Shown here piece after piece: positions 1 to 64,000 of a stretch of DNA of 64,000 bases. The notes beneath the pieces were generated by a model. That model was not told the DNA's origin and ran no database searches. It saw only the letters and a list, made by a program, of their open reading frames with translations. The position numbers and the translations under genes are program-made. The stretch is from Solimonas flava DSM 18980 (GTDB taxonomy: Bacteria; Pseudomonadota; Gammaproteobacteria; Nevskiales; Nevskiaceae), in assembly GCF_000426685.1 (NCBI RefSeq), contig NZ_AUFV01000008.1, forward strand, positions 256,530 to 320,529, read 5' to 3'. How positions within the stretch are numbered: the stretch's first letter is position 1; the number at the start of each line of letters is the position of its first letter.

Positions 1-63
1 GCAGCCAAAGGCAAGCTTGGACAGGCTCAGCTCCAACTCGGGCCACTCAATCCTTGGGATCAC
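1..63 (-). CDS. Aldo/keto reductase, N-terminal fragment (runs off window)
   Basis: A GTG start overlaps the TGA stop of the upstream GMC oxidoreductase gene (GTGA), with a GGAGG ribosome site a few bases upstream. The 21 codons visible read MIPRIEWPELELSLSKLAFG and then Cys. The pattern 'L-S-x-L-x-F-G-C' about fifteen residues in is the usual start of aldo/keto reductases of the ELELSRLGFGC type. The stop-start overlap implies translational coupling with the GMC gene. The rest lies beyond the window, so the catalytic Asp, Tyr, Lys and His cannot be seen. The family call rests on this short motif only. Confidence 0.5.
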   Translation of the reverse strand, partial: MIPRIEWPELELSLSKLAFGC

Positions 64-1739
64 AGGACCTCCGTTCCCAAACGAGCCCGCAAGTGCTCGG
101 AAAGACGTACCGCCAATGCCACGACAGCCAGCGTAGGGTTCGCTTGTCCTGATGTGGGGAAGACCGAACTGCTGAGCACGTAAAGGTTATCCACGCCGTG
201 AACCTTGCAGTTTTCATCCACGACGCCATCCTCAGCACGACGCGACATGCGGGTCGTACCAATCTGATGAAAGCCATCCTTCGCTTGCCGGTCTATAGAG
301 GCCAGCAAATCATGCTCGGAGTACAGTAACTCACCGATGCCTTGCCGACGCAGTTGCGCATCCAAAAGTCGGTGGGTTTCGATCACACTGGCCGCATCGG
401 CGTGGCTGTATCGAAAGCGAATATCGAGGCGCCGCATGCCCAGCTCATCGCGAGCATCGCTCAGGCACACATAGCTGTTCTCTTCAGGCGCCTGCTCGCC
501 ATGATAGTGCAGCGCGTAACGGTTGCCCCGACTCGGCAGAAAGAAGCCCGGCACACGCCGATACGCGAAGTAACGACGATAGATGAAGGGAACAATGAAA
601 GCCACGGTCGCCGGCAGATCCACAAGAATATTGGCCATGTGTCGCCACCAGGGTGAGCGTACGGAGTGCTCAACCGCCGCACGCCGTATGGCCTCCGGCG
701 CCAGATAACGAGACAGCACCGGCATCGACAAAGCCATATATGCCATCGAAAGAATGCCGTTGTGATGAGCCGCATCCGGCAGCGGCGGATTGTCCAACCA
801 AAGCGCGCAGTTCAGCAGATTGCTCTGGCGTTGGATCTCCGGCGACACCACAAACCGGCGCCGACAGTACACACCTTCGCTGTCGCGCTCAAAGCCATAG
901 ATTGTCTGACGCGGTGGTGTGGAAAACCGCACCTCCGCAATCTTCCCGGAGATGTGCCCCATGTAATAGCGGCCCAGCTTGCCGCTGTGATTGCCAAGCC
1001 CCCCTCGCTCACTATCGCAGTTCATCAGCAGGCGCGTGGACTCAAGGCCACCCGCCGCGATAATGAATCGTCTCGCGCGAACCACCAACTCGGCTCCATC
1101 CAGCGAGCGCGCACGGATCGCGATCACGCGCTGCGGCTCGTCGGCCAGATCCAGACCCACACAAGTCAATCCCAGATAGACCCGTAGCCGCTCGGACGAG
1201 CGGACCTCCTGCTCGTACACCGCGCCGAAGTTGGTTGGCAGGGACCAACGCTCAAGGCTGGAGGCGGTAACGTCCTCGTCCATAAATCCCGGCACGATCG
1301 GCGGCGCCCCGGACGCAAAGGCATCAGCCACATTAAACGAGGCCTGCCCGCAGAGGGCATACTCGCAAGCCTTTGGATAGTAGGCAGCAAGTGTTTCGTA
1401 GCTCAGAGGCCAGCTTGCTCCGCCGCGAGCCGGCCTGCTCTCGAAATCCACCTCATCAAGCGGCACGCATCGCCCGCCCCAGATAGTGGACGCCCCACCC
1501 CAATGCCGCCGAGTGGCGATATCCATGGACGCATGCCGATGCTCTTCCAGTGCGCCAGCGTCGCTCAGTGACTGAACGCGCGGATCAACAGTCAGCCCTC
1601 CGCTCTCCACCAACACCACATCGCGCCCGGCACGCGCAAGATCTAGCGCAACGGTGATGCCCGCAGGACCCGCGCCTACCACGCAGACCTCGCAGTCCAC
1701 TGATTGCTGAGGTCCCAATGCACTTAGCTCGATCAGCAT
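60..1739 (-). CDS. GMC-family FAD-dependent oxidoreductase
   Basis: 559 aa. The N-terminal Rossmann FAD motif VVGAGPAGITVALDLARAG (about residues 21-39) is followed by an acidic residue in VLVESGG. A GMC C-terminal domain is visible near residues 485-545, with HQIGTTRMS, then VVDENCKVHGVDNLYV and the conserved FPTSGQANPT. GMC enzymes oxidise alcohols or sugar hydroxyls using FAD. No clear signal peptide is seen, so a cytoplasmic location is inferred. It is the last complete gene of a leftward run with GT9, AGE-epimerase and GT4 genes and is probably coupled to the next (aldo/keto reductase) gene. The context suggests a role in making or modifying a cell-surface sugar or lipid, but the substrate cannot be told. 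Confidence 0.85.
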   Translation of the reverse strand: MLIELSALGPQQSVDCEVCVVGAGPAGITVALDLARAGRDVVLVESGGLTVDPRVQSLSDAGALEEHRHASMDIATRRHWGGASTIWGGRCVPLDEVDFESRPARGGASWPLSYETLAAYYPKACEYALCGQASFNVADAFASGAPPIVPGFMDEDVTASSLERWSLPTNFGAVYEQEVRSSERLRVYLGLTCVGLDLADEPQRVIAIRARSLDGAELVVRARRFIIAAGGLESTRLLMNCDSERGGLGNHSGKLGRYYMGHISGKIAEVRFSTPPRQTIYGFERDSEGVYCRRRFVVSPEIQRQSNLLNCALWLDNPPLPDAAHHNGILSMAYMALSMPVLSRYLAPEAIRRAAVEHSVRSPWWRHMANILVDLPATVAFIVPFIYRRYFAYRRVPGFFLPSRGNRYALHYHGEQAPEENSYVCLSDARDELGMRRLDIRFRYSHADAASVIETHRLLDAQLRRQGIGELLYSEHDLLASIDRQAKDGFHQIGTTRMSRRAEDGVVDENCKVHGVDNLYVLSSSVFPTSGQANPTLAVVALAVRLSEHLRARLGTEVL

Positions 1740-1748
1740 GGCGACGAG

Positions 1749-2870
1749 TTAAAGAGCATGTCGAGCGACCAGATCGTCCACGAAGCGTTCAAGCGACATG
1801 GATTGTTCGAAGCAAGCGCGCGCCCGGATGCGAATCTGAGGGTCACGATAACCGCCATTCTTCCAAACTCGAAGAACATCCGTCACGGCGGACACGCTGT
1901 TTTCGCAAACATAGCCCGCGCTGGCTGCAGCGATGGCCGGCGCGGTATTGACATTGGCGGACACTGCCACCGGAGTGCCGTAGGACAAAGTTTCGGCCAC
2001 CGCCAGCCCGAAGTTCTCCTGATAGGAAGGCAACACGAACAAACCCGCATTTATGAGCAGTTCATCTTTGCTCTCGCCCGAGACGTGCCCAACCCACTCC
2101 ACATGCCGTTCGATGCCGAGCTCGCTCACTTGCGCGCGCAAGCTGGCAACGTAGCTGGCCTCGCCACCACCGGCGATGCGCAGGCGCGCAAGGGGCTCCT
2201 CGCGATAGACCGCCGCGAATGCGGCCAGAAGAATCTCGATCCCCTTCTTCTGATGCAGACGCCCAAGATATGCGATGGATATGCGATCCGCCTCGCGAGG
2301 CTCCAGGCGAAACGCACGCCGGTCTACGGACCCATACGCAATAACCGAATGCTTCACGCCTTCAAACGAAAACGCCTCGGCGGAAGAGCGTTGTTCCTGC
2401 TCAGCAGTGAAGTAGCACTGCTCTGCTCGCCGATAGAGTGACGATTCCAGAAGATTCCAGTACAGCTTCTTGCCGAGGAAGCTCAGCCGGCGGCTGTTTT
2501 TGTCCCATACATCAAGCGAGCCATGGGGCATGACCATGTACGGCACGCGCGCAAGTCGGTTTACGAGATGGAAACCATAGCTGGCGAAACGCCACACCCC
2601 CTGCACAGTCGCAAAGTCGTAGCTGCGCAAATGGCGTGAGAGCCAAACCAAATAGGCAGGGTTGATGCGGTAGTTGCTGAAGCCGGGACCAAGGCACACC
2701 AACTCAAACGGCTCATCGGGCTCCAAGGGCACGTCGCCAGTTCGGTCCATGGTGACGATAGTGACCTTGTGGCCGCGTCTGGCCATGATGCGGGAACTGT
2801 TGATGACGCTGTAGCTGGGGCCACCGTATTGCGGCGCGACAGTATCGATGCAGCGAAGAATTCGGGACAT
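1749..2870 (-). CDS. Glycosyltransferase family 4 (GT-B fold)
   Basis: 373 aa. The N-terminus MSRILRCIDTVAPQYGGPS with a Gly-rich loop is typical of GT4 acceptor-domain starts. The C-terminal half has the donor-domain signatures: ISIAYLGRLHQKKGIEILL (about residue 197) and the E-x7-E type segment VLPSYQENFGLAVAETLSYG (about 285). The product would transfer a sugar from a nucleotide donor to a polysaccharide or LPS-core acceptor at the inner face of the membrane. It lies between an AGE-type epimerase (14 bp gap) and the GMC oxidoreductase (9 bp gap), all leftward, so one operon is likely. The specific donor and linkage are unknown. Confidence 0.9.
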   Translation of the reverse strand: MSRILRCIDTVAPQYGGPSYSVINSSRIMARRGHKVTIVTMDRTGDVPLEPDEPFELVCLGPGFSNYRINPAYLVWLSRHLRSYDFATVQGVWRFASYGFHLVNRLARVPYMVMPHGSLDVWDKNSRRLSFLGKKLYWNLLESSLYRRAEQCYFTAEQEQRSSAEAFSFEGVKHSVIAYGSVDRRAFRLEPREADRISIAYLGRLHQKKGIEILLAAFAAVYREEPLARLRIAGGGEASYVASLRAQVSELGIERHVEWVGHVSGESKDELLINAGLFVLPSYQENFGLAVAETLSYGTPVAVSANVNTAPAIAAASAGYVCENSVSAVTDVLRVWKNGGYRDPQIRIRARACFEQSMSLERFVDDLVARHAL

Positions 2871-2884
2871 AGCTGGGCAAAGGC

Positions 2885-4054
2885 CTAAAGCGGTTGCTCG
2901 CCTTGAAGCGCGCCGTCATTCCGAATCAGCAACGCCAGACCAGTCACTAGGTGGTACAGAGAACTCGCCGGCGAAGGCTCCTGCCGGAACGAATCGTTCT
3001 CATCCATCCATTCCCACCAGAGACCACGCTTGGGGGTATCAAGGAAACGGCGCACGGTTTCCATGCTCGCAATCACCGCTTGTTGCAGGCGTTCGCGTTC
3101 AGCTCCGTCGGTCACTGCAGCCAACGCCACGCTGGTCCGCAAACGCTCCGTTTGCGCCCAAAGGCGCGCCTTGCCGTCGATCACCTTACCAGCATGGTCG
3201 ACCGCGAAGATGGCAAGCTTTCGGACCGAATCGACCCCATACCGGCTTCCAAACGCCTCCAATGCAACGCTCGTGCTGCGCGCGTCGTGGCCGAGCAGAG
3301 TCTTGCTCAGCTGAAGCAGATAGGCCCACTCGAATTGATGCCCCGGTTCCCGGATCAACCCTTCGGCACCTTGAGCGAATTTCCAGTCACCGTCGAAGTA
3401 TTCGCCAATCGCTCCAGTAGCAGGGTCGATCAATCGCGACTCCGCCAGTTCGATGAGCGCGAGCGCCCGTTCGCTGAAGGGTTCATTTACTCCAACCTGC
3501 ATCCAGGCAAAGAAGGATTCCAGCAGGTGCATCTGCGGATTTGATCGCAAGGGTAACCGGCGCGGGTTCGCTTCTTCATAGCCAGCAAGTGGATGCGCAA
3601 GCCATTCATCCAGGCGCGCGAGCAGGCGGCGCGCGATCATGAGCAGTTGCGCATCTTGCCCATATGCGTCATAAGCGTGTGCCAACGCAAACAGCACAAA
3701 AGCCTGATCGTACAGGTCTACCCTTTCGTCGGCTGCATCGAGCGTGCTTCTAAACAGGCCGTCGGGACGCGAATAGCGCTCCAGCATGAACGCCAGCGCA
3801 TGCTCCACGGCGGCCCGCCAAGGGCCCTGCCAACCGAGCCGCCCAGCTTCGGCAAATACGTAAAGCTGGCGGGCCTGCACACGCACACGCGTCGGCGTGC
3901 CAACGGGGTTGCCACGTTGATCCAGCTTCTCGAAAAAACCACCGCCGACATGGTCGGCCCCTGCTTCCCACCACAGCGGCAAGGCATGGTCGAATAACCA
4001 CGTGCGCGCCCAAGCGCCGACCTCACTCAGGTCTACAGAGCTACCGTCAGCCAT
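2885..4054 (-). CDS. AGE-family sugar epimerase/isomerase
   Basis: 389 aa, matching the usual 380-420 aa of the N-acylglucosamine 2-epimerase / mannose isomerase (alpha6/alpha6 barrel) family. Visible family features are WWEAGADHVGGGFFEKLD near residue 28, RVRVQARQLYVFAEAGRLG near 57, PGHQFEWAYLLQL near 225 and the C-terminal GLWWEWMDEN. The enzyme probably interconverts a free or acylated sugar (Glc/Man/ManNAc type). Its start ATG overlaps the 3' end of the upstream GT9 gene by 8 bp, so the two are translationally coupled. In this setting it may supply a sugar for LPS or polysaccharide assembly. The exact substrate is not deducible. Confidence 0.85.
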   Translation of the reverse strand: MADGSSVDLSEVGAWARTWLFDHALPLWWEAGADHVGGGFFEKLDQRGNPVGTPTRVRVQARQLYVFAEAGRLGWQGPWRAAVEHALAFMLERYSRPDGLFRSTLDAADERVDLYDQAFVLFALAHAYDAYGQDAQLLMIARRLLARLDEWLAHPLAGYEEANPRRLPLRSNPQMHLLESFFAWMQVGVNEPFSERALALIELAESRLIDPATGAIGEYFDGDWKFAQGAEGLIREPGHQFEWAYLLQLSKTLLGHDARSTSVALEAFGSRYGVDSVRKLAIFAVDHAGKVIDGKARLWAQTERLRTSVALAAVTDGAERERLQQAVIASMETVRRFLDTPKRGLWWEWMDENDSFRQEPSPASSLYHLVTGLALLIRNDGALQGEQPL

Positions 4055-5051
4055 GCGGCGCTACCTGCCGCACTGCTGATACAACCTCTTCCACTGTGAT
4101 GGCCTGAACGCCGCGCATGTCGTGCAGGATACGGTGCTTCTGGCCGTATGGATGCCACTTCTTAGGGTGATTGTAATTACCGAAAAGTCCTACGCACGCT
4201 GTCTGCATAGTGGCCGCCAGATGAAGCGGCCCACTGTCGTGGCCAATGAAGAAACGCGCTTGCGCCAGCACCGCCGCACATTCCCGCGGACTGAGCGTGC
4301 CGCAGACGCTCACGCGCCCCGCAGGCCAGCGACTCAGCAAAGCATCGGCACGCGGCGCATCCTCTGCAGCGCCCACCACGACCAGATGCAACTCCGGATA
4401 CTCGACCGCCAACTGATCGATCAATGCGTGCCAGTTGGCCTCGCCCCAATCCTTGGGCGCAACCTTGCCCCCCATGTTGACGGCAAAGAACGGCTGCCCT
4501 GCGAGCGTAGCGATGGCCCGGTCGGCAGCCTCCGCTTCTCGGGACGTAAGGCGAAGGTCCCATGCGTCCGCACGATTCAGCTCAATAGCGCCAAGCGAAT
4601 GGAGCGTACGTGCCAGACGCTCAGCCTCCGGTTCCTCTGTCCCGTCGACAGGGTTTTTGCGGTTCTCCAGCAGGTCTGCCGTCAGCGGTGCGCCGATGAT
4701 TTTCTTGAAACCGCAGAGCTTGAAGAACAGCACGTCGCGCCACACAGCCAACCGGCCGCGATTCGCGGCCAGGTAAATCAATGTGCTGGCTCCGGTGTTA
4801 CGCAACTGCCGACGCAGATGCCATAGGCTGCGGACGGATCGCAGTTGCAGGGGGTACTCAATAACGCCGTCGATGAATCCACCCGGCTGCAGGATAACGG
4901 CCAGCGGCGCGGCCTTGCTCGAGACCGGCACGTTGGTCAAAACAAGCTTGCGCTGCTGCGGAAAAGCTTCGGCAATCTTGTGGAAGCAAGGGAGCGCAAC
5001 CAAGGTATCGCCCAAGCTCCCTAGGCGATAGATCACGACAGGCGGTTTCAT
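4047..5051 (-). CDS. Glycosyltransferase family 9 (heptosyltransferase-like)
   Basis: 334 aa. The N-terminus MKPPVVIYRLGSLGDTLVALP carries the GT9 'R-x-x-x-x-GD' signature. In the C-terminal domain there are VNMGGKVAPKDWG (about residue 200), then GHDSGPLHLAATMQTACVGLFG, the ADP-heptose-binding region of WaaC/WaaF-like enzymes. It would add heptose or a related sugar to the LPS inner core at the cytoplasmic membrane. It is first in a leftward set divergent from hldE/hldD, which make its likely donor ADP-heptose, and that supports the assignment. Overlap with the AGE epimerase gene indicates an operon. Confidence 0.88.
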   Translation of the reverse strand: MKPPVVIYRLGSLGDTLVALPCFHKIAEAFPQQRKLVLTNVPVSSKAAPLAVILQPGGFIDGVIEYPLQLRSVRSLWHLRRQLRNTGASTLIYLAANRGRLAVWRDVLFFKLCGFKKIIGAPLTADLLENRKNPVDGTEEPEAERLARTLHSLGAIELNRADAWDLRLTSREAEAADRAIATLAGQPFFAVNMGGKVAPKDWGEANWHALIDQLAVEYPELHLVVVGAAEDAPRADALLSRWPAGRVSVCGTLSPRECAAVLAQARFFIGHDSGPLHLAATMQTACVGLFGNYNHPKKWHPYGQKHRILHDMRGVQAITVEEVVSAVRQVAPHG

Positions 5052-5468
5052 GAGTGAGTGGCCGCTGCGCCATATCCAATATGAGCGCCCCTATTAGTCA
5101 ACACCGACATCCCCATTCCCTAGCGACTCTGTTGTAGAAGCACTGCTTGATTCAGCCAAGCACTATCCATGCCCATGCGGCGCATTCGCGCCGACTTGCC
5201 ACCGTCATGTGGGCTCGAAGTCCTTGACCCGATAAGGTGCGGCGAGCGTGAATAGTAACCTCGGGGCGATATCGCCCGGTAGCAGCAAGGGATACCAGCA
5301 TCACAGATGTGACCGCCGTGCGGCATCGCCGCCACAAAGTGCCGCCATCGATATGGCACACTTACTGCCCTTCGAATGGCGGCGTCCATGGCTAAGCAGA
5401 CATCACCAGGCCACAGATAGCTCCGAGACGGGCCTATGCCCGGTAGAACCTAGTAACAGGCCGCAACG
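5052..5468. other. 417-bp divergent intergenic region
   Basis: The gap between the leftward GT9 gene and rightward hldE must hold promoters for both. No convincing gene was found: short ORFs here have no family features or ribosome sites. It contains a 14-bp perfect palindrome (5264-5277) and a weak rightward promoter candidate (TTGACC at 5224-5229, with only a poor -10 near 5249-5254). No tRNA-like fold was recognised. Confidence 0.6.
5264..5277. promoter_or_regulatory. Perfect 14-bp palindrome, possible operator
   Basis: The sequence GGGCGATATCGCCC is perfectly self-complementary and sits about 190 bp upstream of hldE in the divergent region. A dimeric regulator could bind here. No regulator gene is adjacent, and a chance palindrome in a GC-rich genome is possible. 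Confidence 0.3.
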
Positions 5469-6983
5469 TTGAACCGAAATATCGACTCATTGACGCCGCT
5501 CATCGAAGCCGGCTGGAACGGGGCACGCATCCTCGTGGTAGGCGATGTGATGCTCGATAAGTACGCCTACGGTCAAGTGGACCGCATTTCACCTGAGGCG
5601 CCCGTACCGGTGGTCCGGGCGGCTCGCTTCAGCGAGCAACCCGGCGGCGCCGCCAATGTGGCGATGAATGTTGCCGCGCTGGGCGGCCAAGCCGTGCTGG
5701 CTGGTTTCACCGGCGCAGACCAGGACCGCGCCACGCTGGAAAAGATGCTGTCCGATGCCGGCGTGCAACCACAGCTCACGGCCGTACCCGGCACACCGAC
5801 CACCAGCAAGCTGCGGGTGCTGGGCGGGCAGCAACAGATCGTGCGTCTGGACTTTGAGAGCACCACGGCCCGCCCCTCCGGCGCATATGGAGAACTGCTG
5901 CGCTCGGTTGACGCCGTGCTGCCGCGCGTATCCGCCGTGATTCTGTCGGACTATGCCAAGGGTGTGCTCACTCCCGAGGTATGCCGGCATGTGATTACCG
6001 CGGCTCGGTCAGCCGGCATTCCGGTATTGGTGGACCCCAAGGTGCGTGACTTTTCCCAATACGCCGGCGCCACCACGATCTGCCCCAATCTCGGCGAGCT
6101 TGCAGTGGCAACGGGCGAATCGCCAGCCAACCACGAGCGCCTGCTGGAAAAGGGCCAGCGCTTCGTCACAGAACACGGCCTGGACTATCTGACCGTGACT
6201 ATGAGCGAGAAGGGCATTACCGTGCTCACGCAGCAGGAACGCCACCATGCACCGGCAGTCGCACGGCAGGTGTTCGACGTCTCCGGCGCCGGCGATACGG
6301 TGATCGCGACCCTGGCGCTCTGTGCCGCGAGCGGAGTGCCCGTACAGCTTGCCGCCCCGCTGGCCAACCTGACCGCCGGCATCGTGGTCGGCAAGGTGGG
6401 CACCGTGCCAGCCACCCGCGATGAGTTGCTGGCCGAACTGCTTGCCAGCTCCGGGGAACAACTGCGCGCCAAGATCCTTTCCCTGCCGCAGCTTCAGGCG
6501 CGAGCCGCGCAGTGGCGCGCGGCAGGGGAATCCATTGTCTTCACTAACGGCTGCTTCGACCTGGTGCATGTAGGCCACGTGACGCTGCTAGAGCAATGCC
6601 GCAGCTATGGCAAACGGCTGGTTGTCGGCATCAACAGCGATGCTTCCGTCTCCAACCTCAAAGGGCCCAGCCGCCCCATCATCGGCCAGCAGGAGCGCGC
6701 TCGGTTGCTGGCAGCGTTATCGGTAACCGATGCCGTGGTGGTGTTCGACGAGCCGACCCCCATGAACATCATCCGCGCCATCAAGCCCGACGTCCTGGTG
6801 AAGGGTGGCGACTACACCGAGGCCACCGTCGTTGGAGCTGACGAGGTGAAGTCCTGGGGCGGCAGCATAAAACTCGTGCCCCTGGTCCCGGGCTTCAGCA
6901 CCAGCAATATCGTGCGCCGCCTGTCTACGCCAGCACCCGCAAACTCTGACGATGCCGGCGCTAGGCATCCGCCATCCGCATAA
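5469..6983 (+). CDS. hldE: Bifunctional heptose-7-P kinase / heptose-1-P adenylyltransferase HldE
   Basis: 504 aa (usual length about 475). Residues 1-330 form a PfkB/ribokinase-type kinase: LVVGDVMLDKY near residue 22, RISPEAPVPVV, PGGAANVAMN, and the catalytic GAGDT motif near 275. Residues 350-504 form a nucleotidyltransferase: FTNGCFDLVHVGHV with the HxGH motif and VLVKGGDY. It phosphorylates D-glycero-D-manno-heptose-7-P at C1 and later adenylylates heptose-1-P, in ADP-heptose synthesis for the LPS core. The start is TTG: it places the kinase motif at the usual distance from the N-terminus, and the next in-frame ATG would delete part of it. hldD follows after 26 bp. Confidence 0.96.
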   Translation: MNRNIDSLTPLIEAGWNGARILVVGDVMLDKYAYGQVDRISPEAPVPVVRAARFSEQPGGAANVAMNVAALGGQAVLAGFTGADQDRATLEKMLSDAGVQPQLTAVPGTPTTSKLRVLGGQQQIVRLDFESTTARPSGAYGELLRSVDAVLPRVSAVILSDYAKGVLTPEVCRHVITAARSAGIPVLVDPKVRDFSQYAGATTICPNLGELAVATGESPANHERLLEKGQRFVTEHGLDYLTVTMSEKGITVLTQQERHHAPAVARQVFDVSGAGDTVIATLALCAASGVPVQLAAPLANLTAGIVVGKVGTVPATRDELLAELLASSGEQLRAKILSLPQLQARAAQWRAAGESIVFTNGCFDLVHVGHVTLLEQCRSYGKRLVVGINSDASVSNLKGPSRPIIGQQERARLLAALSVTDAVVVFDEPTPMNIIRAIKPDVLVKGGDYTEATVVGADEVKSWGGSIKLVPLVPGFSTSNIVRRLSTPAPANSDDAGARHPPSA

Positions 6984-7009
6984 ACGCAGCATAAAAACAG
7001 GTTCATCAC

Positions 7010-7969
7010 ATGATCATCGTCACCGGCGGTGCCGGCTTTGTTGGCGCCAACACTGTCCACGAACTCAACAAGCTGGGCGAATCCGAAATCCTGGTGGTAG
7101 ACAACCTGCACTCCAGCGCGAATGCAGCTCACCCCAAGTTCCTCAATCTGGCCGGCGCGCGTTTCACGGATTACATGGACAAGCGCGAGTTCCGGGCCTC
7201 CGTGGCGCAGGGGAAATTTGCCGGCAAACGCATCCGCGCCATCCTGCACAACGGCGCCTGTTCCAACACGCTGGAAGACAACGGCGAGTACATGATGGAC
7301 AACAACTTCACGTACTCCAAAGAGCTGCTGCACTTCGCCACCGACCGCAAAATCCCTTTCGTATATGCCTCTACGGCAGCGGTTTATGGCCTGAGCGGCC
7401 AGTTCTCCGAAGTGCCCGAGAACGAGCGGCCGCTAAACGTCTATGGCTTCTCCAAGCTGGCATTCGACAACTACGTGCGCGCCCGTTTCGACCAGTTCGA
7501 TTCAACCGTTGTGGGTCTGCGCTACTTCAACGTGTATGGCCCCTATGAAACCCACAAGGGCCGCATGGCTTCGGTGATGTATCACTTCACCAAGCAACTA
7601 AAAGAGACCGGCACGATCAAGATGTTTCAGGGCTCTGGTGGCTACGGCGACGGTGAGCAGCGGCGCGACTTCGTGTTCGTACGCGATCTGGTCAACATCG
7701 CCTTCTACTTTGCTGGTTTGACCGGAAACAGCGGCGTCAAGAAGGCCGTAGTCAACGCTGGAACGGGAAAAGCGCGGACCTTCAAGGATGTAGCTGCAGC
7801 GCTGATGGCGGTGCACGGTCAGGGCAAGATTGAATTCATTCCGTTTCCCGCAGATCTCAATAGTCGCTACCAGCACCTGACCGAAGCAGATATAACCGGC
7901 TTACGCAATAACGGCTGGGCCCGCCCGTTTACGAGCTTGGAAGAAGGAATTAGCTCTAGCCATGAATGA
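7010..7969 (+). CDS. hldD: ADP-L-glycero-D-manno-heptose 6-epimerase HldD
   Basis: 319 aa, near the usual 310-330. An extended SDR: NAD(P)-binding MIIVTGGAGFVGANTVHELN at the N-terminus, ASTAAVYG (catalytic Ser/Thr region) near residue 120 and the YGFSK (YxxxK) catalytic pair near 145. The family features DNLHSS, HNGACSNT and GYGDGEQRRDFVFVRD are all present. It converts ADP-D,D-heptose to ADP-L,D-heptose, completing the pathway begun by HldE just upstream. It ends 15 bp from the convergent polymerase gene, with no obvious terminator between them. Confidence 0.96.
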   Translation: MIIVTGGAGFVGANTVHELNKLGESEILVVDNLHSSANAAHPKFLNLAGARFTDYMDKREFRASVAQGKFAGKRIRAILHNGACSNTLEDNGEYMMDNNFTYSKELLHFATDRKIPFVYASTAAVYGLSGQFSEVPENERPLNVYGFSKLAFDNYVRARFDQFDSTVVGLRYFNVYGPYETHKGRMASVMYHFTKQLKETGTIKMFQGSGGYGDGEQRRDFVFVRDLVNIAFYFAGLTGNSGVKKAVVNAGTGKARTFKDVAAALMAVHGQGKIEFIPFPADLNSRYQHLTEADITGLRNNGWARPFTSLEEGISSSHE

Positions 7970-7984
7970 TGTAAAGCCAGCAAA

Positions 7985-9304
7985 TCACCTGTTCGCTCTA
8001 TAACGAAAAATTGATGCAACAGCTATAGGCACCCAATAAAGAATAGTAAACTTAATTCCCAGGGCAAAAGCATCCCCAATTCCGCTTCTATAGTTGACCA
8101 AGATGGTCGCGACAAGGCAGGCAAGCCATACATCATAAAAATTTAGGGCAGCCAAATTACTATATGCCTGCTGCAATCGAGGGTTCACCCACCCGAATAG
8201 CAAGCCCGCAGAAATTCCTAATATCACGCTTCCCAGATGGCCGAAGGAAAGGAACGAATCTGCAAGCATTGACAAGGCCCCATAGGGCGCGATCTGATCG
8301 AGCTCCAAATCGCTCTTTGCAAACAAGCCAATTGATGCGCGAAGGTAGTCCCCCAGCTTAAAAAACGGGATGGCCGAATCCAAAAAAGCTCTGACCAGAT
8401 GTCCACCATATGTCAGAGTTAATGCTTTATTCTCAAGCTCAACAATCGTTGCGGACGAAATGGTGGAGACGGCCATCAGCTCTTGAAAAACTGGCCTATA
8501 AAACTGAGTTGCTCCCGCCAAGGCGTAAGCTTCCTTGTAGTAGTCGGCACGAGCGGCAAACATCGCTCCAGTGGCGACTATGAATGCCATTGTTAACGGC
8601 ACAAGGAATAAAAGTTTCCTCTTTATGGTTGGCGTATATAAAAAATACAAAATAAGAAAAAGAACGAACGGAACGAACGCCTGCCGCCGACCAGCAACAA
8701 AAAGCTGCTCGACTATTGGAAGAGCCAATATGCTTATACATCCGAAAAGCCACCACCGCTTTTGACGAAACGACAAAAGCAAGAGTGGCGCCGCTACAAC
8801 AAGTAGCGAACGGCCATGAAAAATAACGCTATGGATTCCGGTAACTGTTGAGCCATAACCAGCAGACCCAAGCTCATAATCTGCTCGACGCGCAAGTCCC
8901 GCACCCGTCAAAACAGACAGCACCCCAAAGAGCAGCAACAGCGATAAAAGAGGCCAATAGCTCTGAACAGAACGGAATTTCGTCGGCGGACGTATCCGCG
9001 CAGAAAAAATGGGGACAGCGACATAGTAGCTCGCTGTCGCCAATAATAAGAATATCGCCACATGCAATAAATGCAATTGCAGTGTAACTTCCGTAATCCC
9101 GCTACCATAAGTATATAAGCGCATGGAAGGGATTAGAAAAACCAATGATTCAGTCCATGCGCGGATCGCGAGGCCGGACAGCTCATAAACCATCGCCAGC
9201 GCGATAAAAAGGCAGAACGCATAGCTGCCGTGCCTGTAAGAAAAAACAACCACCAAAAAAGACAGAATGGTCAGCCCCACAACATACATCTGAATCTCTA
9301 TCAC
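7985..9304 (-). CDS. Oligosaccharide repeat-unit polymerase (Wzy-like membrane protein)
   Basis: 439 aa, strongly hydrophobic with about ten membrane segments, the first at residues 6-24. A large periplasmic-type loop lies in the C-terminal half (roughly residues 255-340), as in O-antigen/exopolysaccharide polymerases. Family members share topology more than sequence, so the call relies on hydropathy, length and its place among a flippase, glycosyltransferases and an acyltransferase. It would join undecaprenyl-linked repeat units in the periplasm. Its start overlaps the acyltransferase stop by 4 bp (ATGA). The DNA is AT-richer than the flanks, as is usual for O-antigen-specific genes. Confidence 0.75.
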   Translation of the reverse strand: MIEIQMYVVGLTILSFLVVVFSYRHGSYAFCLFIALAMVYELSGLAIRAWTESLVFLIPSMRLYTYGSGITEVTLQLHLLHVAIFLLLATASYYVAVPIFSARIRPPTKFRSVQSYWPLLSLLLLFGVLSVLTGAGLARRADYELGSAGYGSTVTGIHSVIFHGRSLLVVAAPLLLLSFRQKRWWLFGCISILALPIVEQLFVAGRRQAFVPFVLFLILYFLYTPTIKRKLLFLVPLTMAFIVATGAMFAARADYYKEAYALAGATQFYRPVFQELMAVSTISSATIVELENKALTLTYGGHLVRAFLDSAIPFFKLGDYLRASIGLFAKSDLELDQIAPYGALSMLADSFLSFGHLGSVILGISAGLLFGWVNPRLQQAYSNLAALNFYDVWLACLVATILVNYRSGIGDAFALGIKFTILYWVPIAVASIFRYRANR

Positions 9305-10521
9305 GATCGCCCTCCCTCAGAGTTAGGCTTCGCACGATTTCTTGCATTGGCGCTCATGAAGCTGGATATCAGCCTATACACTAGTCTGTGGTGGCGCTCA
9401 AATAGTAAATAGAATATGAATGCAGATGCATTTATGATGACTATCAATGAGAAATAAGTAAGCGCATCGGAAAAGCTTCGCCCAATCCCAGCAAGGCGAG
9501 CCGGATCAAGACTAAGCCAGAGAAAAATCAGCGGAACGTGGATGACATATAGAGAGAAACTGTAATCAGCGGCCATCGCAATGATTTTTCTTGCCTGTCT
9601 ACCCCCCCCCTTAGCGATATCATCAATGCCACTCACGCTCATCAATATAACAGTCACAATGATAGATACGCTGAATTCTATGCGGAATTGGACAGATGAT
9701 CGATATATAAAGGCAGCCGCGATTAGCAGCAGCACGGAAGCAATCGCCTTAACAGAATGCGCCGACAGAAAATGCCCCCACTTTTCCGCATATGCGCCGC
9801 AAGCCCACGCAAGGAATCCGATGACATAGATCCAGTTTCTGGATCCAGAATCTGGAATTCTCGAAAAAAACATCTGCGCAATAATAAACAGCAGTATGCC
9901 GGCCGAAAAAAGCCTCGCGCTTATGCGATGACTCGCTCGCATAAAAATCAAAAGACAAGGAAAAGCAACGTAATAGATAAATTCGTTGCTAAGACTCCAT
10001 AGAGACAAATTATTGGCAAATTGCAGACAATGCAAGGTTTGCATAAATGCCATATTGCAAGCAAACGCGCCGAGAGATGAGCTTTCCGAGGCCGACCACC
10101 ACGCTGGATACCAAGGCGAATTTTTCTCTATAACAGCCGCCCCGTCTCCAAAATTAAAGGAGACTGCGGCCACTATAGCCGACAATATCAACCCAGGCAC
10201 AAGAACCGAATAAAGACGCGCTACACGCTTTGCGGCGTAATCCGAGAAATTGAACTTTGAAGCCTGAATTGACCTAATAACTGCCCCCCCCACAAGAAAG
10301 CCGCTCACAACAAAAAAAACAACGACTGCATGGTGGTTAAAAAAAGAAAACCTGAGGACCCATTGCCAAAATAAATTCGGCACGTCGTCCAGTTGAGGCT
10401 TCAGAACAAGCGCCCTTACATGTCCCAAGAGCACGAGTTGAGCACTGACTGCCCTGAGCAAGTCCAAAGTAAAGGCACGATCTTGGACGACTACTATCTT
10501 TTGCCCCTCTGAAACTCCCAC
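9301..10521 (-). CDS. Acyltransferase 3 family protein (sugar O-acyltransferase)
   Basis: About 406 aa from a GTG start at 10521, which follows a purine-rich GAGGGAGGGGGGGAA ribosome site. An ATG at 10578 would add 19 unlikely residues and overlap the next gene. The N-terminal segment FTLDLLRAVSAQLVLLGHVR carries the conserved R-x10-H signature of OafA/NodX-type acyltransferases, and about ten membrane segments follow. It probably acetylates a sugar of the repeat unit using acetyl-CoA across the membrane. The coding strand contains a G9 run (9602-9610) and a G8 run (10284-10291), plus G7 in the ribosome site, all unusual here and suggestive of slipped-strand on/off switching. Confidence 0.88.
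   Translation of the reverse strand: MGVSEGQKIVVVQDRAFTLDLLRAVSAQLVLLGHVRALVLKPQLDDVPNLFWQWVLRFSFFNHHAVVVFFVVSGFLVGGAVIRSIQASKFNFSDYAAKRVARLYSVLVPGLILSAIVAAVSFNFGDGAAVIEKNSPWYPAWWSASESSSLGAFACNMAFMQTLHCLQFANNLSLWSLSNEFIYYVAFPCLLIFMRASHRISARLFSAGILLFIIAQMFFSRIPDSGSRNWIYVIGFLAWACGAYAEKWGHFLSAHSVKAIASVLLLIAAAFIYRSSVQFRIEFSVSIIVTVILMSVSGIDDIAKGGGRQARKIIAMAADYSFSLYVIHVPLIFLWLSLDPARLAGIGRSFSDALTYFSLIVIINASAFIFYLLFERHHRLVYRLISSFMSANARNRAKPNSEGGRS
9602..9610 (-). repeat. G9 homopolymer tract inside the acyltransferase gene
   Basis: Nine consecutive G on the coding strand (C on plus) encode part of Lys-Gly-Gly-Gly-Arg near the C-terminal third. Gain or loss of one base would frameshift the protein. 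It is the longest single-base run I noticed in the window. Confidence 0.85.
10284..10291 (-). repeat. G8 homopolymer tract inside the acyltransferase gene
   Basis: Eight consecutive G on the coding strand encode Val-Gly-Gly-Ala near residue 77 of the acyltransferase. A further G7 run lies at 10524-10530 in the presumed ribosome-binding site of the same gene. Confidence 0.85.
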
Positions 10522-10534
10522 TTCCCCCCCTCCC

Positions 10535-11287
10535 TCAACAGAGGCTACCGCCCAACATGCGGAACGCATCGGCAGCATGCTGCCTAATAGCCACTAAACT
10601 ACTCACGCGCTTCGACTGGGTTCTCCCGCGAGTTGACTCGATAGTACTTTGTCCTTCCAGAAACCGAGGATGAGCGGCCACCTTAGGAAATGTCATCCAT
10701 AGCCCGCCATGACCATTGAGCTTGCGGAGCGTCTGCCATTCATCAGCAGCGCATGAAATCGGAGTCGTGGCTTGCAACAGGCGCCGCGCGGTCGCCAGCG
10801 TTATCATGTAACAGCATGTACGCTTTATTCTATCGTCACACATGAACGCCTTTCTTACTTGCACCCGCCCCAGGTTAAATTTTCGCCTCCTGCAAAAGAA
10901 TTGACGGTATTCACCTTGTGCATCTTCTTGGCCGCCGAGAATTACAACGCCACCGAAAGTAGCATCAATCTCTAATGCGCTTCGGCAGAGATCGCCAAAC
11001 CCAGGCAATAGCGTTACGTCGTCTTCGAGCACAATCGCCACGGGGACATTATCGCGAGTCATTAGCTCATATATTGCACGATGGCTAAGCGCACAGCCGA
11101 TCTCGGGCCCGGAAAGTGGCAGATTCTTTGCGATCAGGCTTGAGTCAATCGCATCCTTGCCGACCCCGCGCAAGTCGACCGCGTCGACGAACTCATATGC
11201 AAGCGGCAACTGGTCCAACTGCTGCGATATCAGCCTACGTCGCTCGCAAGCATCTTTGAGTGATACGATATAAATTTTCGCCTGCAT
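10535..11287 (-). CDS. Glycosyltransferase family 25 (LPS biosynthesis type)
   Basis: 250 aa, the usual size of GT25 proteins. Signatures are IYIVSLKDACERRRLISQQL at residues 5-24, EIGCALSHRAIY near 83 and the metal-binding VAIVLEDDV near 104. Related enzymes add galactose or similar sugars to LPS or lipooligosaccharide. It lies between GT2 and acyltransferase genes in the AT-richer part of the cluster. The proposed GTG start of the downstream acyltransferase lies 13 bp past its stop. Sugar specificity cannot be inferred. Confidence 0.88.
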   Translation of the reverse strand: MQAKIYIVSLKDACERRRLISQQLDQLPLAYEFVDAVDLRGVGKDAIDSSLIAKNLPLSGPEIGCALSHRAIYELMTRDNVPVAIVLEDDVTLLPGFGDLCRSALEIDATFGGVVILGGQEDAQGEYRQFFCRRRKFNLGRVQVRKAFMCDDRIKRTCCYMITLATARRLLQATTPISCAADEWQTLRKLNGHGGLWMTFPKVAAHPRFLEGQSTIESTRGRTQSKRVSSLVAIRQHAADAFRMLGGSLC

Positions 11288-11322
11288 GGGCGCTAACTCG
11301 CTTTCTGTAATTTAAGTCTTAA

Positions 11323-12228
11323 TCACGCTGCTGGCCGATGCCCAACGAGCCGATCAATGAGCCGCTTCACCCTAAGCGAAACTGGAATCCAATATTGGAT
11401 AAAATCCTTATAGTCACGCCCGATGTACCTAATCAAAATGCTCAGCATGAAACTCGTACGATAACCAAAGCAGGGCATTTGCAGAATTATTTTTGGCACC
11501 ATTTCGGCATGCACCTTACGGCTTTCATTGGCCCAACTGATGTCGCCCCAGACGTTTGTCAAGCTAACCTCTCGCACGATTGCAACGCCGCCTGGTCTGC
11601 TAGCGCAGTACAGCGAATACCGAAGTGGAGCTGCCAACTCCCGCCCCATCGCAATAGCCTTGGCGAGATCGCTCTGCCTGTAGATGCAGGCGCTGATGAA
11701 CATGAACTGACTGAGCCTTTGCCTAGAGACTTCATCAACCCCTTGTTGCCCCTTCGGGTAGAAGTTTGCTCCATGGGGATCAAGCAGATGTTCGATCTTC
11801 GTGGCGCCTGTCTTGCCATCCACTACTCGATGATTAAGGTACAGCAGCGCCGGCCTCTTTTGCTCCAAGAGGGAAAGGACTCGCTTCACTGTTCCTTGAT
11901 CTAAAATGTCGTCGTCTGCCAAGAACCAGATATAAGCTCCGCGGGCAAGTTCAAACAATTTATTTATATTTCGCACGGAGCCTATGTTGGTTTCATTTCT
12001 ATTGATTCTGAAACCCAGTCCCGAGAACTCCGCACAAACACGCCCGGTATCGTCACCAGAGCAATTGTCTGAAACAAGTATTTCAACGTCGTCAAGTGTC
12101 CGTGTTTGCTCTAGCACAGCCATTAGCTGCCGCTTTAGTTTTGCAGCCCGATTGTACGTGGGAATGCAAATTGAGAGCAGAGGCTCGTCGCTCCGCTTAG
12201 GCACGGAATCATCGCGATGCTGAGGCAT
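11323..12228 (-). CDS. Glycosyltransferase family 2
   Basis: 301 aa. GT-A signatures are LLSICIPTYNRAAKLKRQL (residues 17-35), VEILVSDNCSGDDTG and the DxD-like WFLADDDIL near residue 100. It would transfer a sugar from a nucleotide donor to the growing lipid-linked repeat unit on the cytoplasmic side. Its start lies inside the 3' end of the flippase gene (20-bp overlap), indicating coupling. The region is AT-richer than the CDP-sugar genes upstream. Confidence 0.9.
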   Translation of the reverse strand: MPQHRDDSVPKRSDEPLLSICIPTYNRAAKLKRQLMAVLEQTRTLDDVEILVSDNCSGDDTGRVCAEFSGLGFRINRNETNIGSVRNINKLFELARGAYIWFLADDDILDQGTVKRVLSLLEQKRPALLYLNHRVVDGKTGATKIEHLLDPHGANFYPKGQQGVDEVSRQRLSQFMFISACIYRQSDLAKAIAMGRELAAPLRYSLYCASRPGGVAIVREVSLTNVWGDISWANESRKVHAEMVPKIILQMPCFGYRTSFMLSILIRYIGRDYKDFIQYWIPVSLRVKRLIDRLVGHRPAA

Positions 12229-13540
12229 ATATTTTTACGGCCCACGGAAGGAGTATCAATTGAATGCATACTTGAGAAATTATGGAAATTTCCAATATAT
12301 GTGTTGTTGCCGCAGATATAAATACGCCTGCCGGGAGCAAGAGGTTGCTGGCAAGGCTGAAGTATAGAAAGGGCTCGTTGTATCGTAGACGGGCAAACAA
12401 AGCGAGCGCAGCGAACAGGATATTGAAAAAATAGAACCCCCCAAGCAGCAGAATCATTGGCAAAGGCAATAACCTGTCCGTTAGGCTAGGGAAGAAATTT
12501 CCTCCCACAAATGCCGCCAATGCAATCAATGCAACTGAGAAAATTACAAGAGAAAATGCGAGACCGACTGAGAATTCTCGCCTTGCCTCCCTCACCTCTC
12601 CGTGCCCCATTCGCGAGGCCAGCACTGCCGTTCTGGAATTCAGGGCGGAGCTTGATAATTGTTGCAATGAATTCAGCATCGATAGAGAAGCACCATAGTG
12701 CCCCGCAATCGCTGGCCCAAACAGCTTGAATACGATGATGGGCGCACTATTCCAGTATAGAAATCCAGTAATCCACGTTAGGCTGATGCGCCACTGGTCT
12801 GACCAAAACTCTCTAAACACCCTCCAATTCAGGCGGGACCGATCGTACAGCAGGCTATGTACCTTGCGCAGTGGAATAACGATCAAGATCATCAGCACCA
12901 AAAAACTTACTAGTGCGGATGCGGCTAGAGAGTAGAGTCCGAAATTAAACGCCAAGAGCACCCACGTTATTAATGTTCCAAGCAAAGCGGAAATGAATCT
13001 CGCTCGATATGTGCGAGACCGGCTCACTACCGCCTCGCTTAGAAGAATAAATGGTTGTATGGCGAGCGGAAGGCAATTGCATACCGCCACCAGGAGCCAT
13101 GGCAGACGCCAGGAGACGTCCGAAGCCGTGCGCGTCTCGAATATTAGTAAGCCGGCCGGTATGGTGACTAGCGATACAATCGTTGCTATTCCGAGAAACC
13201 AATGGCCAGCAAACGCAATGTAGGGCCCAAGGGTTCCCTCCACTGATTTTTCAATAATGATATTTCCGGACACGATTTTAATATGTCTTGCATTAGTGCT
13301 TACCGTTCGCAGGAAGACAAATCCAACGCCGGCCTCCAGCAGAACTTGCAGCGCAAGAACATTTGCAAAAACGTAGTAATAACCTTGCTCATCCGCTCCC
13401 AAGAATTGGGTGACAAGTATCAGCGTTATTGGCGCCGCCATAATCCGCCACGCAGTCTGCAGCAGATTAAACGCAGCCGCGCCATCAAGGATTAGCTTGC
13501 GTCGGTTGAGTAACCATTGAAATCGCGCCCGCAGGTTCAT
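12209..13540 (-). CDS. wzx: Polysaccharide flippase (Wzx-like, MOP superfamily)
   Basis: 443 aa, about twelve hydrophobic segments with short polar loops and basic residues near the N-terminus, the pattern of Wzx/RfbX-type exporters. It would flip undecaprenyl-pyrophosphate-linked repeat units to the periplasm for polymerisation by the nearby Wzy-like protein. Its start overlaps the end of the upstream SDR gene by 4 bp, and its end overlaps the GT2 start. Identification rests on topology, length and context, since sequence conservation in the family is low. Confidence 0.82.
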   Translation of the reverse strand: MNLRARFQWLLNRRKLILDGAAAFNLLQTAWRIMAAPITLILVTQFLGADEQGYYYVFANVLALQVLLEAGVGFVFLRTVSTNARHIKIVSGNIIIEKSVEGTLGPYIAFAGHWFLGIATIVSLVTIPAGLLIFETRTASDVSWRLPWLLVAVCNCLPLAIQPFILLSEAVVSRSRTYRARFISALLGTLITWVLLAFNFGLYSLAASALVSFLVLMILIVIPLRKVHSLLYDRSRLNWRVFREFWSDQWRISLTWITGFLYWNSAPIIVFKLFGPAIAGHYGASLSMLNSLQQLSSSALNSRTAVLASRMGHGEVREARREFSVGLAFSLVIFSVALIALAAFVGGNFFPSLTDRLLPLPMILLLGGFYFFNILFAALALFARLRYNEPFLYFSLASNLLLPAGVFISAATTHILEISIISQVCIQLILLPWAVKIYASASR

Positions 13541-14535
13541 TGGCGGACGGACGAAGAGCTCGGCGTGATTTCTTCCTTGGCTTTCGCGAGCAATGTACCG
13601 ATGGCACCTTCGAGAGTGTGCAATTCGTCAAGACTCATAGCATGGCGAAAACCGCGGGTGTCCGGATAGTAACGAGCGCGCCCGCCATAGTCCGCCAGCT
13701 TGCCTTCGACGATCACCGGCTTTTTACGCTCGCTAAGCTTGGATATGGCCTCGGCCAGCTCACGAATCGAGACCTCACGCGCCGCCCCCAGGTTGTACGT
13801 TGCGCATCGGGGGCCTTTCTCGTTGAGCGCCAGCAGCCAACGCGCCAGATCGTCAACGTGAAGGTACGAGCGTGTGGCGGTGCCGTCGCCCTTGATGCGG
13901 ATGCTATCGCCGTGCGGCGAGACAGCTTCGCGAATGAAGTTGCCAAGCGCGTACTGACCGTCCAGCGGACTTTCGGGGCCAATCACAGAGAAGATGCGGG
14001 CAATCCGCACCGCCATGCTGCTACGCTCCGCGAGCAGCGTGCAGAGATGCTCCGAGAATCGTTTTGCCTGGCCGTAAGCGGTAGCTGGCGAGTCCAACGC
14101 AGGCGCCGTGCTCCAGTTCTCCGGAATGCCGCTTTCCGGATAAGGGCCGGGGCCGTAAACGGCGCCGGAACTCAGGTACAGGTATCGTTCGCAGCCGCTT
14201 TGCGCAGCATAGTCAAGTGTGCGCTTGGTCCCTTCCGCAATGCTCCAGGCGTATTCAAGCCGGTTAGTGACCAGCAGGTCGTTGACATCCGTGGCGCCGT
14301 GGATGAGATCGGTAAAGCTTTCGCGCGGCCACTGGCTGCTGGTCATGTCGCCTTGCAGCAGTACAACGACTTCCGCGTTGGCTATATCCGGCGCAGTGCT
14401 CTGCAGTCGCTCCGGGCTGCGGGTAAGCAGTGTGAGCCGCTCGATGTTCAGTGGCCCGCGCTGCTGGATCAGCAGTCGCACCAAGGCGCGGCCGATCAAT
14501 CCGGTGCCGCCGGTGATGAAGAACTTTCGAGCCAT
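13537..14535 (-). CDS. NAD(P)-dependent epimerase/dehydratase/reductase (extended SDR)
   Basis: 332 aa. The nucleotide-binding motif GGTGLIGRALVRLL is at residues 8-21, the catalytic YLYLSSGAVYGPGPYP near 145 and YGQAK (YxxxK) near 178. It is an extended SDR acting on a nucleotide-linked sugar. Placed directly after the two transketolase subunits and the RfbF/G/H enzymes, it is a good candidate for the final ketoreductase or epimerase of the CDP-3,6-dideoxy (possibly branched) sugar, in the position held by abequose, tyvelose or ascarylose enzymes in known clusters. That role is inferred from context. Confidence 0.8.
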   Translation of the reverse strand: MARKFFITGGTGLIGRALVRLLIQQRGPLNIERLTLLTRSPERLQSTAPDIANAEVVVLLQGDMTSSQWPRESFTDLIHGATDVNDLLVTNRLEYAWSIAEGTKRTLDYAAQSGCERYLYLSSGAVYGPGPYPESGIPENWSTAPALDSPATAYGQAKRFSEHLCTLLAERSSMAVRIARIFSVIGPESPLDGQYALGNFIREAVSPHGDSIRIKGDGTATRSYLHVDDLARWLLALNEKGPRCATYNLGAAREVSIRELAEAISKLSERKKPVIVEGKLADYGGRARYYPDTRGFRHAMSLDELHTLEGAIGTLLAKAKEEITPSSSSVRQ

Positions 14536-14568
14536 GGCGCGTCTGCCGGTTTATTGTCGTTACGCCGG

Positions 14569-15480
14569 CTAGCTCAGGTTCATCAGGCCACGCAGGCGCT
14601 GCTGCACATCTGCGTCAGAGAGTTGATGCTCCGAAAGCGCGTACTGGTAAGAGCCGCAGTGTTCGGCAAAGTGGTCCTGCAGCGAAAGCACCTGAACACG
14701 TGGTACAGCCACGCCCGCGTCAATGAAAGCATCCGTCAGGCTGGAGGCGAGTCCGCCGTAGCGGCTGTGCTCCTCTAATACGATGATCCGCTGGAATGAG
14801 CTAAGTAGCCCTATCGCGTTCTCTGCGAACGGCTTGAGGCGAAAGACGGAGAGATGCGGCAGGCCGTGTTCGACGCCGGCAGCGTGGCCTACCGCGGTCA
14901 TCGACCCCATGGAAACCAGGCAGGTATCGGCAACGCTCTCAGGCTGATGCGTGAAGTGCGCCAGCGTATCAGGCAACGGTCGCTGGTTGACCACGGGCCT
15001 GTCGCTTTTCCCTACGCGGATGTAAGCGGGGCCGGCGTAGGCCATGGCTTCTTCGAAACTCGCCTGCAGCTCGTAATCGTCGCAGGGGGCATAGATACGG
15101 ATATACGGTAACGGGCGCAGTGCTGCCACGTCTTCGCCGCACTGGTGTGAGGAGCCGAGCGTGGAATACACCAGCCCTGCACCGTCGCCCACAAATATGA
15201 CCGGCAGCTTTGTGAAGCAGACGTCCATCTTGATCTGCTCCAGCACGCGCAAGGGAACGAACGCGGCTAAGCCGTAAACGAGCGGACGGTGCCCGGTTTT
15301 GGCAAGACCGGCAGCAATGCCAACCAGCGCTTGCTCCATGATGCCCACGTTCACGAACTGACCGGGCCTGCGCTGGCGTATGGCATCAAACAGCGCATAC
15401 CCATGATCGCCGGAGAGCGCCAGGAACTTGGGGTCACGCTCCGCATTGCCCGCAATCAGCTCGGAAAGCATGCCTCTCAT
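14569..15480 (-). CDS. Transketolase-like protein, C-terminal subunit (Pyr + C domains)
   Basis: 303 aa, about half of a full transketolase. It carries the pyrimidine-binding domain with the ThDP-activating Glu in NVGIMEQALVGIAAGLA (about residues 43-59) and the C-terminal domain with RIIVLEEHSRYGG near 220. It pairs with the N-terminal subunit encoded immediately upstream (4-bp ATGA overlap) to form one ThDP enzyme that moves two-carbon ketol units. Housekeeping transketolase is normally a single chain of about 660 aa, so this split pair inside a CDP-dideoxysugar cluster points to a dedicated sugar-branching role. That role is an inference. Confidence 0.88.
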   Translation of the reverse strand: MRGMLSELIAGNAERDPKFLALSGDHGYALFDAIRQRRPGQFVNVGIMEQALVGIAAGLAKTGHRPLVYGLAAFVPLRVLEQIKMDVCFTKLPVIFVGDGAGLVYSTLGSSHQCGEDVAALRPLPYIRIYAPCDDYELQASFEEAMAYAGPAYIRVGKSDRPVVNQRPLPDTLAHFTHQPESVADTCLVSMGSMTAVGHAAGVEHGLPHLSVFRLKPFAENAIGLLSSFQRIIVLEEHSRYGGLASSLTDAFIDAGVAVPRVQVLSLQDHFAEHCGSYQYALSEHQLSDADVQQRLRGLMNLS

Positions 15481-16289
15481 GAGCGTGACTCCGGGGTTTC
15501 CAACTCGGCCATGGCACTTTCCATGAGCTGCGGATTAAGTCGCAGGTAGTGCCACTCAATCTTGTTTTCCATGAATGAAACGCCGTAGCCCTTCACGGTG
15601 CGCGCAATGACGGCGTGCGGCTTTCCAGGCGTGGGGCGCAGCGCCGTTTGCAGTAGCTCCATGTCGTGGCCGCTGCAATCGATAGCACTGAAGCCAAAAC
15701 TCTCGAACTTCTGCGCAAAGGGCTCCAGATTGATGATCTCGCCTGTGGTCCCCATGGCCTGCAAACCGTTGGCATCCACAATCACCACGAGGTTGTCCAA
15801 CTGGTGGTGGGAGGCAAAGAGCATGGCCTCCCACATCGGCCCCTCGTTCATTTCGCCGTCGCCCACGATGCAGTACACGACGCGATCGCTGCCCTGACGC
15901 TTCAGGCCGTATGCAATCCCCACGGCGATCGGCAGGCCATGTCCCAAGGTGCCTGAGCAAATTTCAAGGCCCGGTACGCTCGCCTCGCAGAGGCCATGCA
16001 ACTTGGAGCCGTCGGAGAAGTAGCGGTCCAGATCTTCCTGCTCCAGCCAGCCGAGTTCGCGGTAGGCGGCATAAACCGCCATCACGCCGTGGCCCTTGGA
16101 GAGAATCAAGTAATCCCTGTCCGGCATTTCCGGACCGGTGATGTCATAGCGCATAACGCTGCCGTAGAGAACCGACACAATCTCTATCAGCGAGAAAGCG
16201 CAGCCAATGTGCACGGAATTGCCACTGTGCGCCATGTGCAACACATGGCGGCGCAGCGTCTTGGGATCAAAGTCCGGCTTACTGCTCAT
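15477..16289 (-). CDS. Transketolase-like protein, N-terminal subunit (ThDP-binding PP domain)
   Basis: 270 aa. Conserved features are HSGNSVHIGCAFSLIEI near residue 21, LSKGHGVMAVYAA near 63, LGHGLPIAVGIAYGLK near 115 and the thiamine-diphosphate Mg motif GDGEMNEGPMWEA followed by VIVDANGLQ (about 143-174). With the overlapping downstream C-terminal subunit it should form an active transketolase-type enzyme. It begins just 2 bp from the end of rfbH, so its translation is probably coupled to that of the CDP-sugar dehydratase. The likely acceptor is therefore a CDP-4-keto-sugar, though this is not shown by sequence. Confidence 0.9.
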   Translation of the reverse strand: MSSKPDFDPKTLRRHVLHMAHSGNSVHIGCAFSLIEIVSVLYGSVMRYDITGPEMPDRDYLILSKGHGVMAVYAAYRELGWLEQEDLDRYFSDGSKLHGLCEASVPGLEICSGTLGHGLPIAVGIAYGLKRQGSDRVVYCIVGDGEMNEGPMWEAMLFASHHQLDNLVVIVDANGLQAMGTTGEIINLEPFAQKFESFGFSAIDCSGHDMELLQTALRPTPGKPHAVIARTVKGYGVSFMENKIEWHYLRLNPQLMESAMAELETPESRS

Positions 16290-16291
16290 CG

Positions 16292-17608
16292 CTAGAACCC
16301 GATGCCGAGGAACTGCTCGATCTGCGTGGCAATGTAATCCAGGCGCGCTTCATCCAGCGCAGGGAAAACACCGACCCAGAAGGTATGGTTCATGGTGATG
16401 TCCGTGTTGGTCAGATCACCAACCACACGGTAGTTGCGGCCTTTCATGTAAGGCTGGCGGATCAGGTTGCCCGCGAACAGAAGGCGTGTGCCCACTTTGT
16501 TCTGGTCGAGATACTGCGTCAGGTCCAGTCGGCTTACGCCCGATTCCGGGCGCACGGTGATGGGGAAGCCGAACCAGGAAGGATCGGAGTTCGGAGTGGC
16601 TTCCGGCAGCATCAGCTGCTCTTCGCAGCTCTTCAGCCGTTCCTTCAGGTAGCTGAAGTTGCGCCGGCGGATGCGGATGAAGTCCTCCACCCGATTCATT
16701 TGCGCCAGCGCGCAGGCCGCCTGCATGTCGCTGATCTTGAGGTTATAGCCAAGATGCGAGTAGGTGTACTTGTGATCGTAGCCTTCCGGCAGATCCCCCA
16801 GCTTCCAGCAAAAGCGCTTGTTGCAGGTATTGTCTTTGCCCGGCGCACAGTAGCAGTCACGCCCCCAATCCCGGAACGACTCCGCAATCAGCTTGAGGTC
16901 CGCGTTATTGGTGAATACGGCGCCGCCCTCGCCCATGGTGATGTGGTGTGCAGGGTAAAAACTCACCGTTCCGATATCGCCAAAGGTACCGACGTTCTGC
17001 CCGTTGTACGTAGCGCCCAGTGCGTCGCAGCAGTCTTCTACCAGCCACAAGTTGTACTTCTTGCACAGCGCGGTGACCACTTCCAGATTGAAAGGATTGC
17101 CCAGCGTATGCGCCAGCATGATCGCCTTGGTTTTAGGCGTGATGGCCGCCTCGATCCGGCTGGCGTCGATGTTGTGCGTGTGCAGATCCACGTCGACGAA
17201 GACCGGCACGGCGCCGAACTGGATGATCGGATTCACCGTGGTTGGAAAACCGGCAGCCACACCGATCACTTCATCGCCTTGCTTGATCGCACGGTCACCC
17301 AGCTTAGGCGACGTCAGCGTGGAAAAAGCAACGAGGTTTGCCGAGGAACCCGAGTTGACGGTGATCAGATACTTGACGCCGATGAACTTGGCTAGTCGTT
17401 CTTCAAACGCCGCGTTGAAGCGCCCCGTAGTCAGCCAGCCATCCAGGCTGGCCTCAACCATGTTCTGTAACTCCTTGGCGCCGATAACTTTGCCGGAAGG
17501 CGGCAGCACGGTCTGCCCCGGCACAAACGGCTTTGGCGCATGCGCCAGCTCCGCATATTCAGCCACCAGCACTGCAATTTGCGAGCGGAGTTCTTGTTGA
17601 CGGTCCAC
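16292..17608 (-). CDS. rfbH: CDP-4-keto-6-deoxy-D-glucose 3-dehydrase RfbH (E1)
   Basis: 438 aa, the expected size. DegT/DnrJ aminotransferase fold, but the usual PLP-binding Lys is replaced by His in [17 protein letters not shown] (about residue 215), diagnostic of the PMP-dependent C3 dehydrase (DdhC/AscC). The iron-sulphur Cys cluster [15 protein letters not shown] follows, then [18 protein letters not shown]. It removes the C3 hydroxyl of CDP-4-keto-6-deoxyglucose together with an E3 reductase, here encoded at 19601-20641. A 128-bp gap separates it from rfbG upstream. Confidence 0.95.
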
Positions 17609-17736
17609 GATCTTCAGTCCTGTTAAGTCTCAATAGGCCTGCTAAGGCCTTCTCCGCATGAACAGCGGACAAAAAAGTAATGACGCGACGTATTCCCGGC
17701 GGGATCTAGGCCGATCCATCCAGGTCACGCAAAAAA

Positions 17737-18816
17737 TCAGCGCGCCTCATACGCCGAAATCTGCTGCAAGGAAATCTGCCGCATGTCAGCTCCCGCTACA
17801 TGCGCGCGATACCACTCGACCACGTTCGCTAGCGCATCACTGAGGCTCCAGCGCGGCTCCCAGCCAAGCTTTCCTCGCACCTTGGAGATATCCAGCTTGA
17901 GGTAGTTGGCCTCATGCGGATGCACCTGGTCATCGAGGCGCCAACGTGCGCCGTCACCCCAAAGCTGGACCAATCGCTCCACCAACCACTCCACAGGCTT
18001 GGCGTCTTGATCGTTGGGGCCGAAGTTCCAGCCCTGCGCGTAGCGTGAACCATCCGCAAAGAGTTTCTGAGCCAAAACCAGATAGCCGGAGAGCGGCTCC
18101 AGCACGTGCTGCCAAGGACGAATCGCATGCGGCGAACGGATGCGGAGTTCCTCTCCTGCCACGATCGCCCGAATAAAGTCGGGGACCAACCGATCACCCG
18201 CCCAATCACCGCCGCCAATGACATTGCCGGCGCGGGCGCTGGCTAGCGCCAGACGGTGCTTGTCGAACTTTTCAGCATTGAAGAAAGAGGATCGATATGC
18301 AGACACCACGAGCTCTGTGCAACCTTTACTGTTGCTGTAAGGGTCATACCCGCCCATGGGCTCATTCTCGCGATAGCCCCAATCCCATTCCTTGTTCTCG
18401 TAGCACTTGTCGCTACTGATGATAACGGCCGCGCGCACGCTCGGACTTGCGCGGAGCGCTTCCAGTACGTGCACGGTGCCCATCACATTGGTCGCATAGG
18501 TACCGACCGGATCCTGATAGGACAGGCGCACCAACGGCTGAGCCGCCATGTGAAAGACGATATCCGGCTCGGCTTTGCGCATGACTGCTACGAGGGTTTC
18601 CCGCTCGCGGATGTCACCGAACGTCGTGTCTACTAGCCGCTCTACTCCTGCGGCTTCAAACAGGCTCGGATTTGTCGGCGGCGGCAAAGAATAGCCAACT
18701 ACCGAAGCGCCGAGCTTGTGCAGCCAAAGCGACAGCCAGCTACCTTTGAAACCGGTGTGCCCCGTTACAAAAACGCGCTTTCCGCGCCAGAAGTCTGCGT
18801 CTACCAAAGCTTCCAT
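17737..18816 (-). CDS. rfbG: CDP-glucose 4,6-dehydratase RfbG
   Basis: 359 aa. An extended SDR with [18 protein letters not shown] at residues 15-32, [13 protein letters not shown] near 128 and the catalytic [10 protein letters not shown] (YxxxK) near 157. [20 protein letters not shown] and the Trp/Asn-rich middle match CDP-glucose 4,6-dehydratases. It converts CDP-glucose to CDP-4-keto-6-deoxyglucose, the substrate of RfbH. Its start overlaps the end of rfbF by 16 bp, so the two are translationally coupled. Confidence 0.95.
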
Positions 18817-19574
18817 GGCGCTTTTCCGGACTGCCAGAGTTCTTCCAAATGCTGCTTGTCACGCAAGGTATCCATAGGCTGCCAAAAGCCCTCATGCTTG
18901 TAAGCATGCAGTTGTCCTTGGGCGGCCAGGGCTTCCAGCGGCTTGCGCTCCCAGATCGTGCTGTCGTCTTCAATAAGGTCAATCACTTTGGGCGAGAGCA
19001 CGAAGAAGCCACCATTGATCCAGCCCCCGTCGCCACTTGGCTTCTCCTGGAAGGAATGGACCGCATCGCCTTCCATGCCCAGAGCGCCAAAACGACCGGG
19101 CGGCTGCGTGGCCGTCATCGTCGCCAGCTTGCCGTGCGCTTTGTGAAAGCCCAGCGTCTTGCCAATATCGATGTTTCCCACGCCATCTCCGTACGTGAGG
19201 CAAAAGGCCGGTTCATCGGCCACGTACTGACGCACGCGCTTCAGTCGCCCGCCGGTCATCGTGGAATCGCCTGTGTCGACCAAAGTCACACGCCACGGCT
19301 CTGCATTGTTGTTATGCACGTGCATGCGGTTGTGAGACATGTCGAACGTGACATCGGACATGTGAAGGTAGTAGTTTGCAAAATACTCCTTCACCACATA
19401 GCCCTTGTAGCCCAGACAAATCACGAAATCATGTATGCCATAAGCCGAATAGATCTTCATGATGTGCCATAGGATCGGCTTGCCGCCGACCTCGACCATC
19501 GGTTTCGGGCGAACGCTGGTTTCCTCGCTCAAGCGAGTGCCCAACCCACCAGCCAAGATTACCGCTTTCATCAA
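18801..19574 (-). CDS. rfbF: Glucose-1-phosphate cytidylyltransferase RfbF
   Basis: 257 aa, the typical length. The N-terminus [20 protein letters not shown] contains the nucleotidyltransferase loop GGxGTR, followed by [33 protein letters not shown] near residue 122 is the metal/CTP-binding region characteristic of the cytidylyl branch. It makes CDP-glucose from glucose-1-P and CTP, the entry step to CDP-3,6-dideoxyhexoses. It precedes rfbG with a short overlap and follows the E3 reductase gene by 26 bp. Confidence 0.95.
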
Positions 19575-19600
19575 TTCCCCTGGGTTAGCATTACGTCCAA

Positions 19601-20641
19601 TTACGAGGACGTGAACGGGTCGCTTCTAAAACGATCAGCCGGCAGGGTCAGATTCAAACAAACCTTACGAGCCTGCTCGATCATCGCTGGATTTCCACAG
19701 GCCAGTACCAAGCCATCGGAAAGATCGTCATAGTCCTGCGTCAAAAGATCCTGCACGTGCCGCGGCGAAGCCAGCACTTCGCGAGAATGCACCGCCCGAT
19801 ATCGAAGCCCGATGCGCGAGGACAGCACTTTTACTCTGGAGCGAAGGTATTCATCCCGCTCATGGCGATTTCCCCAGTACAGAGCAATGTCGCCCAATGC
19901 AGCTCGTTTTTCTGGCGACAGCGCTTCGAGAATCGCCAGAATCGGAGCGATTCCGGTGCCAGTCGCCAAAAAGATCGTTCGGGAAGCTCGGTCGTTGTCA
20001 CGCAAAAAGAAGTGCCCATACGGGCCGTCCAGATGCAACAGGTCGCCTGGCTTCGCTGTTCCGAATAGATAGTCGCTGAAAGCGCCGTGGTTGACGCGGC
20101 GGACATGTACGCGCAGCAGCTTGTCCTCGGCTGGAGCCGCGGCAAGCGAATAGCTCCGGGTAACGCGTTCCTTGTTAGTGAGGCGCACGAACTGACCGGG
20201 AAGGAATCTCGGATTCATAGCTGGCGGCATGCGCAGCGTCAGTTCAACGACATCATCACTTAGAAAACTCAGAGCATGAATCTTTGCTGGACTACGAAAC
20301 TGCCGAACATTGGCAAGCTCAGGAAAATGCGGGAGCGAAACGACGAGGTCCGAGCATGCAGCAGCATTACATAGATAAATACCCTGATCTGAATGCAAAG
20401 ACTGAGAGGGATTAACGGCATTTACCTCCCCAGCCGCTAAAGCAGCCACGCATTGTCCGCAGTCTCCGCGACGACATGAGTAATTAACAGGCAGGCCAGC
20501 GCTCACTGCCTCGTCGAGTAGGCTACGGCTGGAATCCACTTCGATGCGGCGCAGTTCCGAGCCGATCTGAAAATCCACATGGGGCATAGGAAACTCGCGC
20601 CTCATTTTCTTTGCCATCTGCCGCGCTGCGCAAATCGGCAC
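19601..20641 (-). CDS. CDP-6-deoxy-glucoseen reductase (E3, AscD/DdhD type)
   Basis: 346 aa from a GTG with a GGAG site 5 bp upstream. An internal ATG at 20587 would give 328 aa, closer to known E3 proteins, so the start is uncertain. An N-terminal plant-type ferredoxin domain has [12 protein letters not shown] and a later Cys in YLCNAA. It is followed by an FAD-binding RSYSLAAAP, the NAD-binding [14 protein letters not shown] and the C-terminal [13 protein letters not shown]. It passes electrons from NADH through FAD and 2Fe-2S to the RfbH intermediate. It starts 12 bp after the wzc stop, and its presence makes the 3-deoxygenation step complete. Confidence 0.92.
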
Positions 20642-20653
20642 GACGACTCCGAG

Positions 20654-22939
20654 TTAGGTGCTTTTGCCTCCCCCCTTATAGCCATAGCTGGAATAGCCAT
20701 ATGCGTAGCCATAGCTGCCGTAGCCATAGCTGCCGACACGTGCGCCAACCTGGTTGAAGATAGCACCGCGCACCTTGACTCCAGCCTGCCGCAAGCGCCG
20801 CGCCGTCTCTTCAATGGCACGCATCGGATGCTCGGCTGACTTGAGTACCAACATCGTGGTGCCGGCAAGGCGCCCAATGATGGCGGCGTCTGTTACCGGC
20901 AGCACTGGCGGCGTATCAACAAGGACATAGTCGTACCGAGCAGATAGGTCGCGCAGCAATTCCGCAAAGCGGTCATGCATAAGAATTTCGGCAGGATTCG
21001 GTGGCCGAGTACCGCCGGGAATGAAATCGAGATTCTTGACTGCGGTTTGTCGAATAATCGCCGCCTTTTCGCTCGTGCCCGCGATGTACTCACTAATGCC
21101 CGGCTTCTGCTCGGTATTGATGTACTTATACAAATGACCGCGTCGCAGATCAGCGTCGAGCACGACAGTGCGCTTGCCCGACAATGCCAGCACCGCGCCA
21201 AGGTTGATCGAGACAAAGCTCTTTCCGAGGCCGGCAACCGGCCCAGTAAGCATGATGATGTTATTTGGCGCTTCGAGCATGGCGAAGTGCAGCGACGTAC
21301 GCAGGCTACGCAGCGCCTCAATCGCAAGCTCGGTGCCATCTAACGCGGCGAGAATTTTGCTGTCCGCACTTGCACTTGCACTTGCGTGCCTCATTCTTCG
21401 CATCAGCTTCTGCTGCACCGGCGAATACGGAATGGAGGCGTACGTCGGCAAACCCAGCACACGCTCCAAATCCTCCGGCCGGTCGACTCCGCGCAGCAGA
21501 GCGCGCATCACAAAGACTGTCATCACCCCGACGAACAATCCAACCATTATGCCGAGCGCTGCCACGAGCCTTTTTTTGGGCTTGGCGGGCAGTAGTGGGA
21601 TTAGGCCACGGTCGACAATTCGCACATTGCCCACGGTACCGGCCTTTGTTACCTGCAATTCCTGTGCAGAATTAAGCAAAGAGGTGTAGAGCTGCGTATT
21701 TACATCGAGATCGCGCATCAAACTCAGAACTTCCTGCTGAGTCTCCGGCAGCGTCTCGACCTTCTTCTTCAGCGCCTCCTGCTCACGCTCGACACCGACA
21801 ATTTGCTGATTAAACGACGTCACCACAGGATGCTGCGGCGTGTATCTCAACAAAGCTGCATCGCGCTTCTGCATCAAGTCCAGCCGCTGCGTCTCGAGCT
21901 CAACAGATCGCTGCAGGACGATCTGCGTTTCCTGTTGGACGTCTACAGAGCCCTTCTTGAGCTTGTAAGTGTTGAGTTTGGCCTGCGCCGAATCAACCTT
22001 GTCGCGCAAATCCGGCAACTGCTTCTTCAGAAACTCCAGAGACTGAGCTGCCTGCGCCGAGCGTCGCTCGACATTCTGACTTAGATATGCGTCTTCGACG
22101 GCATTGATGAAGCGCGCAGAAAAACGGCGATCATTATCCTCGAACTTCAAGCTCAGCATGCCAGAGTCTCGCGGCTGCTCAGTTACCGTCAGACGATTAT
22201 TAAGATCGGCTAGCAGCGTCTGCAGCGCGACACGCGTAACTGTGAAGCGGGTGCCAGGTCGTGCAGTGAGCTCCTGTACAAAGATTGCTGCCGGTCCGTC
22301 GGGAGTGTTGACCGCCGAACGAGCCCCAACTTTTCCGGTCAGCACAGGTACATCATCGGCGTCACGCAGAACGTAATCGCCATTCACCCCGGCAATCAAA
22401 GTAAACCCAAGGTCGTACCAGCTTTCGGGGAGTTCGAGCGCCGTAATACGTATACGCTCGCCCCCCCAAGCAAAACGCTTCAGACCTAGCGGCGCTTGGG
22501 CGGGCACTGGGAGATCTGCACGACGACGCGCAATTGCCTTGCCAATCACCGGAAAATAGTTAGGCTCGACACTGATGTAGAGTTGAAGATTGTCGATTAC
22601 CGAGCCCAGCACCATATTGCTTTTGATTATCGCAATCTCGGCCGGCGCATCCGTCGGTGGAGCTCCAATCAATGTGGAAAGCTGATCTACCGATGAGCTC
22701 AAGGCTCCCTTTTCCTTTTCAACCTGAACAAGGCCGCCAGCCTGATAGACCGGCTGAACCGTCAGCGCGTAAATAACACTAAAAAAAGTAATAGCCAGCG
22801 TGATTCCAACAACAACCCATTTGCCACTCCAGACTATATCGAGCAGTTCACGGAGGTTAATTTCTTCTTCATCCAACTGGCGCATAGGCGCCAATGCTTG
22901 CGGGCTGGAAGAGCCTGAGACTTGATTCTGATCGTTCAC
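20654..22939 (-). CDS. wzc: Polysaccharide co-polymerase with BY-type tyrosine kinase (Wzc-like)
   Basis: 761 aa. An N-terminal Wzz domain has a membrane segment around residues 38-60, a long coiled-coil periplasmic region (about 280-430), and a second membrane segment VAALGIMVGLFVGVMTVFV around 460. The cytoplasmic kinase domain has Walker A LTGPVAGLGKSFVSIN, A' VVLDADLRRG and Walker B YDYVLVDTPPVLP. The last ~25 residues hold eight Tyr in GSYGY-like repeats, the autophosphorylation cluster. It controls chain length and export with Wza. No low-molecular-weight tyrosine phosphatase (Wzb) is found in the window. A short hexamer repeat at 21366-21383 encodes part of the Ala-Ser linker between the second membrane segment and the kinase. 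Confidence 0.93.
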   Translation of the reverse strand: MNDQNQVSGSSSPQALAPMRQLDEEEINLRELLDIVWSGKWVVVGITLAITFFSVIYALTVQPVYQAGGLVQVEKEKGALSSSVDQLSTLIGAPPTDAPAEIAIIKSNMVLGSVIDNLQLYISVEPNYFPVIGKAIARRRADLPVPAQAPLGLKRFAWGGERIRITALELPESWYDLGFTLIAGVNGDYVLRDADDVPVLTGKVGARSAVNTPDGPAAIFVQELTARPGTRFTVTRVALQTLLADLNNRLTVTEQPRDSGMLSLKFEDNDRRFSARFINAVEDAYLSQNVERRSAQAAQSLEFLKKQLPDLRDKVDSAQAKLNTYKLKKGSVDVQQETQIVLQRSVELETQRLDLMQKRDAALLRYTPQHPVVTSFNQQIVGVEREQEALKKKVETLPETQQEVLSLMRDLDVNTQLYTSLLNSAQELQVTKAGTVGNVRIVDRGLIPLLPAKPKKRLVAALGIMVGLFVGVMTVFVMRALLRGVDRPEDLERVLGLPTYASIPYSPVQQKLMRRMRHASASASADSKILAALDGTELAIEALRSLRTSLHFAMLEAPNNIIMLTGPVAGLGKSFVSINLGAVLALSGKRTVVLDADLRRGHLYKYINTEQKPGISEYIAGTSEKAAIIRQTAVKNLDFIPGGTRPPNPAEILMHDRFAELLRDLSARYDYVLVDTPPVLPVTDAAIIGRLAGTTMLVLKSAEHPMRAIEETARRLRQAGVKVRGAIFNQVGARVGSYGYGSYGYAYGYSSYGYKGGGKST
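20679..20734 (-). repeat. 15-bp tandem repeat encoding the Tyr-rich tail of the BY-kinase
   Basis: Two perfect copies of GTAGCCATAGCTGCC (20705-20719 and 20720-20734) adjoin degenerate copies at 20679-20704. On the coding strand each unit encodes Gly-Ser-Tyr-Gly-Tyr. Unit gain or loss keeps frame and changes the number of phosphorylatable tyrosines. Confidence 0.8.
21366..21383 (-). repeat. Three tandem GCACTT hexamers in wzc
   Basis: Three perfect GCACTT units encode the Ala-Ser-Ala-Ser linker just before the kinase domain. The six-base period preserves frame, so length variants would only alter the linker. Confidence 0.7.
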
Positions 22940-22954
22940 GGTAAAAAGCAGTCG

Positions 22955-24271
22955 TTATGGCCCAGCAGAGCCTTTGTTGTTTCCCTGCAATCCCACGGCT
23001 GATGCCGTTGTAGGAATCGCTGCGGCGACTCCCCGTTTCAGCTGGAATAGCTCTCTCTCAAAACGGCCAAGTATTGCGTCTTGGTCCAAATGGGCTTCCG
23101 CATACAGGCGAGCGTTCGCCGCAAGGCTCTGATGCAAGACAGGATCATCTGCTAGCTTTTTTAGAGCCGCTATCAATGAATCTCTATCTTCCGGAGGAAT
23201 AACCAAGCCCGTTTGAGCATCATGAACCGCCTCAAACAACGCAGTTCCCGGCTCAGCCGTAGCGACAGCCGGCCTACCCGCGGCGAGGATGTTGGTCAGT
23301 TTCGACGGCATCACAAGATCCGCTGCGTGGGCACGCTGGATGACCAAGTGAACATCAGCAGAAGCAAGCATTTCATTAAGTCGATCTAACGGCTGCAACG
23401 GCAAGAAATGCACATTCATTAGCCCGCGTTGTCGCGCCTGATGCCCCAGCTCGTCGGCGTCGGAACCCGAACCGACCATGACAAATTGGAAGCGGCTGTC
23501 CTCAATCAGCTGCGCAGCCGCATCCAGCACCAGCGAAAGCCCCTGCTTGCGTCCCATTGCCCCGGCATACATGACGAGTGTCTGCTCGGGTCCGATTCCC
23601 AAGTCACGACGAAACGCGCTGTCGCGTGGACTGGGTTTAATGCCACGGACATCACTCCAGTTGGCCAGTTCAATGACGCAAGACTCAGCCGCCCCCTTGG
23701 AGACGGCACGACGACACATGGCGGGCGTAATTGAAGAGACCCGCGTAGCTGATCGAAGCAGGCCCTTCTCAATCCTCAGCAGCAGTTTGCCAAGCACCCC
23801 GCCGTTGAGCATCCCCAGTCCCAGTGCAGCATCCACCTGAAAGTCTTGGATGTGATAAATCCAAGGCACCTGACGCAGACCTTTGACGATCATAGGCCAA
23901 ATGCCAGAAAAGAGCGGGGGACAAACTGCGATGATCACGTCCGGCCGCTTGCGGCCGAAAAGCACTCCCAGCCATGGAAGGGCGCTCGCCGCAAAGATGC
24001 TGAAGTCGACGAGAACACGACGCAACGACGTAACATGGCCATCTTTGGGGATGTAGTGAGGCACGCGGAAAATGCTGACATCGCGCCAAATTTCACGTCG
24101 ATAGCCCTGTCGATAGCCGGATGCAAGCTTCCATTCTGGGTAGTACGGAAATCCAGTGATTACCTGCACTTCGTGCCCACGCGCGGCAAACCATGCGGCC
24201 ATCTCACCAGTGTATTTTCCGATCCCGGTCTTCTCAGGAAAAAAATTCCCGGCATGAATCAAGATGCGCAT
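22955..24271 (-). CDS. WcaI-like glycosyltransferase family 4
   Basis: 438 aa. The N-terminus MRILIHAGNFFPEKTGIGKY with the GIGKYTGEMAAWFAARGHEV segment, the FPYYPEWKL motif near residue 41 and the hydrophobic stretch near 90-125 all match the WcaI/WbuB group of colanic-acid-type transferases. The donor domain has VMYAGAMGRKQGLSLVLDA near 235 and PSKLTNILAAGRPAVATAEPG near 325. It probably adds the second or a later sugar to the undecaprenyl-linked repeat unit. It lies 15 bp downstream of nothing else than the Wza-Wzc pair, between those two genes in the leftward operon. Confidence 0.88.
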   Translation of the reverse strand: MRILIHAGNFFPEKTGIGKYTGEMAAWFAARGHEVQVITGFPYYPEWKLASGYRQGYRREIWRDVSIFRVPHYIPKDGHVTSLRRVLVDFSIFAASALPWLGVLFGRKRPDVIIAVCPPLFSGIWPMIVKGLRQVPWIYHIQDFQVDAALGLGMLNGGVLGKLLLRIEKGLLRSATRVSSITPAMCRRAVSKGAAESCVIELANWSDVRGIKPSPRDSAFRRDLGIGPEQTLVMYAGAMGRKQGLSLVLDAAAQLIEDSRFQFVMVGSGSDADELGHQARQRGLMNVHFLPLQPLDRLNEMLASADVHLVIQRAHAADLVMPSKLTNILAAGRPAVATAEPGTALFEAVHDAQTGLVIPPEDRDSLIAALKKLADDPVLHQSLAANARLYAEAHLDQDAILGRFERELFQLKRGVAAAIPTTASAVGLQGNNKGSAGP

Positions 24272-24336
24272 CTTTCGGAGTGTCCGCTTCCCGCTGGCTT
24301 ATAGCGCCGAGCTAATGCCGACGACGGTACCATTAA

Positions 24337-25512
24337 TTAGTTACCCCCAAGATTATCAACCGTGTTGACAATCACGGCTGTGCTGAGCAGGCCTTGAAGT
24401 GTCGGCAGAATCTGTGATAACGCACGGTTCCAGCGACCGATCGGCGCCTCCGCTACATAGACAACGTCATTCGCCTGCAACTCAAATTTCTGCGCCAGCA
24501 GCAGCGCATCTGGATGTCGGGAATCGAGCTGATAGATTTTTGGATCCTCGAAATCGCCACGAATAACATAGATGCGGCGAGCGTTTGCTGTCAGTTGATT
24601 GACACCGCCAGCCGCAACGAGGACCTTAGCTAGATTTGCGTCGCCGCTGGTTACTTCTACCAATGCTGGGCGAACAACTTCGCCCAGCACGAAGAGCACG
24701 TCATGCTTCAAAGGAGGAACGATTACGACGTCGCCGTCTTGGAGTACGAAGTCCTCCCGTACATCTCCGGTCTTCAGCATTCTTTCCACATCGACGACAT
24801 ATTCTGTGTTACCACGCTTCAGCAGCACATGCCGCAAATCTGGGTACTCAGCGACGGTTGTCTGGGTTTGTGTTGAAGTCGTGATCGCGCGCGGATCCTG
24901 CTGGCCTCGCAGTTGAAGGATCCCCCCCGAAGCAGAAATTGCTGCTATCAGCGTCAGCGGCACGTCAGTAATGGCTTGGTAGCCCGGCTTCTGCACCTGC
25001 CCTGTCACCATCACGCGCTGGCTACGAAATGCAGCCACCGCCACTACAACCTGCCCCGTTTTCAGGTAGGTAGACAATGCCCTAATGACGCGCGACTGAG
25101 CCTCGGCCGGAGTGGCGCCCGCGACAGGCACATATCCGCCAAATGGCAAATAGACGGTGCCATCGTCGTATACTGTAAAATTATCATTTGCATTGCCGTT
25201 GACAATTCGCGAGTCGCCCGGCGAGTTAAAAACGACCACCGACGGGACTGAAATCGTCAGAATATCGTTCGGCTGGATACGATAGCGATAGGCTGAACGA
25301 TCAGCCGTGGGTGGTGGCGGCTGCGGGCTCGTTGCACCCGCTTGAACCTTCATGTCTAGCAGCAACTCGGGCGTCAAGGTCAGAACTTCAGGCGCCTTCT
25401 TGCGCTCAAGCGAGCCCGAATCATACGGCGCCGACATTCCGGCGCAACCAGAAACCAATAATCCGAACAGACAAGCGCTAGTGAAAGCCGCGCACCTCAG
25501 GAGCAGCTGCAT
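24337..25512 (-). CDS. wza: Outer-membrane polysaccharide export lipoprotein (Wza-like)
   Basis: About 391 aa from the ATG at 25512, chosen because it follows a GGAG ribosome site and begins a lipoprotein signal peptide with the lipobox LVSGC. A longer reading from 25593 lacks these. The mature part has the polysaccharide export domain YRIQPNDILTISV (about residue 80) with DGTVYLPFGGYVPVAGATPAEAQ, then SLBB-type beta-grasp repeats (QRVMVTGQVQKPG and DVLFVLGEVVRPA). It forms the outer-membrane channel acting with the Wzc-like protein. Confidence 0.93.
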   Translation of the reverse strand: MQLLLRCAAFTSACLFGLLVSGCAGMSAPYDSGSLERKKAPEVLTLTPELLLDMKVQAGATSPQPPPPTADRSAYRYRIQPNDILTISVPSVVVFNSPGDSRIVNGNANDNFTVYDDGTVYLPFGGYVPVAGATPAEAQSRVIRALSTYLKTGQVVVAVAAFRSQRVMVTGQVQKPGYQAITDVPLTLIAAISASGGILQLRGQQDPRAITTSTQTQTTVAEYPDLRHVLLKRGNTEYVVDVERMLKTGDVREDFVLQDGDVVIVPPLKHDVLFVLGEVVRPALVEVTSGDANLAKVLVAAGGVNQLTANARRIYVIRGDFEDPKIYQLDSRHPDALLLAQKFELQANDVVYVAEAPIGRWNRALSQILPTLQGLLSTAVIVNTVDNLGGN

Positions 25513-25626
25513 AGGATCTCCGTAAGATAGATTTTCTACAACTCCGCACACGCCATGAAACAGAGGCCAACAGCTTTGTGCAGAGATCCCCAACCCACAC
25601 TCAATTCGCAGCGCCGGGGAGTTTCT

Positions 25627-26391
25627 CTAGTACGCTTTCTCATCACCTCGGAGCGCACTGAGGATGGTCAAGCCAATGAGCTTCATATCCATTGTCAGGC
25701 TAACATTCCGACAATAGAAAAGATCAAAGCGAACGCGATGCGTCATTTCACGAGCGCTGCGCGTCTCTCCCCGACAACCTGAAATCTGTGCAAGCCCCGA
25801 TACGCCAGGCTTCACCATATTACGCAAAGCATATCCCGGCACTACGTCCTTGAAAACTGCATCAAGTTCCGGTACGTGCGGCCGAGGTCCGATCACCGAC
25901 ATGTCTCCAATCAAGACGTTGATGAATTGCGGAACTTCGTCGAGATTGGTACGCCGAAGAAACGCGCCTACCCGAGTAATGCGTGAATCCTGCTTCTGCG
26001 CCTGAACAAATCCACGCGCCGGATCGTGCGTCATGGTCCGGAACTTGAAACAGGTGAATATCTTGCCGTTAAGACCGACGCGCTTCTGCCGGAAGAAAAT
26101 CGGGCCAGGAGAATTGAGTCGCACGGCAATGCCGATCAACGGGAATAACCAAATCGCGATGAGTACAAGGAAACAGGTCGAAAAGGCTACGTCGAACAGG
26201 CGCTTGCCTGACCGCGGATAGAAGCGACGCTGTTCCTGTAATACTTGCTCGTCGCTGGCAGGGCGGGGAAACGCCTCCACCTTGGCCACAAGTACGCGAC
26301 GACGCTGGAAACTAGGCGCTTCAGAATGAAACTGCCCGTCAATCTCCAGCTCGCGCGTTTGCAGCGGGCCGGTCGCTGGACCACCTTCCAT
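25627..26391 (-). CDS. Undecaprenyl-phosphate sugar-1-phosphate transferase (WbaP/WcaJ-type)
   Basis: 254 aa from the ATG at 26391 (GAGG 6 bp upstream). An in-frame ATG at 26451 would add 20 residues without a good ribosome site. One hydrophobic hairpin, SGKRLFDVAFSTCFLVLIAIWLFPLIGIAV in two adjoining parts, is followed by the catalytic domain: SPGPIFFRQKRVGLNG, CFKFRTM, LRRTNLDEVPQFINVLIGD and MSVIGPRPHVPE. It starts repeat-unit assembly by loading a sugar-1-P onto undecaprenyl phosphate. The long N-terminal multi-span region of full WbaP is absent. First gene of the leftward polysaccharide operon. Confidence 0.92.
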   Translation of the reverse strand: MEGGPATGPLQTRELEIDGQFHSEAPSFQRRRVLVAKVEAFPRPASDEQVLQEQRRFYPRSGKRLFDVAFSTCFLVLIAIWLFPLIGIAVRLNSPGPIFFRQKRVGLNGKIFTCFKFRTMTHDPARGFVQAQKQDSRITRVGAFLRRTNLDEVPQFINVLIGDMSVIGPRPHVPELDAVFKDVVPGYALRNMVKPGVSGLAQISGCRGETRSAREMTHRVRFDLFYCRNVSLTMDMKLIGLTILSALRGDEKAY

Positions 26392-26451
26392 GAGACCCCT
26401 CGCCAGGGCCCAGAGTCGGACCCGGAACGAACTATTTATCCCTATAGGCAT

Positions 26452-26716
26452 GACCCGCGGGCCAGCCCCCGAAAAGTTACTCGCACCAAATCGGAGCTTT
26501 CACTCTACCCTCAATTCGTCATGGTGCAAAGCAGCATTAAGCATGCCACAGGCATCTCGCACAAAGTGTGATACCTCGCTCACCCGAACAAGCCCCTGAA
26601 CTGGGGGACTTTCGTGCGCGCCCGATACTGCCGCTTACGTATTAAAGCGCTCGTTAGATGCACGCAGCGTGAACGAAGCTCGAAGAGCGCTCCGCGAGGC
26701 AGCCCGCGACGAAAGC
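26452..26716 (-). other. Leader region upstream of the polysaccharide operon
   Basis: 265 bp between the end of secF and the first polysaccharide gene. No ORF with family features or a ribosome site is seen. Only weak leftward promoter-like hexamers occur (for example TTGCAC on the minus strand near 26526), and no clear terminator follows secF, so read-through from secF is possible. No convincing JUMPstart/ops element was found. Confidence 0.45.
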
Positions 26717-27646
26717 TCAAGGCATCTCGTCGACTTCCTTGTCCTTCGGGGGAAGCAGGTCTTCGCGCGAGACGCCGAGGGCGACGGCGAGGTTGGTGGA
26801 GACGTAGATCGAAGAGTAGGTCGCGACGATGACGCCAACGATCAGCGCGACGGAGAAGCTGTGAACCGTCGAGCCGCCCAGGACCAGCAGGGCGGTGAGC
26901 ACGAGCAGCGTGGTCAAGTGCGTGATGACCGAGCGCAGGATCGTCTGGTTCACCGAGAGATTGACGACATCGAGGATGCCGCTACGGCGCTCGGAGATCA
27001 GATTCTCGCGAATGCGGTCGAAGATGACGATGGTTTCGTTATTGGAGTAGCCGATCAGCGCCAGGATGGCTGCCAGCGTCGTGATATCGAACTCGACCTG
27101 GAAGATCGACAGGAAGCCGAGCACCATCACCGCATCGTGAACCAGAGCCGCGATCGCGCCGACCGAGAACTTCCACTCGAAGCGGAACATGATGTAAGCG
27201 GCGATGCCCATGAACGCGAACAGCAGCGCCAGGCCACCCGCACTGAACAGCTCCTCGCCGATCTGCGGGCCGACGAACTCGATGCGACGCAGGGTGATGT
27301 CGTTGTCCTTGGCGTGCAGCGCCTCGAGCACATGCGTGCTCACCTGCGACGAGTTCTCGCTGCTGGCGGGCGGCAGCCGGATCAGAACCGCCGACGAGGC
27401 ACCAAAGTACTGCACGATGGCGCGTTCGTACCCCGCTTCGGCCAGGTCATGGCGGACTTTGTCGAGTTCGACGCTCTTCGGGTACGAGACCTCCACCAGC
27501 ACGCCGCCGGTGAAGTCGATGCCGAAGTTCAGACCACGGAAGACGACCAGCAGGATGGCAGCGACCGTCAGGATCGACGACACCACCAGGCCCACCTTGC
27601 GCTGGGCCATGAAGTTGATTTTGGGAACGCGGGCAAAGAATTTCAT
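26717..27646 (-). CDS. secF: Protein translocase subunit SecF
   Basis: 309 aa, the usual size. Features are an N-terminal cytoplasmic stretch and membrane segment VGLVVSSILTVAAILLVVF, the conserved GLNFGIDFTGGVLVEV (about residues 41-56) and the C-terminal RND-type membrane region with ALIGYSNNETIVIFDRIRENL near 198. With SecD and YajC it uses the proton-motive force to help late steps of Sec export. It lies 124 bp after secD, and that gap contains a palindrome and a strong hairpin. Confidence 0.97.
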   Translation of the reverse strand: MKFFARVPKINFMAQRKVGLVVSSILTVAAILLVVFRGLNFGIDFTGGVLVEVSYPKSVELDKVRHDLAEAGYERAIVQYFGASSAVLIRLPPASSENSSQVSTHVLEALHAKDNDITLRRIEFVGPQIGEELFSAGGLALLFAFMGIAAYIMFRFEWKFSVGAIAALVHDAVMVLGFLSIFQVEFDITTLAAILALIGYSNNETIVIFDRIRENLISERRSGILDVVNLSVNQTILRSVITHLTTLLVLTALLVLGGSTVHSFSVALIVGVIVATYSSIYVSTNLAVALGVSREDLLPPKDKEVDEMP

Positions 27647-27705
27647 GAATTTGGCCTCAGTGTCGCCAACCCTGGCGCGACCTTCTCACTTGATCGAACC
27701 GCCCA

Positions 27706-27719
27706 CGCATTGCAATGCG
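27706..27719. repeat. Perfect 14-bp palindrome between secD and secF
   Basis: CGCATTGCAATGCG is fully self-complementary. It lies 13 bp from the hairpin at 27732-27759 in the secD-secF gap. Function unknown. Confidence 0.5.
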
Positions 27720-27731
27720 CCCTGAGCGGGA

Positions 27732-27759
27732 TGGCCGATGTCCACCGGGACATCGGCCA
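27732..27759 (-). promoter_or_regulatory. Strong 12-bp-stem hairpin in the secD-secF gap
   Basis: TGGCCGATGTCC (27732-27743) pairs perfectly with GGACATCGGCCA (27748-27759) around a 4-base loop. On the minus-strand transcript no U-run follows, so it is unlikely to be a simple intrinsic terminator. It may stabilise or process the secD-secF mRNA. Confidence 0.6.
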
Positions 27760-27770
27760 GGGAATTTCGC

Positions 27771-29624
27771 TTACCAGATCGGAACGTCCCTGAGAGGACG
27801 TTTGGCGAAGCACAGCTGCGCGAGCGCGCGGGAACCGACGATCGCGGTGAACTGCGAGGTCAGGATGCCGATCGCCAGCGTGATCGCGAAGCCCTTGACC
27901 GGGCCAGCGCCGAGCGCGAACAGCACGACGGTGCCGATGAGCACGGTGACGTTGGCGTCCGCGATCGTCAGGAACGCTCGCTCGTAGCCCGCCTCGATGG
28001 CATGGTGCGGCTTCGCGCCGTTGCGGAGCTCCTCTCGAATGCGCTCGTAGATCAGCACGTTGGCGTCCACCGCAATGCCCATGTGCAGGACCACGCCGGC
28101 GATGCCGGGCATCGTCAGCGTCGCCTGCAGCAGCGACAGCACGGCGACCAGCAGGACGAGATTGAGCAACAGCGCGCCGACCGCGAACAGGCCGAACACG
28201 CGGTAGTACAGCACCATGAAGATCGCGACCAGCGTCAGGCCCAGCGCCGCGGCGGTGAAGCCCTTGCGGATGTTGTCGGCACCGAGGCTCGGACCGACGG
28301 TGCGCTCCTCGACGATGTCGACCGGCGCCGCCAGCGCACCCGCCTTCAGCAGCAGCGCCAGGTTATGCGCTTCCTTGCTCGACAGGCCCGTGGTCTGGAA
28401 ACGCTTGCCGAACACACCGCGGATGCTAGCGACGGAGATGATCTCCTCGACCTCGCGATGTTCGCGGATCGGCTCACCCTTGGCGTTGTAGTTGGTGATG
28501 ACCTCGCGTTCCTTGAACAACACGGCCATCGGCTTGCCGACGTTCTTCTCGGTGAACGAGAACATGTTCTTGGCGCCGGTCGCGTCGAGCGTGACGCTGA
28601 CCGCCGGCCCGCCGTTCTCGTCGACGGTCGAGGCCGCGTCGACCAGATTGTCGCCGCCGGCGATGACCTCGCGCTTGAGCAGGTACGGACGGTGGTCGCC
28701 GCGCGTGTAGAACAGCTCGGTGCCGGCGGGAATCGCGCCGGTCGCCGCGGCGGTCGCGGCGTCCTGGTCGGCGACCGCGCGGTATTCCAGCGTCGCCGTC
28801 GCGCCAAGCAGATCCTTGACGCGGGTGGTGTCCTGCACGCCCGGCAGCTGCACGACGATGCGGTTGGTCCCCTGCCGTTGCACCAACGGCTCGGCGACGC
28901 CGAGCTGGTTGACGCGATTGCGCAGCGTCGTCAGGTTCTGCTGGACCGCGAAATCGACGATGCGCTTGGCTTCCTTGTCGGACAGCGAAATCTGCAGCGC
29001 CAGCGGCGCGTCGGGCGCCGTCGTCAGCTGGTACTCGGCGAAGTTCTTGGCGATCGCGCGGCGCGCCGCCTCGAGTCGCTCGCTGTCAGCAAACTCCAGC
29101 ACCGCCGCACTATCGGTCTGCCGCCGGCCGGTGTAGCGGATGTCTTCCTTGCGCAGCAAGGCCGGCACTTCGGTGACGATGCGCTCGACGGCCTTCTTGC
29201 GAACCTCGTCGATGTCCACCTCCAGCAGGAAGTGCACGCCGCCGCGCAGGTCGAGGCCCAGATTCATCGGCCTGGCGCCGATCGCCCGCAGCCAGGCCGG
29301 CGTCTTCGACGCCAGGTTCAGCGCGACCACATAGTCACGGCCGAGCTTTTCCTTGAGCAGGTCGGCGGCCTTCAGCTGACGGTCGGCGGCGTCGAAGCGC
29401 ACGACCCACTGCCCGTTCTCCACGCCGCTGGCGCTGGGCGCCAGCCCGGCATCCTGGAGCGCGGCCGCAACCCGGTCGCCGAAATCGGCGGGCAGCGCGT
29501 CGCCGCTCTCCAGCGAGATCTGCACGGACGGATCGTCACCGTAGAAATTCGGCGCCGCGTAGATCAGGCCGAACAGCAGCGCCGCGATCAGCAGCACGTA
29601 TTTCCAGGTCGAGTAGGGTTTCAT
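27771..29624 (-). CDS. secD: Protein translocase subunit SecD
   Basis: 617 aa, typical for proteobacteria. An N-terminal membrane segment (about residues 9-25), the motif MNLGLDLRGGVHFLLEVD near 118, the large periplasmic P1 region (about 140-430) and a C-terminal five-span RND membrane domain with GIAVDANVLIYERIREELRNG near 525. Partner of SecF and YajC in Sec-dependent export. yajC lies 65 bp upstream and secF 124 bp downstream, all leftward. Confidence 0.97.
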   Translation of the reverse strand: MKPYSTWKYVLLIAALLFGLIYAAPNFYGDDPSVQISLESGDALPADFGDRVAAALQDAGLAPSASGVENGQWVVRFDAADRQLKAADLLKEKLGRDYVVALNLASKTPAWLRAIGARPMNLGLDLRGGVHFLLEVDIDEVRKKAVERIVTEVPALLRKEDIRYTGRRQTDSAAVLEFADSERLEAARRAIAKNFAEYQLTTAPDAPLALQISLSDKEAKRIVDFAVQQNLTTLRNRVNQLGVAEPLVQRQGTNRIVVQLPGVQDTTRVKDLLGATATLEYRAVADQDAATAAATGAIPAGTELFYTRGDHRPYLLKREVIAGGDNLVDAASTVDENGGPAVSVTLDATGAKNMFSFTEKNVGKPMAVLFKEREVITNYNAKGEPIREHREVEEIISVASIRGVFGKRFQTTGLSSKEAHNLALLLKAGALAAPVDIVEERTVGPSLGADNIRKGFTAAALGLTLVAIFMVLYYRVFGLFAVGALLLNLVLLVAVLSLLQATLTMPGIAGVVLHMGIAVDANVLIYERIREELRNGAKPHHAIEAGYERAFLTIADANVTVLIGTVVLFALGAGPVKGFAITLAIGILTSQFTAIVGSRALAQLCFAKRPLRDVPIW

Positions 29625-29689
29625 CGTCGTTCGGTTGTCGAGCCTGCGCGGAAGATCCCGGGCGGAGCCTTCGTGAAGCGCCGCGGCGC

Positions 29690-30025
29690 TTACTGGGCCT
29701 TGAGCGTGCCCTTCGGCAGGACGCCGGTCACGGCGGACTTCTGGATCTTGGCCTGCACGTTGTCGGCGATCTCGATCGTCAGGAAGGTCTCGCCGAGGCC
29801 GACGACCTTACCGGCCAGACCGCCGGTCGTCACCACTTCGTCACCCTTGGCGATCTTCGCGAGCATGTCACGCAGTTCCTTGTTGCGCTTGCTCTGCGGG
29901 CGGATCAGCAGGAAGTAGAACAGCGGAATCATCACCAGCAGCGGCCAGAAGGCGCCGAGCAGGCTCTGCGGGGAAGCGGCGCCGGCCTGCTGCGCGAATG
30001 CGGGGCTGATCAGGAAATCCAACAC
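29690..30025 (-). CDS. yajC: Preprotein translocase accessory subunit YajC
   Basis: 111 aa from GTG at 30025 (TTG at 30022 is also possible); a GGAG site lies 6 bp upstream. Longer in-frame readings lack family features. One membrane segment, LLGAFWPLLVMIPLFYFLLI, is followed by the signature RPQSKRNKELRDMLAKIAKGDEVVTTGG. It binds SecDF. In many proteobacteria yajC directly follows tgt, but here tgt ends about 10.4 kb away and ugd lies next upstream. Confidence 0.95.
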   Translation of the reverse strand: MLDFLISPAFAQQAGAASPQSLLGAFWPLLVMIPLFYFLLIRPQSKRNKELRDMLAKIAKGDEVVTTGGLAGKVVGLGETFLTIEIADNVQAKIQKSAVTGVLPKGTLKAQ

Positions 30026-30101
30026 GAAAAACTCCAGTTGCGCTGCGAAAGAGCGCGGGATTATGCCGCATGTGCCGGCGGATCGCCGGGAAGGAAAGGC
30101 C

Positions 30102-31436
30102 TCAGCCGGCAGCAATCGTCCGCCGGCCGATGGACTGGTAGTGGAAGCCGGCCGCCGCCGGCACGGCCGGATCGTAGAGATTGCGGCCGTCGAAGATCGC
30201 CGGCTGGCGCAGCAGGCGCTTGAGCGCACCGAAATCCGGGCTGCGGAACATCGCCCACTCGGTGACGATCGCCAGCACGTCGGCGCCCTCGCAGGCCTCC
30301 TCCGGCGAATGGACCAGCGCAAAATCGGCGCGCTCGCCATAGATCTTGCGGGTGTTTTCCATGGCAACCGGGTCATAGGCGCGGACCTTGCCGCCCGCCG
30401 CCCAGATCGCCTCGATCAGAACCCGGCTCGGCGCCTCGCGCATGTCGTCGGTGTTCGGCTTGAAGGCCAGCCCCCAGACGGCAATGGTCTTGCCCTGAAC
30501 ACTGCCGAGGTAGCGCTCGATGCGTTCGAACAGCACATGTTTCTGCGCATCGTTGGCGGCCTCGACGGCCTTGAGCACCTGCAGCGTCTGCCCCTCTTCC
30601 TGGCCGGTGCGGATCAGCGCCTTGACGTCCTTGGGAAAGCAGGAGCCGCCATAGCCGGCACCGGCGTAGAGGAAGTGGAAGCCGATGCGCGGATCGGAGC
30701 CGATGCCGCGACGCACGCTTTCGATATCGGCGCCGACCTTCTCGGCCAGCAAGGCGAGCTCGTTCATGAAGCTGATGCGCGTCGCCAGCATCGCGTTGGC
30801 CGCGTACTTGGTCAGCTCGGCCGAAGGCACGTCCATCGCCATCACGCGGTCGTGGTTGCGGTTGAACGGCGCGTACAGCGCCCGCATGCGCTCCAGCGCG
30901 CGGGCGCTGTCGGTACCGACAATGATGCGGTCCGGTCGCATGAAGTCCTCGACCGCAGCGCCCTCTTTGAGGAACTCCGGGTTCGAGACCACGTCGAACG
31001 GCAGCTCCGCACCGCGCTCGGCGAGCCTGGCCTTGAGCGCCTCGCGCACCTTGGCGGAGGTGCCGACCGGCACCGTCGACTTGGTGCAGACCACGCGGTA
31101 GCCATCCATGTACTCGCCGATGGTCCGCGCCACCGCCAGTACGTACTGCAGGTCGGCCGAACCGTCTTCCTGCGGCGGTGTGCCGACGGCAATGAAGATG
31201 ATCTCGCCGTGGGCAACGCCCTCGGCCGCATCGGTCGTGAAACCGAGGCGCCCGGCCTTGGCGTTGCGGACCAACAGAGCGTCGATGCCCGGCTCGTAGA
31301 ACGGGCAATGTCCCGCCTTCAGCGTCGCGATCTTCTCCGGATCCACGTCCACGCAGACGACGTGGTTACCCACGTCCGCCAGGCAAGCCGCCGTGACAAG
31401 CCCAACGTATCCCGACCCGAAAACAGTGACATTCAT
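30102..31436 (-). CDS. ugd: UDP-glucose 6-dehydrogenase
   Basis: 444 aa from ATG at 31436, which begins the dinucleotide motif [21 protein letters not shown] longer reading from 31517 adds non-conserved residues. Other signatures are [16 protein letters not shown] near residue 78, [20 protein letters not shown] near 200 and the catalytic Cys in [16 protein letters not shown] near 252. It oxidises UDP-glucose to UDP-glucuronate with two NAD+. The adjacent upstream gene (53 bp) is a UDP-glucuronate 4-epimerase, so together they supply UDP-glucuronate and UDP-galacturonate, probably for surface polysaccharide. Confidence 0.96.
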
Positions 31437-31489
31437 TGCTTTTTTTGATCCGAAAGAGGTGAGGAAGAGTGCTTGGGGACGCGGCGCGG

Positions 31490-32497
31490 TCAAACCCGGT
31501 AATACGTCCGATACCATGCCACGAATTCGGCCAGGCCCTTTTCGATCGAGGTCGAAGGCTCGAAGCCGACGTCGTGACTGAGATCAGTCACATCCGCATA
31601 AGTACGGTACACGTCGCCCGGCGCCATCGGCTTGAACTGCTTCTCGGCAACGCGGCCGGTCAGCCGTTCGAGCACTTCGATGAAATGCATCAGGCGCACC
31701 GGCGAGTGATTGCCGATGTTGTAGAGGCGGTATGGCGCGCGGCTGCGGCCGGCGATCGGCGGATCACCGGTCCATGCCGGATCGCCCTGCGGCACCCGAT
31801 CCAGCAGCCGCACCACGCCGGTGACGATATCGTCGATGTAGGTGAAGTCGCGTTCCATGTCGCCATGGTTGAACACCTCGATCGGACGCCCCTCGAACAG
31901 CGCCTTCGTGAACGAGAAGTACGCCATGTCCGGGCGCCCCCACGGCCCGTAGACCGTGAAAAAGCGCAGGCCCGTGGCCGGAATGCCGAACAGATGGCTG
32001 TACGAATGCGCCAGCGCTTCGTTGGCCTTCTTGGTCGCCGCGTACAGGCTGACCGGATGATCCGTGTGGTCGGTGACCGCGAACGGTACCTTAGTGTTGG
32101 CGCCGTACACCGAACTCGACGAGGCGAACAGCAGATGCCGTACCGGATGCGCGCGACAAGCCTCGAGCAGGTTGACGAAGCCGGTCAGGTTGCTGTCGAC
32201 GTAGGCCTGCGGGTTTTTCAGCGAGTAACGCACGCCGGCCTGGGCGGCCAGATGCAGGACCATGTCCGGCCGCTCGGTCTCGAAGACCTTGAGCAGCGCC
32301 GCCTTGTCGGCCAGATCGGCCAGCACGAAGCGGAACCGGGGAAACCCGTGCAGCTGCGCCAGACGCGCCTGCTTGAGCGCCGGGTCGTAATAGTCGTTGA
32401 CGTTGTCGAAGCCGACAACCTCGTCGCCGCGCTCGAGCAGCGCCTTGGCGCAGTACATGCCGACGAAGCCGGCGGCACCGGTCAGAAGGACTTTCAT
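31490..32497 (-). CDS. UDP-glucuronate 4-epimerase (NAD-dependent)
   Basis: 335 aa from ATG at 32497, which starts [21 protein letters not shown] longer ORF upstream is not conserved-looking. The motif [17 protein letters not shown] near residue 30 is characteristic of UDP-glucuronate epimerases. The catalytic region is [16 protein letters not shown], then [18 protein letters not shown] (YxxxK) and [15 protein letters not shown]. It interconverts UDP-glucuronate and UDP-galacturonate, using the product of ugd just downstream. Divergent from the acyl-CoA dehydrogenase gene. Confidence 0.9.
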
Positions 32498-32719
32498 GGT
32501 ACGGCGGGCGGATCGGGCTTGGCGTTCGGCGGAAGCCCGGAAGTTTACCCGAAGCCCCCGGCGCGAACGTGACGCTTCCCGGCGGCCCGGTGCACGCGGC
32601 CGCAGGCCGCGGCATGACCGTTGCGCCACCGTCAACCATCCGCTCGGGTAGGCCTAAGCGCGCGTCCCCTGTGCTAGCCTTGGCGCCCCCAAATCCCACG
32701 CAACCGCAGGAATTCGCGC

Positions 32720-34462
32720 ATGGCGAGCTACAAGGCGCCCCTCAAGGAAATCAACTTCGTTCTGAATCAGGTCCTCGGCGTCAGCCGTCTGGCCGAACTG
32801 CCGGGCTACGAGGACGCCACGCCGGAAACCCTCACCGGCCTCGTCGAAGAAGCCGCCAAGCTGATCGAGAACGAGCTCGCACCGCTCAATCCGAAGTCCG
32901 ATGCGCAGGGTTGCGTCTACAACGGCGACCACACCGTGAAGATTCCGGACGGTTTCCCGGAATTCTGGAAGGCCTACGCCGAGGCCGGCTGGATCGGCAT
33001 CATGCAGAAGCAGGAATACGGTGGCGCCGGCCTGCCGTACACGCTCGGTAAGGTCATCGAGGAGCTGCTGTGCTCGGCGAACGTGGCCTTCGCCCTGTAC
33101 CCGGGCCTGACGCAGGGCTGCTTCGAAGCGATCGCCGCCAATGGCACCGACGAGCAGAAGAATACCTACCTGCCGAAGCTGGCGACCGGCGAATGGTCGG
33201 GCACGATGTGCATGACCGAGCCGCAGGCCGGCTCGGACCTCGCCGCCGTCAAGACCAAGGCCTATCCGCAGGCCGACGGCTCGTTCCTGCTCGAAGGCAG
33301 CAAGATCTTCATCACCTCCGGCGAGCACGGCATGGTGGACAACATCGTCCACTTCGTCCTCGCCCGCCTGCCCGATTCGCCGGCCGGCATTAAAGGCCTG
33401 TCGACCTTCGTCGTGCCGAAGTTTCTCGTCAACGCCGACGGCTCGCTCGGCGCGCGCAACCCGGTCAAGTGCGTGTCGATCGAGCACAAGATGGGCATCC
33501 ACGGCTCGTGCACCTGCACGATGTCGTTCGAGAACGCCAAAGGCTGGATGATCGGCGCGCCGAACACGGGCATCCAGAACATGTTCGTGATGATGAACCT
33601 GGCCCGCATCATGGTCGGCTACCAGGGCCTCGGCCAGTGCGAGCTGGCGACGCAGAACGCGATCCGCTACGCGCTCGACCGCAAGCAGGGCAAGGCCTTC
33701 AACGGCGGCGACGTCATCGCCCATCACCCCGACGTGCGCCGCATGCTGCTGCAGATGAAGGCGATCACCGAGGGCGCGCGCGTGCTCTGCTACGAAACCG
33801 CGATGCACGTCGATGCCTCGCACCACGCTGCCGACGCAGCCGCGCGCGAGGAAGCGCAGGACTGGGTCGAGCTGAACACGCCGCTGGTCAAGGCTTTCTG
33901 CACCGATTCGGCCGTCGAGCTGGCGTCGATGGCGGTGCAGGTCTACGGCGGCCACGGTTTCATTCGCGAGCACGGCATCGAGCAGATCGTCCGTGACTCG
34001 AAGATCCTCTGCCTGTACGAAGGCACCAACGGCATCCAGGCGATGGACCTGGTACGCCGCAAGCTGATGCTGCACGGCGGCCGCCTGCCGAAGCGCTTCT
34101 TCGCGGCGGTGCGCGCCGACCTCGAGATGGCGCCGGACTTCATCGCCCAGCCGCTCGCCAAGGCCGTCGCCGAGCTGGAATCGACGACGCGCTGGGTACA
34201 GGAGTCGTACAAGCTGACGCCGGACGATGCCGCCTTCGGCTGCGTCGACTTCCTGCGCGCGTTCGCGCTGACCTATCTCGGCTGGAACTGGCTGCGCATG
34301 GTGCGCGCCGCCGAGGCCGGCAGCGACGTCGCCTTCGCGGCCGCCAAGCGGGTCACCGCGCAGTTCTTCGCCGCGCGCCTGCTGTCGCAGGTGCCGACGC
34401 TGCTCGCCAATGTGCGCGAGAGCGCGGCCGAGGCGATGGCGCTCGACGTCGCCAGCCTGTAA
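32720..34462 (+). CDS. Large acyl-CoA dehydrogenase (with C-terminal extension)
   Basis: 580 aa, longer than the ~390-aa classical enzymes and like the ~590-aa group that includes DmdC-type methylmercaptopropionyl-CoA dehydrogenases. FAD/substrate signatures are CMTEPQAGSDLAAVKTKA (about residues 164-181) and KIFITSGEHG. The catalytic-base region LYEGTNGIQAMDLVRRKL lies near 435. The extra C-terminal helical domain covers about 460-580. It makes the trans-2-enoyl-CoA in beta-oxidation-like pathways, and the natural chain length is not deducible. Ribosome site AGGA lies 9 bp upstream, and a strong terminator follows, so it is probably transcribed alone. Confidence 0.93.
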   Translation: MASYKAPLKEINFVLNQVLGVSRLAELPGYEDATPETLTGLVEEAAKLIENELAPLNPKSDAQGCVYNGDHTVKIPDGFPEFWKAYAEAGWIGIMQKQEYGGAGLPYTLGKVIEELLCSANVAFALYPGLTQGCFEAIAANGTDEQKNTYLPKLATGEWSGTMCMTEPQAGSDLAAVKTKAYPQADGSFLLEGSKIFITSGEHGMVDNIVHFVLARLPDSPAGIKGLSTFVVPKFLVNADGSLGARNPVKCVSIEHKMGIHGSCTCTMSFENAKGWMIGAPNTGIQNMFVMMNLARIMVGYQGLGQCELATQNAIRYALDRKQGKAFNGGDVIAHHPDVRRMLLQMKAITEGARVLCYETAMHVDASHHAADAAAREEAQDWVELNTPLVKAFCTDSAVELASMAVQVYGGHGFIREHGIEQIVRDSKILCLYEGTNGIQAMDLVRRKLMLHGGRLPKRFFAAVRADLEMAPDFIAQPLAKAVAELESTTRWVQESYKLTPDDAAFGCVDFLRAFALTYLGWNWLRMVRAAEAGSDVAFAAAKRVTAQFFAARLLSQVPTLLANVRESAAEAMALDVASL

Positions 34463-34475
34463 GCGTCCGCCAGAA

Positions 34476-34510
34476 CCTCCCGGCGCCGACAGGAGCCGGG
34501 AGGTTTTTTA
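34476..34510 (+). terminator. Rho-independent terminator after the acyl-CoA dehydrogenase
   Basis: Stem CCTCCCGGC (34476-34484) pairs with GCCGGGAGG (34495-34503), followed by TTTTTTA. It starts 13 bp after the stop codon. Confidence 0.9.
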
Positions 34511-34599
34511 TTGGGTATTTTCTCGCTAGGCCAGGTTATCTTTTAACCACCGGCCATGAAGAATAAAATCCGATAAAAGGATTTCCCTTTTGGCGGATA

Positions 34600-34627
34600 T
34601 GGAAAAAGCAACCGTCGCCAATATAAT
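34600..34627 (+). promoter_or_regulatory. Sigma-70-type promoter for the H-NS-family gene
   Basis: A perfect TATAAT (-10) at 34622-34627 has TGGAAA (4 of 6 to consensus) 16 bp upstream at 34600-34605. Transcription would begin near 34634, about 24 bp before the ATG. The 150-bp upstream region is AT-rich and contains the hairpin AAATCC/GGATTT near 34566-34584. Confidence 0.65.
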
Positions 34628-34657
34628 GGCCCATTCGCAACCCACCCCTATACGAAA

Positions 34658-34969
34658 ATGTCGACGCCCACTTATAGCGACCTCCTGAAGCAGATCGAAT
34701 CGCTCACCCGCCAGGCCGAAGAGCTGCGCCACCAGGAAATCACGACGGTCATTGCCGAGATCAAGGACAAAATGGCCCAGTACGGAATCAGCGCCGCCGA
34801 TCTCGAGCTGGACACCAAGCCCGCCAAGCGCGCGCGTCGCACCGGCAAAGTTGCTGAAAAATATCGCAATCCGGCGACGGGCGAGTCCTGGACGGGGCGC
34901 GGCCGCACGCCGAAATGGCTGGCCGAGGCGGAGGCCGCCGGAAAATCGCGGGACCAGTTCGCGGTTTAA
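34658..34969 (+). CDS. H-NS family nucleoid-associated protein
   Basis: 103 aa, typical of the shorter H-NS-like proteins of beta- and gammaproteobacteria. The N-terminal half (about residues 5-45) is a heptad-rich oligomerisation coil. The C-terminal DNA-binding domain reads KYRNPATGESWTGRGRTPKW, with the minor-groove loop GRGRTPKW. Such proteins bind AT-rich, often foreign DNA and silence it. It is flanked by terminators on both sides and has its own promoter, so it is monocistronic. An AT-rich polysaccharide section lies about 20 kb away on the same segment. Confidence 0.93.
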   Translation: MSTPTYSDLLKQIESLTRQAEELRHQEITTVIAEIKDKMAQYGISAADLELDTKPAKRARRTGKVAEKYRNPATGESWTGRGRTPKWLAEAEAAGKSRDQFAV

Positions 34970-34975
34970 TGTATT

Positions 34976-35009
34976 GATAAGGCGCCTTTCTGAATGAAGG
35001 CGCCTTATC
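34976..35009 (+). terminator. Inverted repeat after the H-NS-family gene, probable terminator
   Basis: GATAAGGCGCC (34976-34986) is perfectly repeated inverted as GGCGCCTTATC (34999-35009). It directly follows the stop codon. The U-run is weak, so termination efficiency is uncertain. Confidence 0.6.
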
Positions 35010-35039
35010 ACCCAGGCCAAAATACCGAGGGCGACGATC

Positions 35040-35519
35040 ATGACGACGGTTTACGATTTCGAAGCGAAGACCATCGACGGCGCGACGCAAAAGCTCGACG
35101 CCTATCAGGGCAAGGTGCTGCTGATCGTCAATGTCGCGAGCAAGTGCGGTTTCACCCCGCAGTACAAGGGGCTCGAAGCGCTGTGGCGCAAGTACAAGGA
35201 CAAGGATTTCGCGGTGCTCGGCTTCCCGTGCGACCAGTTCGGCCACCAGGAGCCCGGCGACGAGAACGAGATCAAGAACTTCTGCTCGCTCACCTATGAA
35301 GTCGACTTCCCGATGTTCGCGAAGATCGACGTCAACGGCGCCAACGCCCATCCGCTGTACCAGCACCTGAAGAGTTCGGCGCCGGGCGTGCTCGGCACCG
35401 AGGCGATCAAATGGAACTTCACCAAGTTCCTGGTCGACAAGAGCGGCAAGGTCGTGAAGCGCTACGGCTCGATGGACACGCCGGAGAAGATCGACGGCGA
35501 TATCGCTGCGTTGCTCTGA
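35040..35519 (+). CDS. Glutathione peroxidase (Cys type)
   Basis: 159 aa, standard length. The active site is NVASKCGFTPQYKGLEALW with Cys in place of selenocysteine (about residue 36). The partner Gln-containing GFPCDQFGHQEPG and Trp-containing IKWNFTKFLVD motifs complete the triad. It reduces peroxides and lipid hydroperoxides, often with thioredoxin in Cys-type bacterial enzymes. No signal peptide, so cytoplasmic. A ribosome site GAGG lies shortly upstream, and a bidirectional terminator follows. Confidence 0.95.
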   Translation: MTTVYDFEAKTIDGATQKLDAYQGKVLLIVNVASKCGFTPQYKGLEALWRKYKDKDFAVLGFPCDQFGHQEPGDENEIKNFCSLTYEVDFPMFAKIDVNGANAHPLYQHLKSSAPGVLGTEAIKWNFTKFLVDKSGKVVKRYGSMDTPEKIDGDIAALL

Positions 35520-35538
35520 ATCGCCGATCGGTTCAGGT

Positions 35539-35573
35539 ACGAAAAAGCCGGCGCGATGCCGGCTTTTTTCGTG
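35539..35573. terminator. Bidirectional Rho-independent terminator
   Basis: The stem AGCCGGC pairs with GCCGGCT around a short loop (gatgc region), flanked by A-run on the left and T-run on the right. The complementary tracts let it serve both the plus-strand glutathione peroxidase and the minus-strand zinc peptidase, which converge here. Confidence 0.88.
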
Positions 35574-35589
35574 ACGATGAATCTTCTGG

Positions 35590-36435
35590 CTAAAGCCTCG
35601 CGGCCGAGAACGTATCGCAGCGTGCGACCTCGCCCGACTCGAAGCCGGTCTTGAACCAGCGCACGCGCTCCGCCGAGGTCCCGTGCGTGAACGCGTCGGG
35701 CACGATCGTCCCCTGCGCTTCGTGCTGCAGGCGGTCGTCGCCGATCGCCGACGCGGTATTCAGCGCTTCCTCGATGTCGCCGGCTTCCAGCCACTGGTGC
35801 CGCGCCTGGGCGCGGTTGGCCCAGACCCCAGCGTAGCAATCGGCCTGCAGTTCCTGTCGCACCGACAGACCGTCGGCGCCCTGCATCGCCGCACCCTGCT
35901 GCCGAGCCCGCTCGGCGCGCGCAAACACGCCGGTCAGGTTCTGCACGTGATGGCCGACCTCGTGGGCAATCACATAGGCGTACGCGAAATCGCCGCCGCC
36001 GCCGAGCCGCGCTTTCATGTCATCGAAGAAACTGGTGTCGAGATAGACGCGCCGATCGCCCGGACAATAGAACGGACCGGACGCCGCGCTGGCGCCGCCG
36101 CAGGCCGTCTGCACGCTGCCGGCGAACAGCACCAGCTTCGGCGCCTCGTAGTGACCGCCGGCCTTCTCGAAGATCGCACTCCAGACATCCTCGGTCTCGC
36201 CGAGGATCGCTCGCACGAAGTCGGTAGTCTCGTTGTCCGGCAGCGCCTGCTCGCCGCCGCCGGCCGGCGCCTGCTGCTCGATCTGCGTCACGAGACCGAG
36301 CATTTCGAGCGGGCTGCGGCCGAGCAGCAGACCCAGCACGACGACAACGGCGATGCCGCCGATCCCGAGCCGCAGGCCGCCGCGGCCACCTGCACCGACG
36401 ACATTGTCGCTGCGCCGCGCATCACGCCATTTCAT
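35590..36435 (-). CDS. YpfJ-like neutral zinc metallopeptidase
   Basis: 281 aa. The N-terminus MKWRDARRSDNVVGAGG, followed by a membrane segment LGIGGIAVVVVLGLLLG (about residues 22-38), is the usual start of this family. The catalytic zinc motif HEVGHHVQNLTGV (HExxH) lies near residue 158, and the downstream RQELQADCYAGVWA supplies the third ligand region. Expected to be membrane-anchored with a periplasmic peptidase domain. Physiological substrates are unknown. Leftward, with a terminator 17 bp past the stop. Confidence 0.93.
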   Translation of the reverse strand: MKWRDARRSDNVVGAGGRGGLRLGIGGIAVVVVLGLLLGRSPLEMLGLVTQIEQQAPAGGGEQALPDNETTDFVRAILGETEDVWSAIFEKAGGHYEAPKLVLFAGSVQTACGGASAASGPFYCPGDRRVYLDTSFFDDMKARLGGGGDFAYAYVIAHEVGHHVQNLTGVFARAERARQQGAAMQGADGLSVRQELQADCYAGVWANRAQARHQWLEAGDIEEALNTASAIGDDRLQHEAQGTIVPDAFTHGTSAERVRWFKTGFESGEVARCDTFSAARL

Positions 36436-36507
36436 CGCCGCCTCCGGTCTTGCTGATGGCCACGATCGTCGCCGAGCGCGGGCACCTGCGCAACGCCGGA
36501 TCCGGAC

Positions 36508-37167
36508 TCAGCGCGCATCGACGATACCCAGGCAGGCATCGAGCAAGCGCTCGCGCGACTGCCACGGATACTCCGGAATCGTCAGCAGCGCATGCGTGAT
36601 GCCGAGCAGCGCGCAGATCAGCGCTTCGCCGAGCGCCTGCGGCGCGCCGGCGCGGGCGCTGCCCTGCGCCTGCATCGCGGCGATCAGCTCGCTGAACACA
36701 CCGAAGCGCTCGACGATGTTGGAGCTGTCGACGTACAGCGCTTCGCCGACACCGCCCTGGTCCTGATTGAGGAACACCATGCGATAGCGTTCCGGGTGCG
36801 CGCACCAGTAGTCGATGTAAGCCAGACAGGCCTTGCGCAGGCGCTCGCGCGGCGTGCCGCGCTTCGTCACGCGCGCGATCTGCGCGAACATCTCGACGAA
36901 GAAATCGTCCCAGATGTGGCGCAGCAGATCGTTCTTGCTGCGGAAGTAGCCGTACAGCGTCATCGCGCCGCAGCCGGCGGCGTCGGCGATGCGCCGCATG
37001 CTGACCGCCTCGAATCCTTCGTCGGCAAACAGGCGCCGCGCCGCCGCGACGAGCTCGGTCCGGACCCGCTGCTCCTGCTCGGGATCGCGGCGCGGCCGAC
37101 CGCGCGTGCGCGGAGTGGCGGCGGGCGCGGCGGAGCGCGGACCGCCGGGACGCTTCATCGTGGGCAT
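36508..37167 (-). CDS. TetR-family transcriptional regulator
   Basis: About 219 aa from ATG at 37167 (ATG at 37158 also possible; neither has a clear ribosome site). A long upstream in-frame extension is antisense to other sequence and rejected. The N-terminal helix-turn-helix reads AARRLFADEGFEAVSMRRIA, then DAAGCGAMTLYGYFRSKNDL. The rest is the ligand-binding/dimer domain. It is divergent from a nitrilase-like lipoprotein and flavin amine oxidase gene pair, and a 12-bp palindrome lies in their shared promoter region, so it probably represses that pair. Confidence 0.9.
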   Translation of the reverse strand: MPTMKRPGGPRSAAPAATPRTRGRPRRDPEQEQRVRTELVAAARRLFADEGFEAVSMRRIADAAGCGAMTLYGYFRSKNDLLRHIWDDFFVEMFAQIARVTKRGTPRERLRKACLAYIDYWCAHPERYRMVFLNQDQGGVGEALYVDSSNIVERFGVFSELIAAMQAQGSARAGAPQALGEALICALLGITHALLTIPEYPWQSRERLLDACLGIVDAR

Positions 37168-37265
37168 GCGGGGCTTGGCGTGGTGTGGAGGGCGTCGCCG
37201 TATGACGACGGCACCCATTATAGAAGCCGCGCTCGCCGCTCCTGCATACCCGCTCCGGCGCCACG

Positions 37266-37310
37266 TTGACGGCGCCGCGGCACATACCCCATATTTTGCG
37301 TACGCGTACG
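37266..37310 (+). promoter_or_regulatory. Promoter with overlapping palindromic operator candidate
   Basis: TTGACG (37266-37271) and CATATT (37290-37295) form a plausible -35/-10 pair with an 18-bp spacer, reading toward the lipoprotein gene. Just downstream, CGTACGCGTACG (37299-37310) is a perfect 12-bp palindrome at the expected transcription start, a good place for TetR-type repression. Confidence 0.5.
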
Positions 37311-37351
37311 ACATAAAGTAGCCACACGCCTGCAATAAGGGGAAAGCGGGG

Positions 37352-38875
37352 ATGCGACTGCGACGATCGGGGATCGCCTGGGCCGGCGTCATGGCGCTGG
37401 CCGGCATGGGCTTGGGCGGCTGTTCATCGAGCGAGGCGCCGGCCGGTGGCGAGGCGCTGCTGCCGCCGGACATCGAGCGGCCGAGCGCCGACACCTGCGC
37501 CGCCTTGCGCCCCGCACGCTGGGCGGCGGCGAGCGGCCACGGCGCCTCCGGCGCGGCACTGCGCGTCGTGGCCATGCAGTACAAGCAGGAGATCCGCCAC
37601 GTCGTCGACTACGCGGCGTTCCGCACCAAGATGCGCTGCCTGATGGAAGAGCACGCCGTGCCGCAAATGCGCGCCGGCCTGCCGATGCTCGTCGTCTTCA
37701 ACGAAGATGCCGGCCTGATGACGCTGGCCACCGGCACGCGTGGCGCGCCGGTGCGGGTGCTCGCCGGCTCGCCGCTCGGTGCGCCGGTCGGCGACTCGTT
37801 GCCGCTCGGCATGCTGGGCGCGCTGGCGCTGCTGAACGTCAGCTACCTGCCGCAGATCCTCGCCTATCGCGCCCGCTTTCCCGGAGTCGATGCGCGCAAG
37901 CAGGCGCTGCTGGCGGCGACCGACACCTTCGTGCGCGCGTTCTCGCAAACGTTTTCCGACATCGCCCGCGACTATCGCGTCTACGTCGTCGCGTCGAACA
38001 ATCAGGCGCGTTACGCGGCCTCGCGTGACCCGCTCGACCTCGCGCTGTTCAAGGATCCCGATCTCGGCGCAGTCGACGAGGTCTATGTCGCGACCGACGC
38101 GCGCGTCACCAACACCACCTATCTCTGGGGCCCCGACGAAGTCGACGCGAACGCCCCGAGCGGCGAGAAGAACCTGCTGTTCCGCAACGAGAAGGTGCCG
38201 CTGACCGACATCGAGACCACCGTGCTCGGCCTCGACGCCGGCCCGAGCACGGGCGCGGCGGCGCTCGCCAACGCCGCCGGCTATCCGCTCGCCGGCTTCC
38301 GGCTCGGCTTCGCGACCTCGCTGCCGGCATTCCAGTGGGGCTACGACTTCGGCGCGGCGCCACCCGCGGGCTTCGCGCCCTGCGCCGACGTCACTGTCAG
38401 CTACATGCCGTGCATGGACACGCTCGGCGTCGATGTCGTCGTGCAGGCCGAGGCCAACCCGGGCCGCTGGGCTACATACCAGGCCGGCGGCTGGCAACCG
38501 CTCGAGTGGATGGCCTCGACCTGGCGCACGGTCGCCGATCCGGAAGTCGGCTTCCGCTACAACATCACGGCGCACCTGGTCGGCAATCTGCTCGACCTGC
38601 CGTTCGACGGCCAGACGGCGATCACCAAGCGCGGCGGCAGCGCCGCGCCGCGCCATTACGTCGGCAATCTCGAATTCGAGCCGGGCACCGATGTGGCCTG
38701 GTATCTGGCCTTCCAGGGCGACAAACGCGAGTTCGTGCAACTGGCGCCGTGGGTCAGCGACGACGCGCCGCGCGCGCAGCTCGCCGCGACCGCTGCCGCA
38801 CTGGCCCCGGGCAGCGGCGACGCGCTCGAAAACGACTATCTCGAAACCGCTGTCTGGGCGGATCTCGTGCACTGA
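37352..38875 (+). CDS. Nitrilase-like (carbon-nitrogen hydrolase fold) lipoprotein
   Basis: 507 aa. A lipoprotein signal (basic start, hydrophobic core, GLGGC with Cys24) places it in the cell envelope. The order of segments resembles the nitrilase superfamily: VVFNEDA with a candidate catalytic Glu118, LLFRNEKVPL with a candidate Lys281, and GVDVVVQAEANPGRW like the usual 'GADVIVxPxxW'. At the place where 'ICxD' normally gives the nucleophilic Cys, the sequence reads LGFATSLPAF (Thr322/Ser323). A Cys occurs only 30 residues later (Cys354). It may thus be inactive or use another nucleophile. A flavin amine oxidase gene follows after 30 bp. The fold call is moderate. Confidence 0.6.
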   Translation: MRLRRSGIAWAGVMALAGMGLGGCSSSEAPAGGEALLPPDIERPSADTCAALRPARWAAASGHGASGAALRVVAMQYKQEIRHVVDYAAFRTKMRCLMEEHAVPQMRAGLPMLVVFNEDAGLMTLATGTRGAPVRVLAGSPLGAPVGDSLPLGMLGALALLNVSYLPQILAYRARFPGVDARKQALLAATDTFVRAFSQTFSDIARDYRVYVVASNNQARYAASRDPLDLALFKDPDLGAVDEVYVATDARVTNTTYLWGPDEVDANAPSGEKNLLFRNEKVPLTDIETTVLGLDAGPSTGAAALANAAGYPLAGFRLGFATSLPAFQWGYDFGAAPPAGFAPCADVTVSYMPCMDTLGVDVVVQAEANPGRWATYQAGGWQPLEWMASTWRTVADPEVGFRYNITAHLVGNLLDLPFDGQTAITKRGGSAAPRHYVGNLEFEPGTDVAWYLAFQGDKREFVQLAPWVSDDAPRAQLAATAAALAPGSGDALENDYLETAVWADLVH

Positions 38876-38905
38876 TTTTTTCTTTCACCTCCACCGGCAA
38901 CACTC

Positions 38906-40408
38906 ATGGATCATCCCGATCTTTCCCGCCGCCGCCTGCTCGGCGGCGCCGCCGCACTCGGCGCCGGCATGCTGTCCGGCGGCGTTCAGGCCGCGCCCGC
39001 CACCGCCCCCGCCGCCACGACCACGCCGCCGGCCACCGGCACTGAGCGTCACTGCGAGGTCGTCATCGTCGGCGCCGGCCTCGCCGGCCTCGCCGCCGCG
39101 CGCCAGCTGAGCGCCGCCGGCCGCGAGGTGCTCGTCGTCGAGGCACGCGACCGCGTCGGCGGCCGCACCCTCAATCACGCCGTCAGCGTGCGCGGCGCCA
39201 GCCCCGGCACCGTCGTCGAGGTCGGCGGCCAATGGGTCGGCCCGACCCAGGACCGCGTGCTGGCGATGATCAAGGAGCTGAAGCTGTCGACGTTCAAGAG
39301 CTGGACGCAAGGCAAATCGGTCGACGTGCGCGACGGCGCGCGCTCGGAGTATGACGGCCGCATCCCGCCCGGCGCGTTCTTCGGCTCGATCGACACGCAG
39401 ATCGCGATGACGCGCCTCAACCGCATGGCCGCGTCGGTGCCGCTCGACAAGCCGTGGACGGCCGCCAAGGCCGTCGAATGGGACAGCCAGACCTTCCAGA
39501 CCTGGATGGACCACAACCTCTACACCGACACCGGCCGTTCGCTGATGCAGCTCGTCGTCGAGGCCGTGTTCTCGGCGCAGCCGCGCGACCTGTCGCTGCT
39601 GCACGTGCTGTTCTACATCCATTCGGCCGGCTCGCTGGACATGCTGGTCAACACCGAGGGCGGCGCGCAGGACTCGCGCATCGTCGGCGGCTCGCAGCGC
39701 ATCGCGCTGGCGATGGCCGAGCAGCTCGGCGCCCAGCGCATCCTGCTCAACGCGCCGGTCGAGCGCGTCGAACAGCACGACGACGGCGTCAGCGTGCGCG
39801 GCGCCGGCTTCGCCGTGCAGGCCCGGCGCGCGATCATCGCCATGCCGCCAACGCTCGCCGGCCGCATCCGCTACGCACCGATCCTCGACGGCCTGCGCGA
39901 CCAGCTCACGCAGCGCGTGCCGATGGGCACCGTGATCAAGGCGCAGTGCGTCTACGCCAAGCCGTTCTGGCGCGACGCCGGCCTCAACGGCCAGGCGACC
40001 GGCGACGTCGGACCGGTCAAGACGACCTTCGACAACTCGCCGCCGGACGCCAGCGTCGGCGTGCTGATGGGCTTCATCGAGGGCGAGGACGGCCGTCGCG
40101 CGCTGCGGCAGACGCGCGAACAGCGCATGCAGGGCGTGATCGACAGCTTCGTGCGCTACTTCGGCGAGGCCGCGCGTCATCCGCTCGAATACATCGAGCA
40201 GAGCTGGGCCGGCGAAGAATGGTCGCGCGGCTGCTACGCCGGCTACTTCCCGCCGGGCGTCTGGCTCGACTACGGCGAAGCGCTGCGCGCGCCGATCGGC
40301 CGTCTGCACTGGGCCGGCACCGAAACCGCCGAGGTCTGGAACGGCTACTTCGACGGCGCGATCCGCTCCGGCGAGCGCGCCGCCGGCGAAGTCGCGGCGC
40401 TGCTCTAG
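38906..40408 (+). CDS. Flavin monoamine oxidase family protein, Tat-exported
   Basis: 500 aa. The N-terminus SRRRLLGGAAALGAGMLSGG is a twin-arginine signal peptide. The FAD motif VVIVGAGLAGLAAARQL, then EARDRVGGRT, lies near residues 50-95. The C-terminal FAD/product region LHWAGTETAEVWNGYFDGAI near 470 is typical of amine oxidases of the MAO group. It would oxidise an amine to an aldehyde, releasing ammonia and peroxide, in the periplasm. It follows the nitrilase-like lipoprotein in an apparent two-gene operon under the divergent TetR regulator. Its substrate is unknown. Confidence 0.88.
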   Translation: MDHPDLSRRRLLGGAAALGAGMLSGGVQAAPATAPAATTTPPATGTERHCEVVIVGAGLAGLAAARQLSAAGREVLVVEARDRVGGRTLNHAVSVRGASPGTVVEVGGQWVGPTQDRVLAMIKELKLSTFKSWTQGKSVDVRDGARSEYDGRIPPGAFFGSIDTQIAMTRLNRMAASVPLDKPWTAAKAVEWDSQTFQTWMDHNLYTDTGRSLMQLVVEAVFSAQPRDLSLLHVLFYIHSAGSLDMLVNTEGGAQDSRIVGGSQRIALAMAEQLGAQRILLNAPVERVEQHDDGVSVRGAGFAVQARRAIIAMPPTLAGRIRYAPILDGLRDQLTQRVPMGTVIKAQCVYAKPFWRDAGLNGQATGDVGPVKTTFDNSPPDASVGVLMGFIEGEDGRRALRQTREQRMQGVIDSFVRYFGEAARHPLEYIEQSWAGEEWSRGCYAGYFPPGVWLDYGEALRAPIGRLHWAGTETAEVWNGYFDGAIRSGERAAGEVAALL

Positions 40409-40426
40409 GGCCGGCCAGCGCCCATC

Positions 40427-40441
40427 GCGTCAACAGGCCCT
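40427..40441. repeat. 15-bp motif copy beside the tgt 3' end
   Basis: GCGTCAACAGGCCCT lies 5 bp beyond the tgt stop codon. It recurs with one mismatch at 46790-46804 at the thiolase 3' end, and in near-inverted form at 46515-46528. Confidence 0.55.
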
Positions 40442-40446
40442 GGTAT

Positions 40447-41817
<1,371 letters not shown>

Positions 41818-41839
41818 TCACCTGGACGCCTGCCTCGCC

Positions 41840-42415
41840 ATGAAACTGCTGTTCGGCCTGTTCGACCGCCTGCTGTTCGCCGCCGGCTTCGCGCTGGCGA
41901 TGCAGCTGCCGCAGTTCGTCGACCACTACACGCAGCGCTACGGCGGCTACCACCAGGCGCTGGTCGACAGTCTCGCCGAATACCAGCGCAACGCCGACGC
42001 CCACTACGGCGGCGATCTCGACCGCCTGATCGCCGACCTGCACGCGTCGGCCGGCCCCGGTCTGCGCGAGATCGGCGACAAGCTGCAGCGCGATCGCGCC
42101 CGCGAGCTGCAGATGCGCGAAGGCCTGGCGATCCTCGGCCACGAAATCCTCGCCAAGCGGCTCTGGTATCTGGCCGGCCACCTCGACGTCGGCATCGCCG
42201 CCGCGACCTGGGCCGCGTTCACGCCGGGCCTGCCGCTGTCGACCGACGCCCTGCTCTGCGGCCTGGCCGGCGCCGTGCTGTTCAGCGGCTTCTTCAATCT
42301 GCTCGGCTGGCCGCTGCGCGTCTGGCGCCGGCGCGCGTCGACGCCCGCAATCGGCGCGCCGGCCCCGCGCCCGGCGCCGCCGCCGGCGGTCGAGCGCAAG
42401 GCGCCTACGCTGTAA
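41840..42415 (+). CDS. DUF2937-like membrane protein
   Basis: 191 aa from the ATG that begins MKLLFGLFDRLLFAAGFALA. A longer plus-strand reading from 41573 is antisense to tgt and rejected. Two hydrophobic segments (about residues 6-22 and 137-160) flank a charged helical region with QLPQFVDHYTQRYGGYHQAL near 21, the pattern of DUF2937 proteins, whose function is unknown. A Pro/Ala-rich C-terminus ends it. It is divergent from tgt and overlaps the 3' end of queA by 11 bp. Confidence 0.75.
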   Translation: MKLLFGLFDRLLFAAGFALAMQLPQFVDHYTQRYGGYHQALVDSLAEYQRNADAHYGGDLDRLIADLHASAGPGLREIGDKLQRDRARELQMREGLAILGHEILAKRLWYLAGHLDVGIAAATWAAFTPGLPLSTDALLCGLAGAVLFSGFFNLLGWPLRVWRRRASTPAIGAPAPRPAPPPAVERKAPTL

Positions 42416-43448
42416 GCGCCTCGGGCGCCGGTTCGATCAGCATCGCATCGCCGTAGCTGAAGAAGCGGTAGCGCTGCGCGACCGCGTGGCGGTACGCGGC
42501 CATCATCCGCTCGTAGCCGCCGTACGCGCAGACCAGCATCAGCAGCGTGCTTTCCGGCAGATGGAAATTGGTCAGCAGGCGGTCGATGATCCGGAACCGA
42601 TAGCCCGGCGTGATGAACAGCCGCGTCTCGCCGCTCTGCGGCACCAGCGTGCCGACGCGGTCCTGCGCCGCCGCCGCCGATTCGAGCGCGCGCGTCACCG
42701 TCGTGCCGATCGCCACCACCTTGCCGCCGCGCACGCGCGTCGCCGCCAGCTGCGCGCACAGCGTTGCGTCGATCGCATAGCGCTCGGCGTGCATGCGATG
42801 CTCGGCGAGATCGTCGACGCGCACCGGCTGGAACGTGCCGGCGCCGACGTGCAGCGTCAGCGTCGCGGTCTCGATGCCGCGCTCGGCGAGCGCCTGCAGC
42901 AGCGCGGCATCGAAGTGCAGGCCGGCGGTCGGCGCGGCGACGGCACCGGGCTCGCGCGCGAACAGCGTCTGGTAGCGCTCGGCGTCGACCGCATCCGGCG
43001 CGTGCGCGATGTACGGCGGCAGCGGCAGACGGCCGGCGCGCTCCAGGAACGCCATCACGCCATCGTCGCCGTCGTAGCGCAGATGGAACAGGTCGTCGTC
43101 GCGGCCGAGCACCGTCAGACGGTCCGCGCCGACCTCGATCACGCCGCCGGCCTTCGGCTTCTTGCTGACGCCGAGCTGGGCGAGGAATTCGTGCGCGTCG
43201 AGAATGCGCTCGACGAAGATCTCGACATGCCCGCCGGTCGGCTTGCGCCCGTAGACGCGCGCCGGAATGACGCGCGTGTCGTTGAAGACGACGAGGTCGC
43301 CGGGCGCGAGCAGCGCCGGCAGGTCGACGATCATGCGATCGGCCAGCTCGCGGCCGACATGCAGCAAGCGGCTCGCCGAACGCGCGGCGGTCGGATGCTG
43401 GGCGATCAGCTCGGCTGGCAGTTCGTACTGGAAATCGGAACGACGCAT
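42405..43448 (-). CDS. queA: S-adenosylmethionine:tRNA ribosyltransferase-isomerase QueA
   Basis: 347 aa, typical. The N-terminus MRRSDFQYELPAELIAQHP, DLVVFNDTRVIPARVYG near residue 50, VAAPTAGLHFD near 162, then LHVGAGTFQPVR and the C-terminal TNFHLPESTLLMLVCAYGG are diagnostic. It transfers and isomerises the ribosyl part of SAM to preQ1-tRNA, making epoxyqueuosine, the step after Tgt. The two genes share direction but are interrupted by the opposite-strand DUF2937-like gene. Confidence 0.96.
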   Translation of the reverse strand: MRRSDFQYELPAELIAQHPTAARSASRLLHVGRELADRMIVDLPALLAPGDLVVFNDTRVIPARVYGRKPTGGHVEIFVERILDAHEFLAQLGVSKKPKAGGVIEVGADRLTVLGRDDDLFHLRYDGDDGVMAFLERAGRLPLPPYIAHAPDAVDAERYQTLFAREPGAVAAPTAGLHFDAALLQALAERGIETATLTLHVGAGTFQPVRVDDLAEHRMHAERYAIDATLCAQLAATRVRGGKVVAIGTTVTRALESAAAAQDRVGTLVPQSGETRLFITPGYRFRIIDRLLTNFHLPESTLLMLVCAYGGYERMMAAYRHAVAQRYRFFSYGDAMLIEPAPEALTA

Positions 43449-43524
43449 GGTCGGTGGTGCGGTTCGGCGGTGCGGCCGCGCATTGTCGCAGAAGCGCCTG
43501 CGCCGGCGCGCAGCTCGCGCACAA

Positions 43525-43548
43525 AAAGAGGCCCGCGCGAGGCGGGCC
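43525..43548 (-). terminator. Leftward Rho-independent terminator between queA and the LuxR gene
   Basis: On the minus strand GGCCCGC (43548-43542) pairs with GCGGGCC (43536-43530) around CTCGC, followed by TCTTTTTG. It lies about 80 bp upstream of the queA start and has no obvious upstream gene. Confidence 0.75.
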
Positions 43549-43640
43549 AGGATCAGGTGAGACGCTACGAAGTGGCTGAAGAACGATCAGCCGTCGCGCA
43601 GCTTAGGCAGGTCCGGGCTCAGAACCTGAGCCCGCATGCA
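43525..43640 (-). ncRNA. Putative small transcript ending at a leftward terminator
   Basis: No protein gene is transcribed leftward into the terminator at 43525-43548, yet that structure is strong. Upstream on the minus strand is a perfect 8-bp hairpin, GGGCTCAG/CTGAGCCC (43615-43633), and a 16-codon ORF (43587-43637) reading MRAQVLSPDLPKLRDG, without a clear ribosome site. The segment lies between queA and the divergent LuxR gene. It could be a small RNA, a leader peptide or a remnant. The start is not known. Confidence 0.35.
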
Positions 43641-43760
43641 GCGCCGCCCATGCAGTGCCGCCACGGTCCGATGGACGGTGTCCTACAGCCGCGGCAGCGC
43701 GGCATCGCTACGCTATAGTCCACAGAACGAATTCGGCGTCTGAGGAGAGCAGCCGAAGAC

Positions 43761-46472
43761 ATGGATGCAAACGCACATCCAAGCGAAGTCTTTACCCACA
43801 AGTTCTTCGCCCCGCCCTCGTATCCGGGCGCGATCCAGCGCGACCAGCTGCTGGGTCGGATGCTGCGCGCGCCGCCGTACAGCGCCGTCGTCATCCAGGC
43901 GCCGGCCGGGCACGGCAAGTCGACGCTGCTGCAGCAGGCCAAGAGCCTCGGCGAAACGCGTGGCGCGGTCAGCGCCTGGCTCAGTTTCGACGAGGCCGAC
44001 AACGACATGCGCCGCCTCGGCGGCCATCTGCAGGCGCTGATCGAATCGCTGCCCGGCGCCGACGGCGGCGACGACGAAACCGGCAGCGGCAGCAGCGGCC
44101 GGCGGCGCCTGTCCGACTGGGCGGCGAGCCGCCTCGCCCGCTTCGACGCCCCGGTGCACCTGTTCCTCGACGAATTCCAGGCGCTCAACAACCGTGCCGC
44201 GCTGGCGATGTTCCGCGAGCTGCTCGAGCGCCTGCCGGACAACGTCACGCTGTTCATCGGCACGCGCGCGCTGCCGGAAATCGGCCTGGCGCGCTTCGTC
44301 GTCAACAATCAGGCGCTGGTGCTGCGCGCCGACGACCTGCGCTTCTCGCCGGACGAGGCCGAGCTGTTCTTCGGCCAGGCGCGCGAGCTCGGCATCAACC
44401 GCCAGGAGCTCGACGCCATCTATCGCCAGACCGAAGGCTGGCCGGCGGCGCTGCAGCTGTTCCGCCTCAGCCTCGCCAGCCCGTCGGTGCGCCGTTCGCT
44501 GAGCGGCGCGAGTTCACCGAAGCCGCGCGAACTCGCCGAATACCTCGCCGACAACGTGCTGAGCCTGCAGCCGCCGCGCATCCAGCAGTTCCTGCGCCAG
44601 ACCTCGGTGCTGACGCGCCTGTCGGCCGGGCTTTGCGATCACGTCACCGGCTGGCAGGACTCGCAGAGCATCCTGCTGTTCCTCGAACGCTCCGGACTGT
44701 TCCTGCGCTGCCTCGACTCGGACCTCAGCTGGTTCAAGTACCACACACTGTTCTCGTCGTTCCTCGCCGACCAGACGCGGCTCGACGAGCCGGACCTGCT
44801 GCAGACCGTGCACCAGCGCGCCGCCGACTGGTTCCACCGCCACGAGATGCACGAAGACGCCGTCCATCACGCCATCGCCGCGCACGACTACGCCTTCGCC
44901 GGCGACATCATGAGCGAGTGGATCGACCGCCTGATCGTCGACGCCAACCTGGCGACCGTCGAGCGCTGGTCGGATGCGCTGCCGCTCGAAGAGATCGCGC
45001 GGCGGCCGGCGCTGGCAGTGAAGATCGCCTGGGCGCTGGTCTTCCTGCGCCGCCATCACAAGCTGCGGCCGCTGCTGCCGACGCTCGAAGCCGCCGCCGA
45101 ACACGGCGTCGACGCCAGCGTCGTGCGCTCGATGCTGGCGATGGTGGTCGACGACGTGCCGCTGGCCTTCGAGATCATCCGCGACGTCGCGATCCGCGAC
45201 CTCCGGCCGGAAGGCTTTCGCGCGTTCGAGCTCGGCGCCGCCGCCAACCTCGCCGGCTACCGCCTGCTGTCGGTCGCCGACTTCGACGCCGAGCGCGAGA
45301 TGCTGCAGCTCGCGCAGACTTACAACCGCCGCGGCGACGCCGCGTTCAGCGGCGGCTATACGGTCGCCGTGCATGGCATCAGCCTGTTCATACAGGGCCG
45401 CCTGGTCGACGCGCTGAACCTGTACCGCAGCGGCCTCGCCGAGCAGCATCTGGACCTCGACAAGTCCTTCGCCGCCGCCTCGCTGGCCGCCTGCTACGTG
45501 CACGCGCTGTACGAATGCGGCGAACTCGACCTCGCCGAGTCGATGTTCCTGCAGTTCCACGATGTCATCGCCGACTCCGTGCTGCTCGACTTCCTCGCGC
45601 TCGGCTACGTGGCGATGGGCCGCATCCAGCTCGCGCGCGGCCGCAGCAACCGCGCCGACGAGGTGTTCGGCGAAGCCGAGCAGCTCGCCCACAGCGCCGG
45701 CTGGCCGCGCCTGCTGCGCATCGCCGCCTGGGAACGCGTGCGCGGCGCCCTGCTCGCCGGCGAACCGGAGCGCGCGCAGGCGCTCGCCAGCCGCATCCCG
45801 CGGCAGCCGGAATTCGAGCTGCCTGACGGCGGCATGATCTATTCGGAAATGATCGAGGGCGACGCGCTCGGCGCGATCCGTCTGGCGATCCATGCCGGCC
45901 AGGCCGAAGGCGCGCTGCCACGCCTCGCCGACGAGATCGCGCTGGCGCAAAAGCAGCGCCGCCAGTACCGGCTCATCAAACTGCTGACGCTGGAGGCGCT
46001 GGCGCTGCAGCGCCGCGGCAGCGACAACGCCGCGCGCCGCAGCCTGCACCGCGCACTGCAGCTCGCTGCGCCGGAAGGCTACGTGCGCCTGTTCCTCGAC
46101 GAAGGCGAAGCGCTGCTGCCGCTGCTGCGCGACGAGCACGCCCGCCTCGCCCAGGAAGTCGGCGGCGACGCCGCGCAGGCGACCCTGCACGACTTCGTCG
46201 GACGGCTGCTGGCGGCGACCGGGTTCGGCGCCGATCCGGCCGGTCCGGCGCCGGCGATGGGCAGCTTCCAGCCGCTCGAACCGCTGACCGACCGCGAGAA
46301 GGAAATCCTCGTCTATCTCGCCAACGGCGTGTCGAACAAGGAGATGGCGCGGCGCATCTTCGTCTCTGAGAACACCGTCAAGTTCCACCTCAAGAACATC
46401 TACTCGAAGCTTGCCGTCAGCAGCCGCCTGCAGGCGATCAACGCGGCGCGGCAGATGGCGCTGCTGCGCTGA
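43761..46472 (+). CDS. MalT-like LuxR-family ATP-dependent regulator (LAL type)
   Basis: 903 aa. The N-terminal AAA/STAND ATPase has Walker A APAGHGKST (residues 47-55) and Walker B-like PVHLFLDEFQALNN near 130. A long helical-repeat sensor region covers about 350-800. The C-terminal LuxR helix-turn-helix is LTDREKEILVYLANGVSNKE, then MARRIFVSENTVKFHLKNIYSKL. Such regulators multimerise on binding an inducer and ATP to activate catabolic operons. It faces the 3' end of the leftward ketone-catabolism run, its probable target. An AGGAG lies 12 bp before the start. Confidence 0.9.
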   Translation: MDANAHPSEVFTHKFFAPPSYPGAIQRDQLLGRMLRAPPYSAVVIQAPAGHGKSTLLQQAKSLGETRGAVSAWLSFDEADNDMRRLGGHLQALIESLPGADGGDDETGSGSSGRRRLSDWAASRLARFDAPVHLFLDEFQALNNRAALAMFRELLERLPDNVTLFIGTRALPEIGLARFVVNNQALVLRADDLRFSPDEAELFFGQARELGINRQELDAIYRQTEGWPAALQLFRLSLASPSVRRSLSGASSPKPRELAEYLADNVLSLQPPRIQQFLRQTSVLTRLSAGLCDHVTGWQDSQSILLFLERSGLFLRCLDSDLSWFKYHTLFSSFLADQTRLDEPDLLQTVHQRAADWFHRHEMHEDAVHHAIAAHDYAFAGDIMSEWIDRLIVDANLATVERWSDALPLEEIARRPALAVKIAWALVFLRRHHKLRPLLPTLEAAAEHGVDASVVRSMLAMVVDDVPLAFEIIRDVAIRDLRPEGFRAFELGAAANLAGYRLLSVADFDAEREMLQLAQTYNRRGDAAFSGGYTVAVHGISLFIQGRLVDALNLYRSGLAEQHLDLDKSFAAASLAACYVHALYECGELDLAESMFLQFHDVIADSVLLDFLALGYVAMGRIQLARGRSNRADEVFGEAEQLAHSAGWPRLLRIAAWERVRGALLAGEPERAQALASRIPRQPEFELPDGGMIYSEMIEGDALGAIRLAIHAGQAEGALPRLADEIALAQKQRRQYRLIKLLTLEALALQRRGSDNAARRSLHRALQLAAPEGYVRLFLDEGEALLPLLRDEHARLAQEVGGDAAQATLHDFVGRLLAATGFGADPAGPAPAMGSFQPLEPLTDREKEILVYLANGVSNKEMARRIFVSENTVKFHLKNIYSKLAVSSRLQAINAARQMALLR

Positions 46473-46802
46473 AACGGCGCCGCGCACCGGCGCCGCGGCG
46501 CGCCGTTCGGGCCAAGGCCTGTTAACGCCGGTCGCGTCGCGGTGCTGCCGCCCGGCGAGCCGGCGGGCTCCGGGTCACCGTCCAAAGGGAAGGCGCGGGC
46601 CGTGCGCGTGGGTGATGCCCGGGAAGCGGTCGGCGACACCGCATGGCGGCGCGCCGGACCGCATCCCGAAAGGACCGCATCGCGGGCAGTTCGCCTCGCC
46701 CACGGCCTCGTCGCGACTGTACGTCCGGTACCGGTCGCTCCTCGTTCTTTGCGCGACGGCGAAACGGACTCGGCACCGCAACACGATTGGCGTCAGCAGG
46801 CC
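46473..46802. other. 330-bp convergent intergenic region
   Basis: Lies between the LuxR-regulator gene and the thiolase gene. Just past the regulator, CGGCGCCG occurs twice around CGCAC and can form a hairpin, but no T-run follows. A pair of inverted motif copies (46515-46528 and 46790-46804) bounds the rest. A minus-strand ORF with a CPRCG motif (46575-46784) resembles a damaged small cysteine-rich protein but lacks the full Cys set and is not called as a gene. Confidence 0.5.
46515..46528. repeat. Inverted copy of the 3'-flank motif
   Basis: AGGCCTGTTAACGC is close to the reverse complement of the 40427-40441 motif. It lies 43 bp after the LuxR-regulator stop and faces the copy at 46790-46804. 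Confidence 0.45.
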
Positions 46803-46804
46803 CT
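46790..46804. repeat. 15-bp motif copy overlapping the thiolase stop
   Basis: GCGTCAGCAGGCCCT differs at one base from the copy at 40427-40441 and includes part of the thiolase stop codon. Confidence 0.5.
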
Positions 46805-47984
46805 AGTCGCGCCGGTACAGAGTCACGACGCAGGCACCGCCGAGGCCGAGATTGTGCTGCAGCGCGACGCGCGCGCCTTCGACCTGGCGCGGTCCGGCCT
46901 CGCCGCGCAGCTGCCAGACCAGCTCGGCGCACTGCGCCAGGCCGGTCGCGCCGAGCGGATGCCCCTTCGACAGCAGGCCGCCCGACGGATTGACGACCCA
47001 GCGCCCGCCGTAGCTGTTGTCGCCATCCGCGACGAGGCGCTCGGCCTCGCCTTCGCCGCACAGACCGAGGCCCTCGTAGCTGATGATCTCGTTGGTGGTG
47101 AAGCAGTCGTGCAGCTCGATGACGTCGACCTCGTCAGGGCCGATACCGGCCTCGGCGTAGACGCGCTGCGCCGCCTGCCGCGTCAGCTCGCTGCCGACCG
47201 TGCGGATCATCGACGGCGGCTCGAAGCTGCTCGCGTAATCGGTCGTCATCGCCTGCGCGGCGATGCGCACCGGACGCGCGTCGCGCAGCCGGCGCAGGAA
47301 CGCGTCCGAGCAGAGCACGGCGGCGGCGGCGCCACAGGTCGGCGGACAGCACTGCAGGCGCGTCAGCGGATCGTAGACCGCCTCCGACGCCAGCACCGCC
47401 TCGACGTCGAGCGGCGTGCGGAACAGCGCGTTCGGATTGTGCTGCGCATGGCGGCGCGCCTTGACGGTGATGCGGGCGAAGGTCTCGCGGCTGGCGCCGT
47501 AGCGCTCGCGGTATTCGCGGCCGGCGCCGCCGAACATCTGCGCCACCATCGGCGCCGAGGACGGCGCCTGCGCCGCGTGCATGGTCGCCACGTGGCGGCC
47601 GAGCGGCGCCTCGCGGTCGGCGTACTTCTCGCCGAGCGCGCCGCGCTCCATCTTCTCGAAGCCGATCGCCAGCACGCAGTCGGCGAGTCCGCCCTCGATC
47701 GCCTGGCGCGCGAGATAAAGCGCGCTCGAACCGGTCGAGCAGTTGTTGTTGACGTTGACGACCGGAATGCCGCTCAGGCCCAGTTCGTAGACGGCGCGCT
47801 GGCCGCTGGTCGAATCGCCGTAGACATAGCCGGCGTAAGCCTGCTCGATGTCGTCGTAGGCGACGCCGGCGTCGGCCAGCGCCGTGCGGCCGGCGATGCG
47901 CGCCATCTCCGGATAATCCGGGCTGCTGCCGGGCTTGACGAACGGCGTCATGCCGACGCCGATGACGTGGACGGGACGTTGCAT
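46803..47984 (-). CDS. SCP-x-type thiolase (acyl-CoA acyltransferase / lipid-transfer protein)
   Basis: 393 aa. The active-site Cys lies in VVNVNNNCSTGSSALYLARQ (about residue 82). VIELHDCFTTNEIISYEGL near 290 is typical of the SCP-x group. The His motif is LLSKGHPLGATGLAQC near 340, and a second Cys occurs in LGLGGACVV. It likely cleaves a beta-ketoacyl-CoA with CoA, releasing acetyl-CoA, the last step for the beta-keto acid made by the ketone carboxylase and ligases encoded upstream. No DUF35 partner gene is seen, although one often accompanies this thiolase class. Confidence 0.9.
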   Translation of the reverse strand: MQRPVHVIGVGMTPFVKPGSSPDYPEMARIAGRTALADAGVAYDDIEQAYAGYVYGDSTSGQRAVYELGLSGIPVVNVNNNCSTGSSALYLARQAIEGGLADCVLAIGFEKMERGALGEKYADREAPLGRHVATMHAAQAPSSAPMVAQMFGGAGREYRERYGASRETFARITVKARRHAQHNPNALFRTPLDVEAVLASEAVYDPLTRLQCCPPTCGAAAAVLCSDAFLRRLRDARPVRIAAQAMTTDYASSFEPPSMIRTVGSELTRQAAQRVYAEAGIGPDEVDVIELHDCFTTNEIISYEGLGLCGEGEAERLVADGDNSYGGRWVVNPSGGLLSKGHPLGATGLAQCAELVWQLRGEAGPRQVEGARVALQHNLGLGGACVVTLYRRD

Positions 47985-47993
47985 GGTTTTCTC

Positions 47994-48842
47994 TCAGGTG
48001 GATACGAACAGGTCGAGCGCGGGCGTCGTGCCCGGCCGGGCCAGATACGGGTCGAAGTCGTCGACGCCGGCCTCGCGCAGCACCGTTTCGTCGAGGCAGG
48101 CGTGGCCGCTGAACTGGCGCGACGGCCGCGTCAGGATGCGGTAGGCGGCGTCGGCCATGATCTGCGGCGTGCGGCCGTCGCCCGTGCCGTCGAGGCCGGG
48201 CACGTTCAGCGCCGATGTCTCGATCAGCGTGCGCGGCCATAGCGTGTTGACGGCGATGCCGTCGTCGCGCAGTTCGGCGGCGAGGCCGCGGCCGAGCAGG
48301 CTCATCGCGTATTTCGACACCGTGTACGCGGCGTGCTGCGCGAACCAGCGCGGATCGGGATCGAGCGGCGGCGCCAGCAGCAGCACATGCGGATTGGCGG
48401 CGCGGCGCAGATGCGCCAGGCAGGCCTGCGTGCAGACGAAGGCGCCGCGCACGTTGATGTCCATCATCAGGTCGTAGCGCTTCAGCGGCGTCGCCTCGGC
48501 GCGCGTCAGGCTGATCGCGCTGGCGTTGTTGACGAGGATGTCGATGCCGCCGAAATGCGCGGCCGCACGGGCGACGGCGTCCTGCACCTGCGCCTCGTCG
48601 CGGATGTCGACCTGCAGCGGCAGCGCCTCGCCGCCGGCGGCAACGATCTCCGCCGCCGCGCTGTGGATCGTGCCCGGCAGGCGCGGATCGGGCTCGGCGG
48701 TCTTGGCGGCGACGATGACGCGCGCGCCGTCGCGCGCCGCGCGCAGGGCGATCGCCTTGCCGATGCCGCGGCTCGCGCCGGTGATGAACAGGGTCTTGCC
48801 GGCCAGTGACGCCGATGCTGCTGCCGATGCCGCTTGAACCAT
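47994..48842 (-). CDS. HSDL2-like short-chain dehydrogenase, catalytic Ser replaced
   Basis: 282 aa from ATG at 48842 with GGAG 9 bp upstream. The NAD(P) motif TGASRGIGKAIALRAARDGA (residues 20-39) and the AAKTAEPDPRLPGTIHSAA stretch are typical of the HSDL2 group. NNAS and the catalytic YTVSKYAMSL (YxxxK) are intact. In the segment that normally reads 'LSPPL', this protein has HVLLLAPPLDPDP, so the catalytic Ser is an Ala. Activity may be reduced or altered. It sits between the thiolase (9 bp) and a CoA ligase. Confidence 0.88.
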   Translation of the reverse strand: MVQAASAAASASLAGKTLFITGASRGIGKAIALRAARDGARVIVAAKTAEPDPRLPGTIHSAAAEIVAAGGEALPLQVDIRDEAQVQDAVARAAAHFGGIDILVNNASAISLTRAEATPLKRYDLMMDINVRGAFVCTQACLAHLRRAANPHVLLLAPPLDPDPRWFAQHAAYTVSKYAMSLLGRGLAAELRDDGIAVNTLWPRTLIETSALNVPGLDGTGDGRTPQIMADAAYRILTRPSRQFSGHACLDETVLREAGVDDFDPYLARPGTTPALDLFVST

Positions 48843-48922
48843 GGACGTGCCGCTCCGTTGTGTATGGAGTCCCGCGCCGGCGCGGGACGTGGGTCGGGAA
48901 AATGGCGGGTCGCGCGGCGCCG

Positions 48923-50947
48923 TCAGCTGCTCAGCATCACGCGGTTGTCGGCGCGAAAGCGCACGAACCAGTCGATCGCCGCCGGATTCAGCATCGCGTC
49001 GCGGCTCGCCGATTTTTCGAGCGGCCAGCCGCTCAGCAGGCGGCGCACCGGCACTTCCATCTTCTTGCCGGTCAGCGTGTACGGAATCTCGTCGACGCGG
49101 TACAGCTGGTCGGGGACGTGACGCGGGCTGCAGTCGATGCGCAGCTGGCGGCGGATCTTCTCGCGCATCGCCTCGTCGAGCTCGATGCCGGCGCGCAGCT
49201 TGACGAACATCGGCATGAAGAAGCGGCCGCCGGCGAGCTCGCAGCAGACGATGATGCTGTCGACCACCTCGTCGATGCGCTCGACGCTGCGGTAGATCTC
49301 GGCGGTGCCGATGCAGACCCCGTAGCGGTTCAGCGTCGAATCGCTGCGGCCGTAGATGTAGACGCCGCCGCGGGCATTGAGCTTGGTCGAGTCGCCGTGG
49401 CGCCAGACGCCGGGCCAGGTCGCGAAATACGACTCCCAGTAGCGCTGGCCGTCGTCGTCGTTCCAGAAGCGGATCGGCATCGACGGACAGGGCGTGCGCA
49501 CGACCAGCTCGCCGGTCTGGTCGACGACCGGCTGGCCGTACTCGTTCCAGACCTCGACGTCCATGCCGAGCAGGCGCGTCTGGATCTCGCCGGCGTGGAC
49601 CGGCAGCGTCGGCACCGCGCCGACGAAGGCCGAGGCGATCTCGGTGCCGCCGCTCTGCGAAGTCACCCACAGATCCGGCTTCACTTCGTCGTAGAACCAC
49701 GCGAAGGTCTCGGGCACCGACGGCGAGCCGGCGAGCAGCACCATGCGCAGCGCCGACAGCTCGTAGCGCAGGCGTGGCCGCAGACCGTTCTTCTGCATGA
49801 TCTGCGCGAAGCTCGGGCTGGTGCCGAAATGCGTGACGCGCAGCTGCTCGACGAGCTTCCACAGCACTTCGGGATCGGGCCCGATCGGCGAGCCGTCGTA
49901 GAGCACCGGCGCGGCGCCCTGCAGCAGGCTCGCGAGCAGCACGTTCCACATCATCCAGCCGGACGTCGAGTGATACAGCGGCCGGTCGCCGGGCCGCAGG
50001 CCGACGTGGAACGCGGTCAGCTTGCAGTGCTCGACGAGGATGCCGACGTGGCTGTGCACGACCGCCTTCGGCAGGCCGGTGGTGCCCGACGAGAACAGCA
50101 CCCACAGCGGATGGTCGTGCGCGACGCGCTCGTACGCGAACGTCGCCGGCTCGGGGCCGTCGGCCAGCTCGGACCAGCGCCGGGCGCCGGGCAGCGCGGG
50201 CGCCGCACCGGGCGCCAGGTAATCGAGCCAGATCACGTGCTCGACGCTGGGCAGGCCGGCGACGATCGCCGCGACCTGCTCGCCGCGCGCGAAGTCCTCG
50301 CCGCCGAAGCGGTAGCCGTCGACGGCGAACAGCAGCTTCGGCGCCAGCTGGCCGAAGCGGTCGATCACGGTACGCGCACCGAACTCCGGCGAGGCAGCCG
50401 TCCATACCGCGCCGATCGCCGTCGTCGCCAGCATCGCGATCGCGGTCTCCGGAATGTTCGGCATGTACGCGCCGACGCGGTCGCCGGGGCCGATGCCGAG
50501 CGCGCGCAGCCGCGTCGCCAGCACGCGCACGCGATGGCCCAGCTCGCGCCGGCTCAGCTGCCCCGGCGCACGCCGCTCGGAGGCGTACAGCAGCGCCGGC
50601 GCGTCCGGATCGGCGTCCTCGTGGCGCAGCAGATGCTCGGCGTAGTTGACACGCGCACCCTCGAACCACTGCGCACCGGGCATCGTGCGGCGGTCGAGCA
50701 CGTGCCGGTACGGCGTCTCGCTGACGATGCAGAAGTAACGCCAGATCGCCGCCCAGAACGCCTCGGGCTCGTCGACCGACCAGCGCCACAGCGCCGCGTA
50801 GTCGTCGAGATCGAGGCCGTGATGGGCGTTGACCCAGTGCCGGAAGTCCTCGACCGCCGCCGCCGAAACCTGTTCGGGCGGCGGCGTCCACAGGCATTCG
50901 CCTTCCGCGACGCGGGCGGCGGCGGGCGCGACACGCAGGCCGGCCAT
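48923..50947 (-). CDS. Acetoacetate-CoA ligase-type synthetase (copy 1)
   Basis: 674 aa, the expected size for acetoacetyl-CoA synthetases. The N-terminal ACS_N region reads DYAALWRWSVDEPEAFWAAI near residue 50. Adenylation motifs are VLFSSGTTGLPKAVVHSHVG (about 275), SQSGGTEIASAF (about 420) and, at the end, YTLTGKKMEVPVRRLL with the catalytic Lys. It activates a beta-keto acid to the CoA thioester with ATP. It is a close paralogue of the ligase at 52919-54970. In this cluster the substrate is probably the carboxylated ketone (acetoacetate or an aryl/alkyl homologue). Confidence 0.93.
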   Translation of the reverse strand: MAGLRVAPAAARVAEGECLWTPPPEQVSAAAVEDFRHWVNAHHGLDLDDYAALWRWSVDEPEAFWAAIWRYFCIVSETPYRHVLDRRTMPGAQWFEGARVNYAEHLLRHEDADPDAPALLYASERRAPGQLSRRELGHRVRVLATRLRALGIGPGDRVGAYMPNIPETAIAMLATTAIGAVWTAASPEFGARTVIDRFGQLAPKLLFAVDGYRFGGEDFARGEQVAAIVAGLPSVEHVIWLDYLAPGAAPALPGARRWSELADGPEPATFAYERVAHDHPLWVLFSSGTTGLPKAVVHSHVGILVEHCKLTAFHVGLRPGDRPLYHSTSGWMMWNVLLASLLQGAAPVLYDGSPIGPDPEVLWKLVEQLRVTHFGTSPSFAQIMQKNGLRPRLRYELSALRMVLLAGSPSVPETFAWFYDEVKPDLWVTSQSGGTEIASAFVGAVPTLPVHAGEIQTRLLGMDVEVWNEYGQPVVDQTGELVVRTPCPSMPIRFWNDDDGQRYWESYFATWPGVWRHGDSTKLNARGGVYIYGRSDSTLNRYGVCIGTAEIYRSVERIDEVVDSIIVCCELAGGRFFMPMFVKLRAGIELDEAMREKIRRQLRIDCSPRHVPDQLYRVDEIPYTLTGKKMEVPVRRLLSGWPLEKSASRDAMLNPAAIDWFVRFRADNRVMLSS

Positions 50948-50961
50948 GGCGTGCGCGCCCG

Positions 50962-52098
50962 TCAGCCGATGCGCGCCGACGCGGCGTTGACCGTGAGCTC
51001 CGGGCGCGACACCAGGCCGAAGCTCTGCAGCACGCCGAGCAGCTCGCGATGACCGAAGGCCTGGCAGCCGGACGCGAAGCCGTAGCGCTTCGGCGGCGCC
51101 TGCAGCAGGTGATAGGCAGCGTAGGCCTGCAGCAGGCCGGTCTGCTTGTAGTTGCAGACGCCGTGGATCACGCAGTGCGCGCGGCCGAGCGGGCCGCTGG
51201 CGTGCACCGAGTCGACCGAAGTGTTCTCGCGCGGATTCTCGCGCGGCGGCATGCCGGCCTGCAGGCTCGCCGCCATCTCCGACAGCTTCTTTTCGGCCTG
51301 ATCCTTGGGCAGCGGCTTGATCTGCTCCTCGACCACCGCGGCGATCTGCACCACGCCTTCCATCACCGCGCGCGCAAACACGCCGCCCTGCGCCTTGACG
51401 TTGGCGACGCGCGGATCATTCTTGAACCACACCGGATGCGCGGTACCGCCCCAGGGCAGCGCCATCGCCGTCTCGTGCTGGCCCGGCACGACGACCTCCG
51501 ACTTGGCGGTCGGCGACCACTGCACGTACTGGTTGCCTTCGAGGTAGTAGAAGTTGGCGGTGAGGATGCTGAAGATCGTCTGCGTCGAGGCGTAGGTCGG
51601 GAAGCCCTTCCACAGCACCAGGATGTCGAGCGTGTCGAGTCCCGGCGTCTCCAGGCACAGGTTCGCGGCGATCTCGCCGGTCGTGTACATCTGCGCGATG
51701 CCGGGCGCCAGCAGCAGGTTCTTGTCGGCGAACTTCTGCCCCCACTTCGCCTCGGCGTGCATCATCCAGTTCTGCTCGCCGTTGGTGTCGGTGTAGTGCG
51801 CGCCGGCGTTGAGGCAGGCCTCGACCGCCTCGTCGCCGTACTTCATGAACGGGCCGACCATGTTGCACATGACTTTGGCGCCCTGCATCAGCTTGGTCAG
51901 CGCTTCGACCGTGTGCTCGACCTCGGCGATCTCGTAATCGGCGTTCTCGATGCCCGGCACGCGGTCGAGCACTTCCTTGATGCGCCTGGCGTCGCGGCCG
52001 GCGGCGACGAACGGCACGCGATGCTCGCGCAGGTACTCGGCGACCAGGCGGCCGGTGTAGCCGGTGACGCCGTAGATGACGACGGGCTTCTTGCTCAT
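50962..52098 (-). CDS. Saccharopine dehydrogenase-like NAD(P)-binding protein
   Basis: 378 aa. The N-terminus PVVIYGVTGYTGRLVAEYLR is a Rossmann motif of the saccharopine-dehydrogenase/trans-enoyl-reductase superfamily. NMVGPFMKYGDEAVEACLNA and HYTDTNGEQNWMM match that fold. The C-terminal half includes long aromatic segments. It lies 14 bp before one CoA ligase and 46 bp after an SDR gene, so it belongs to the catabolic operon. It may be a reductase acting on a pathway intermediate, but family members with this layout lack firm functions. Confidence 0.75.
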   Translation of the reverse strand: MSKKPVVIYGVTGYTGRLVAEYLREHRVPFVAAGRDARRIKEVLDRVPGIENADYEIAEVEHTVEALTKLMQGAKVMCNMVGPFMKYGDEAVEACLNAGAHYTDTNGEQNWMMHAEAKWGQKFADKNLLLAPGIAQMYTTGEIAANLCLETPGLDTLDILVLWKGFPTYASTQTIFSILTANFYYLEGNQYVQWSPTAKSEVVVPGQHETAMALPWGGTAHPVWFKNDPRVANVKAQGGVFARAVMEGVVQIAAVVEEQIKPLPKDQAEKKLSEMAASLQAGMPPRENPRENTSVDSVHASGPLGRAHCVIHGVCNYKQTGLLQAYAAYHLLQAPPKRYGFASGCQAFGHRELLGVLQSFGLVSRPELTVNAASARIG

Positions 52099-52144
52099 GG
52101 TTTCTCCTCGGATTCTGCGGATGTCGTTTTCGGGATGGCCGTCG

Positions 52145-52906
52145 TCAGGCCGTCATGCCGCCGTCGACGACGAGGTCGGCGCCGGTCACGTAGCTCGATT
52201 CGTCGGACGCCAGGAACAGCACGCAGGCGGCGATCTCGGCCGGCCGCGCGAAGCGGCCGAGCGGAATGCGCGCCAGCGTGCGCGCCGCGAAGTTCTGCGC
52301 GTCGTCCGACGCCATCGACGCCAGCGCGCCGGCCACCATCTGCGTCTCGGCGAAGCCGGGGCAGACGTTGTTGATGCGCACCGGATAGCCGCTGCGCGCG
52401 CAGTGCACCGCCGCCGAGCGCGTGAACAGGCGCACGCCGCCCTTGCTGGCGTTGTAGGCCGGAATCAGCGGCTCGCCGATCAGGCCTTCGATCGAGGCGA
52501 TGTTGACGATCGAGCCGCCGCCCGTCTTCATGCGCGCGATCGCCGCCTGCGTGCCGAGGAAGACGCCGCTCAGATTGATGTCGAGCGTGCGCTGCCAGTC
52601 GGCGAGCGTGATGCGTTCGACGTCGGCGATGCCGGCCACGCCGGCGTTGTTGACGAGCACGTCGAGCCGTCCCCACTCGGCCTGCGCCGCGTCGAGCGTC
52701 GCCGCCCACTGCGCGGCATCGGTGACGTCCTGCACGCGAAAGCGCGCACGCGCGCCGAGCCGCCGCGCCTCGGCCTCGCCGGCCGCGCGATCGACGTCGG
52801 TGAGCAGCACGCGTGCGCCTTCGGCGAGCAGTGCTTCGGCGGCGGCGAGCCCGAGGCCGCGGGCGCCGCCGGTGATGACGCAGACCTTGTCCTGTACGCG
52901 TCCCAT
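52145..52906 (-). CDS. Short-chain dehydrogenase/reductase
   Basis: 253 aa classical SDR. NAD-binding CVITGGARGLGLAAAEALLA (about residues 9-28), an Asp in VLLTDVDR suggesting NAD+, NNAG at about 86, catalytic Ser in IVNIASIEGLIG and YNASKGGVRLF (YxxxK) near 152. The end SYVTGADLVVDGGMTA is standard. Candidate role: oxidising a secondary alcohol to the ketone fed to the carboxylase. It is placed 12 bp after a CoA-ligase gene in the same operon. Confidence 0.9.
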   Translation of the reverse strand: MGRVQDKVCVITGGARGLGLAAAEALLAEGARVLLTDVDRAAGEAEARRLGARARFRVQDVTDAAQWAATLDAAQAEWGRLDVLVNNAGVAGIADVERITLADWQRTLDINLSGVFLGTQAAIARMKTGGGSIVNIASIEGLIGEPLIPAYNASKGGVRLFTRSAAVHCARSGYPVRINNVCPGFAETQMVAGALASMASDDAQNFAARTLARIPLGRFARPAEIAACVLFLASDESSYVTGADLVVDGGMTA

Positions 52907-52918
52907 GTCGTCTCTCCT

Positions 52919-54970
52919 TCAGGCCTGCGCCGGTGCCGGCGCGTCAGTGCGGGCGTTACCGCGCCAGTCGTAGTCGCGGCTCTCGGCGGCGAAGCGCACG
53001 AACCAGTCGATCGCTTCCGGATTCATCATCGCGTCGCGGCTCGCGGCCTTGTCGAGCGGCCAGCCCATCAAGAGCTTGCGCACCGGCACTTCCATCTTCT
53101 TGCCGGTCAGCGTGTACGGCACGGCGGCGACCGCGTAGATCTTGTCGGGCACGTGGCGCGGACTGCAGTCCTCGCGCAGCCTGGCGTTGATGCGCTTGAC
53201 GAGACCGTCGTCCAGCTCGATGCCGGGCTTGAGGCGCACGAACAGCGGCATGAAGAAATGGCCGCCGGGCAGTTCGCAGCAGACGATCAGGCTGTCGGCG
53301 ATCTCCGGCACCTGCTCGACCGCGCGATAGATCTCGGCGGTGCCGATGCGCACGCCGTAGCGGTTCAGCGTCGAATCCGAACGGCCGTAGATGTAGCAGC
53401 CGCCGCGCGCGTTGATCTTGATGAAATCGCCATGCCGCCAGATGCCGGGGCGGATGTGATCGAAGGCCTCGAAGTACGATTCGCGATAGCGCTTGCCGCC
53501 GTCGTCGTTCCAGAAGCGCACCGGCATCGACGGAAACGGCGTGGTCACGACCAGCTCGCCGACTTCGTCGACCAGCTCGCGGCCGTCGTCGCTCCAGGCG
53601 CGCACGTCCATGCCGAGCAGGCGCGTCTGGATCTCGCCGGCATGCACCGGCAGCGTCGGCGCGGCGCCGACGAAACCGCTGCACAGCTCGGTGCCGCCGG
53701 ACTGCGAGGTCACCCACAGATCCTTCTTCACGCAGCGGTAGAACCAGGCGAAGGTCTCCGGCGTCGACGGCGCGCCGGCGACGACGATCGACTCCAGCCG
53801 CGACAGGTCGAAGCGCTCGCCGGGCACCAGACCCGCCTTCTCCATCATCTGCACGTAGGTCGGGCTGGCGCCGAAGCTGGTCGTGCCGGTGTCGGCGGCG
53901 AGCTGCCAGAGGAAATCCGGCGACGGGTGCGCCGGATTGCCGTCGTAGAGCACGATCGCGCTGCCGGTGAGCAGCGCCGCCAGCAGCAGATTCCACATCA
54001 TCCAGCCGGTCGTGCTGTAGAAGAACATCACCGAATCCGGGCCGAGATTCAGGTGGAAGTGCATGAGCTTGAGATGTTCGAGCAGCGCGCCGACGTGGCT
54101 GTGCACGATCGCCTTCGGCAGGCCGGTGGTGCCCGACGAGAACACCACCCACAGCGGATGGTCCCAGGCGACGTGCTCGTAGCGGAACGTCTCGGCCGGC
54201 ACTTCGGGCTGCGCCATCAGCTCGCCCCAGCGGCGCAGCGCCGGCCAGGCCGGCGGCGCCGCATCGGGCTTCAGGTACGGCAGCCAGACCAGCGTCTGCA
54301 GCGACGGCAGCGCCTCGACGATGCGGTGCACCTCGGCCTCGCGCGAAAAGTCCTTGCCGCCGAAGCGGTAGCCGTCGGCCGCGAACAGCACCTTCGGCTC
54401 GATCTGCGAGAAGCGCTCGATGACGGTCTGCACGCCGAACTCCGGCGCCGCCGACGACCACACCGCGCCGATCGCGACCGTCGCCATCATCGCGATCGCC
54501 GTTTCCGGCACGTTCGGCATGTACGACACCACGCGATCACCCGGCCGCACGCCGAGCGCGCGCAGCTGCGTGGCGAGGATGCGCACCTGGCGGCCGAGCT
54601 CGCGCCACGACATCGTCGCCAGCGGCCGCGTCTCCGACAGGTGGTGGAAGGCCGGCGCGTCCGGCGCGGTCTTCTCGTGGCGCAGCAGATGCTCGGCGTA
54701 GTTGACGCGCGAATCCTCGAACCACTTGGCGCCGGGCATCGCGCGGCGGTCGAGCACCTGCGAGTACGGCACCGAGGACTGCACGTCGAAGTAGTCCCAT
54801 ATCGTCGCCCAGAAGGCCTCGGGCTCGTCGACCGACCAGCGCCACAGCGCCGCGTAGTCGGCGGTGTCGACGCCGCGCTGCCCGCGCAGCCAGCGCTGGT
54901 AGCGGGCGATCTGCGAGCGCTCGGCGAACTCGGGTCGCGGGGTCCACAGCAACTCGCCTTCCTGCACCAT
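52919..54970 (-). CDS. Acetoacetate-CoA ligase-type synthetase (copy 2)
   Basis: 683 aa with the same architecture as the ligase at 48923-50947: DYAALWRWSVDEPEAFWATI, VVFSSGTTGLPKAIVHSHVG, SQSGGTELCSGF and YTLTGKKMEVPVRKLL (catalytic Lys). Two near-identical-fold ligases in one operon suggest different keto-acid specificities or a recent duplication. Acetophenone degradation uses a related benzoylacetate-CoA ligase, so one copy may handle an aromatic or longer beta-keto acid. A short gap (39 bp) separates its start from the DUF3237 gene. Confidence 0.92.
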   Translation of the reverse strand: MVQEGELLWTPRPEFAERSQIARYQRWLRGQRGVDTADYAALWRWSVDEPEAFWATIWDYFDVQSSVPYSQVLDRRAMPGAKWFEDSRVNYAEHLLRHEKTAPDAPAFHHLSETRPLATMSWRELGRQVRILATQLRALGVRPGDRVVSYMPNVPETAIAMMATVAIGAVWSSAAPEFGVQTVIERFSQIEPKVLFAADGYRFGGKDFSREAEVHRIVEALPSLQTLVWLPYLKPDAAPPAWPALRRWGELMAQPEVPAETFRYEHVAWDHPLWVVFSSGTTGLPKAIVHSHVGALLEHLKLMHFHLNLGPDSVMFFYSTTGWMMWNLLLAALLTGSAIVLYDGNPAHPSPDFLWQLAADTGTTSFGASPTYVQMMEKAGLVPGERFDLSRLESIVVAGAPSTPETFAWFYRCVKKDLWVTSQSGGTELCSGFVGAAPTLPVHAGEIQTRLLGMDVRAWSDDGRELVDEVGELVVTTPFPSMPVRFWNDDGGKRYRESYFEAFDHIRPGIWRHGDFIKINARGGCYIYGRSDSTLNRYGVRIGTAEIYRAVEQVPEIADSLIVCCELPGGHFFMPLFVRLKPGIELDDGLVKRINARLREDCSPRHVPDKIYAVAAVPYTLTGKKMEVPVRKLLMGWPLDKAASRDAMMNPEAIDWFVRFAAESRDYDWRGNARTDAPAPAQA

Positions 54971-55009
54971 GTCGTTCTCCTCTTGTTCTCGTGTGGCCAG
55001 GGCCTTTTC

Positions 55010-55483
55010 CTAGCGCAGCGCGTAGACCCGGTAGCGGACCTCGAAGGTCTGCAGGTCGGCCTCGCCGACGCCGACGCAGTACAGGCGCTGCAGCCACTGG
55101 TAGTCCGGATGCGCCGTGCGCAGCCGCGGGCCGGTGTGCAGCGCCAGCCGCGGCGGCAGCTCGCCGGCGAGAAAGCGCTCGTAGGCGTCTTCGCCGGCGT
55201 CGGCCAGGCCCGCATAGTCGACCTGGATCAGCGCGCCGTCGTCGGTCTCGATCGTCGCGCGCACGTCGAGCTGGCCGACGCCGTCGCGGCGCAGCGTGAA
55301 CCAGTCGGCGCCGACCGGACGCAACCGGCCGCGCAGGCGCGGCCCCTCGACGCGGCCGCCGCTGACGTAGAAGGTCACGCGGATGCCCTCCGGCACCGGC
55401 CCGATCAGCTCGGGCGGCGCCTGCAGCGTCGCGTGCATCGAAAACAGCGCTTCGCCGCGCAATGCGAAATCGGCGTCGTTCAT
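55010..55483 (-). CDS. DUF3237 family protein
   Basis: 157 aa from ATG at 55483; longer readings are antisense artefacts. Features of the DUF3237 beta-barrel family include [20 protein letters not shown] near residue 33, [20 protein letters not shown] near 59 and the C-terminal [20 protein letters not shown]. The family is often found beside catabolic SDRs and hydrolases but has no defined reaction. Its start overlaps the hydrolase stop by 4 bp (ATGA), showing coupling. Confidence 0.85.
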
Positions 55484-56397
55484 GCGGACTCCCGGTCGGT
55501 GTCGGCGGCCAGCGCGGCGGCGCAGAAGGCGGCGAGTTCGGCGACCGCGTCGTCGGCCTCGCGCAGCAGCCCGGCCTGCAGGTGGAAGTCGTGCCAGAGC
55601 CCGGCGTACTCGCGCAGCGTCACCGCGACGCCGGCGGCGCGCGCCTTGGCGACCCAGCGCTGCGCGTCGTCGTAGATGATTTCCTCGCTGCCGACGTGGA
55701 CCAGCAGCGGTGGCAACCCGGCGGGATCGGCGTACAGCGGCGAGCAGGCCGGCGTGTCGGCGGCCAGGCCGCCGCGATACAGCGCCGACCAGTGCGCGCC
55801 GCAGGCCGGCGTCAGCAGCGGGTCGCGCGCGGCGCGCGCCTGCACGCTGGCGCCGCTCAGCGCCAGATCGGTCCACGGCGAAATCGTCGCCAGCGCTGCC
55901 GGCAGGCCCTGGCCGGCGTCGCGCAGGGCCAGCGCCAGCGCCAGCGCGAGGCCGCCGCCGGCCGAATCGCCGGCGACGGCGATGTGCGCGGCGTCGCCGA
56001 CCTCGTCGAGCAGCGCGCGCCAGACCTCGCGCGCGTCGTCGAGCGCGGCCGGATGCGGATGCTCGGGCGCGAGCCGGTAGTCCGGCACGATCAGCTCCGC
56101 GCCGCTGTGCAGCGCCAGGCGCACGGTGATGGCGCGATGCGTGGCCGGCGAGCCGAGCACGTAGCCGCCGCCGTGCAGATAGAGAATCCGTGTCGTCGGC
56201 CGCGTGCCGCGGCGGCGCAGCCGCTCGACCGGCACGCCGCCGAGCGTAGCGTGGCGGCGCTCGGTGCCGCGCGGCGGCGGCAGCGCGCGCAACGCAGCGG
56301 CCGACAGCGCGCGCTGCACGGCGACCGGCACGCCCGGCTGCAGCGCGCGCTTGAGCAGGCGCAGCGCCGGCGGCACGAAGCGGGGCGGCAGATGCAT
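55480..56397 (-). CDS. Alpha/beta hydrolase (HSL-type esterase/lactonase)
   Basis: 305 aa from ATG at 56397 with GGGAGA just upstream. The oxyanion motif [12 protein letters not shown] is near residue 72, the nucleophile in [12 protein letters not shown] near 140 and the catalytic His in [10 protein letters not shown] near 275. This is the hormone-sensitive-lipase family. It may hydrolyse an ester or lactone yielding the alcohol or ketone used by the pathway. Starts 13 bp after the unrecognised protein gene. Confidence 0.9.
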
Positions 56398-56410
56398 TCG
56401 TGTCTCCCGT

Positions 56411-57229
56411 TCAGCGCAGCGCCGCGAGACGCTGCAGCACGGCTTCGGGCTGCGCGTCACCGGGAATGCCGGCGTAGCGGAAGCCGCCGGGCGGACACGG
56501 CGGCGCCTCGCCGCCGCTCCAGTACGCGGCCGGCACCAGCTGCGCCGCGTAGCGCGCCACCGCCGGCTGCGGCGCGACGACGAAATCGAGCGCAGCGGTG
56601 CCGGCATCGGCGCCGGCCGGCGCCGCCAGCCCGAGCGCCCAGCGGTAATGCGCGGCGACGTTCAGCACCGGCTGGTAGCGGCCGAGCGCCTCGGCCGTCG
56701 CCGGCGCGTCGGCTTCCTGCAGCAGCAGCACGTCGAGCCCGGCGTCGCCGAAGCCACGCAGGAAATCGGCGACATAGACGGCAGCGTCCTCGATGTCCTC
56801 GTCGCCGACGTCCGGCGCCTCGCCGCAGGCCTGGCGATAACTGTCGAGCAGCCAGCGCGTCGGCGACGGACAGGCCAGCGCCAGCGGCTGCGCGGCGAAG
56901 CTGGCGCGCAGGCCGGCCGCCAGTTCGGCGAGATGCCGCCGCAGCGCCTCGTCGGCGAGCAGCGTGCGCAGCGGATACAGGGTGCGGCGCTTGGCCGCCA
57001 TCGCCGTGCGCAGCGCCGGATGCGCCTGCAGCCAGGCCGCGCAGACGGCGCCGAGCGGCAGCTCGATGACGTCGGACTGCAGCAGGCCCTGCGCCTTGCG
57101 CTGCCAGGCGACCAGCGCCGAGACGTCGAGCCACGGCACCGCGCCGCCGGCGAGCAGCGCGCCGGCGTAGTCGGCGTAGTCGAGCCACAGCGCGCGGCGC
57201 CGGGCCAGCAGATCGTCGAAAGCTCCCAT
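56411..57229 (-). CDS. Uncharacterised protein of the ketone-catabolism operon
   Basis: 272 aa, no family recognised. It is Ala/Leu-rich, mainly helical, with no signal peptide or membrane segment. A stretch reading ALACPSPTRWLLDSYRQA (about residues 118-135) and ending with VLLLQEADAP is loosely like the barrel strands of uroporphyrinogen-decarboxylase/MetE-type folds, but too weak to assign. It lies between an SDR (27 bp) and the hydrolase (13 bp) in the same direction, so it is translated as part of the cluster. At roughly 29 kDa it could be an accessory subunit. Confidence 0.75.
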   Translation of the reverse strand: MGAFDDLLARRRALWLDYADYAGALLAGGAVPWLDVSALVAWQRKAQGLLQSDVIELPLGAVCAAWLQAHPALRTAMAAKRRTLYPLRTLLADEALRRHLAELAAGLRASFAAQPLALACPSPTRWLLDSYRQACGEAPDVGDEDIEDAAVYVADFLRGFGDAGLDVLLLQEADAPATAEALGRYQPVLNVAAHYRWALGLAAPAGADAGTAALDFVVAPQPAVARYAAQLVPAAYWSGGEAPPCPPGGFRYAGIPGDAQPEAVLQRLAALR

Positions 57230-57256
57230 CGCTCGCTCCCGTTCAGACCGCGCCGC

Positions 57257-58069
57257 TCAGGCCGCGGTGTAGCCGCCGTCGAGCACCAGCTCGGCGCCGG
57301 TCATCCACCGAGTGGCGTCGGCGGCCAGATAGATCACCGCGCTCGCCACGTCGGCCGGCTCGCCGAAACGGCCCAGCGGATGCGCGGCCTTGATCGCGCC
57401 CTCGGCGGTCGCGTAGTCCGGCGCCAGACCGAGGTCGACGAAGTGCTGGATGAAGTTGGTGCCCATCTCGGTCGCGACGATCGCCGGGTGGACCGAGTTG
57501 ACGCGGATGCCGGTGCCGAGCTGCGCGCACTCGACCGCCGCCGCCTTGGTCAGCAGGCGCACCGCGCCCTTCGAGGTGTGATAGGCGGCGTGGCCGGTGG
57601 TGCCGATCAGGCCGGCGACCGACGACAGGTTGACGATGACCCCGCCCTCGCCCTGCGGCGGCGCCATCGCGAGGATCGCGTGCTTGATGCCGAGGAACAC
57701 GCCGGTGACGTTGACGTCGAGCACGCGCCGGAAATCCTCGACCGTGCATTGCGAGAGCAGCGCCGCGGTTTCGATGCCGGCGTTGTTGACGAGGATGTCG
57801 AGGCGTCCGTAGCGATGCTGCGCGAGTGCCACCGCCGCCGCCCACTGCGCCTCGTCGGTGACGTCGTGCACGCAGGCGTCGGCGCTGCCGCCGGCGCTGC
57901 GGATCGCCTGCACGGTCGCGCGCCCGCCGCCGTCGGCGACGTCGGTGACCAGCACGCGCGCCCCGGCCTGCGCCAGCGCCAGCGCGATCTCCGCGCCGAT
58001 GCCGCGTGCCGCGCCGCTGACCAGCGCCACCTTGCCGTCGAGCCGGAACCGCTTGCCGTAGTCGGTCAT
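57257..58069 (-). CDS. Short-chain dehydrogenase/reductase
   Basis: 270 aa classical SDR. NAD-binding ALVSGAARGIGAEIALALAQ (about residues 16-35) with Asp in VLVTDVAD, NNAG near 92, catalytic Ser in IVNLSSVAGLIG and YHTSKGAVRLL (YxxxK) near 158, and the terminal WMTGAELVLDGGYTAA. A clear GAGGAG ribosome site precedes the ATG. First gene after the HyuB subunit, so a secondary-alcohol dehydrogenase that generates the ketone substrate is plausible. Confidence 0.9.
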   Translation of the reverse strand: MTDYGKRFRLDGKVALVSGAARGIGAEIALALAQAGARVLVTDVADGGGRATVQAIRSAGGSADACVHDVTDEAQWAAAVALAQHRYGRLDILVNNAGIETAALLSQCTVEDFRRVLDVNVTGVFLGIKHAILAMAPPQGEGGVIVNLSSVAGLIGTTGHAAYHTSKGAVRLLTKAAAVECAQLGTGIRVNSVHPAIVATEMGTNFIQHFVDLGLAPDYATAEGAIKAAHPLGRFGEPADVASAVIYLAADATRWMTGAELVLDGGYTAA

Positions 58070-58129
58070 CGTGATCTCCTCGCCGCCTATGGCGGTCGTC
58101 GTCGTTTTCGTCCGGACAGCGTCCGCGCC

Positions 58130-60418
58130 TCAGCGCGCGGCGCGGCAGGCCTCGAGCTCGGCTCCCTGCGCCGCCAGCTGCGCCTCCAGCGCCGCAATCT
58201 GCAGGTCCTTTGGATTGGGCATGAACACGCCCTGCAGCTGATCGGCGTCCATCACCACCTTGAGATTGATCGCCGGGTTCTGCGCGTAGATGCGACGGTT
58301 GTCGTCCCAGCTGCCGAAGTACGGCAGGTGCGCCGGCGGCTCCGGCGTGACCCATTCGGCGACGAACGTGTCGAACGGCTGCGAGCGCGCGATGCGGGCG
58401 CGGCGCTCGGCGGCGCGCGCCTCGGCGGTCGCCTCGACGTCGACGACCAGCTGCTCGCGGTCGTAGACGACGCGGTAGATGTCCCAAGCGTTCTCGTGCG
58501 ACATCAGGTCTTCGCGCAGATCCTTCATCACCAGTTCCGGATCGCGTTCGAGCACGTCGCCATAACCGCCGCCGGCGCCCTGGCAGATCATGTAGACCTC
58601 GCCTTCGTCGCACAGCTCGAAGGTCATGCCCATGTCGTTGCTGCTGTAGCGGCCACCCTTGATCGGCTGCTCGTTCATCAGCCTGACGATGTCGAACACC
58701 TCGACGATCTTCGGATTCTTCTTCAGCTCCTCGAAGATGTTGATGCCCTTGATCTTCAGCAGCTGGTACGACGGGCACGAGTAGCCGCCGAACAGGCCCT
58801 GCGCCGACGGAAACTTGGAGCCCTCGCAGCCGGTCATGAAGCCCCACATGCCCGAACCGCGCGCGGTGGCGATCTGCTCGTAACCCATGCCGCCGCGGTA
58901 CTTGCCGAAGCCGATGCGGTCCTTGGCGATGCGCTGCGCGCCGAGGCGGATGATCGGCGTGTCTTCCTCGTTGATCTCGTGCTCGCCGGAATCGCACATG
59001 AAGCCGAACACCGGCGACACCGAGTGCTCGCCGTCGGCGTGGCTGCGCGCGCCCTGGCCGTTGCCGTTGATGTCGCCGCAGAAATTGCCGGTGACGTCGC
59101 CGTGCTGGGTGATGCCGCCGTAGATGAAGGTCGCGGCCTGGTCGTACTGCGAGGCGATGATCGCCGAGTACTTGTGCGGCAGGCTGTAGTTGAACTTGTT
59201 CATCGGGATGGTCCAGGCCACGCAGGCCTTGAACATCGGCATCAGGCTCATCGCCTGCGGCATTTCGCCTTCGGCGTCGATGATCGAGTTGCGGTCGGAG
59301 ATGATCTCGATCGGCGACAGCACCGCCATCGTGTGCGGCAGGTCCGGCCAGATGTTCTGCAGCAGGCCGGTGCACAGCGCCGCCTTGAACGAGGCGATGT
59401 TGGTGTTGACCGAGCGGTTCATGAACTGCGGCGCGGTGCCGCGGAAGTCCATGATCATGCGCTCGCCCTTGACCGTGATCGCCAGCGAGATCTTCTGCAG
59501 CGCGTTCTCGCGCAGCGAGGAGTCCATGAACTGCAGCACGCGCGTGGTGCCGTCCGGCATCTCGCGGATGCGGCGGCGCATCTCGGCCTCGGTGTCCTCG
59601 AGGTGGCTGCGCAACGTGCCGACCAGCATGTCCTTGCCGAACTGGTCGAGGATGGCGATGATGCGCTCGCGCAGGCGCATGACGCCGTGCAGCTTGACCT
59701 TCATGTCCTCGAGCTGCAGCTTCGGATCGCGCACCGAGTTCTGCAGGAAGGTGACGAGGTCGCGCTTGAGCTGGAAGTTCTCGACGACCTTGAACGGCGA
59801 CATCTTGATGCCTTCGTCGTACTTGCTCTCGGCGGCGGCCGGCATGCCGCCCGGCTCGCAGGCGCCGTTCTCGCCCTCGTGGATCGTGCTCGACAGCCAG
59901 CAGACCAACTCGCCCTTGTAGAACAGCGGCATCATCATCGACTGGTCGGTGTTGTGCACACCGCCGTAGCGCGCGTCGTTGTGGATGAAGCCGTCGCCGT
60001 CGCGGACGCCGACCGTCGGATCGTCGATCCAGTTCTTGATGATGAAGCGGATCGGATAGAAGCAGCAGGCAGCGAAGGCAATGATGCCGTGCGGCGCGAT
60101 CATCGCCAGATCGCCCTGCGCGGTGTAGATGCCGGTGACGAGGTCGCCCCATTTGGCGCCCGGCGCGGCGCCCATCTGGTTGACCATCGTGAACGCTTCG
60201 GACAGCGCGGCGTTGATCAGGCCGCGCACGTGATGGACCTGGTGCGGATCGAGGCCGCCGGCCAGCGCCGTCTCCTCCATCGCCGAACGCGGCTGGATCT
60301 TGTGGTTGCGCATGATCTCCGGATCGGGGCCGAGGAACAGGCGGTTGTCGGCCAGGAACTTGTCGAGCAGCAGCTGGTCTTCGCCGCTCAGTTCGACCTT
60401 CTGGGGCATGTCATTCAT
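58130..60418 (-). CDS. Ketone carboxylase HyuB-type subunit (acetone/acetophenone carboxylase family)
   Basis: 762 aa, near the ~770 aa of acetone carboxylase alpha subunits. HyuB-family features include WGDLVTGIYTAQGDLAMIAP near residue 95, FIHNDARYGGVHNTDQSMMM near 147 and SSTIHEGENGACEPGGMP near 180. Near the middle a hydantoinase-B pattern occurs, with ISDRNSIIDAEGEMPQA and QHGDVTGNFCGDINGNGQGA. This subunit holds the carboxylation site acting on the activated enol and carboxyl phosphate. The HyuA-type gene lies 52 bp upstream, and the small zinc subunit lies beyond it. Confidence 0.9.
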   Translation of the reverse strand: MNDMPQKVELSGEDQLLLDKFLADNRLFLGPDPEIMRNHKIQPRSAMEETALAGGLDPHQVHHVRGLINAALSEAFTMVNQMGAAPGAKWGDLVTGIYTAQGDLAMIAPHGIIAFAACCFYPIRFIIKNWIDDPTVGVRDGDGFIHNDARYGGVHNTDQSMMMPLFYKGELVCWLSSTIHEGENGACEPGGMPAAAESKYDEGIKMSPFKVVENFQLKRDLVTFLQNSVRDPKLQLEDMKVKLHGVMRLRERIIAILDQFGKDMLVGTLRSHLEDTEAEMRRRIREMPDGTTRVLQFMDSSLRENALQKISLAITVKGERMIMDFRGTAPQFMNRSVNTNIASFKAALCTGLLQNIWPDLPHTMAVLSPIEIISDRNSIIDAEGEMPQAMSLMPMFKACVAWTIPMNKFNYSLPHKYSAIIASQYDQAATFIYGGITQHGDVTGNFCGDINGNGQGARSHADGEHSVSPVFGFMCDSGEHEINEEDTPIIRLGAQRIAKDRIGFGKYRGGMGYEQIATARGSGMWGFMTGCEGSKFPSAQGLFGGYSCPSYQLLKIKGINIFEELKKNPKIVEVFDIVRLMNEQPIKGGRYSSNDMGMTFELCDEGEVYMICQGAGGGYGDVLERDPELVMKDLREDLMSHENAWDIYRVVYDREQLVVDVEATAEARAAERRARIARSQPFDTFVAEWVTPEPPAHLPYFGSWDDNRRIYAQNPAINLKVVMDADQLQGVFMPNPKDLQIAALEAQLAAQGAELEACRAAR

Positions 60419-60470
60419 TGTCGTCTCCTCGCGCCGCGCGTCAGTCGCTGCGGCTTGTCGTGTAGTCGTT

Positions 60471-62603
60471 TCAGTGGCCGCCGCGCGTGAACCACACGGC
60501 GCCCTGGGCGGCGGCGTAGTAGCGCCAGCCCGGTTCGATCAGATAGGTGGTCGCCGGCGTCGTCACCAGCGCCGGGCCCTCGATGCGCGTGCCTTCGGCG
60601 AGCGCGCTGGCGTCGTAAAGCCGCGTCTCGACGGCGCCGTCGTGACCCGGGAAGTGGCACAGGCGCGTGCCGACCGGCGTCGCCGTCCGGCCCGCACGGC
60701 CGTCGTCCTGGATGCCCGAGAACGCCGCCGTCGCCTGCTCGACGTACGAGCACACGCGCAGGGTGTTGATGCGCACGCCGGCTTCCGGCGACTGGCTGCC
60801 CTCGCCGAAGCGATCGCCGTAGCTGCGGTGAAACTGCTCCATCAGGCGCAGCACGTCGCGCTGGCTGTCGAGGCGGTTGAGGTCGGTGACGACCGCGGTC
60901 TGCACGCGCTGGTTGCCGTAGCGCATGTCGATTTCGAGCCGGTAGCGGATGTCGGCGGCGTCGAAGCCCTGGCGCAGCAGATCCTCGCGGCCGCGCCGCT
61001 CCAGTTCCTCGACGCTGGCGTTGAACGCGGCGTAGTCGGAGAAGAAGCGCTTCAGGTTCGGGTCGAACAGCACGGTCCAGGTGCTCGACTCGTGGATGTG
61101 CATCTGGTTCATGTTGCCGGCGCCGACCGCCGAGAACACCGACGAGAACGGCGGCGCCAGGATGCGGTCGACGCCGAGCACGGCGGCGATGCCGCAGGCG
61201 TGCAGCGGACCGTTGCCGCCGTAGGCCAGCACCGTGAAGTCCTTGGGCTCGTAGCCACGCGTGCGCAGCTCGGTGGCGATGCCGTTCGCCATATTGGCGT
61301 CGACCGTTTTCTTGATCAGCTTGGCCGCCTCGGTGAGATCGAGATCGAGCGCGTCGGCCAGATCCTCGAGCGCCTGGCGGCTGCGCCGCGGGTTCAGCTT
61401 GATGTGGCCGTTGGCGTAGTTCGCCGGATCGAGATAGCCGAGCAGCAGATCGGCGTCGGTGACGGTCGGCTTGAGGCCGCCGCGGTCGTAGCAGGCCGGA
61501 CCCGGATCGGAACCGGCTGACTCGGGGCCAATCTTTACTGTCTTGAACAAGCGGTCGTAGCTGCAGATCGAACCGCCGCCGGCGCCGAGCGTGACCAGAT
61601 GCACCATCGGGATCGACACCAGCCAGCGGTCGATCACCGGATTGAAGTCGTAGTGCTTGACGCCGCCCTGGTCGACGATGCCGATGTCGAAGCTGGTGCC
61701 GCCCATGTCGGTGGCGACGACGTTGCCGAGCCCGGTCTGGTTCATCAGGTGCTCGCTGGCGGCGATGCCGGAGACCGGCCCCGAATGCACGGTCTGCAGC
61801 GCGTCGGTCGAATTGAGCTGCGCCATGCCGCCGGAGTTGTGGTTGACCAGCATCGGCTTGTCGTAGCCCTGCGCGCGCAGGTTCAGCTCCAGCGTGCCGA
61901 GGCCGTGGTACATGGTCGCGTGCAGGAACGCGTCCATGATCGTCGACATCGAGCGCGCGTACTCGCCCTTGCGGCCGGCGACCTGGTGGCTGAGCAGCAT
62001 CGGGATCGCGCCGAGCAGGTGCGCCGGATACTCCTCGAGGAAGATCTCGCGCACGCGCAGCTCGTGCGCGGGATTGACGACGCTGTTGGTGAAGGCGACG
62101 ACCAGCGCCTCGGCGCCGGCGTCGACCAGTTCGCGGATGCAGCGCCGCACGTCGTCCTCGTCCAGCGGCCAGAACGGCTGGCCGAGATAGTCGATGCGCT
62201 CGCGTACCTCGCGGATCATCGGGATCGGCACGATCGCTTCCGGACGCTGCGCGTTCGGAATGTCCATCTGCCGTTCCTCGGACAGACCCTCGCCGTAACC
62301 GCGCGCCCGCGACAGCGGGATCGTGCTCTTGAAGCCGGTCGTCACCAGCGCGCCGATACGCGGCCCCTTGCGCTCGATCAGCGCGTTGGTGCCGAGCGTG
62401 GTCGCGTAGCGCACCGAGTCGACCTGCGAGAGCAGGGCCGGCACGTCGACGCCGAGATCGCGGCAGGCATTGGCCAGCGACTCGTTGAAGCCCAGCGCGA
62501 GGTTGTGATGCGTGGTCAGCGCCTTGCCCTGCACGTTGCGCCCGCCCCAGGCCACGAAGCAGTCGGTGAAGGTGCCGCCGATATCGACCGATACGCGTTT
62601 CAT
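60471..62603 (-). CDS. Ketone carboxylase HyuA-type subunit (ATP-dependent)
   Basis: 710 aa, the expected size for acetone carboxylase beta / acetophenone carboxylase alpha-type subunits. The ASKHA nucleotide-binding features are MKRVSVDIGGTFTDCFVAWG at the N-terminus, ATTLGTNALIERKG near residue 68, VVATDMGGTSFDIGIVDQGG near 295 and VLAYGGNGPLHACGIAAVLG near 478. It phosphorylates the ketone enol and/or bicarbonate. A second HyuA gene (63177 onward) lies two genes upstream. Confidence 0.92.
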   Translation of the reverse strand: MKRVSVDIGGTFTDCFVAWGGRNVQGKALTTHHNLALGFNESLANACRDLGVDVPALLSQVDSVRYATTLGTNALIERKGPRIGALVTTGFKSTIPLSRARGYGEGLSEERQMDIPNAQRPEAIVPIPMIREVRERIDYLGQPFWPLDEDDVRRCIRELVDAGAEALVVAFTNSVVNPAHELRVREIFLEEYPAHLLGAIPMLLSHQVAGRKGEYARSMSTIMDAFLHATMYHGLGTLELNLRAQGYDKPMLVNHNSGGMAQLNSTDALQTVHSGPVSGIAASEHLMNQTGLGNVVATDMGGTSFDIGIVDQGGVKHYDFNPVIDRWLVSIPMVHLVTLGAGGGSICSYDRLFKTVKIGPESAGSDPGPACYDRGGLKPTVTDADLLLGYLDPANYANGHIKLNPRRSRQALEDLADALDLDLTEAAKLIKKTVDANMANGIATELRTRGYEPKDFTVLAYGGNGPLHACGIAAVLGVDRILAPPFSSVFSAVGAGNMNQMHIHESSTWTVLFDPNLKRFFSDYAAFNASVEELERRGREDLLRQGFDAADIRYRLEIDMRYGNQRVQTAVVTDLNRLDSQRDVLRLMEQFHRSYGDRFGEGSQSPEAGVRINTLRVCSYVEQATAAFSGIQDDGRAGRTATPVGTRLCHFPGHDGAVETRLYDASALAEGTRIEGPALVTTPATTYLIEPGWRYYAAAQGAVWFTRGGH

Positions 62604-62696
62604 TCGAAAATTCCTCCAGTGTCCTTTGGCCGTCCGCGGCGCGGCGCCGGCATCGGTGCCGGGCGCGCTGCGCGGATCGCCGATCGGCAGCCGCGC

Positions 62697-63143
62697 CTAG
62701 CCGCGGTGCCCGTGGTGACCGTGCTCGTGTTCGGCATGCAGCTTGCGGCCGAGCAGCACCTTCTCCAGCGCCAGATCCGGGCCGGTGACCGGCTCGGTGA
62801 CTTCCTCGCGGCCCTGCCACTGCGCCTTGAGCGCGTCGATGTCGAGCTCGATGTCGTGCAGCGGCGGATGGCCGGGCGGCAGGTACTCCGCCTCGAACAT
62901 CGTTCCGCAGTTCGGGCAGTAGTACTCGAGGATCCGGCACCACTGCGGGTCCGGCGAGTAGGTGCGTGCGTAGCGCTGCGGATCGAGCAGCGGCTTGTGG
63001 ATCTCGCGCGGATCGCGGTCGTAGACGCGCAGGCCGCGCTTGTAGTTCTCGCGCGCCGAGTTCAGCACGTGATCGCAGCGGCGGCACTCCCAGTTCTCGG
63101 TGTCGAGATTGATGCGCAGGTATTCGGTGATCAGGACTTTCAT
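62697..63143 (-). CDS. Small zinc-ribbon subunit of ketone carboxylase
   Basis: 148 aa, similar to the gamma subunit of acetone carboxylase and the ~15-kDa subunit of acetophenone carboxylase. Two Cys pairs, WECRRCDHVL and YYCPNCGTMF (about residues 18-25 and 76-83), form a probable zinc ribbon. The sequence begins MKVLITEYLRINLDTENWEC. An unusual His-rich tail, HAEHEHGHHGHRG, ends the protein and might bind metal. Located between the two HyuA-type genes. Confidence 0.9.
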   Translation of the reverse strand: MKVLITEYLRINLDTENWECRRCDHVLNSARENYKRGLRVYDRDPREIHKPLLDPQRYARTYSPDPQWCRILEYYCPNCGTMFEAEYLPPGHPPLHDIELDIDALKAQWQGREEVTEPVTGPDLALEKVLLGRKLHAEHEHGHHGHRG

Positions 63144-63176
63144 CGTGGCTCTCGTGTCGGTGGCGGACGCGGCGCT

Positions 63177-64000
63177 TCAGGCCTTCGTCAGCAGGATGTC
63201 GCCGCTGTCGTTGAACTCGAAGCGCCATCCGGCGTCGATGCGGCAGGTGTAGAACGCTTCTTCGAGCACGGCCGGACCGGCGGCGCCGGACTGCGCGGCC
63301 TGCTCCTCGGCGCGGTACAGCGGCACCGCCTGCGGCGCACCGTCGATCAGCACGCGGCGCGTGCCCGCTGCCTGCGCCGGCTGCGTGTGGCCGCTGAACT
63401 GGCCGGCGAGCTGCGGCTGCGCGATCGTCCTGGCGGCGAGCAGCGACAGCGTCAGGCGCGCGTCGGGCGCCAGACCCGCCGGCAGCGCATCGCCGTCCAG
63501 CGCCAGCGAGCGCTCGCCCTGCGCGTCGCTGACCTGCAGCGTGGTGGTGATGTCGCAGTCGTCGAGCTCGATGCCCTCGCCGTACATGCCGCGCCGTGCC
63601 TTCTGCAGCAGCGCCTCGGTCGCCGCACGCAGGCCGGCGGCGTCGTTGCTCGGCAGCGGCGCGTCGTACTGGTGGGCGATGTCGGAGAAGCCGAGGCCGA
63701 ACGCCGAGAACACCGCGGCCAGACCCGGAATCAGGATGCGGCGGATGCCGGCGGCGTCGGCGACCTTGCAGACCACGAACGGCCCGCCGCCGCCGAACGC
63801 GGCCAGCGTCGTGTCCGGCCCGATCGTCGCGTAGGCGCGCAGGCTGTCGGCGACCTTGGCGACCCAGGCCGCCTCCATGCGCTGCGCCGCGGCCTCGACC
63901 GACACGCCGAGCGGCGCGGCGACCTTGTCCTGGATCACCGCACGCGCACGCTCGACGTCGATCTTCAGTTCGCCGCCGAAGAACGAGGCCGGATCGAGCA
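63177..64000 (-). CDS. Second HyuA-type ketone carboxylase subunit, C-terminal part (runs off window)
   Basis: About 274 codons open to the window edge; the in-frame ATG at 63938 is internal, since conserved-looking residues continue upstream (PASFFGGELKIDVERARAV). LAAFGGGGPFVVCKVADAAG, then ILIPGLAAVFSAFGLGFSDI, aligns with the equivalent C-terminal segment of the complete HyuA at 60471-62603. It is thus a second ASKHA-type subunit, as in acetophenone carboxylase (alpha and alpha-prime), whereas plain acetone carboxylase has one. The N-terminal ATP-binding half lies beyond the window. Confidence 0.85.
   Translation of the reverse strand, partial: LDPASFFGGELKIDVERARAVIQDKVAAPLGVSVEAAAQRMEAAWVAKVADSLRAYATIGPDTTLAAFGGGGPFVVCKVADAAGIRRILIPGLAAVFSAFGLGFSDIAHQYDAPLPSNDAAGLRAATEALLQKARRGMYGEGIELDDCDITTTLQVSDAQGERSLALDGDALPAGLAPDARLTLSLLAARTIAQPQLAGQFSGHTQPAQAAGTRRVLIDGAPQAVPLYRAEEQAAQSGAAGPAVLEEAFYTCRIDAGWRFEFNDSGDILLTKA

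Follow-up and report, generated by a model that had tools for sequence, protein, structure and literature searches.

Gene Organization of the Locus

The window, a stretch of 64,000 nucleotides from Solimonas flava DSM 18980, carries within a polysaccharide locus seven complete genes in the order E3-RfbF-RfbG-RfbH-TK-N-TK-C-SDR, all on the minus strand and so tightly spaced that the widest spacing, between RfbH and RfbG, is 128 bases, and the TK-N and TK-C frames overlap by 4 (Table 1). Family models, domains and coordinates agree with the preliminary description of this DNA, which had placed RfbF, RfbG, RfbH, an E3 reductase, two transketolase halves and an SDR in one run. The membrane protein among the surrounding products had no Pfam match and is called Wzy-like from position alone. 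Another genome of the same phylum (locus L040) displays the identical order, followed by an ORF of 477 aa for a putative flippase-like protein, while the SDRs of the two loci share only 25% identity.

Table 1. Features of the seven-gene run and its surroundings (window coordinates).
Feature	Position	Strand	Basis
Two glycosyltransferases, acyltransferase, membrane protein (context)	7985..12228	-	Pfam
Wzx-like flippase, same polysaccharide locus (context)	12209..13540	-	Pfam; NF041503 below cut-off
Extended SDR, proposed branch-ketone reductase	13537..14535	-	Pfam; family common to YerE-like loci
TK-C, pyrimidine-binding half and C-terminal part	14569..15480	-	Pfam; 6yaj; clade scan; signatures GDHGYALFD, GDGAG
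TK-N, N-terminal half of split transketolase, Leu100 replacing donor-binding His	15477..16289	-	Pfam; 6yak; alignments
RfbH (E1), CDP-4-keto-6-deoxyglucose 3-dehydrase, His replacing PLP Lys	16292..17608	-	NF011936 above cut-off; 3bcx/3bb8 alignment
RfbG, CDP-glucose 4,6-dehydratase	17737..18816	-	TIGR02622 above cut-off
RfbF, glucose-1-phosphate cytidylyltransferase	18801..19574	-	TIGR02623 above cut-off
E3-like reductase (2Fe-2S, FAD, NAD domains), proposed electron donor for RfbH	19601..20641	-	Pfam; homologues in other RfbH loci
Wzc-like kinase, GT4, Wza-like exporter, initiating sugar transferase (context)	20654..26451	-	Pfam

RfbF, RfbG and RfbH were each recognized by an NCBIfam equivalog model (479 bits against a cut-off of 300, 518 against 278 and 758 against 423, respectively), and RfbH aligned end to end with 3bcx, a solved structure of CDP-6-deoxy-4-hexulose-3-dehydrase. 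The motif YPA(H/K)HITMGEGG has His in the window RfbH and Lys in 3bb8, as expected from the earlier claim that His replaces the PLP-binding lysine. In several RfbH loci, E3-like homologues of 34-38% identity are encoded just as here, upstream of RfbF. With RfbF, RfbG, RfbH and E3, the window holds the gene set of a CDP-3,6-dideoxyhexose pathway, whose product would be CDP-4-keto-3,6-dideoxy-D-glucose.

The Split Transketolase Pair

TK-N matched Transketolase_N (PF00456, 9e-35) and TK-C matched Transket_pyr (PF02779, 2.6e-21), both above cut-off, and their best solved-structure matches were 6yak and 6yaj, which together make up the split transketolase of Carboxydothermus; an N half and a pyrimidine-binding C half thus stand as neighbours, as in other split-gene enzymes. 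Alignments of 9 and 15 members of the clade described below show retention of the catalytic residues, namely the GDG ThDP motif, the HxG His, the SKGH His, the catalytic Glu and a His in the C half. The TPP_enzyme_N, M and C domains that YerE-like decarboxylases combine in one chain are not combined here: TK-N gave a low TPP_enzyme_C match (29.5 bits, cut-off 21.9) with N and M domains absent, and the two PF02776 matches of the window genome are both on other contigs. The NCBIfam dxs model scored 99.9 bits for TK-C and 24.9 for TK-N against a cut-off of 465.95, placing neither in the DXS family. Among plasmid records, 726 of 72,556 had a TK-N match, all below 60% identity; the 30 matches listed ranged from 39 to 43%, below the 48-61% of the full-length members of the clade.

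Assignment of the pair as the plain transketolase of central metabolism was rejected, since the genome encodes a single-chain transketolase of its own (L001).

Conserved Association with RfbH

The best 80 matches of a public-genome scan comprised 47 relatives of TK-C, drawn from several phyla at 40-59% identity, and a further 33 split transketolases at 29-33%. The relatives belong to a clade of 48 members (support 0.994) with the TK-C signatures GDHGYALFD and GDGAG. The co-occurrence of rfbH with both transketolase halves, proposed earlier as a check, was borne out among these 80 matches: 38 of the 47 clade members had RfbH, called at 50% identity or more, in their locus, as a direct neighbour in most cases and at most ~4 kb away, and seven of the remaining nine had it elsewhere in the genome, giving 45 of 47 genomes, while the 33 controls had it in no locus and in only six genomes. 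For the clade loci L117 and L082, RfbH was not found anywhere in the genome. Three sets of entries coincide or nearly so: L209 and L106 are the same locus, as are L212 and L095 (Paraburkholderia nodosa), so that a clade of 55 rows represents 53 distinct loci, and L097 and L101 are nearly identical.

Recurrence of this run in several phyla led to rejection of a chance neighbourhood; the grouping of the pair with the CDP-sugar genes is not accidental.

Exchange of the Pair with YerE-like Genes

Throughout 398 genomes of the phylum, 39 RfbH places were located: two with a pair of this clade (one being the window), two with a pair of a sister clade, 18 with a YerE-like gene, 17 with neither and none with both. 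As 17 of the 39 have no ThDP enzyme of either kind, branching cannot be deduced from RfbH by itself. RfbH was present in 18 of 144 genomes belonging to the same genus as Paraburkholderia nodosa; a split pair was found in nine of the loci (seven of this clade, two of the sister clade), a YerE-like gene in the other nine and both in none, and all 18 contain a match of at least 109 bits to SDR-A, the window-type SDR. YerE-like ORFs were found in none of 49 clade loci. These assignments derive from ORFs of at least 200 aa compared with four references drawn from the loci themselves, and they count L216 and L222 from partial matches at locus edges (76 and 52 bits) and L219-L223 from matches of ~30% identity lying ~5 kb from RfbH, any of which may be other ThDP enzymes. 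In the RfbH tree, which covers 93 of 104 loci and includes L209/L106 and L212/L095 twice each, four sequences from YerE-bearing loci are nested inside the RfbH clade of the transketolase-bearing ones. One locus, L126, has both a sister-clade transketolase and a YerE-like gene.

In the 18 genus loci as well as across the phylum, YerE-like genes occupy the same slot beside RfbF, RfbG, RfbH and an SDR, and none of the 39 phylum and 18 genus places has both enzymes together. The pair thus stands in for YerE-like enzymes, and a role in branching, as put forward in the preliminary description, is well supported. TK-N and TK-C very likely constitute one transketolase-type ThDP enzyme acting on CDP-4-keto-3,6-dideoxyglucose. 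The preliminary description had the split transketolase transfer a ketol unit to the CDP-4-keto sugar; its branching step and acceptor are favoured by the exchange with YerE, while its donor, a ketose phosphate, is disfavoured by the leucine found in all 48 sequences discussed below.

A role of the pair in producing a donor or some separate branched sugar, with the CDP-3,6-dideoxy sugar left untouched, as might be read from the sister-clade loci L126 and L127, which have RfbF and RfbG-type genes in genomes without RfbH, is extremely improbable given both the RfbH linkage and the exchange with YerE-like genes.

The Adjacent SDR

The SDR is of the extended type (PF01370, 2e-32) with YxxxK present, and shares its family with SDRs of YerE-like loci, as would be expected of a YerF-type branch-ketone reductase. 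The tree mixes both kinds of locus, its set without transketolase being 35 of the 39 phylum RfbH places: the SDR-B clade (support 1.0, 19 members) has 14 transketolase-linked, four YerE-linked and one other sequence, and one SDR-A subclade (0.89, 24 members) has 20 transketolase-linked and four YerE-linked sequences. A Fisher test made with these SDR data takes no account of relatedness. A 100-bit SDR match is absent from 13 of 49 clade loci, among which five lie on contigs shorter than 10 kb and four match an SDR less strongly; L078, L117, L119 and L124 extend over 15-21 kb and gave no SDR match. Because the pair and YerE-like genes swap within otherwise alike RfbF/G/H/SDR loci, reduction of the branch ketone is very likely the function of the SDR, as the preliminary description had proposed.

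Extended SDRs also make abequose and paratose. An ordinary pentose-phosphate transketolase could then lie here by chance, with the SDR forming such a plain 3,6-dideoxyhexose from the 4-keto sugar, a reading to which the 17 of 39 RfbH places without a ThDP gene would conform. It is nevertheless highly unlikely in view of the separate single-chain transketolase, the occurrence of RfbH in all but two of the 47 clade genomes and the exchange with YerE-like genes; moreover, a 4-keto reductase would be expected to consume the substrate on which the YerE enzymes paired with this SDR family depend.

The Donor-Binding Position

The donor-binding histidine of split-gene transketolases, His100 in E. coli numbering, is replaced by Leu in TK-N when aligned with 6yak, which has His there, and with human transketolase. 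Leu occupies this position in 48 of 48 clade members (49 loci, L107 having no usable TK-N), and the 63 split pairs outside the clade, which include the His-retaining sister clade, have His in 56 cases. According to excerpts of PMC10787763, PMC7661550 and PMC7696235, His100 to Leu aids pyruvate use by E. coli and Geobacillus transketolases and variants containing H100L/H102L use pyruvate, with low activity both in the E. coli variant, which has five further mutations, and in the Geobacillus double variant; the split transketolase of 6yak did not accept pyruvate (PMC7661550, available text). This donor argument leans on engineered single-chain enzymes.

Since the change favours pyruvate in those enzymes, an acetyl branch is the better prediction, and a ketol unit from a ketose phosphate is probably the wrong donor for the window pair. 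Glycoloyl transfer to the CDP-4-keto sugar, with a ketose phosphate or hydroxypyruvate as donor and a 4-C-(1,2-dihydroxyethyl) branch as the outcome of SDR reduction, draws on the native donors of transketolases, on the hydroxyacetyl addition to keto sugars proposed for the split-gene enzymes of miharamycin and amipurimycin (PMC12247030, in part) and on the His of the sister clade in its likewise RfbH-containing loci; with Leu in all 48 sequences of the window clade, it appears unlikely here. The sister clade with His may make the ketol version.

Leu could also provide a roomier, less polar donor pocket, and a longer 2-oxo acid unit, added in an ErwE-like manner, would give an erwiniose- or caryophyllose-like longer branch. 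SDR-B members occur in loci with aldolase genes able to supply such donors, namely L044 (HpcH/HpaI aldolase and a YerE-like gene) and L047 (DmpG-type aldolase and acetaldehyde dehydrogenase, without a YerE-like gene). Against this quite improbable outcome, no aldolase family was matched by the 20 window proteins scanned or by 20 genes from ten clade loci (two matching no family).

DXS, another transketolase-like enzyme that uses pyruvate without the donor His, differs in being a single chain with a sugar-phosphate aldehyde acceptor, and has Phe at the donor position (PMC7661550, excerpt). Its donor column is alignment-sensitive, with Leu in one alignment and Phe in another that comprised 15 of the 48 clade members, the 30 highest-scoring DXS matches and the DXS of the window genome. 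A Leu common to DXS and the clade was dropped, as this second alignment and the available text of PMC7661550 give Phe; Asp D99 of TK-C as a DXS-like feature was set aside as alignment-dependent.

Proposed Pathway and Related Systems

In the preferred pathway, which we regard as reasonably probable, TK-N and TK-C would assemble into a single ThDP enzyme whose two-carbon donor is a 2-oxo acid, most likely pyruvate, which would lose CO2, and whose acceptor is the C4 ketone of CDP-4-keto-3,6-dideoxyglucose; the addition would leave a tertiary alcohol and a 4-C-acetyl branch. The SDR would reduce the acetyl to a 1-hydroxyethyl group, and the yersiniose-type sugar would enter the surface polysaccharide built by the neighbouring genes, YerE having been replaced by a pair from another ThDP family. 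There is about an even chance that the pair is a natural pyruvate-using transketolase bearing the engineers' His-to-Leu change in place of YerE, with the His sister clade as its ketol version and the residue predicting the branch. We know of no activity or structure for any clade member.

The yersiniose A route of Yersinia pseudotuberculosis (DdhA-D, YerE, YerF) is alike in its CDP-3,6-dideoxy precursor genes, ThDP branching enzyme and SDR, and YerE-like genes sit in other loci where the pair sits here; YerE itself, on the contrary, is a flavoenzyme that consists of one chain and falls within the decarboxylase superfamily (PMC12247030, PMC4753412, excerpts), whereas two transketolase-family subunits are encoded in the window. 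The AviB1/AviB2-type enzymes, which serve acetyl-branched antibiotic sugars, are likewise two-subunit ThDP enzymes and add a pyruvate-derived acetyl group to a keto sugar, but are alpha-keto-acid-dehydrogenase-like, of the pyruvate-dehydrogenase E1-like superfamily (same sources, in part). The miharamycin/amipurimycin transketolases share a proposed two-carbon addition to a keto sugar giving a tertiary alcohol, although they belong to Streptomyces secondary metabolism (13 sequences in PMC12247030, as excerpted), whereas the window pair would act on a nucleotide sugar for surface polysaccharide, occurs in Gram-negative phyla and has the donor His replaced. The Carboxydothermus hydrogenoformans enzyme has the same two-chain layout and is the best solved match, but keeps His100, does not use pyruvate and is mentioned with aldehyde acceptors (PMC7661550, excerpt).

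In its available text, a 2025 review confines transketolase-type ketone-accepting enzymes to Streptomyces, none tested in vitro, and regards YerE-like enzymes as the main makers of branched sugars at the cell surface (PMC12247030). Among the literature matches listed, no title or abstract opening linked a split transketolase with RfbH. If the proposal is true, the clade would represent a widespread natural family of ketone-accepting transketolases, would explain branched dideoxysugars in strains without yerE and would offer a one-residue rule for donor prediction; pyruvate-using, ketone-accepting transketolases are also sought in biocatalysis. Yersiniose A has been reported for B. brasiliensis (PMC4753412, PMC4153317, excerpts), and Burkholderia kururiensis M130 was formerly named 'B. 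brasilensis' (PMC3622988).

Organization of the gene run

The gene set claimed in the preliminary description, RfbF, RfbG, RfbH, an E3-like reductase, both halves of a split transketolase (N-terminal, TK-N; pyrimidine-binding, TK-C) and an SDR, was borne out. RfbF, RfbG and RfbH exceed the curated NCBIfam cut-offs, and RfbH matches a solved E1 enzyme over its full length, with His where entry 3bb8 has Lys. Among solved proteins, the split transketolase of Carboxydothermus gives the best match, one of its chains for TK-N and the other for TK-C.

Features of the window and of loci from other genomes (L-numbers or genome:contig)
Locus	Positions	Strand	Features
Window	20641 down to 13537	minus	E3-like reductase, RfbF, RfbG, RfbH, TK-N, TK-C, extended SDR, in this order
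Window, beyond SDR		minus	Wzx-like flippase, two glycosyltransferases, acyltransferase, membrane protein without Pfam hit
Window, E3-like reductase side			Wzc, GT4, Wza, initiating sugar transferase
L126	3188-14861		RfbF, RfbG-like, UDP-galactopyranose-mutase-like, sister-clade split transketolase, SDR, YerE-like gene
L047	10587-14560		RfbH locus; DmpG-type aldolase and acetaldehyde dehydrogenase near type B SDR
L044	10320-13849		RfbH locus; HpcH/HpaI aldolase near type B SDR and YerE-like gene
L127	4435-10581		RfbF, RfbG, GtrA, GT2, window-type SDR, split transketolase
L105	11866-16058		GtrA and GT2 after module
L095	10875-14658		GtrA and GT2 after module
L108	3267-4630		GtrA and GT2 after module
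L069	8197-10113		Sister-clade split transketolase; donor His in LMNHIS/LMSHIS
L073	3391-5104		As L069
L224, L225			As L069
G149:C155	13992-15314		RfbH match, one internal stop codon
G165:C174	19515-20852		RfbH match, one internal stop codon

Association of the transketolase clade with RfbH

In 398 genomes of the phylum, one TK-C match beyond the window stands out (224 bits vs. 176 for the next), and it (L009/L040) adjoins RfbH with the gene order of the window; TK-N gave a single match at E 1e-30, at 35% identity, among 60 closer relatives. Scanning public genome contigs with an alignment of these two TK-C proteins confirmed 567 stretches, of which the best 80 were retained; 47 of these show 40-59% identity and the other 33 show 29-33%. 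Because of this selection, the window-type clade is probably larger than these 47 members, whose record titles include Burkholderiales, Bdellovibrionota, Planctomycetes, Cyanobacteria, alphaproteobacteria, a Chlorobiaceae and a Verrucomicrobia MAG. The clade is monophyletic in the tree (48 members, support 0.994).

The co-occurrence of rfbH with both transketolase halves, proposed earlier as a check, was indeed observed: within the top 80 of 567, 38 of the 47 clade loci contain RfbH (at least 50% identity), mostly adjoining the pair and within about 4 kb of it, and none of the 33 others does. Seven of the nine clade members without RfbH in the locus have it elsewhere in the genome, vs. 6 of 33 control genomes. 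This grouping is not due to chance.

Exchange with YerE-like genes

The 398 phylum genomes have 39 RfbH places, and their flanks, read as far as contigs reach, hold the clade pair in two cases (window, L040), a pair of the sister clade (related split transketolases, also in RfbH loci) in two (L069, L073), a YerE-like single-chain ThDP gene in 18, neither in 17, and both in none. None of the 49 clade loci, which include short contigs, showed a YerE-like ORF. In the genus of Paraburkholderia nodosa, RfbH occurs in 18 of 144 genomes, and these loci carry the clade (seven, two of them being L095 and L106), the sister clade (two) or a YerE-like gene (nine, two of them partial hits at locus edges), never both, while all 18 match the window-type SDR family with at least 109 bits. 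YerE-like hits of L219-L223 show about 30% identity and lie some 5 kb from RfbH. In the RfbH tree (93 loci), four YerE-bearing sequences of this genus fall inside a transketolase-bearing clade (support 0.96-0.98). The tree requires 24 label changes, vs. a shuffled-label mean of 41 and minimum of 33. In one locus, L126, a sister-clade transketolase occurs alongside a YerE-like gene.

Probable role of the SDR

SDRs of two families occur with the split pair. Type A (window) stands either behind TK-C or in the space separating RfbH from TK-N, and type B (L040) stands behind TK-C. Type B also directly follows the YerE-like gene in L043, L044, L052 and L063, and type A is found in YerE-like loci L041, L055, L058, L060, L075 and L077. 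L043 resembles the run of locus tags with homologues of ddhA-D, yerE and yerF described for Pseudomonas WCS417 in the excerpts of PMC4509608. Of 35 RfbH loci without transketolase, 18 have a YerE-like gene, and 10 of these also hold an SDR of type A or B with at least 100 bits; of the 17 lacking a YerE-like gene, 1 does (Fisher p 0.003, not corrected for relatedness). Such SDRs occur in 36 of 49 clade loci (type A 23, type B 13); of the other 13, five are contigs below 10 kb (L087, L090, L092, L098, L109), four give weaker hits (L080, L081, L091, L111), and L078, L117, L119 and L124 give none in 15-21 kb each. Since both SDR types are common to transketolase and YerE-like loci, the SDR is most likely a reductase acting on the ketone of the added branch, regardless of the kind of ThDP enzyme that forms this branch.

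Donor specificity and proposed reaction

Position 100 of TK-N (E. coli transketolase numbering) is Leu in 48 of 48 clade pairs, L107 having no usable TK-N, vs. His in 56, Ile in six and Leu in one of 63 other split pairs; 6yak and human transketolase align His there. The remaining catalytic residues are retained in the clade members aligned. DXS has Phe in this column in 30 phylum genes and in the window genome's own according to one alignment, another placing Leu there, so that for DXS the residue in this column depends on the alignment. Excerpts of PMC7661550 count this His among donor-binding residues, give Phe as consistent in DXS, report that pyruvate use by the Geobacillus enzyme is raised by H100F and more by H100L, and state that the His-containing Carboxydothermus split enzyme does not accept pyruvate. 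Pyruvate acceptance is also reported for an E. coli variant with H100L and five other mutations (PMC10787763), and low kinetic values on pyruvate for Geobacillus H102L/H474S (PMC7696235). Given Leu in the clade and the published effect of H100L, the best prediction is a pyruvate-type donor that supplies an acetyl branch, the product being of yersiniose type, and the ketol-unit donor put forward in the preliminary description is disfavoured.

In contrast to ordinary transketolases, the window pair lacks His100, and it does not have the domain composition of YerE; thus, it is probably a transketolase-family protein that works like YerE. Very probably the pair branches a CDP-4-keto-3,6-dideoxy sugar at C4 and, given this reaction, a pyruvate-type two-carbon donor appears fairly likely. 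The CDP-branched-dideoxysugar pathway itself is known, and the novelty would be the replacement of its branching enzyme by a transketolase. Excerpts of PMC12247030 describe YerE-like enzymes for LPS and alpha-keto-acid-dehydrogenase-like ones for antibiotics, split-gene transketolases appearing there only as untested Streptomyces candidates, and no literature linking a split transketolase with RfbH was found among the matches listed.

Related loci

The aldolase genes of L047 and L044 likely make longer 2-oxo-acid donors. The genome of L127 lacks RfbH, and therefore branching may extend to a non-3-deoxy CDP-4-keto sugar. GtrA and GT2 genes follow the module in several clade loci, with a DUF7024 protein in two, which suggests that the sugar is transferred in lipid-linked form and added in the periplasm. 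The sister clade, whose union with the clade has support 1.0, keeps His in L069, L073, L224 and L225 (read directly), and judging from this residue could perform the ketol-adding reaction. Finally, Ile (GGIPD) replaces the donor His in split transketolases L134, L139, L140, L141, L151 and L154, four of the six from Methylomonas. Close to these pairs lie genes with weak similarity to DegT-type and, in most cases, also nucleotidyltransferase-type proteins, and the donor His may have been lost here independently, within a sugar locus.
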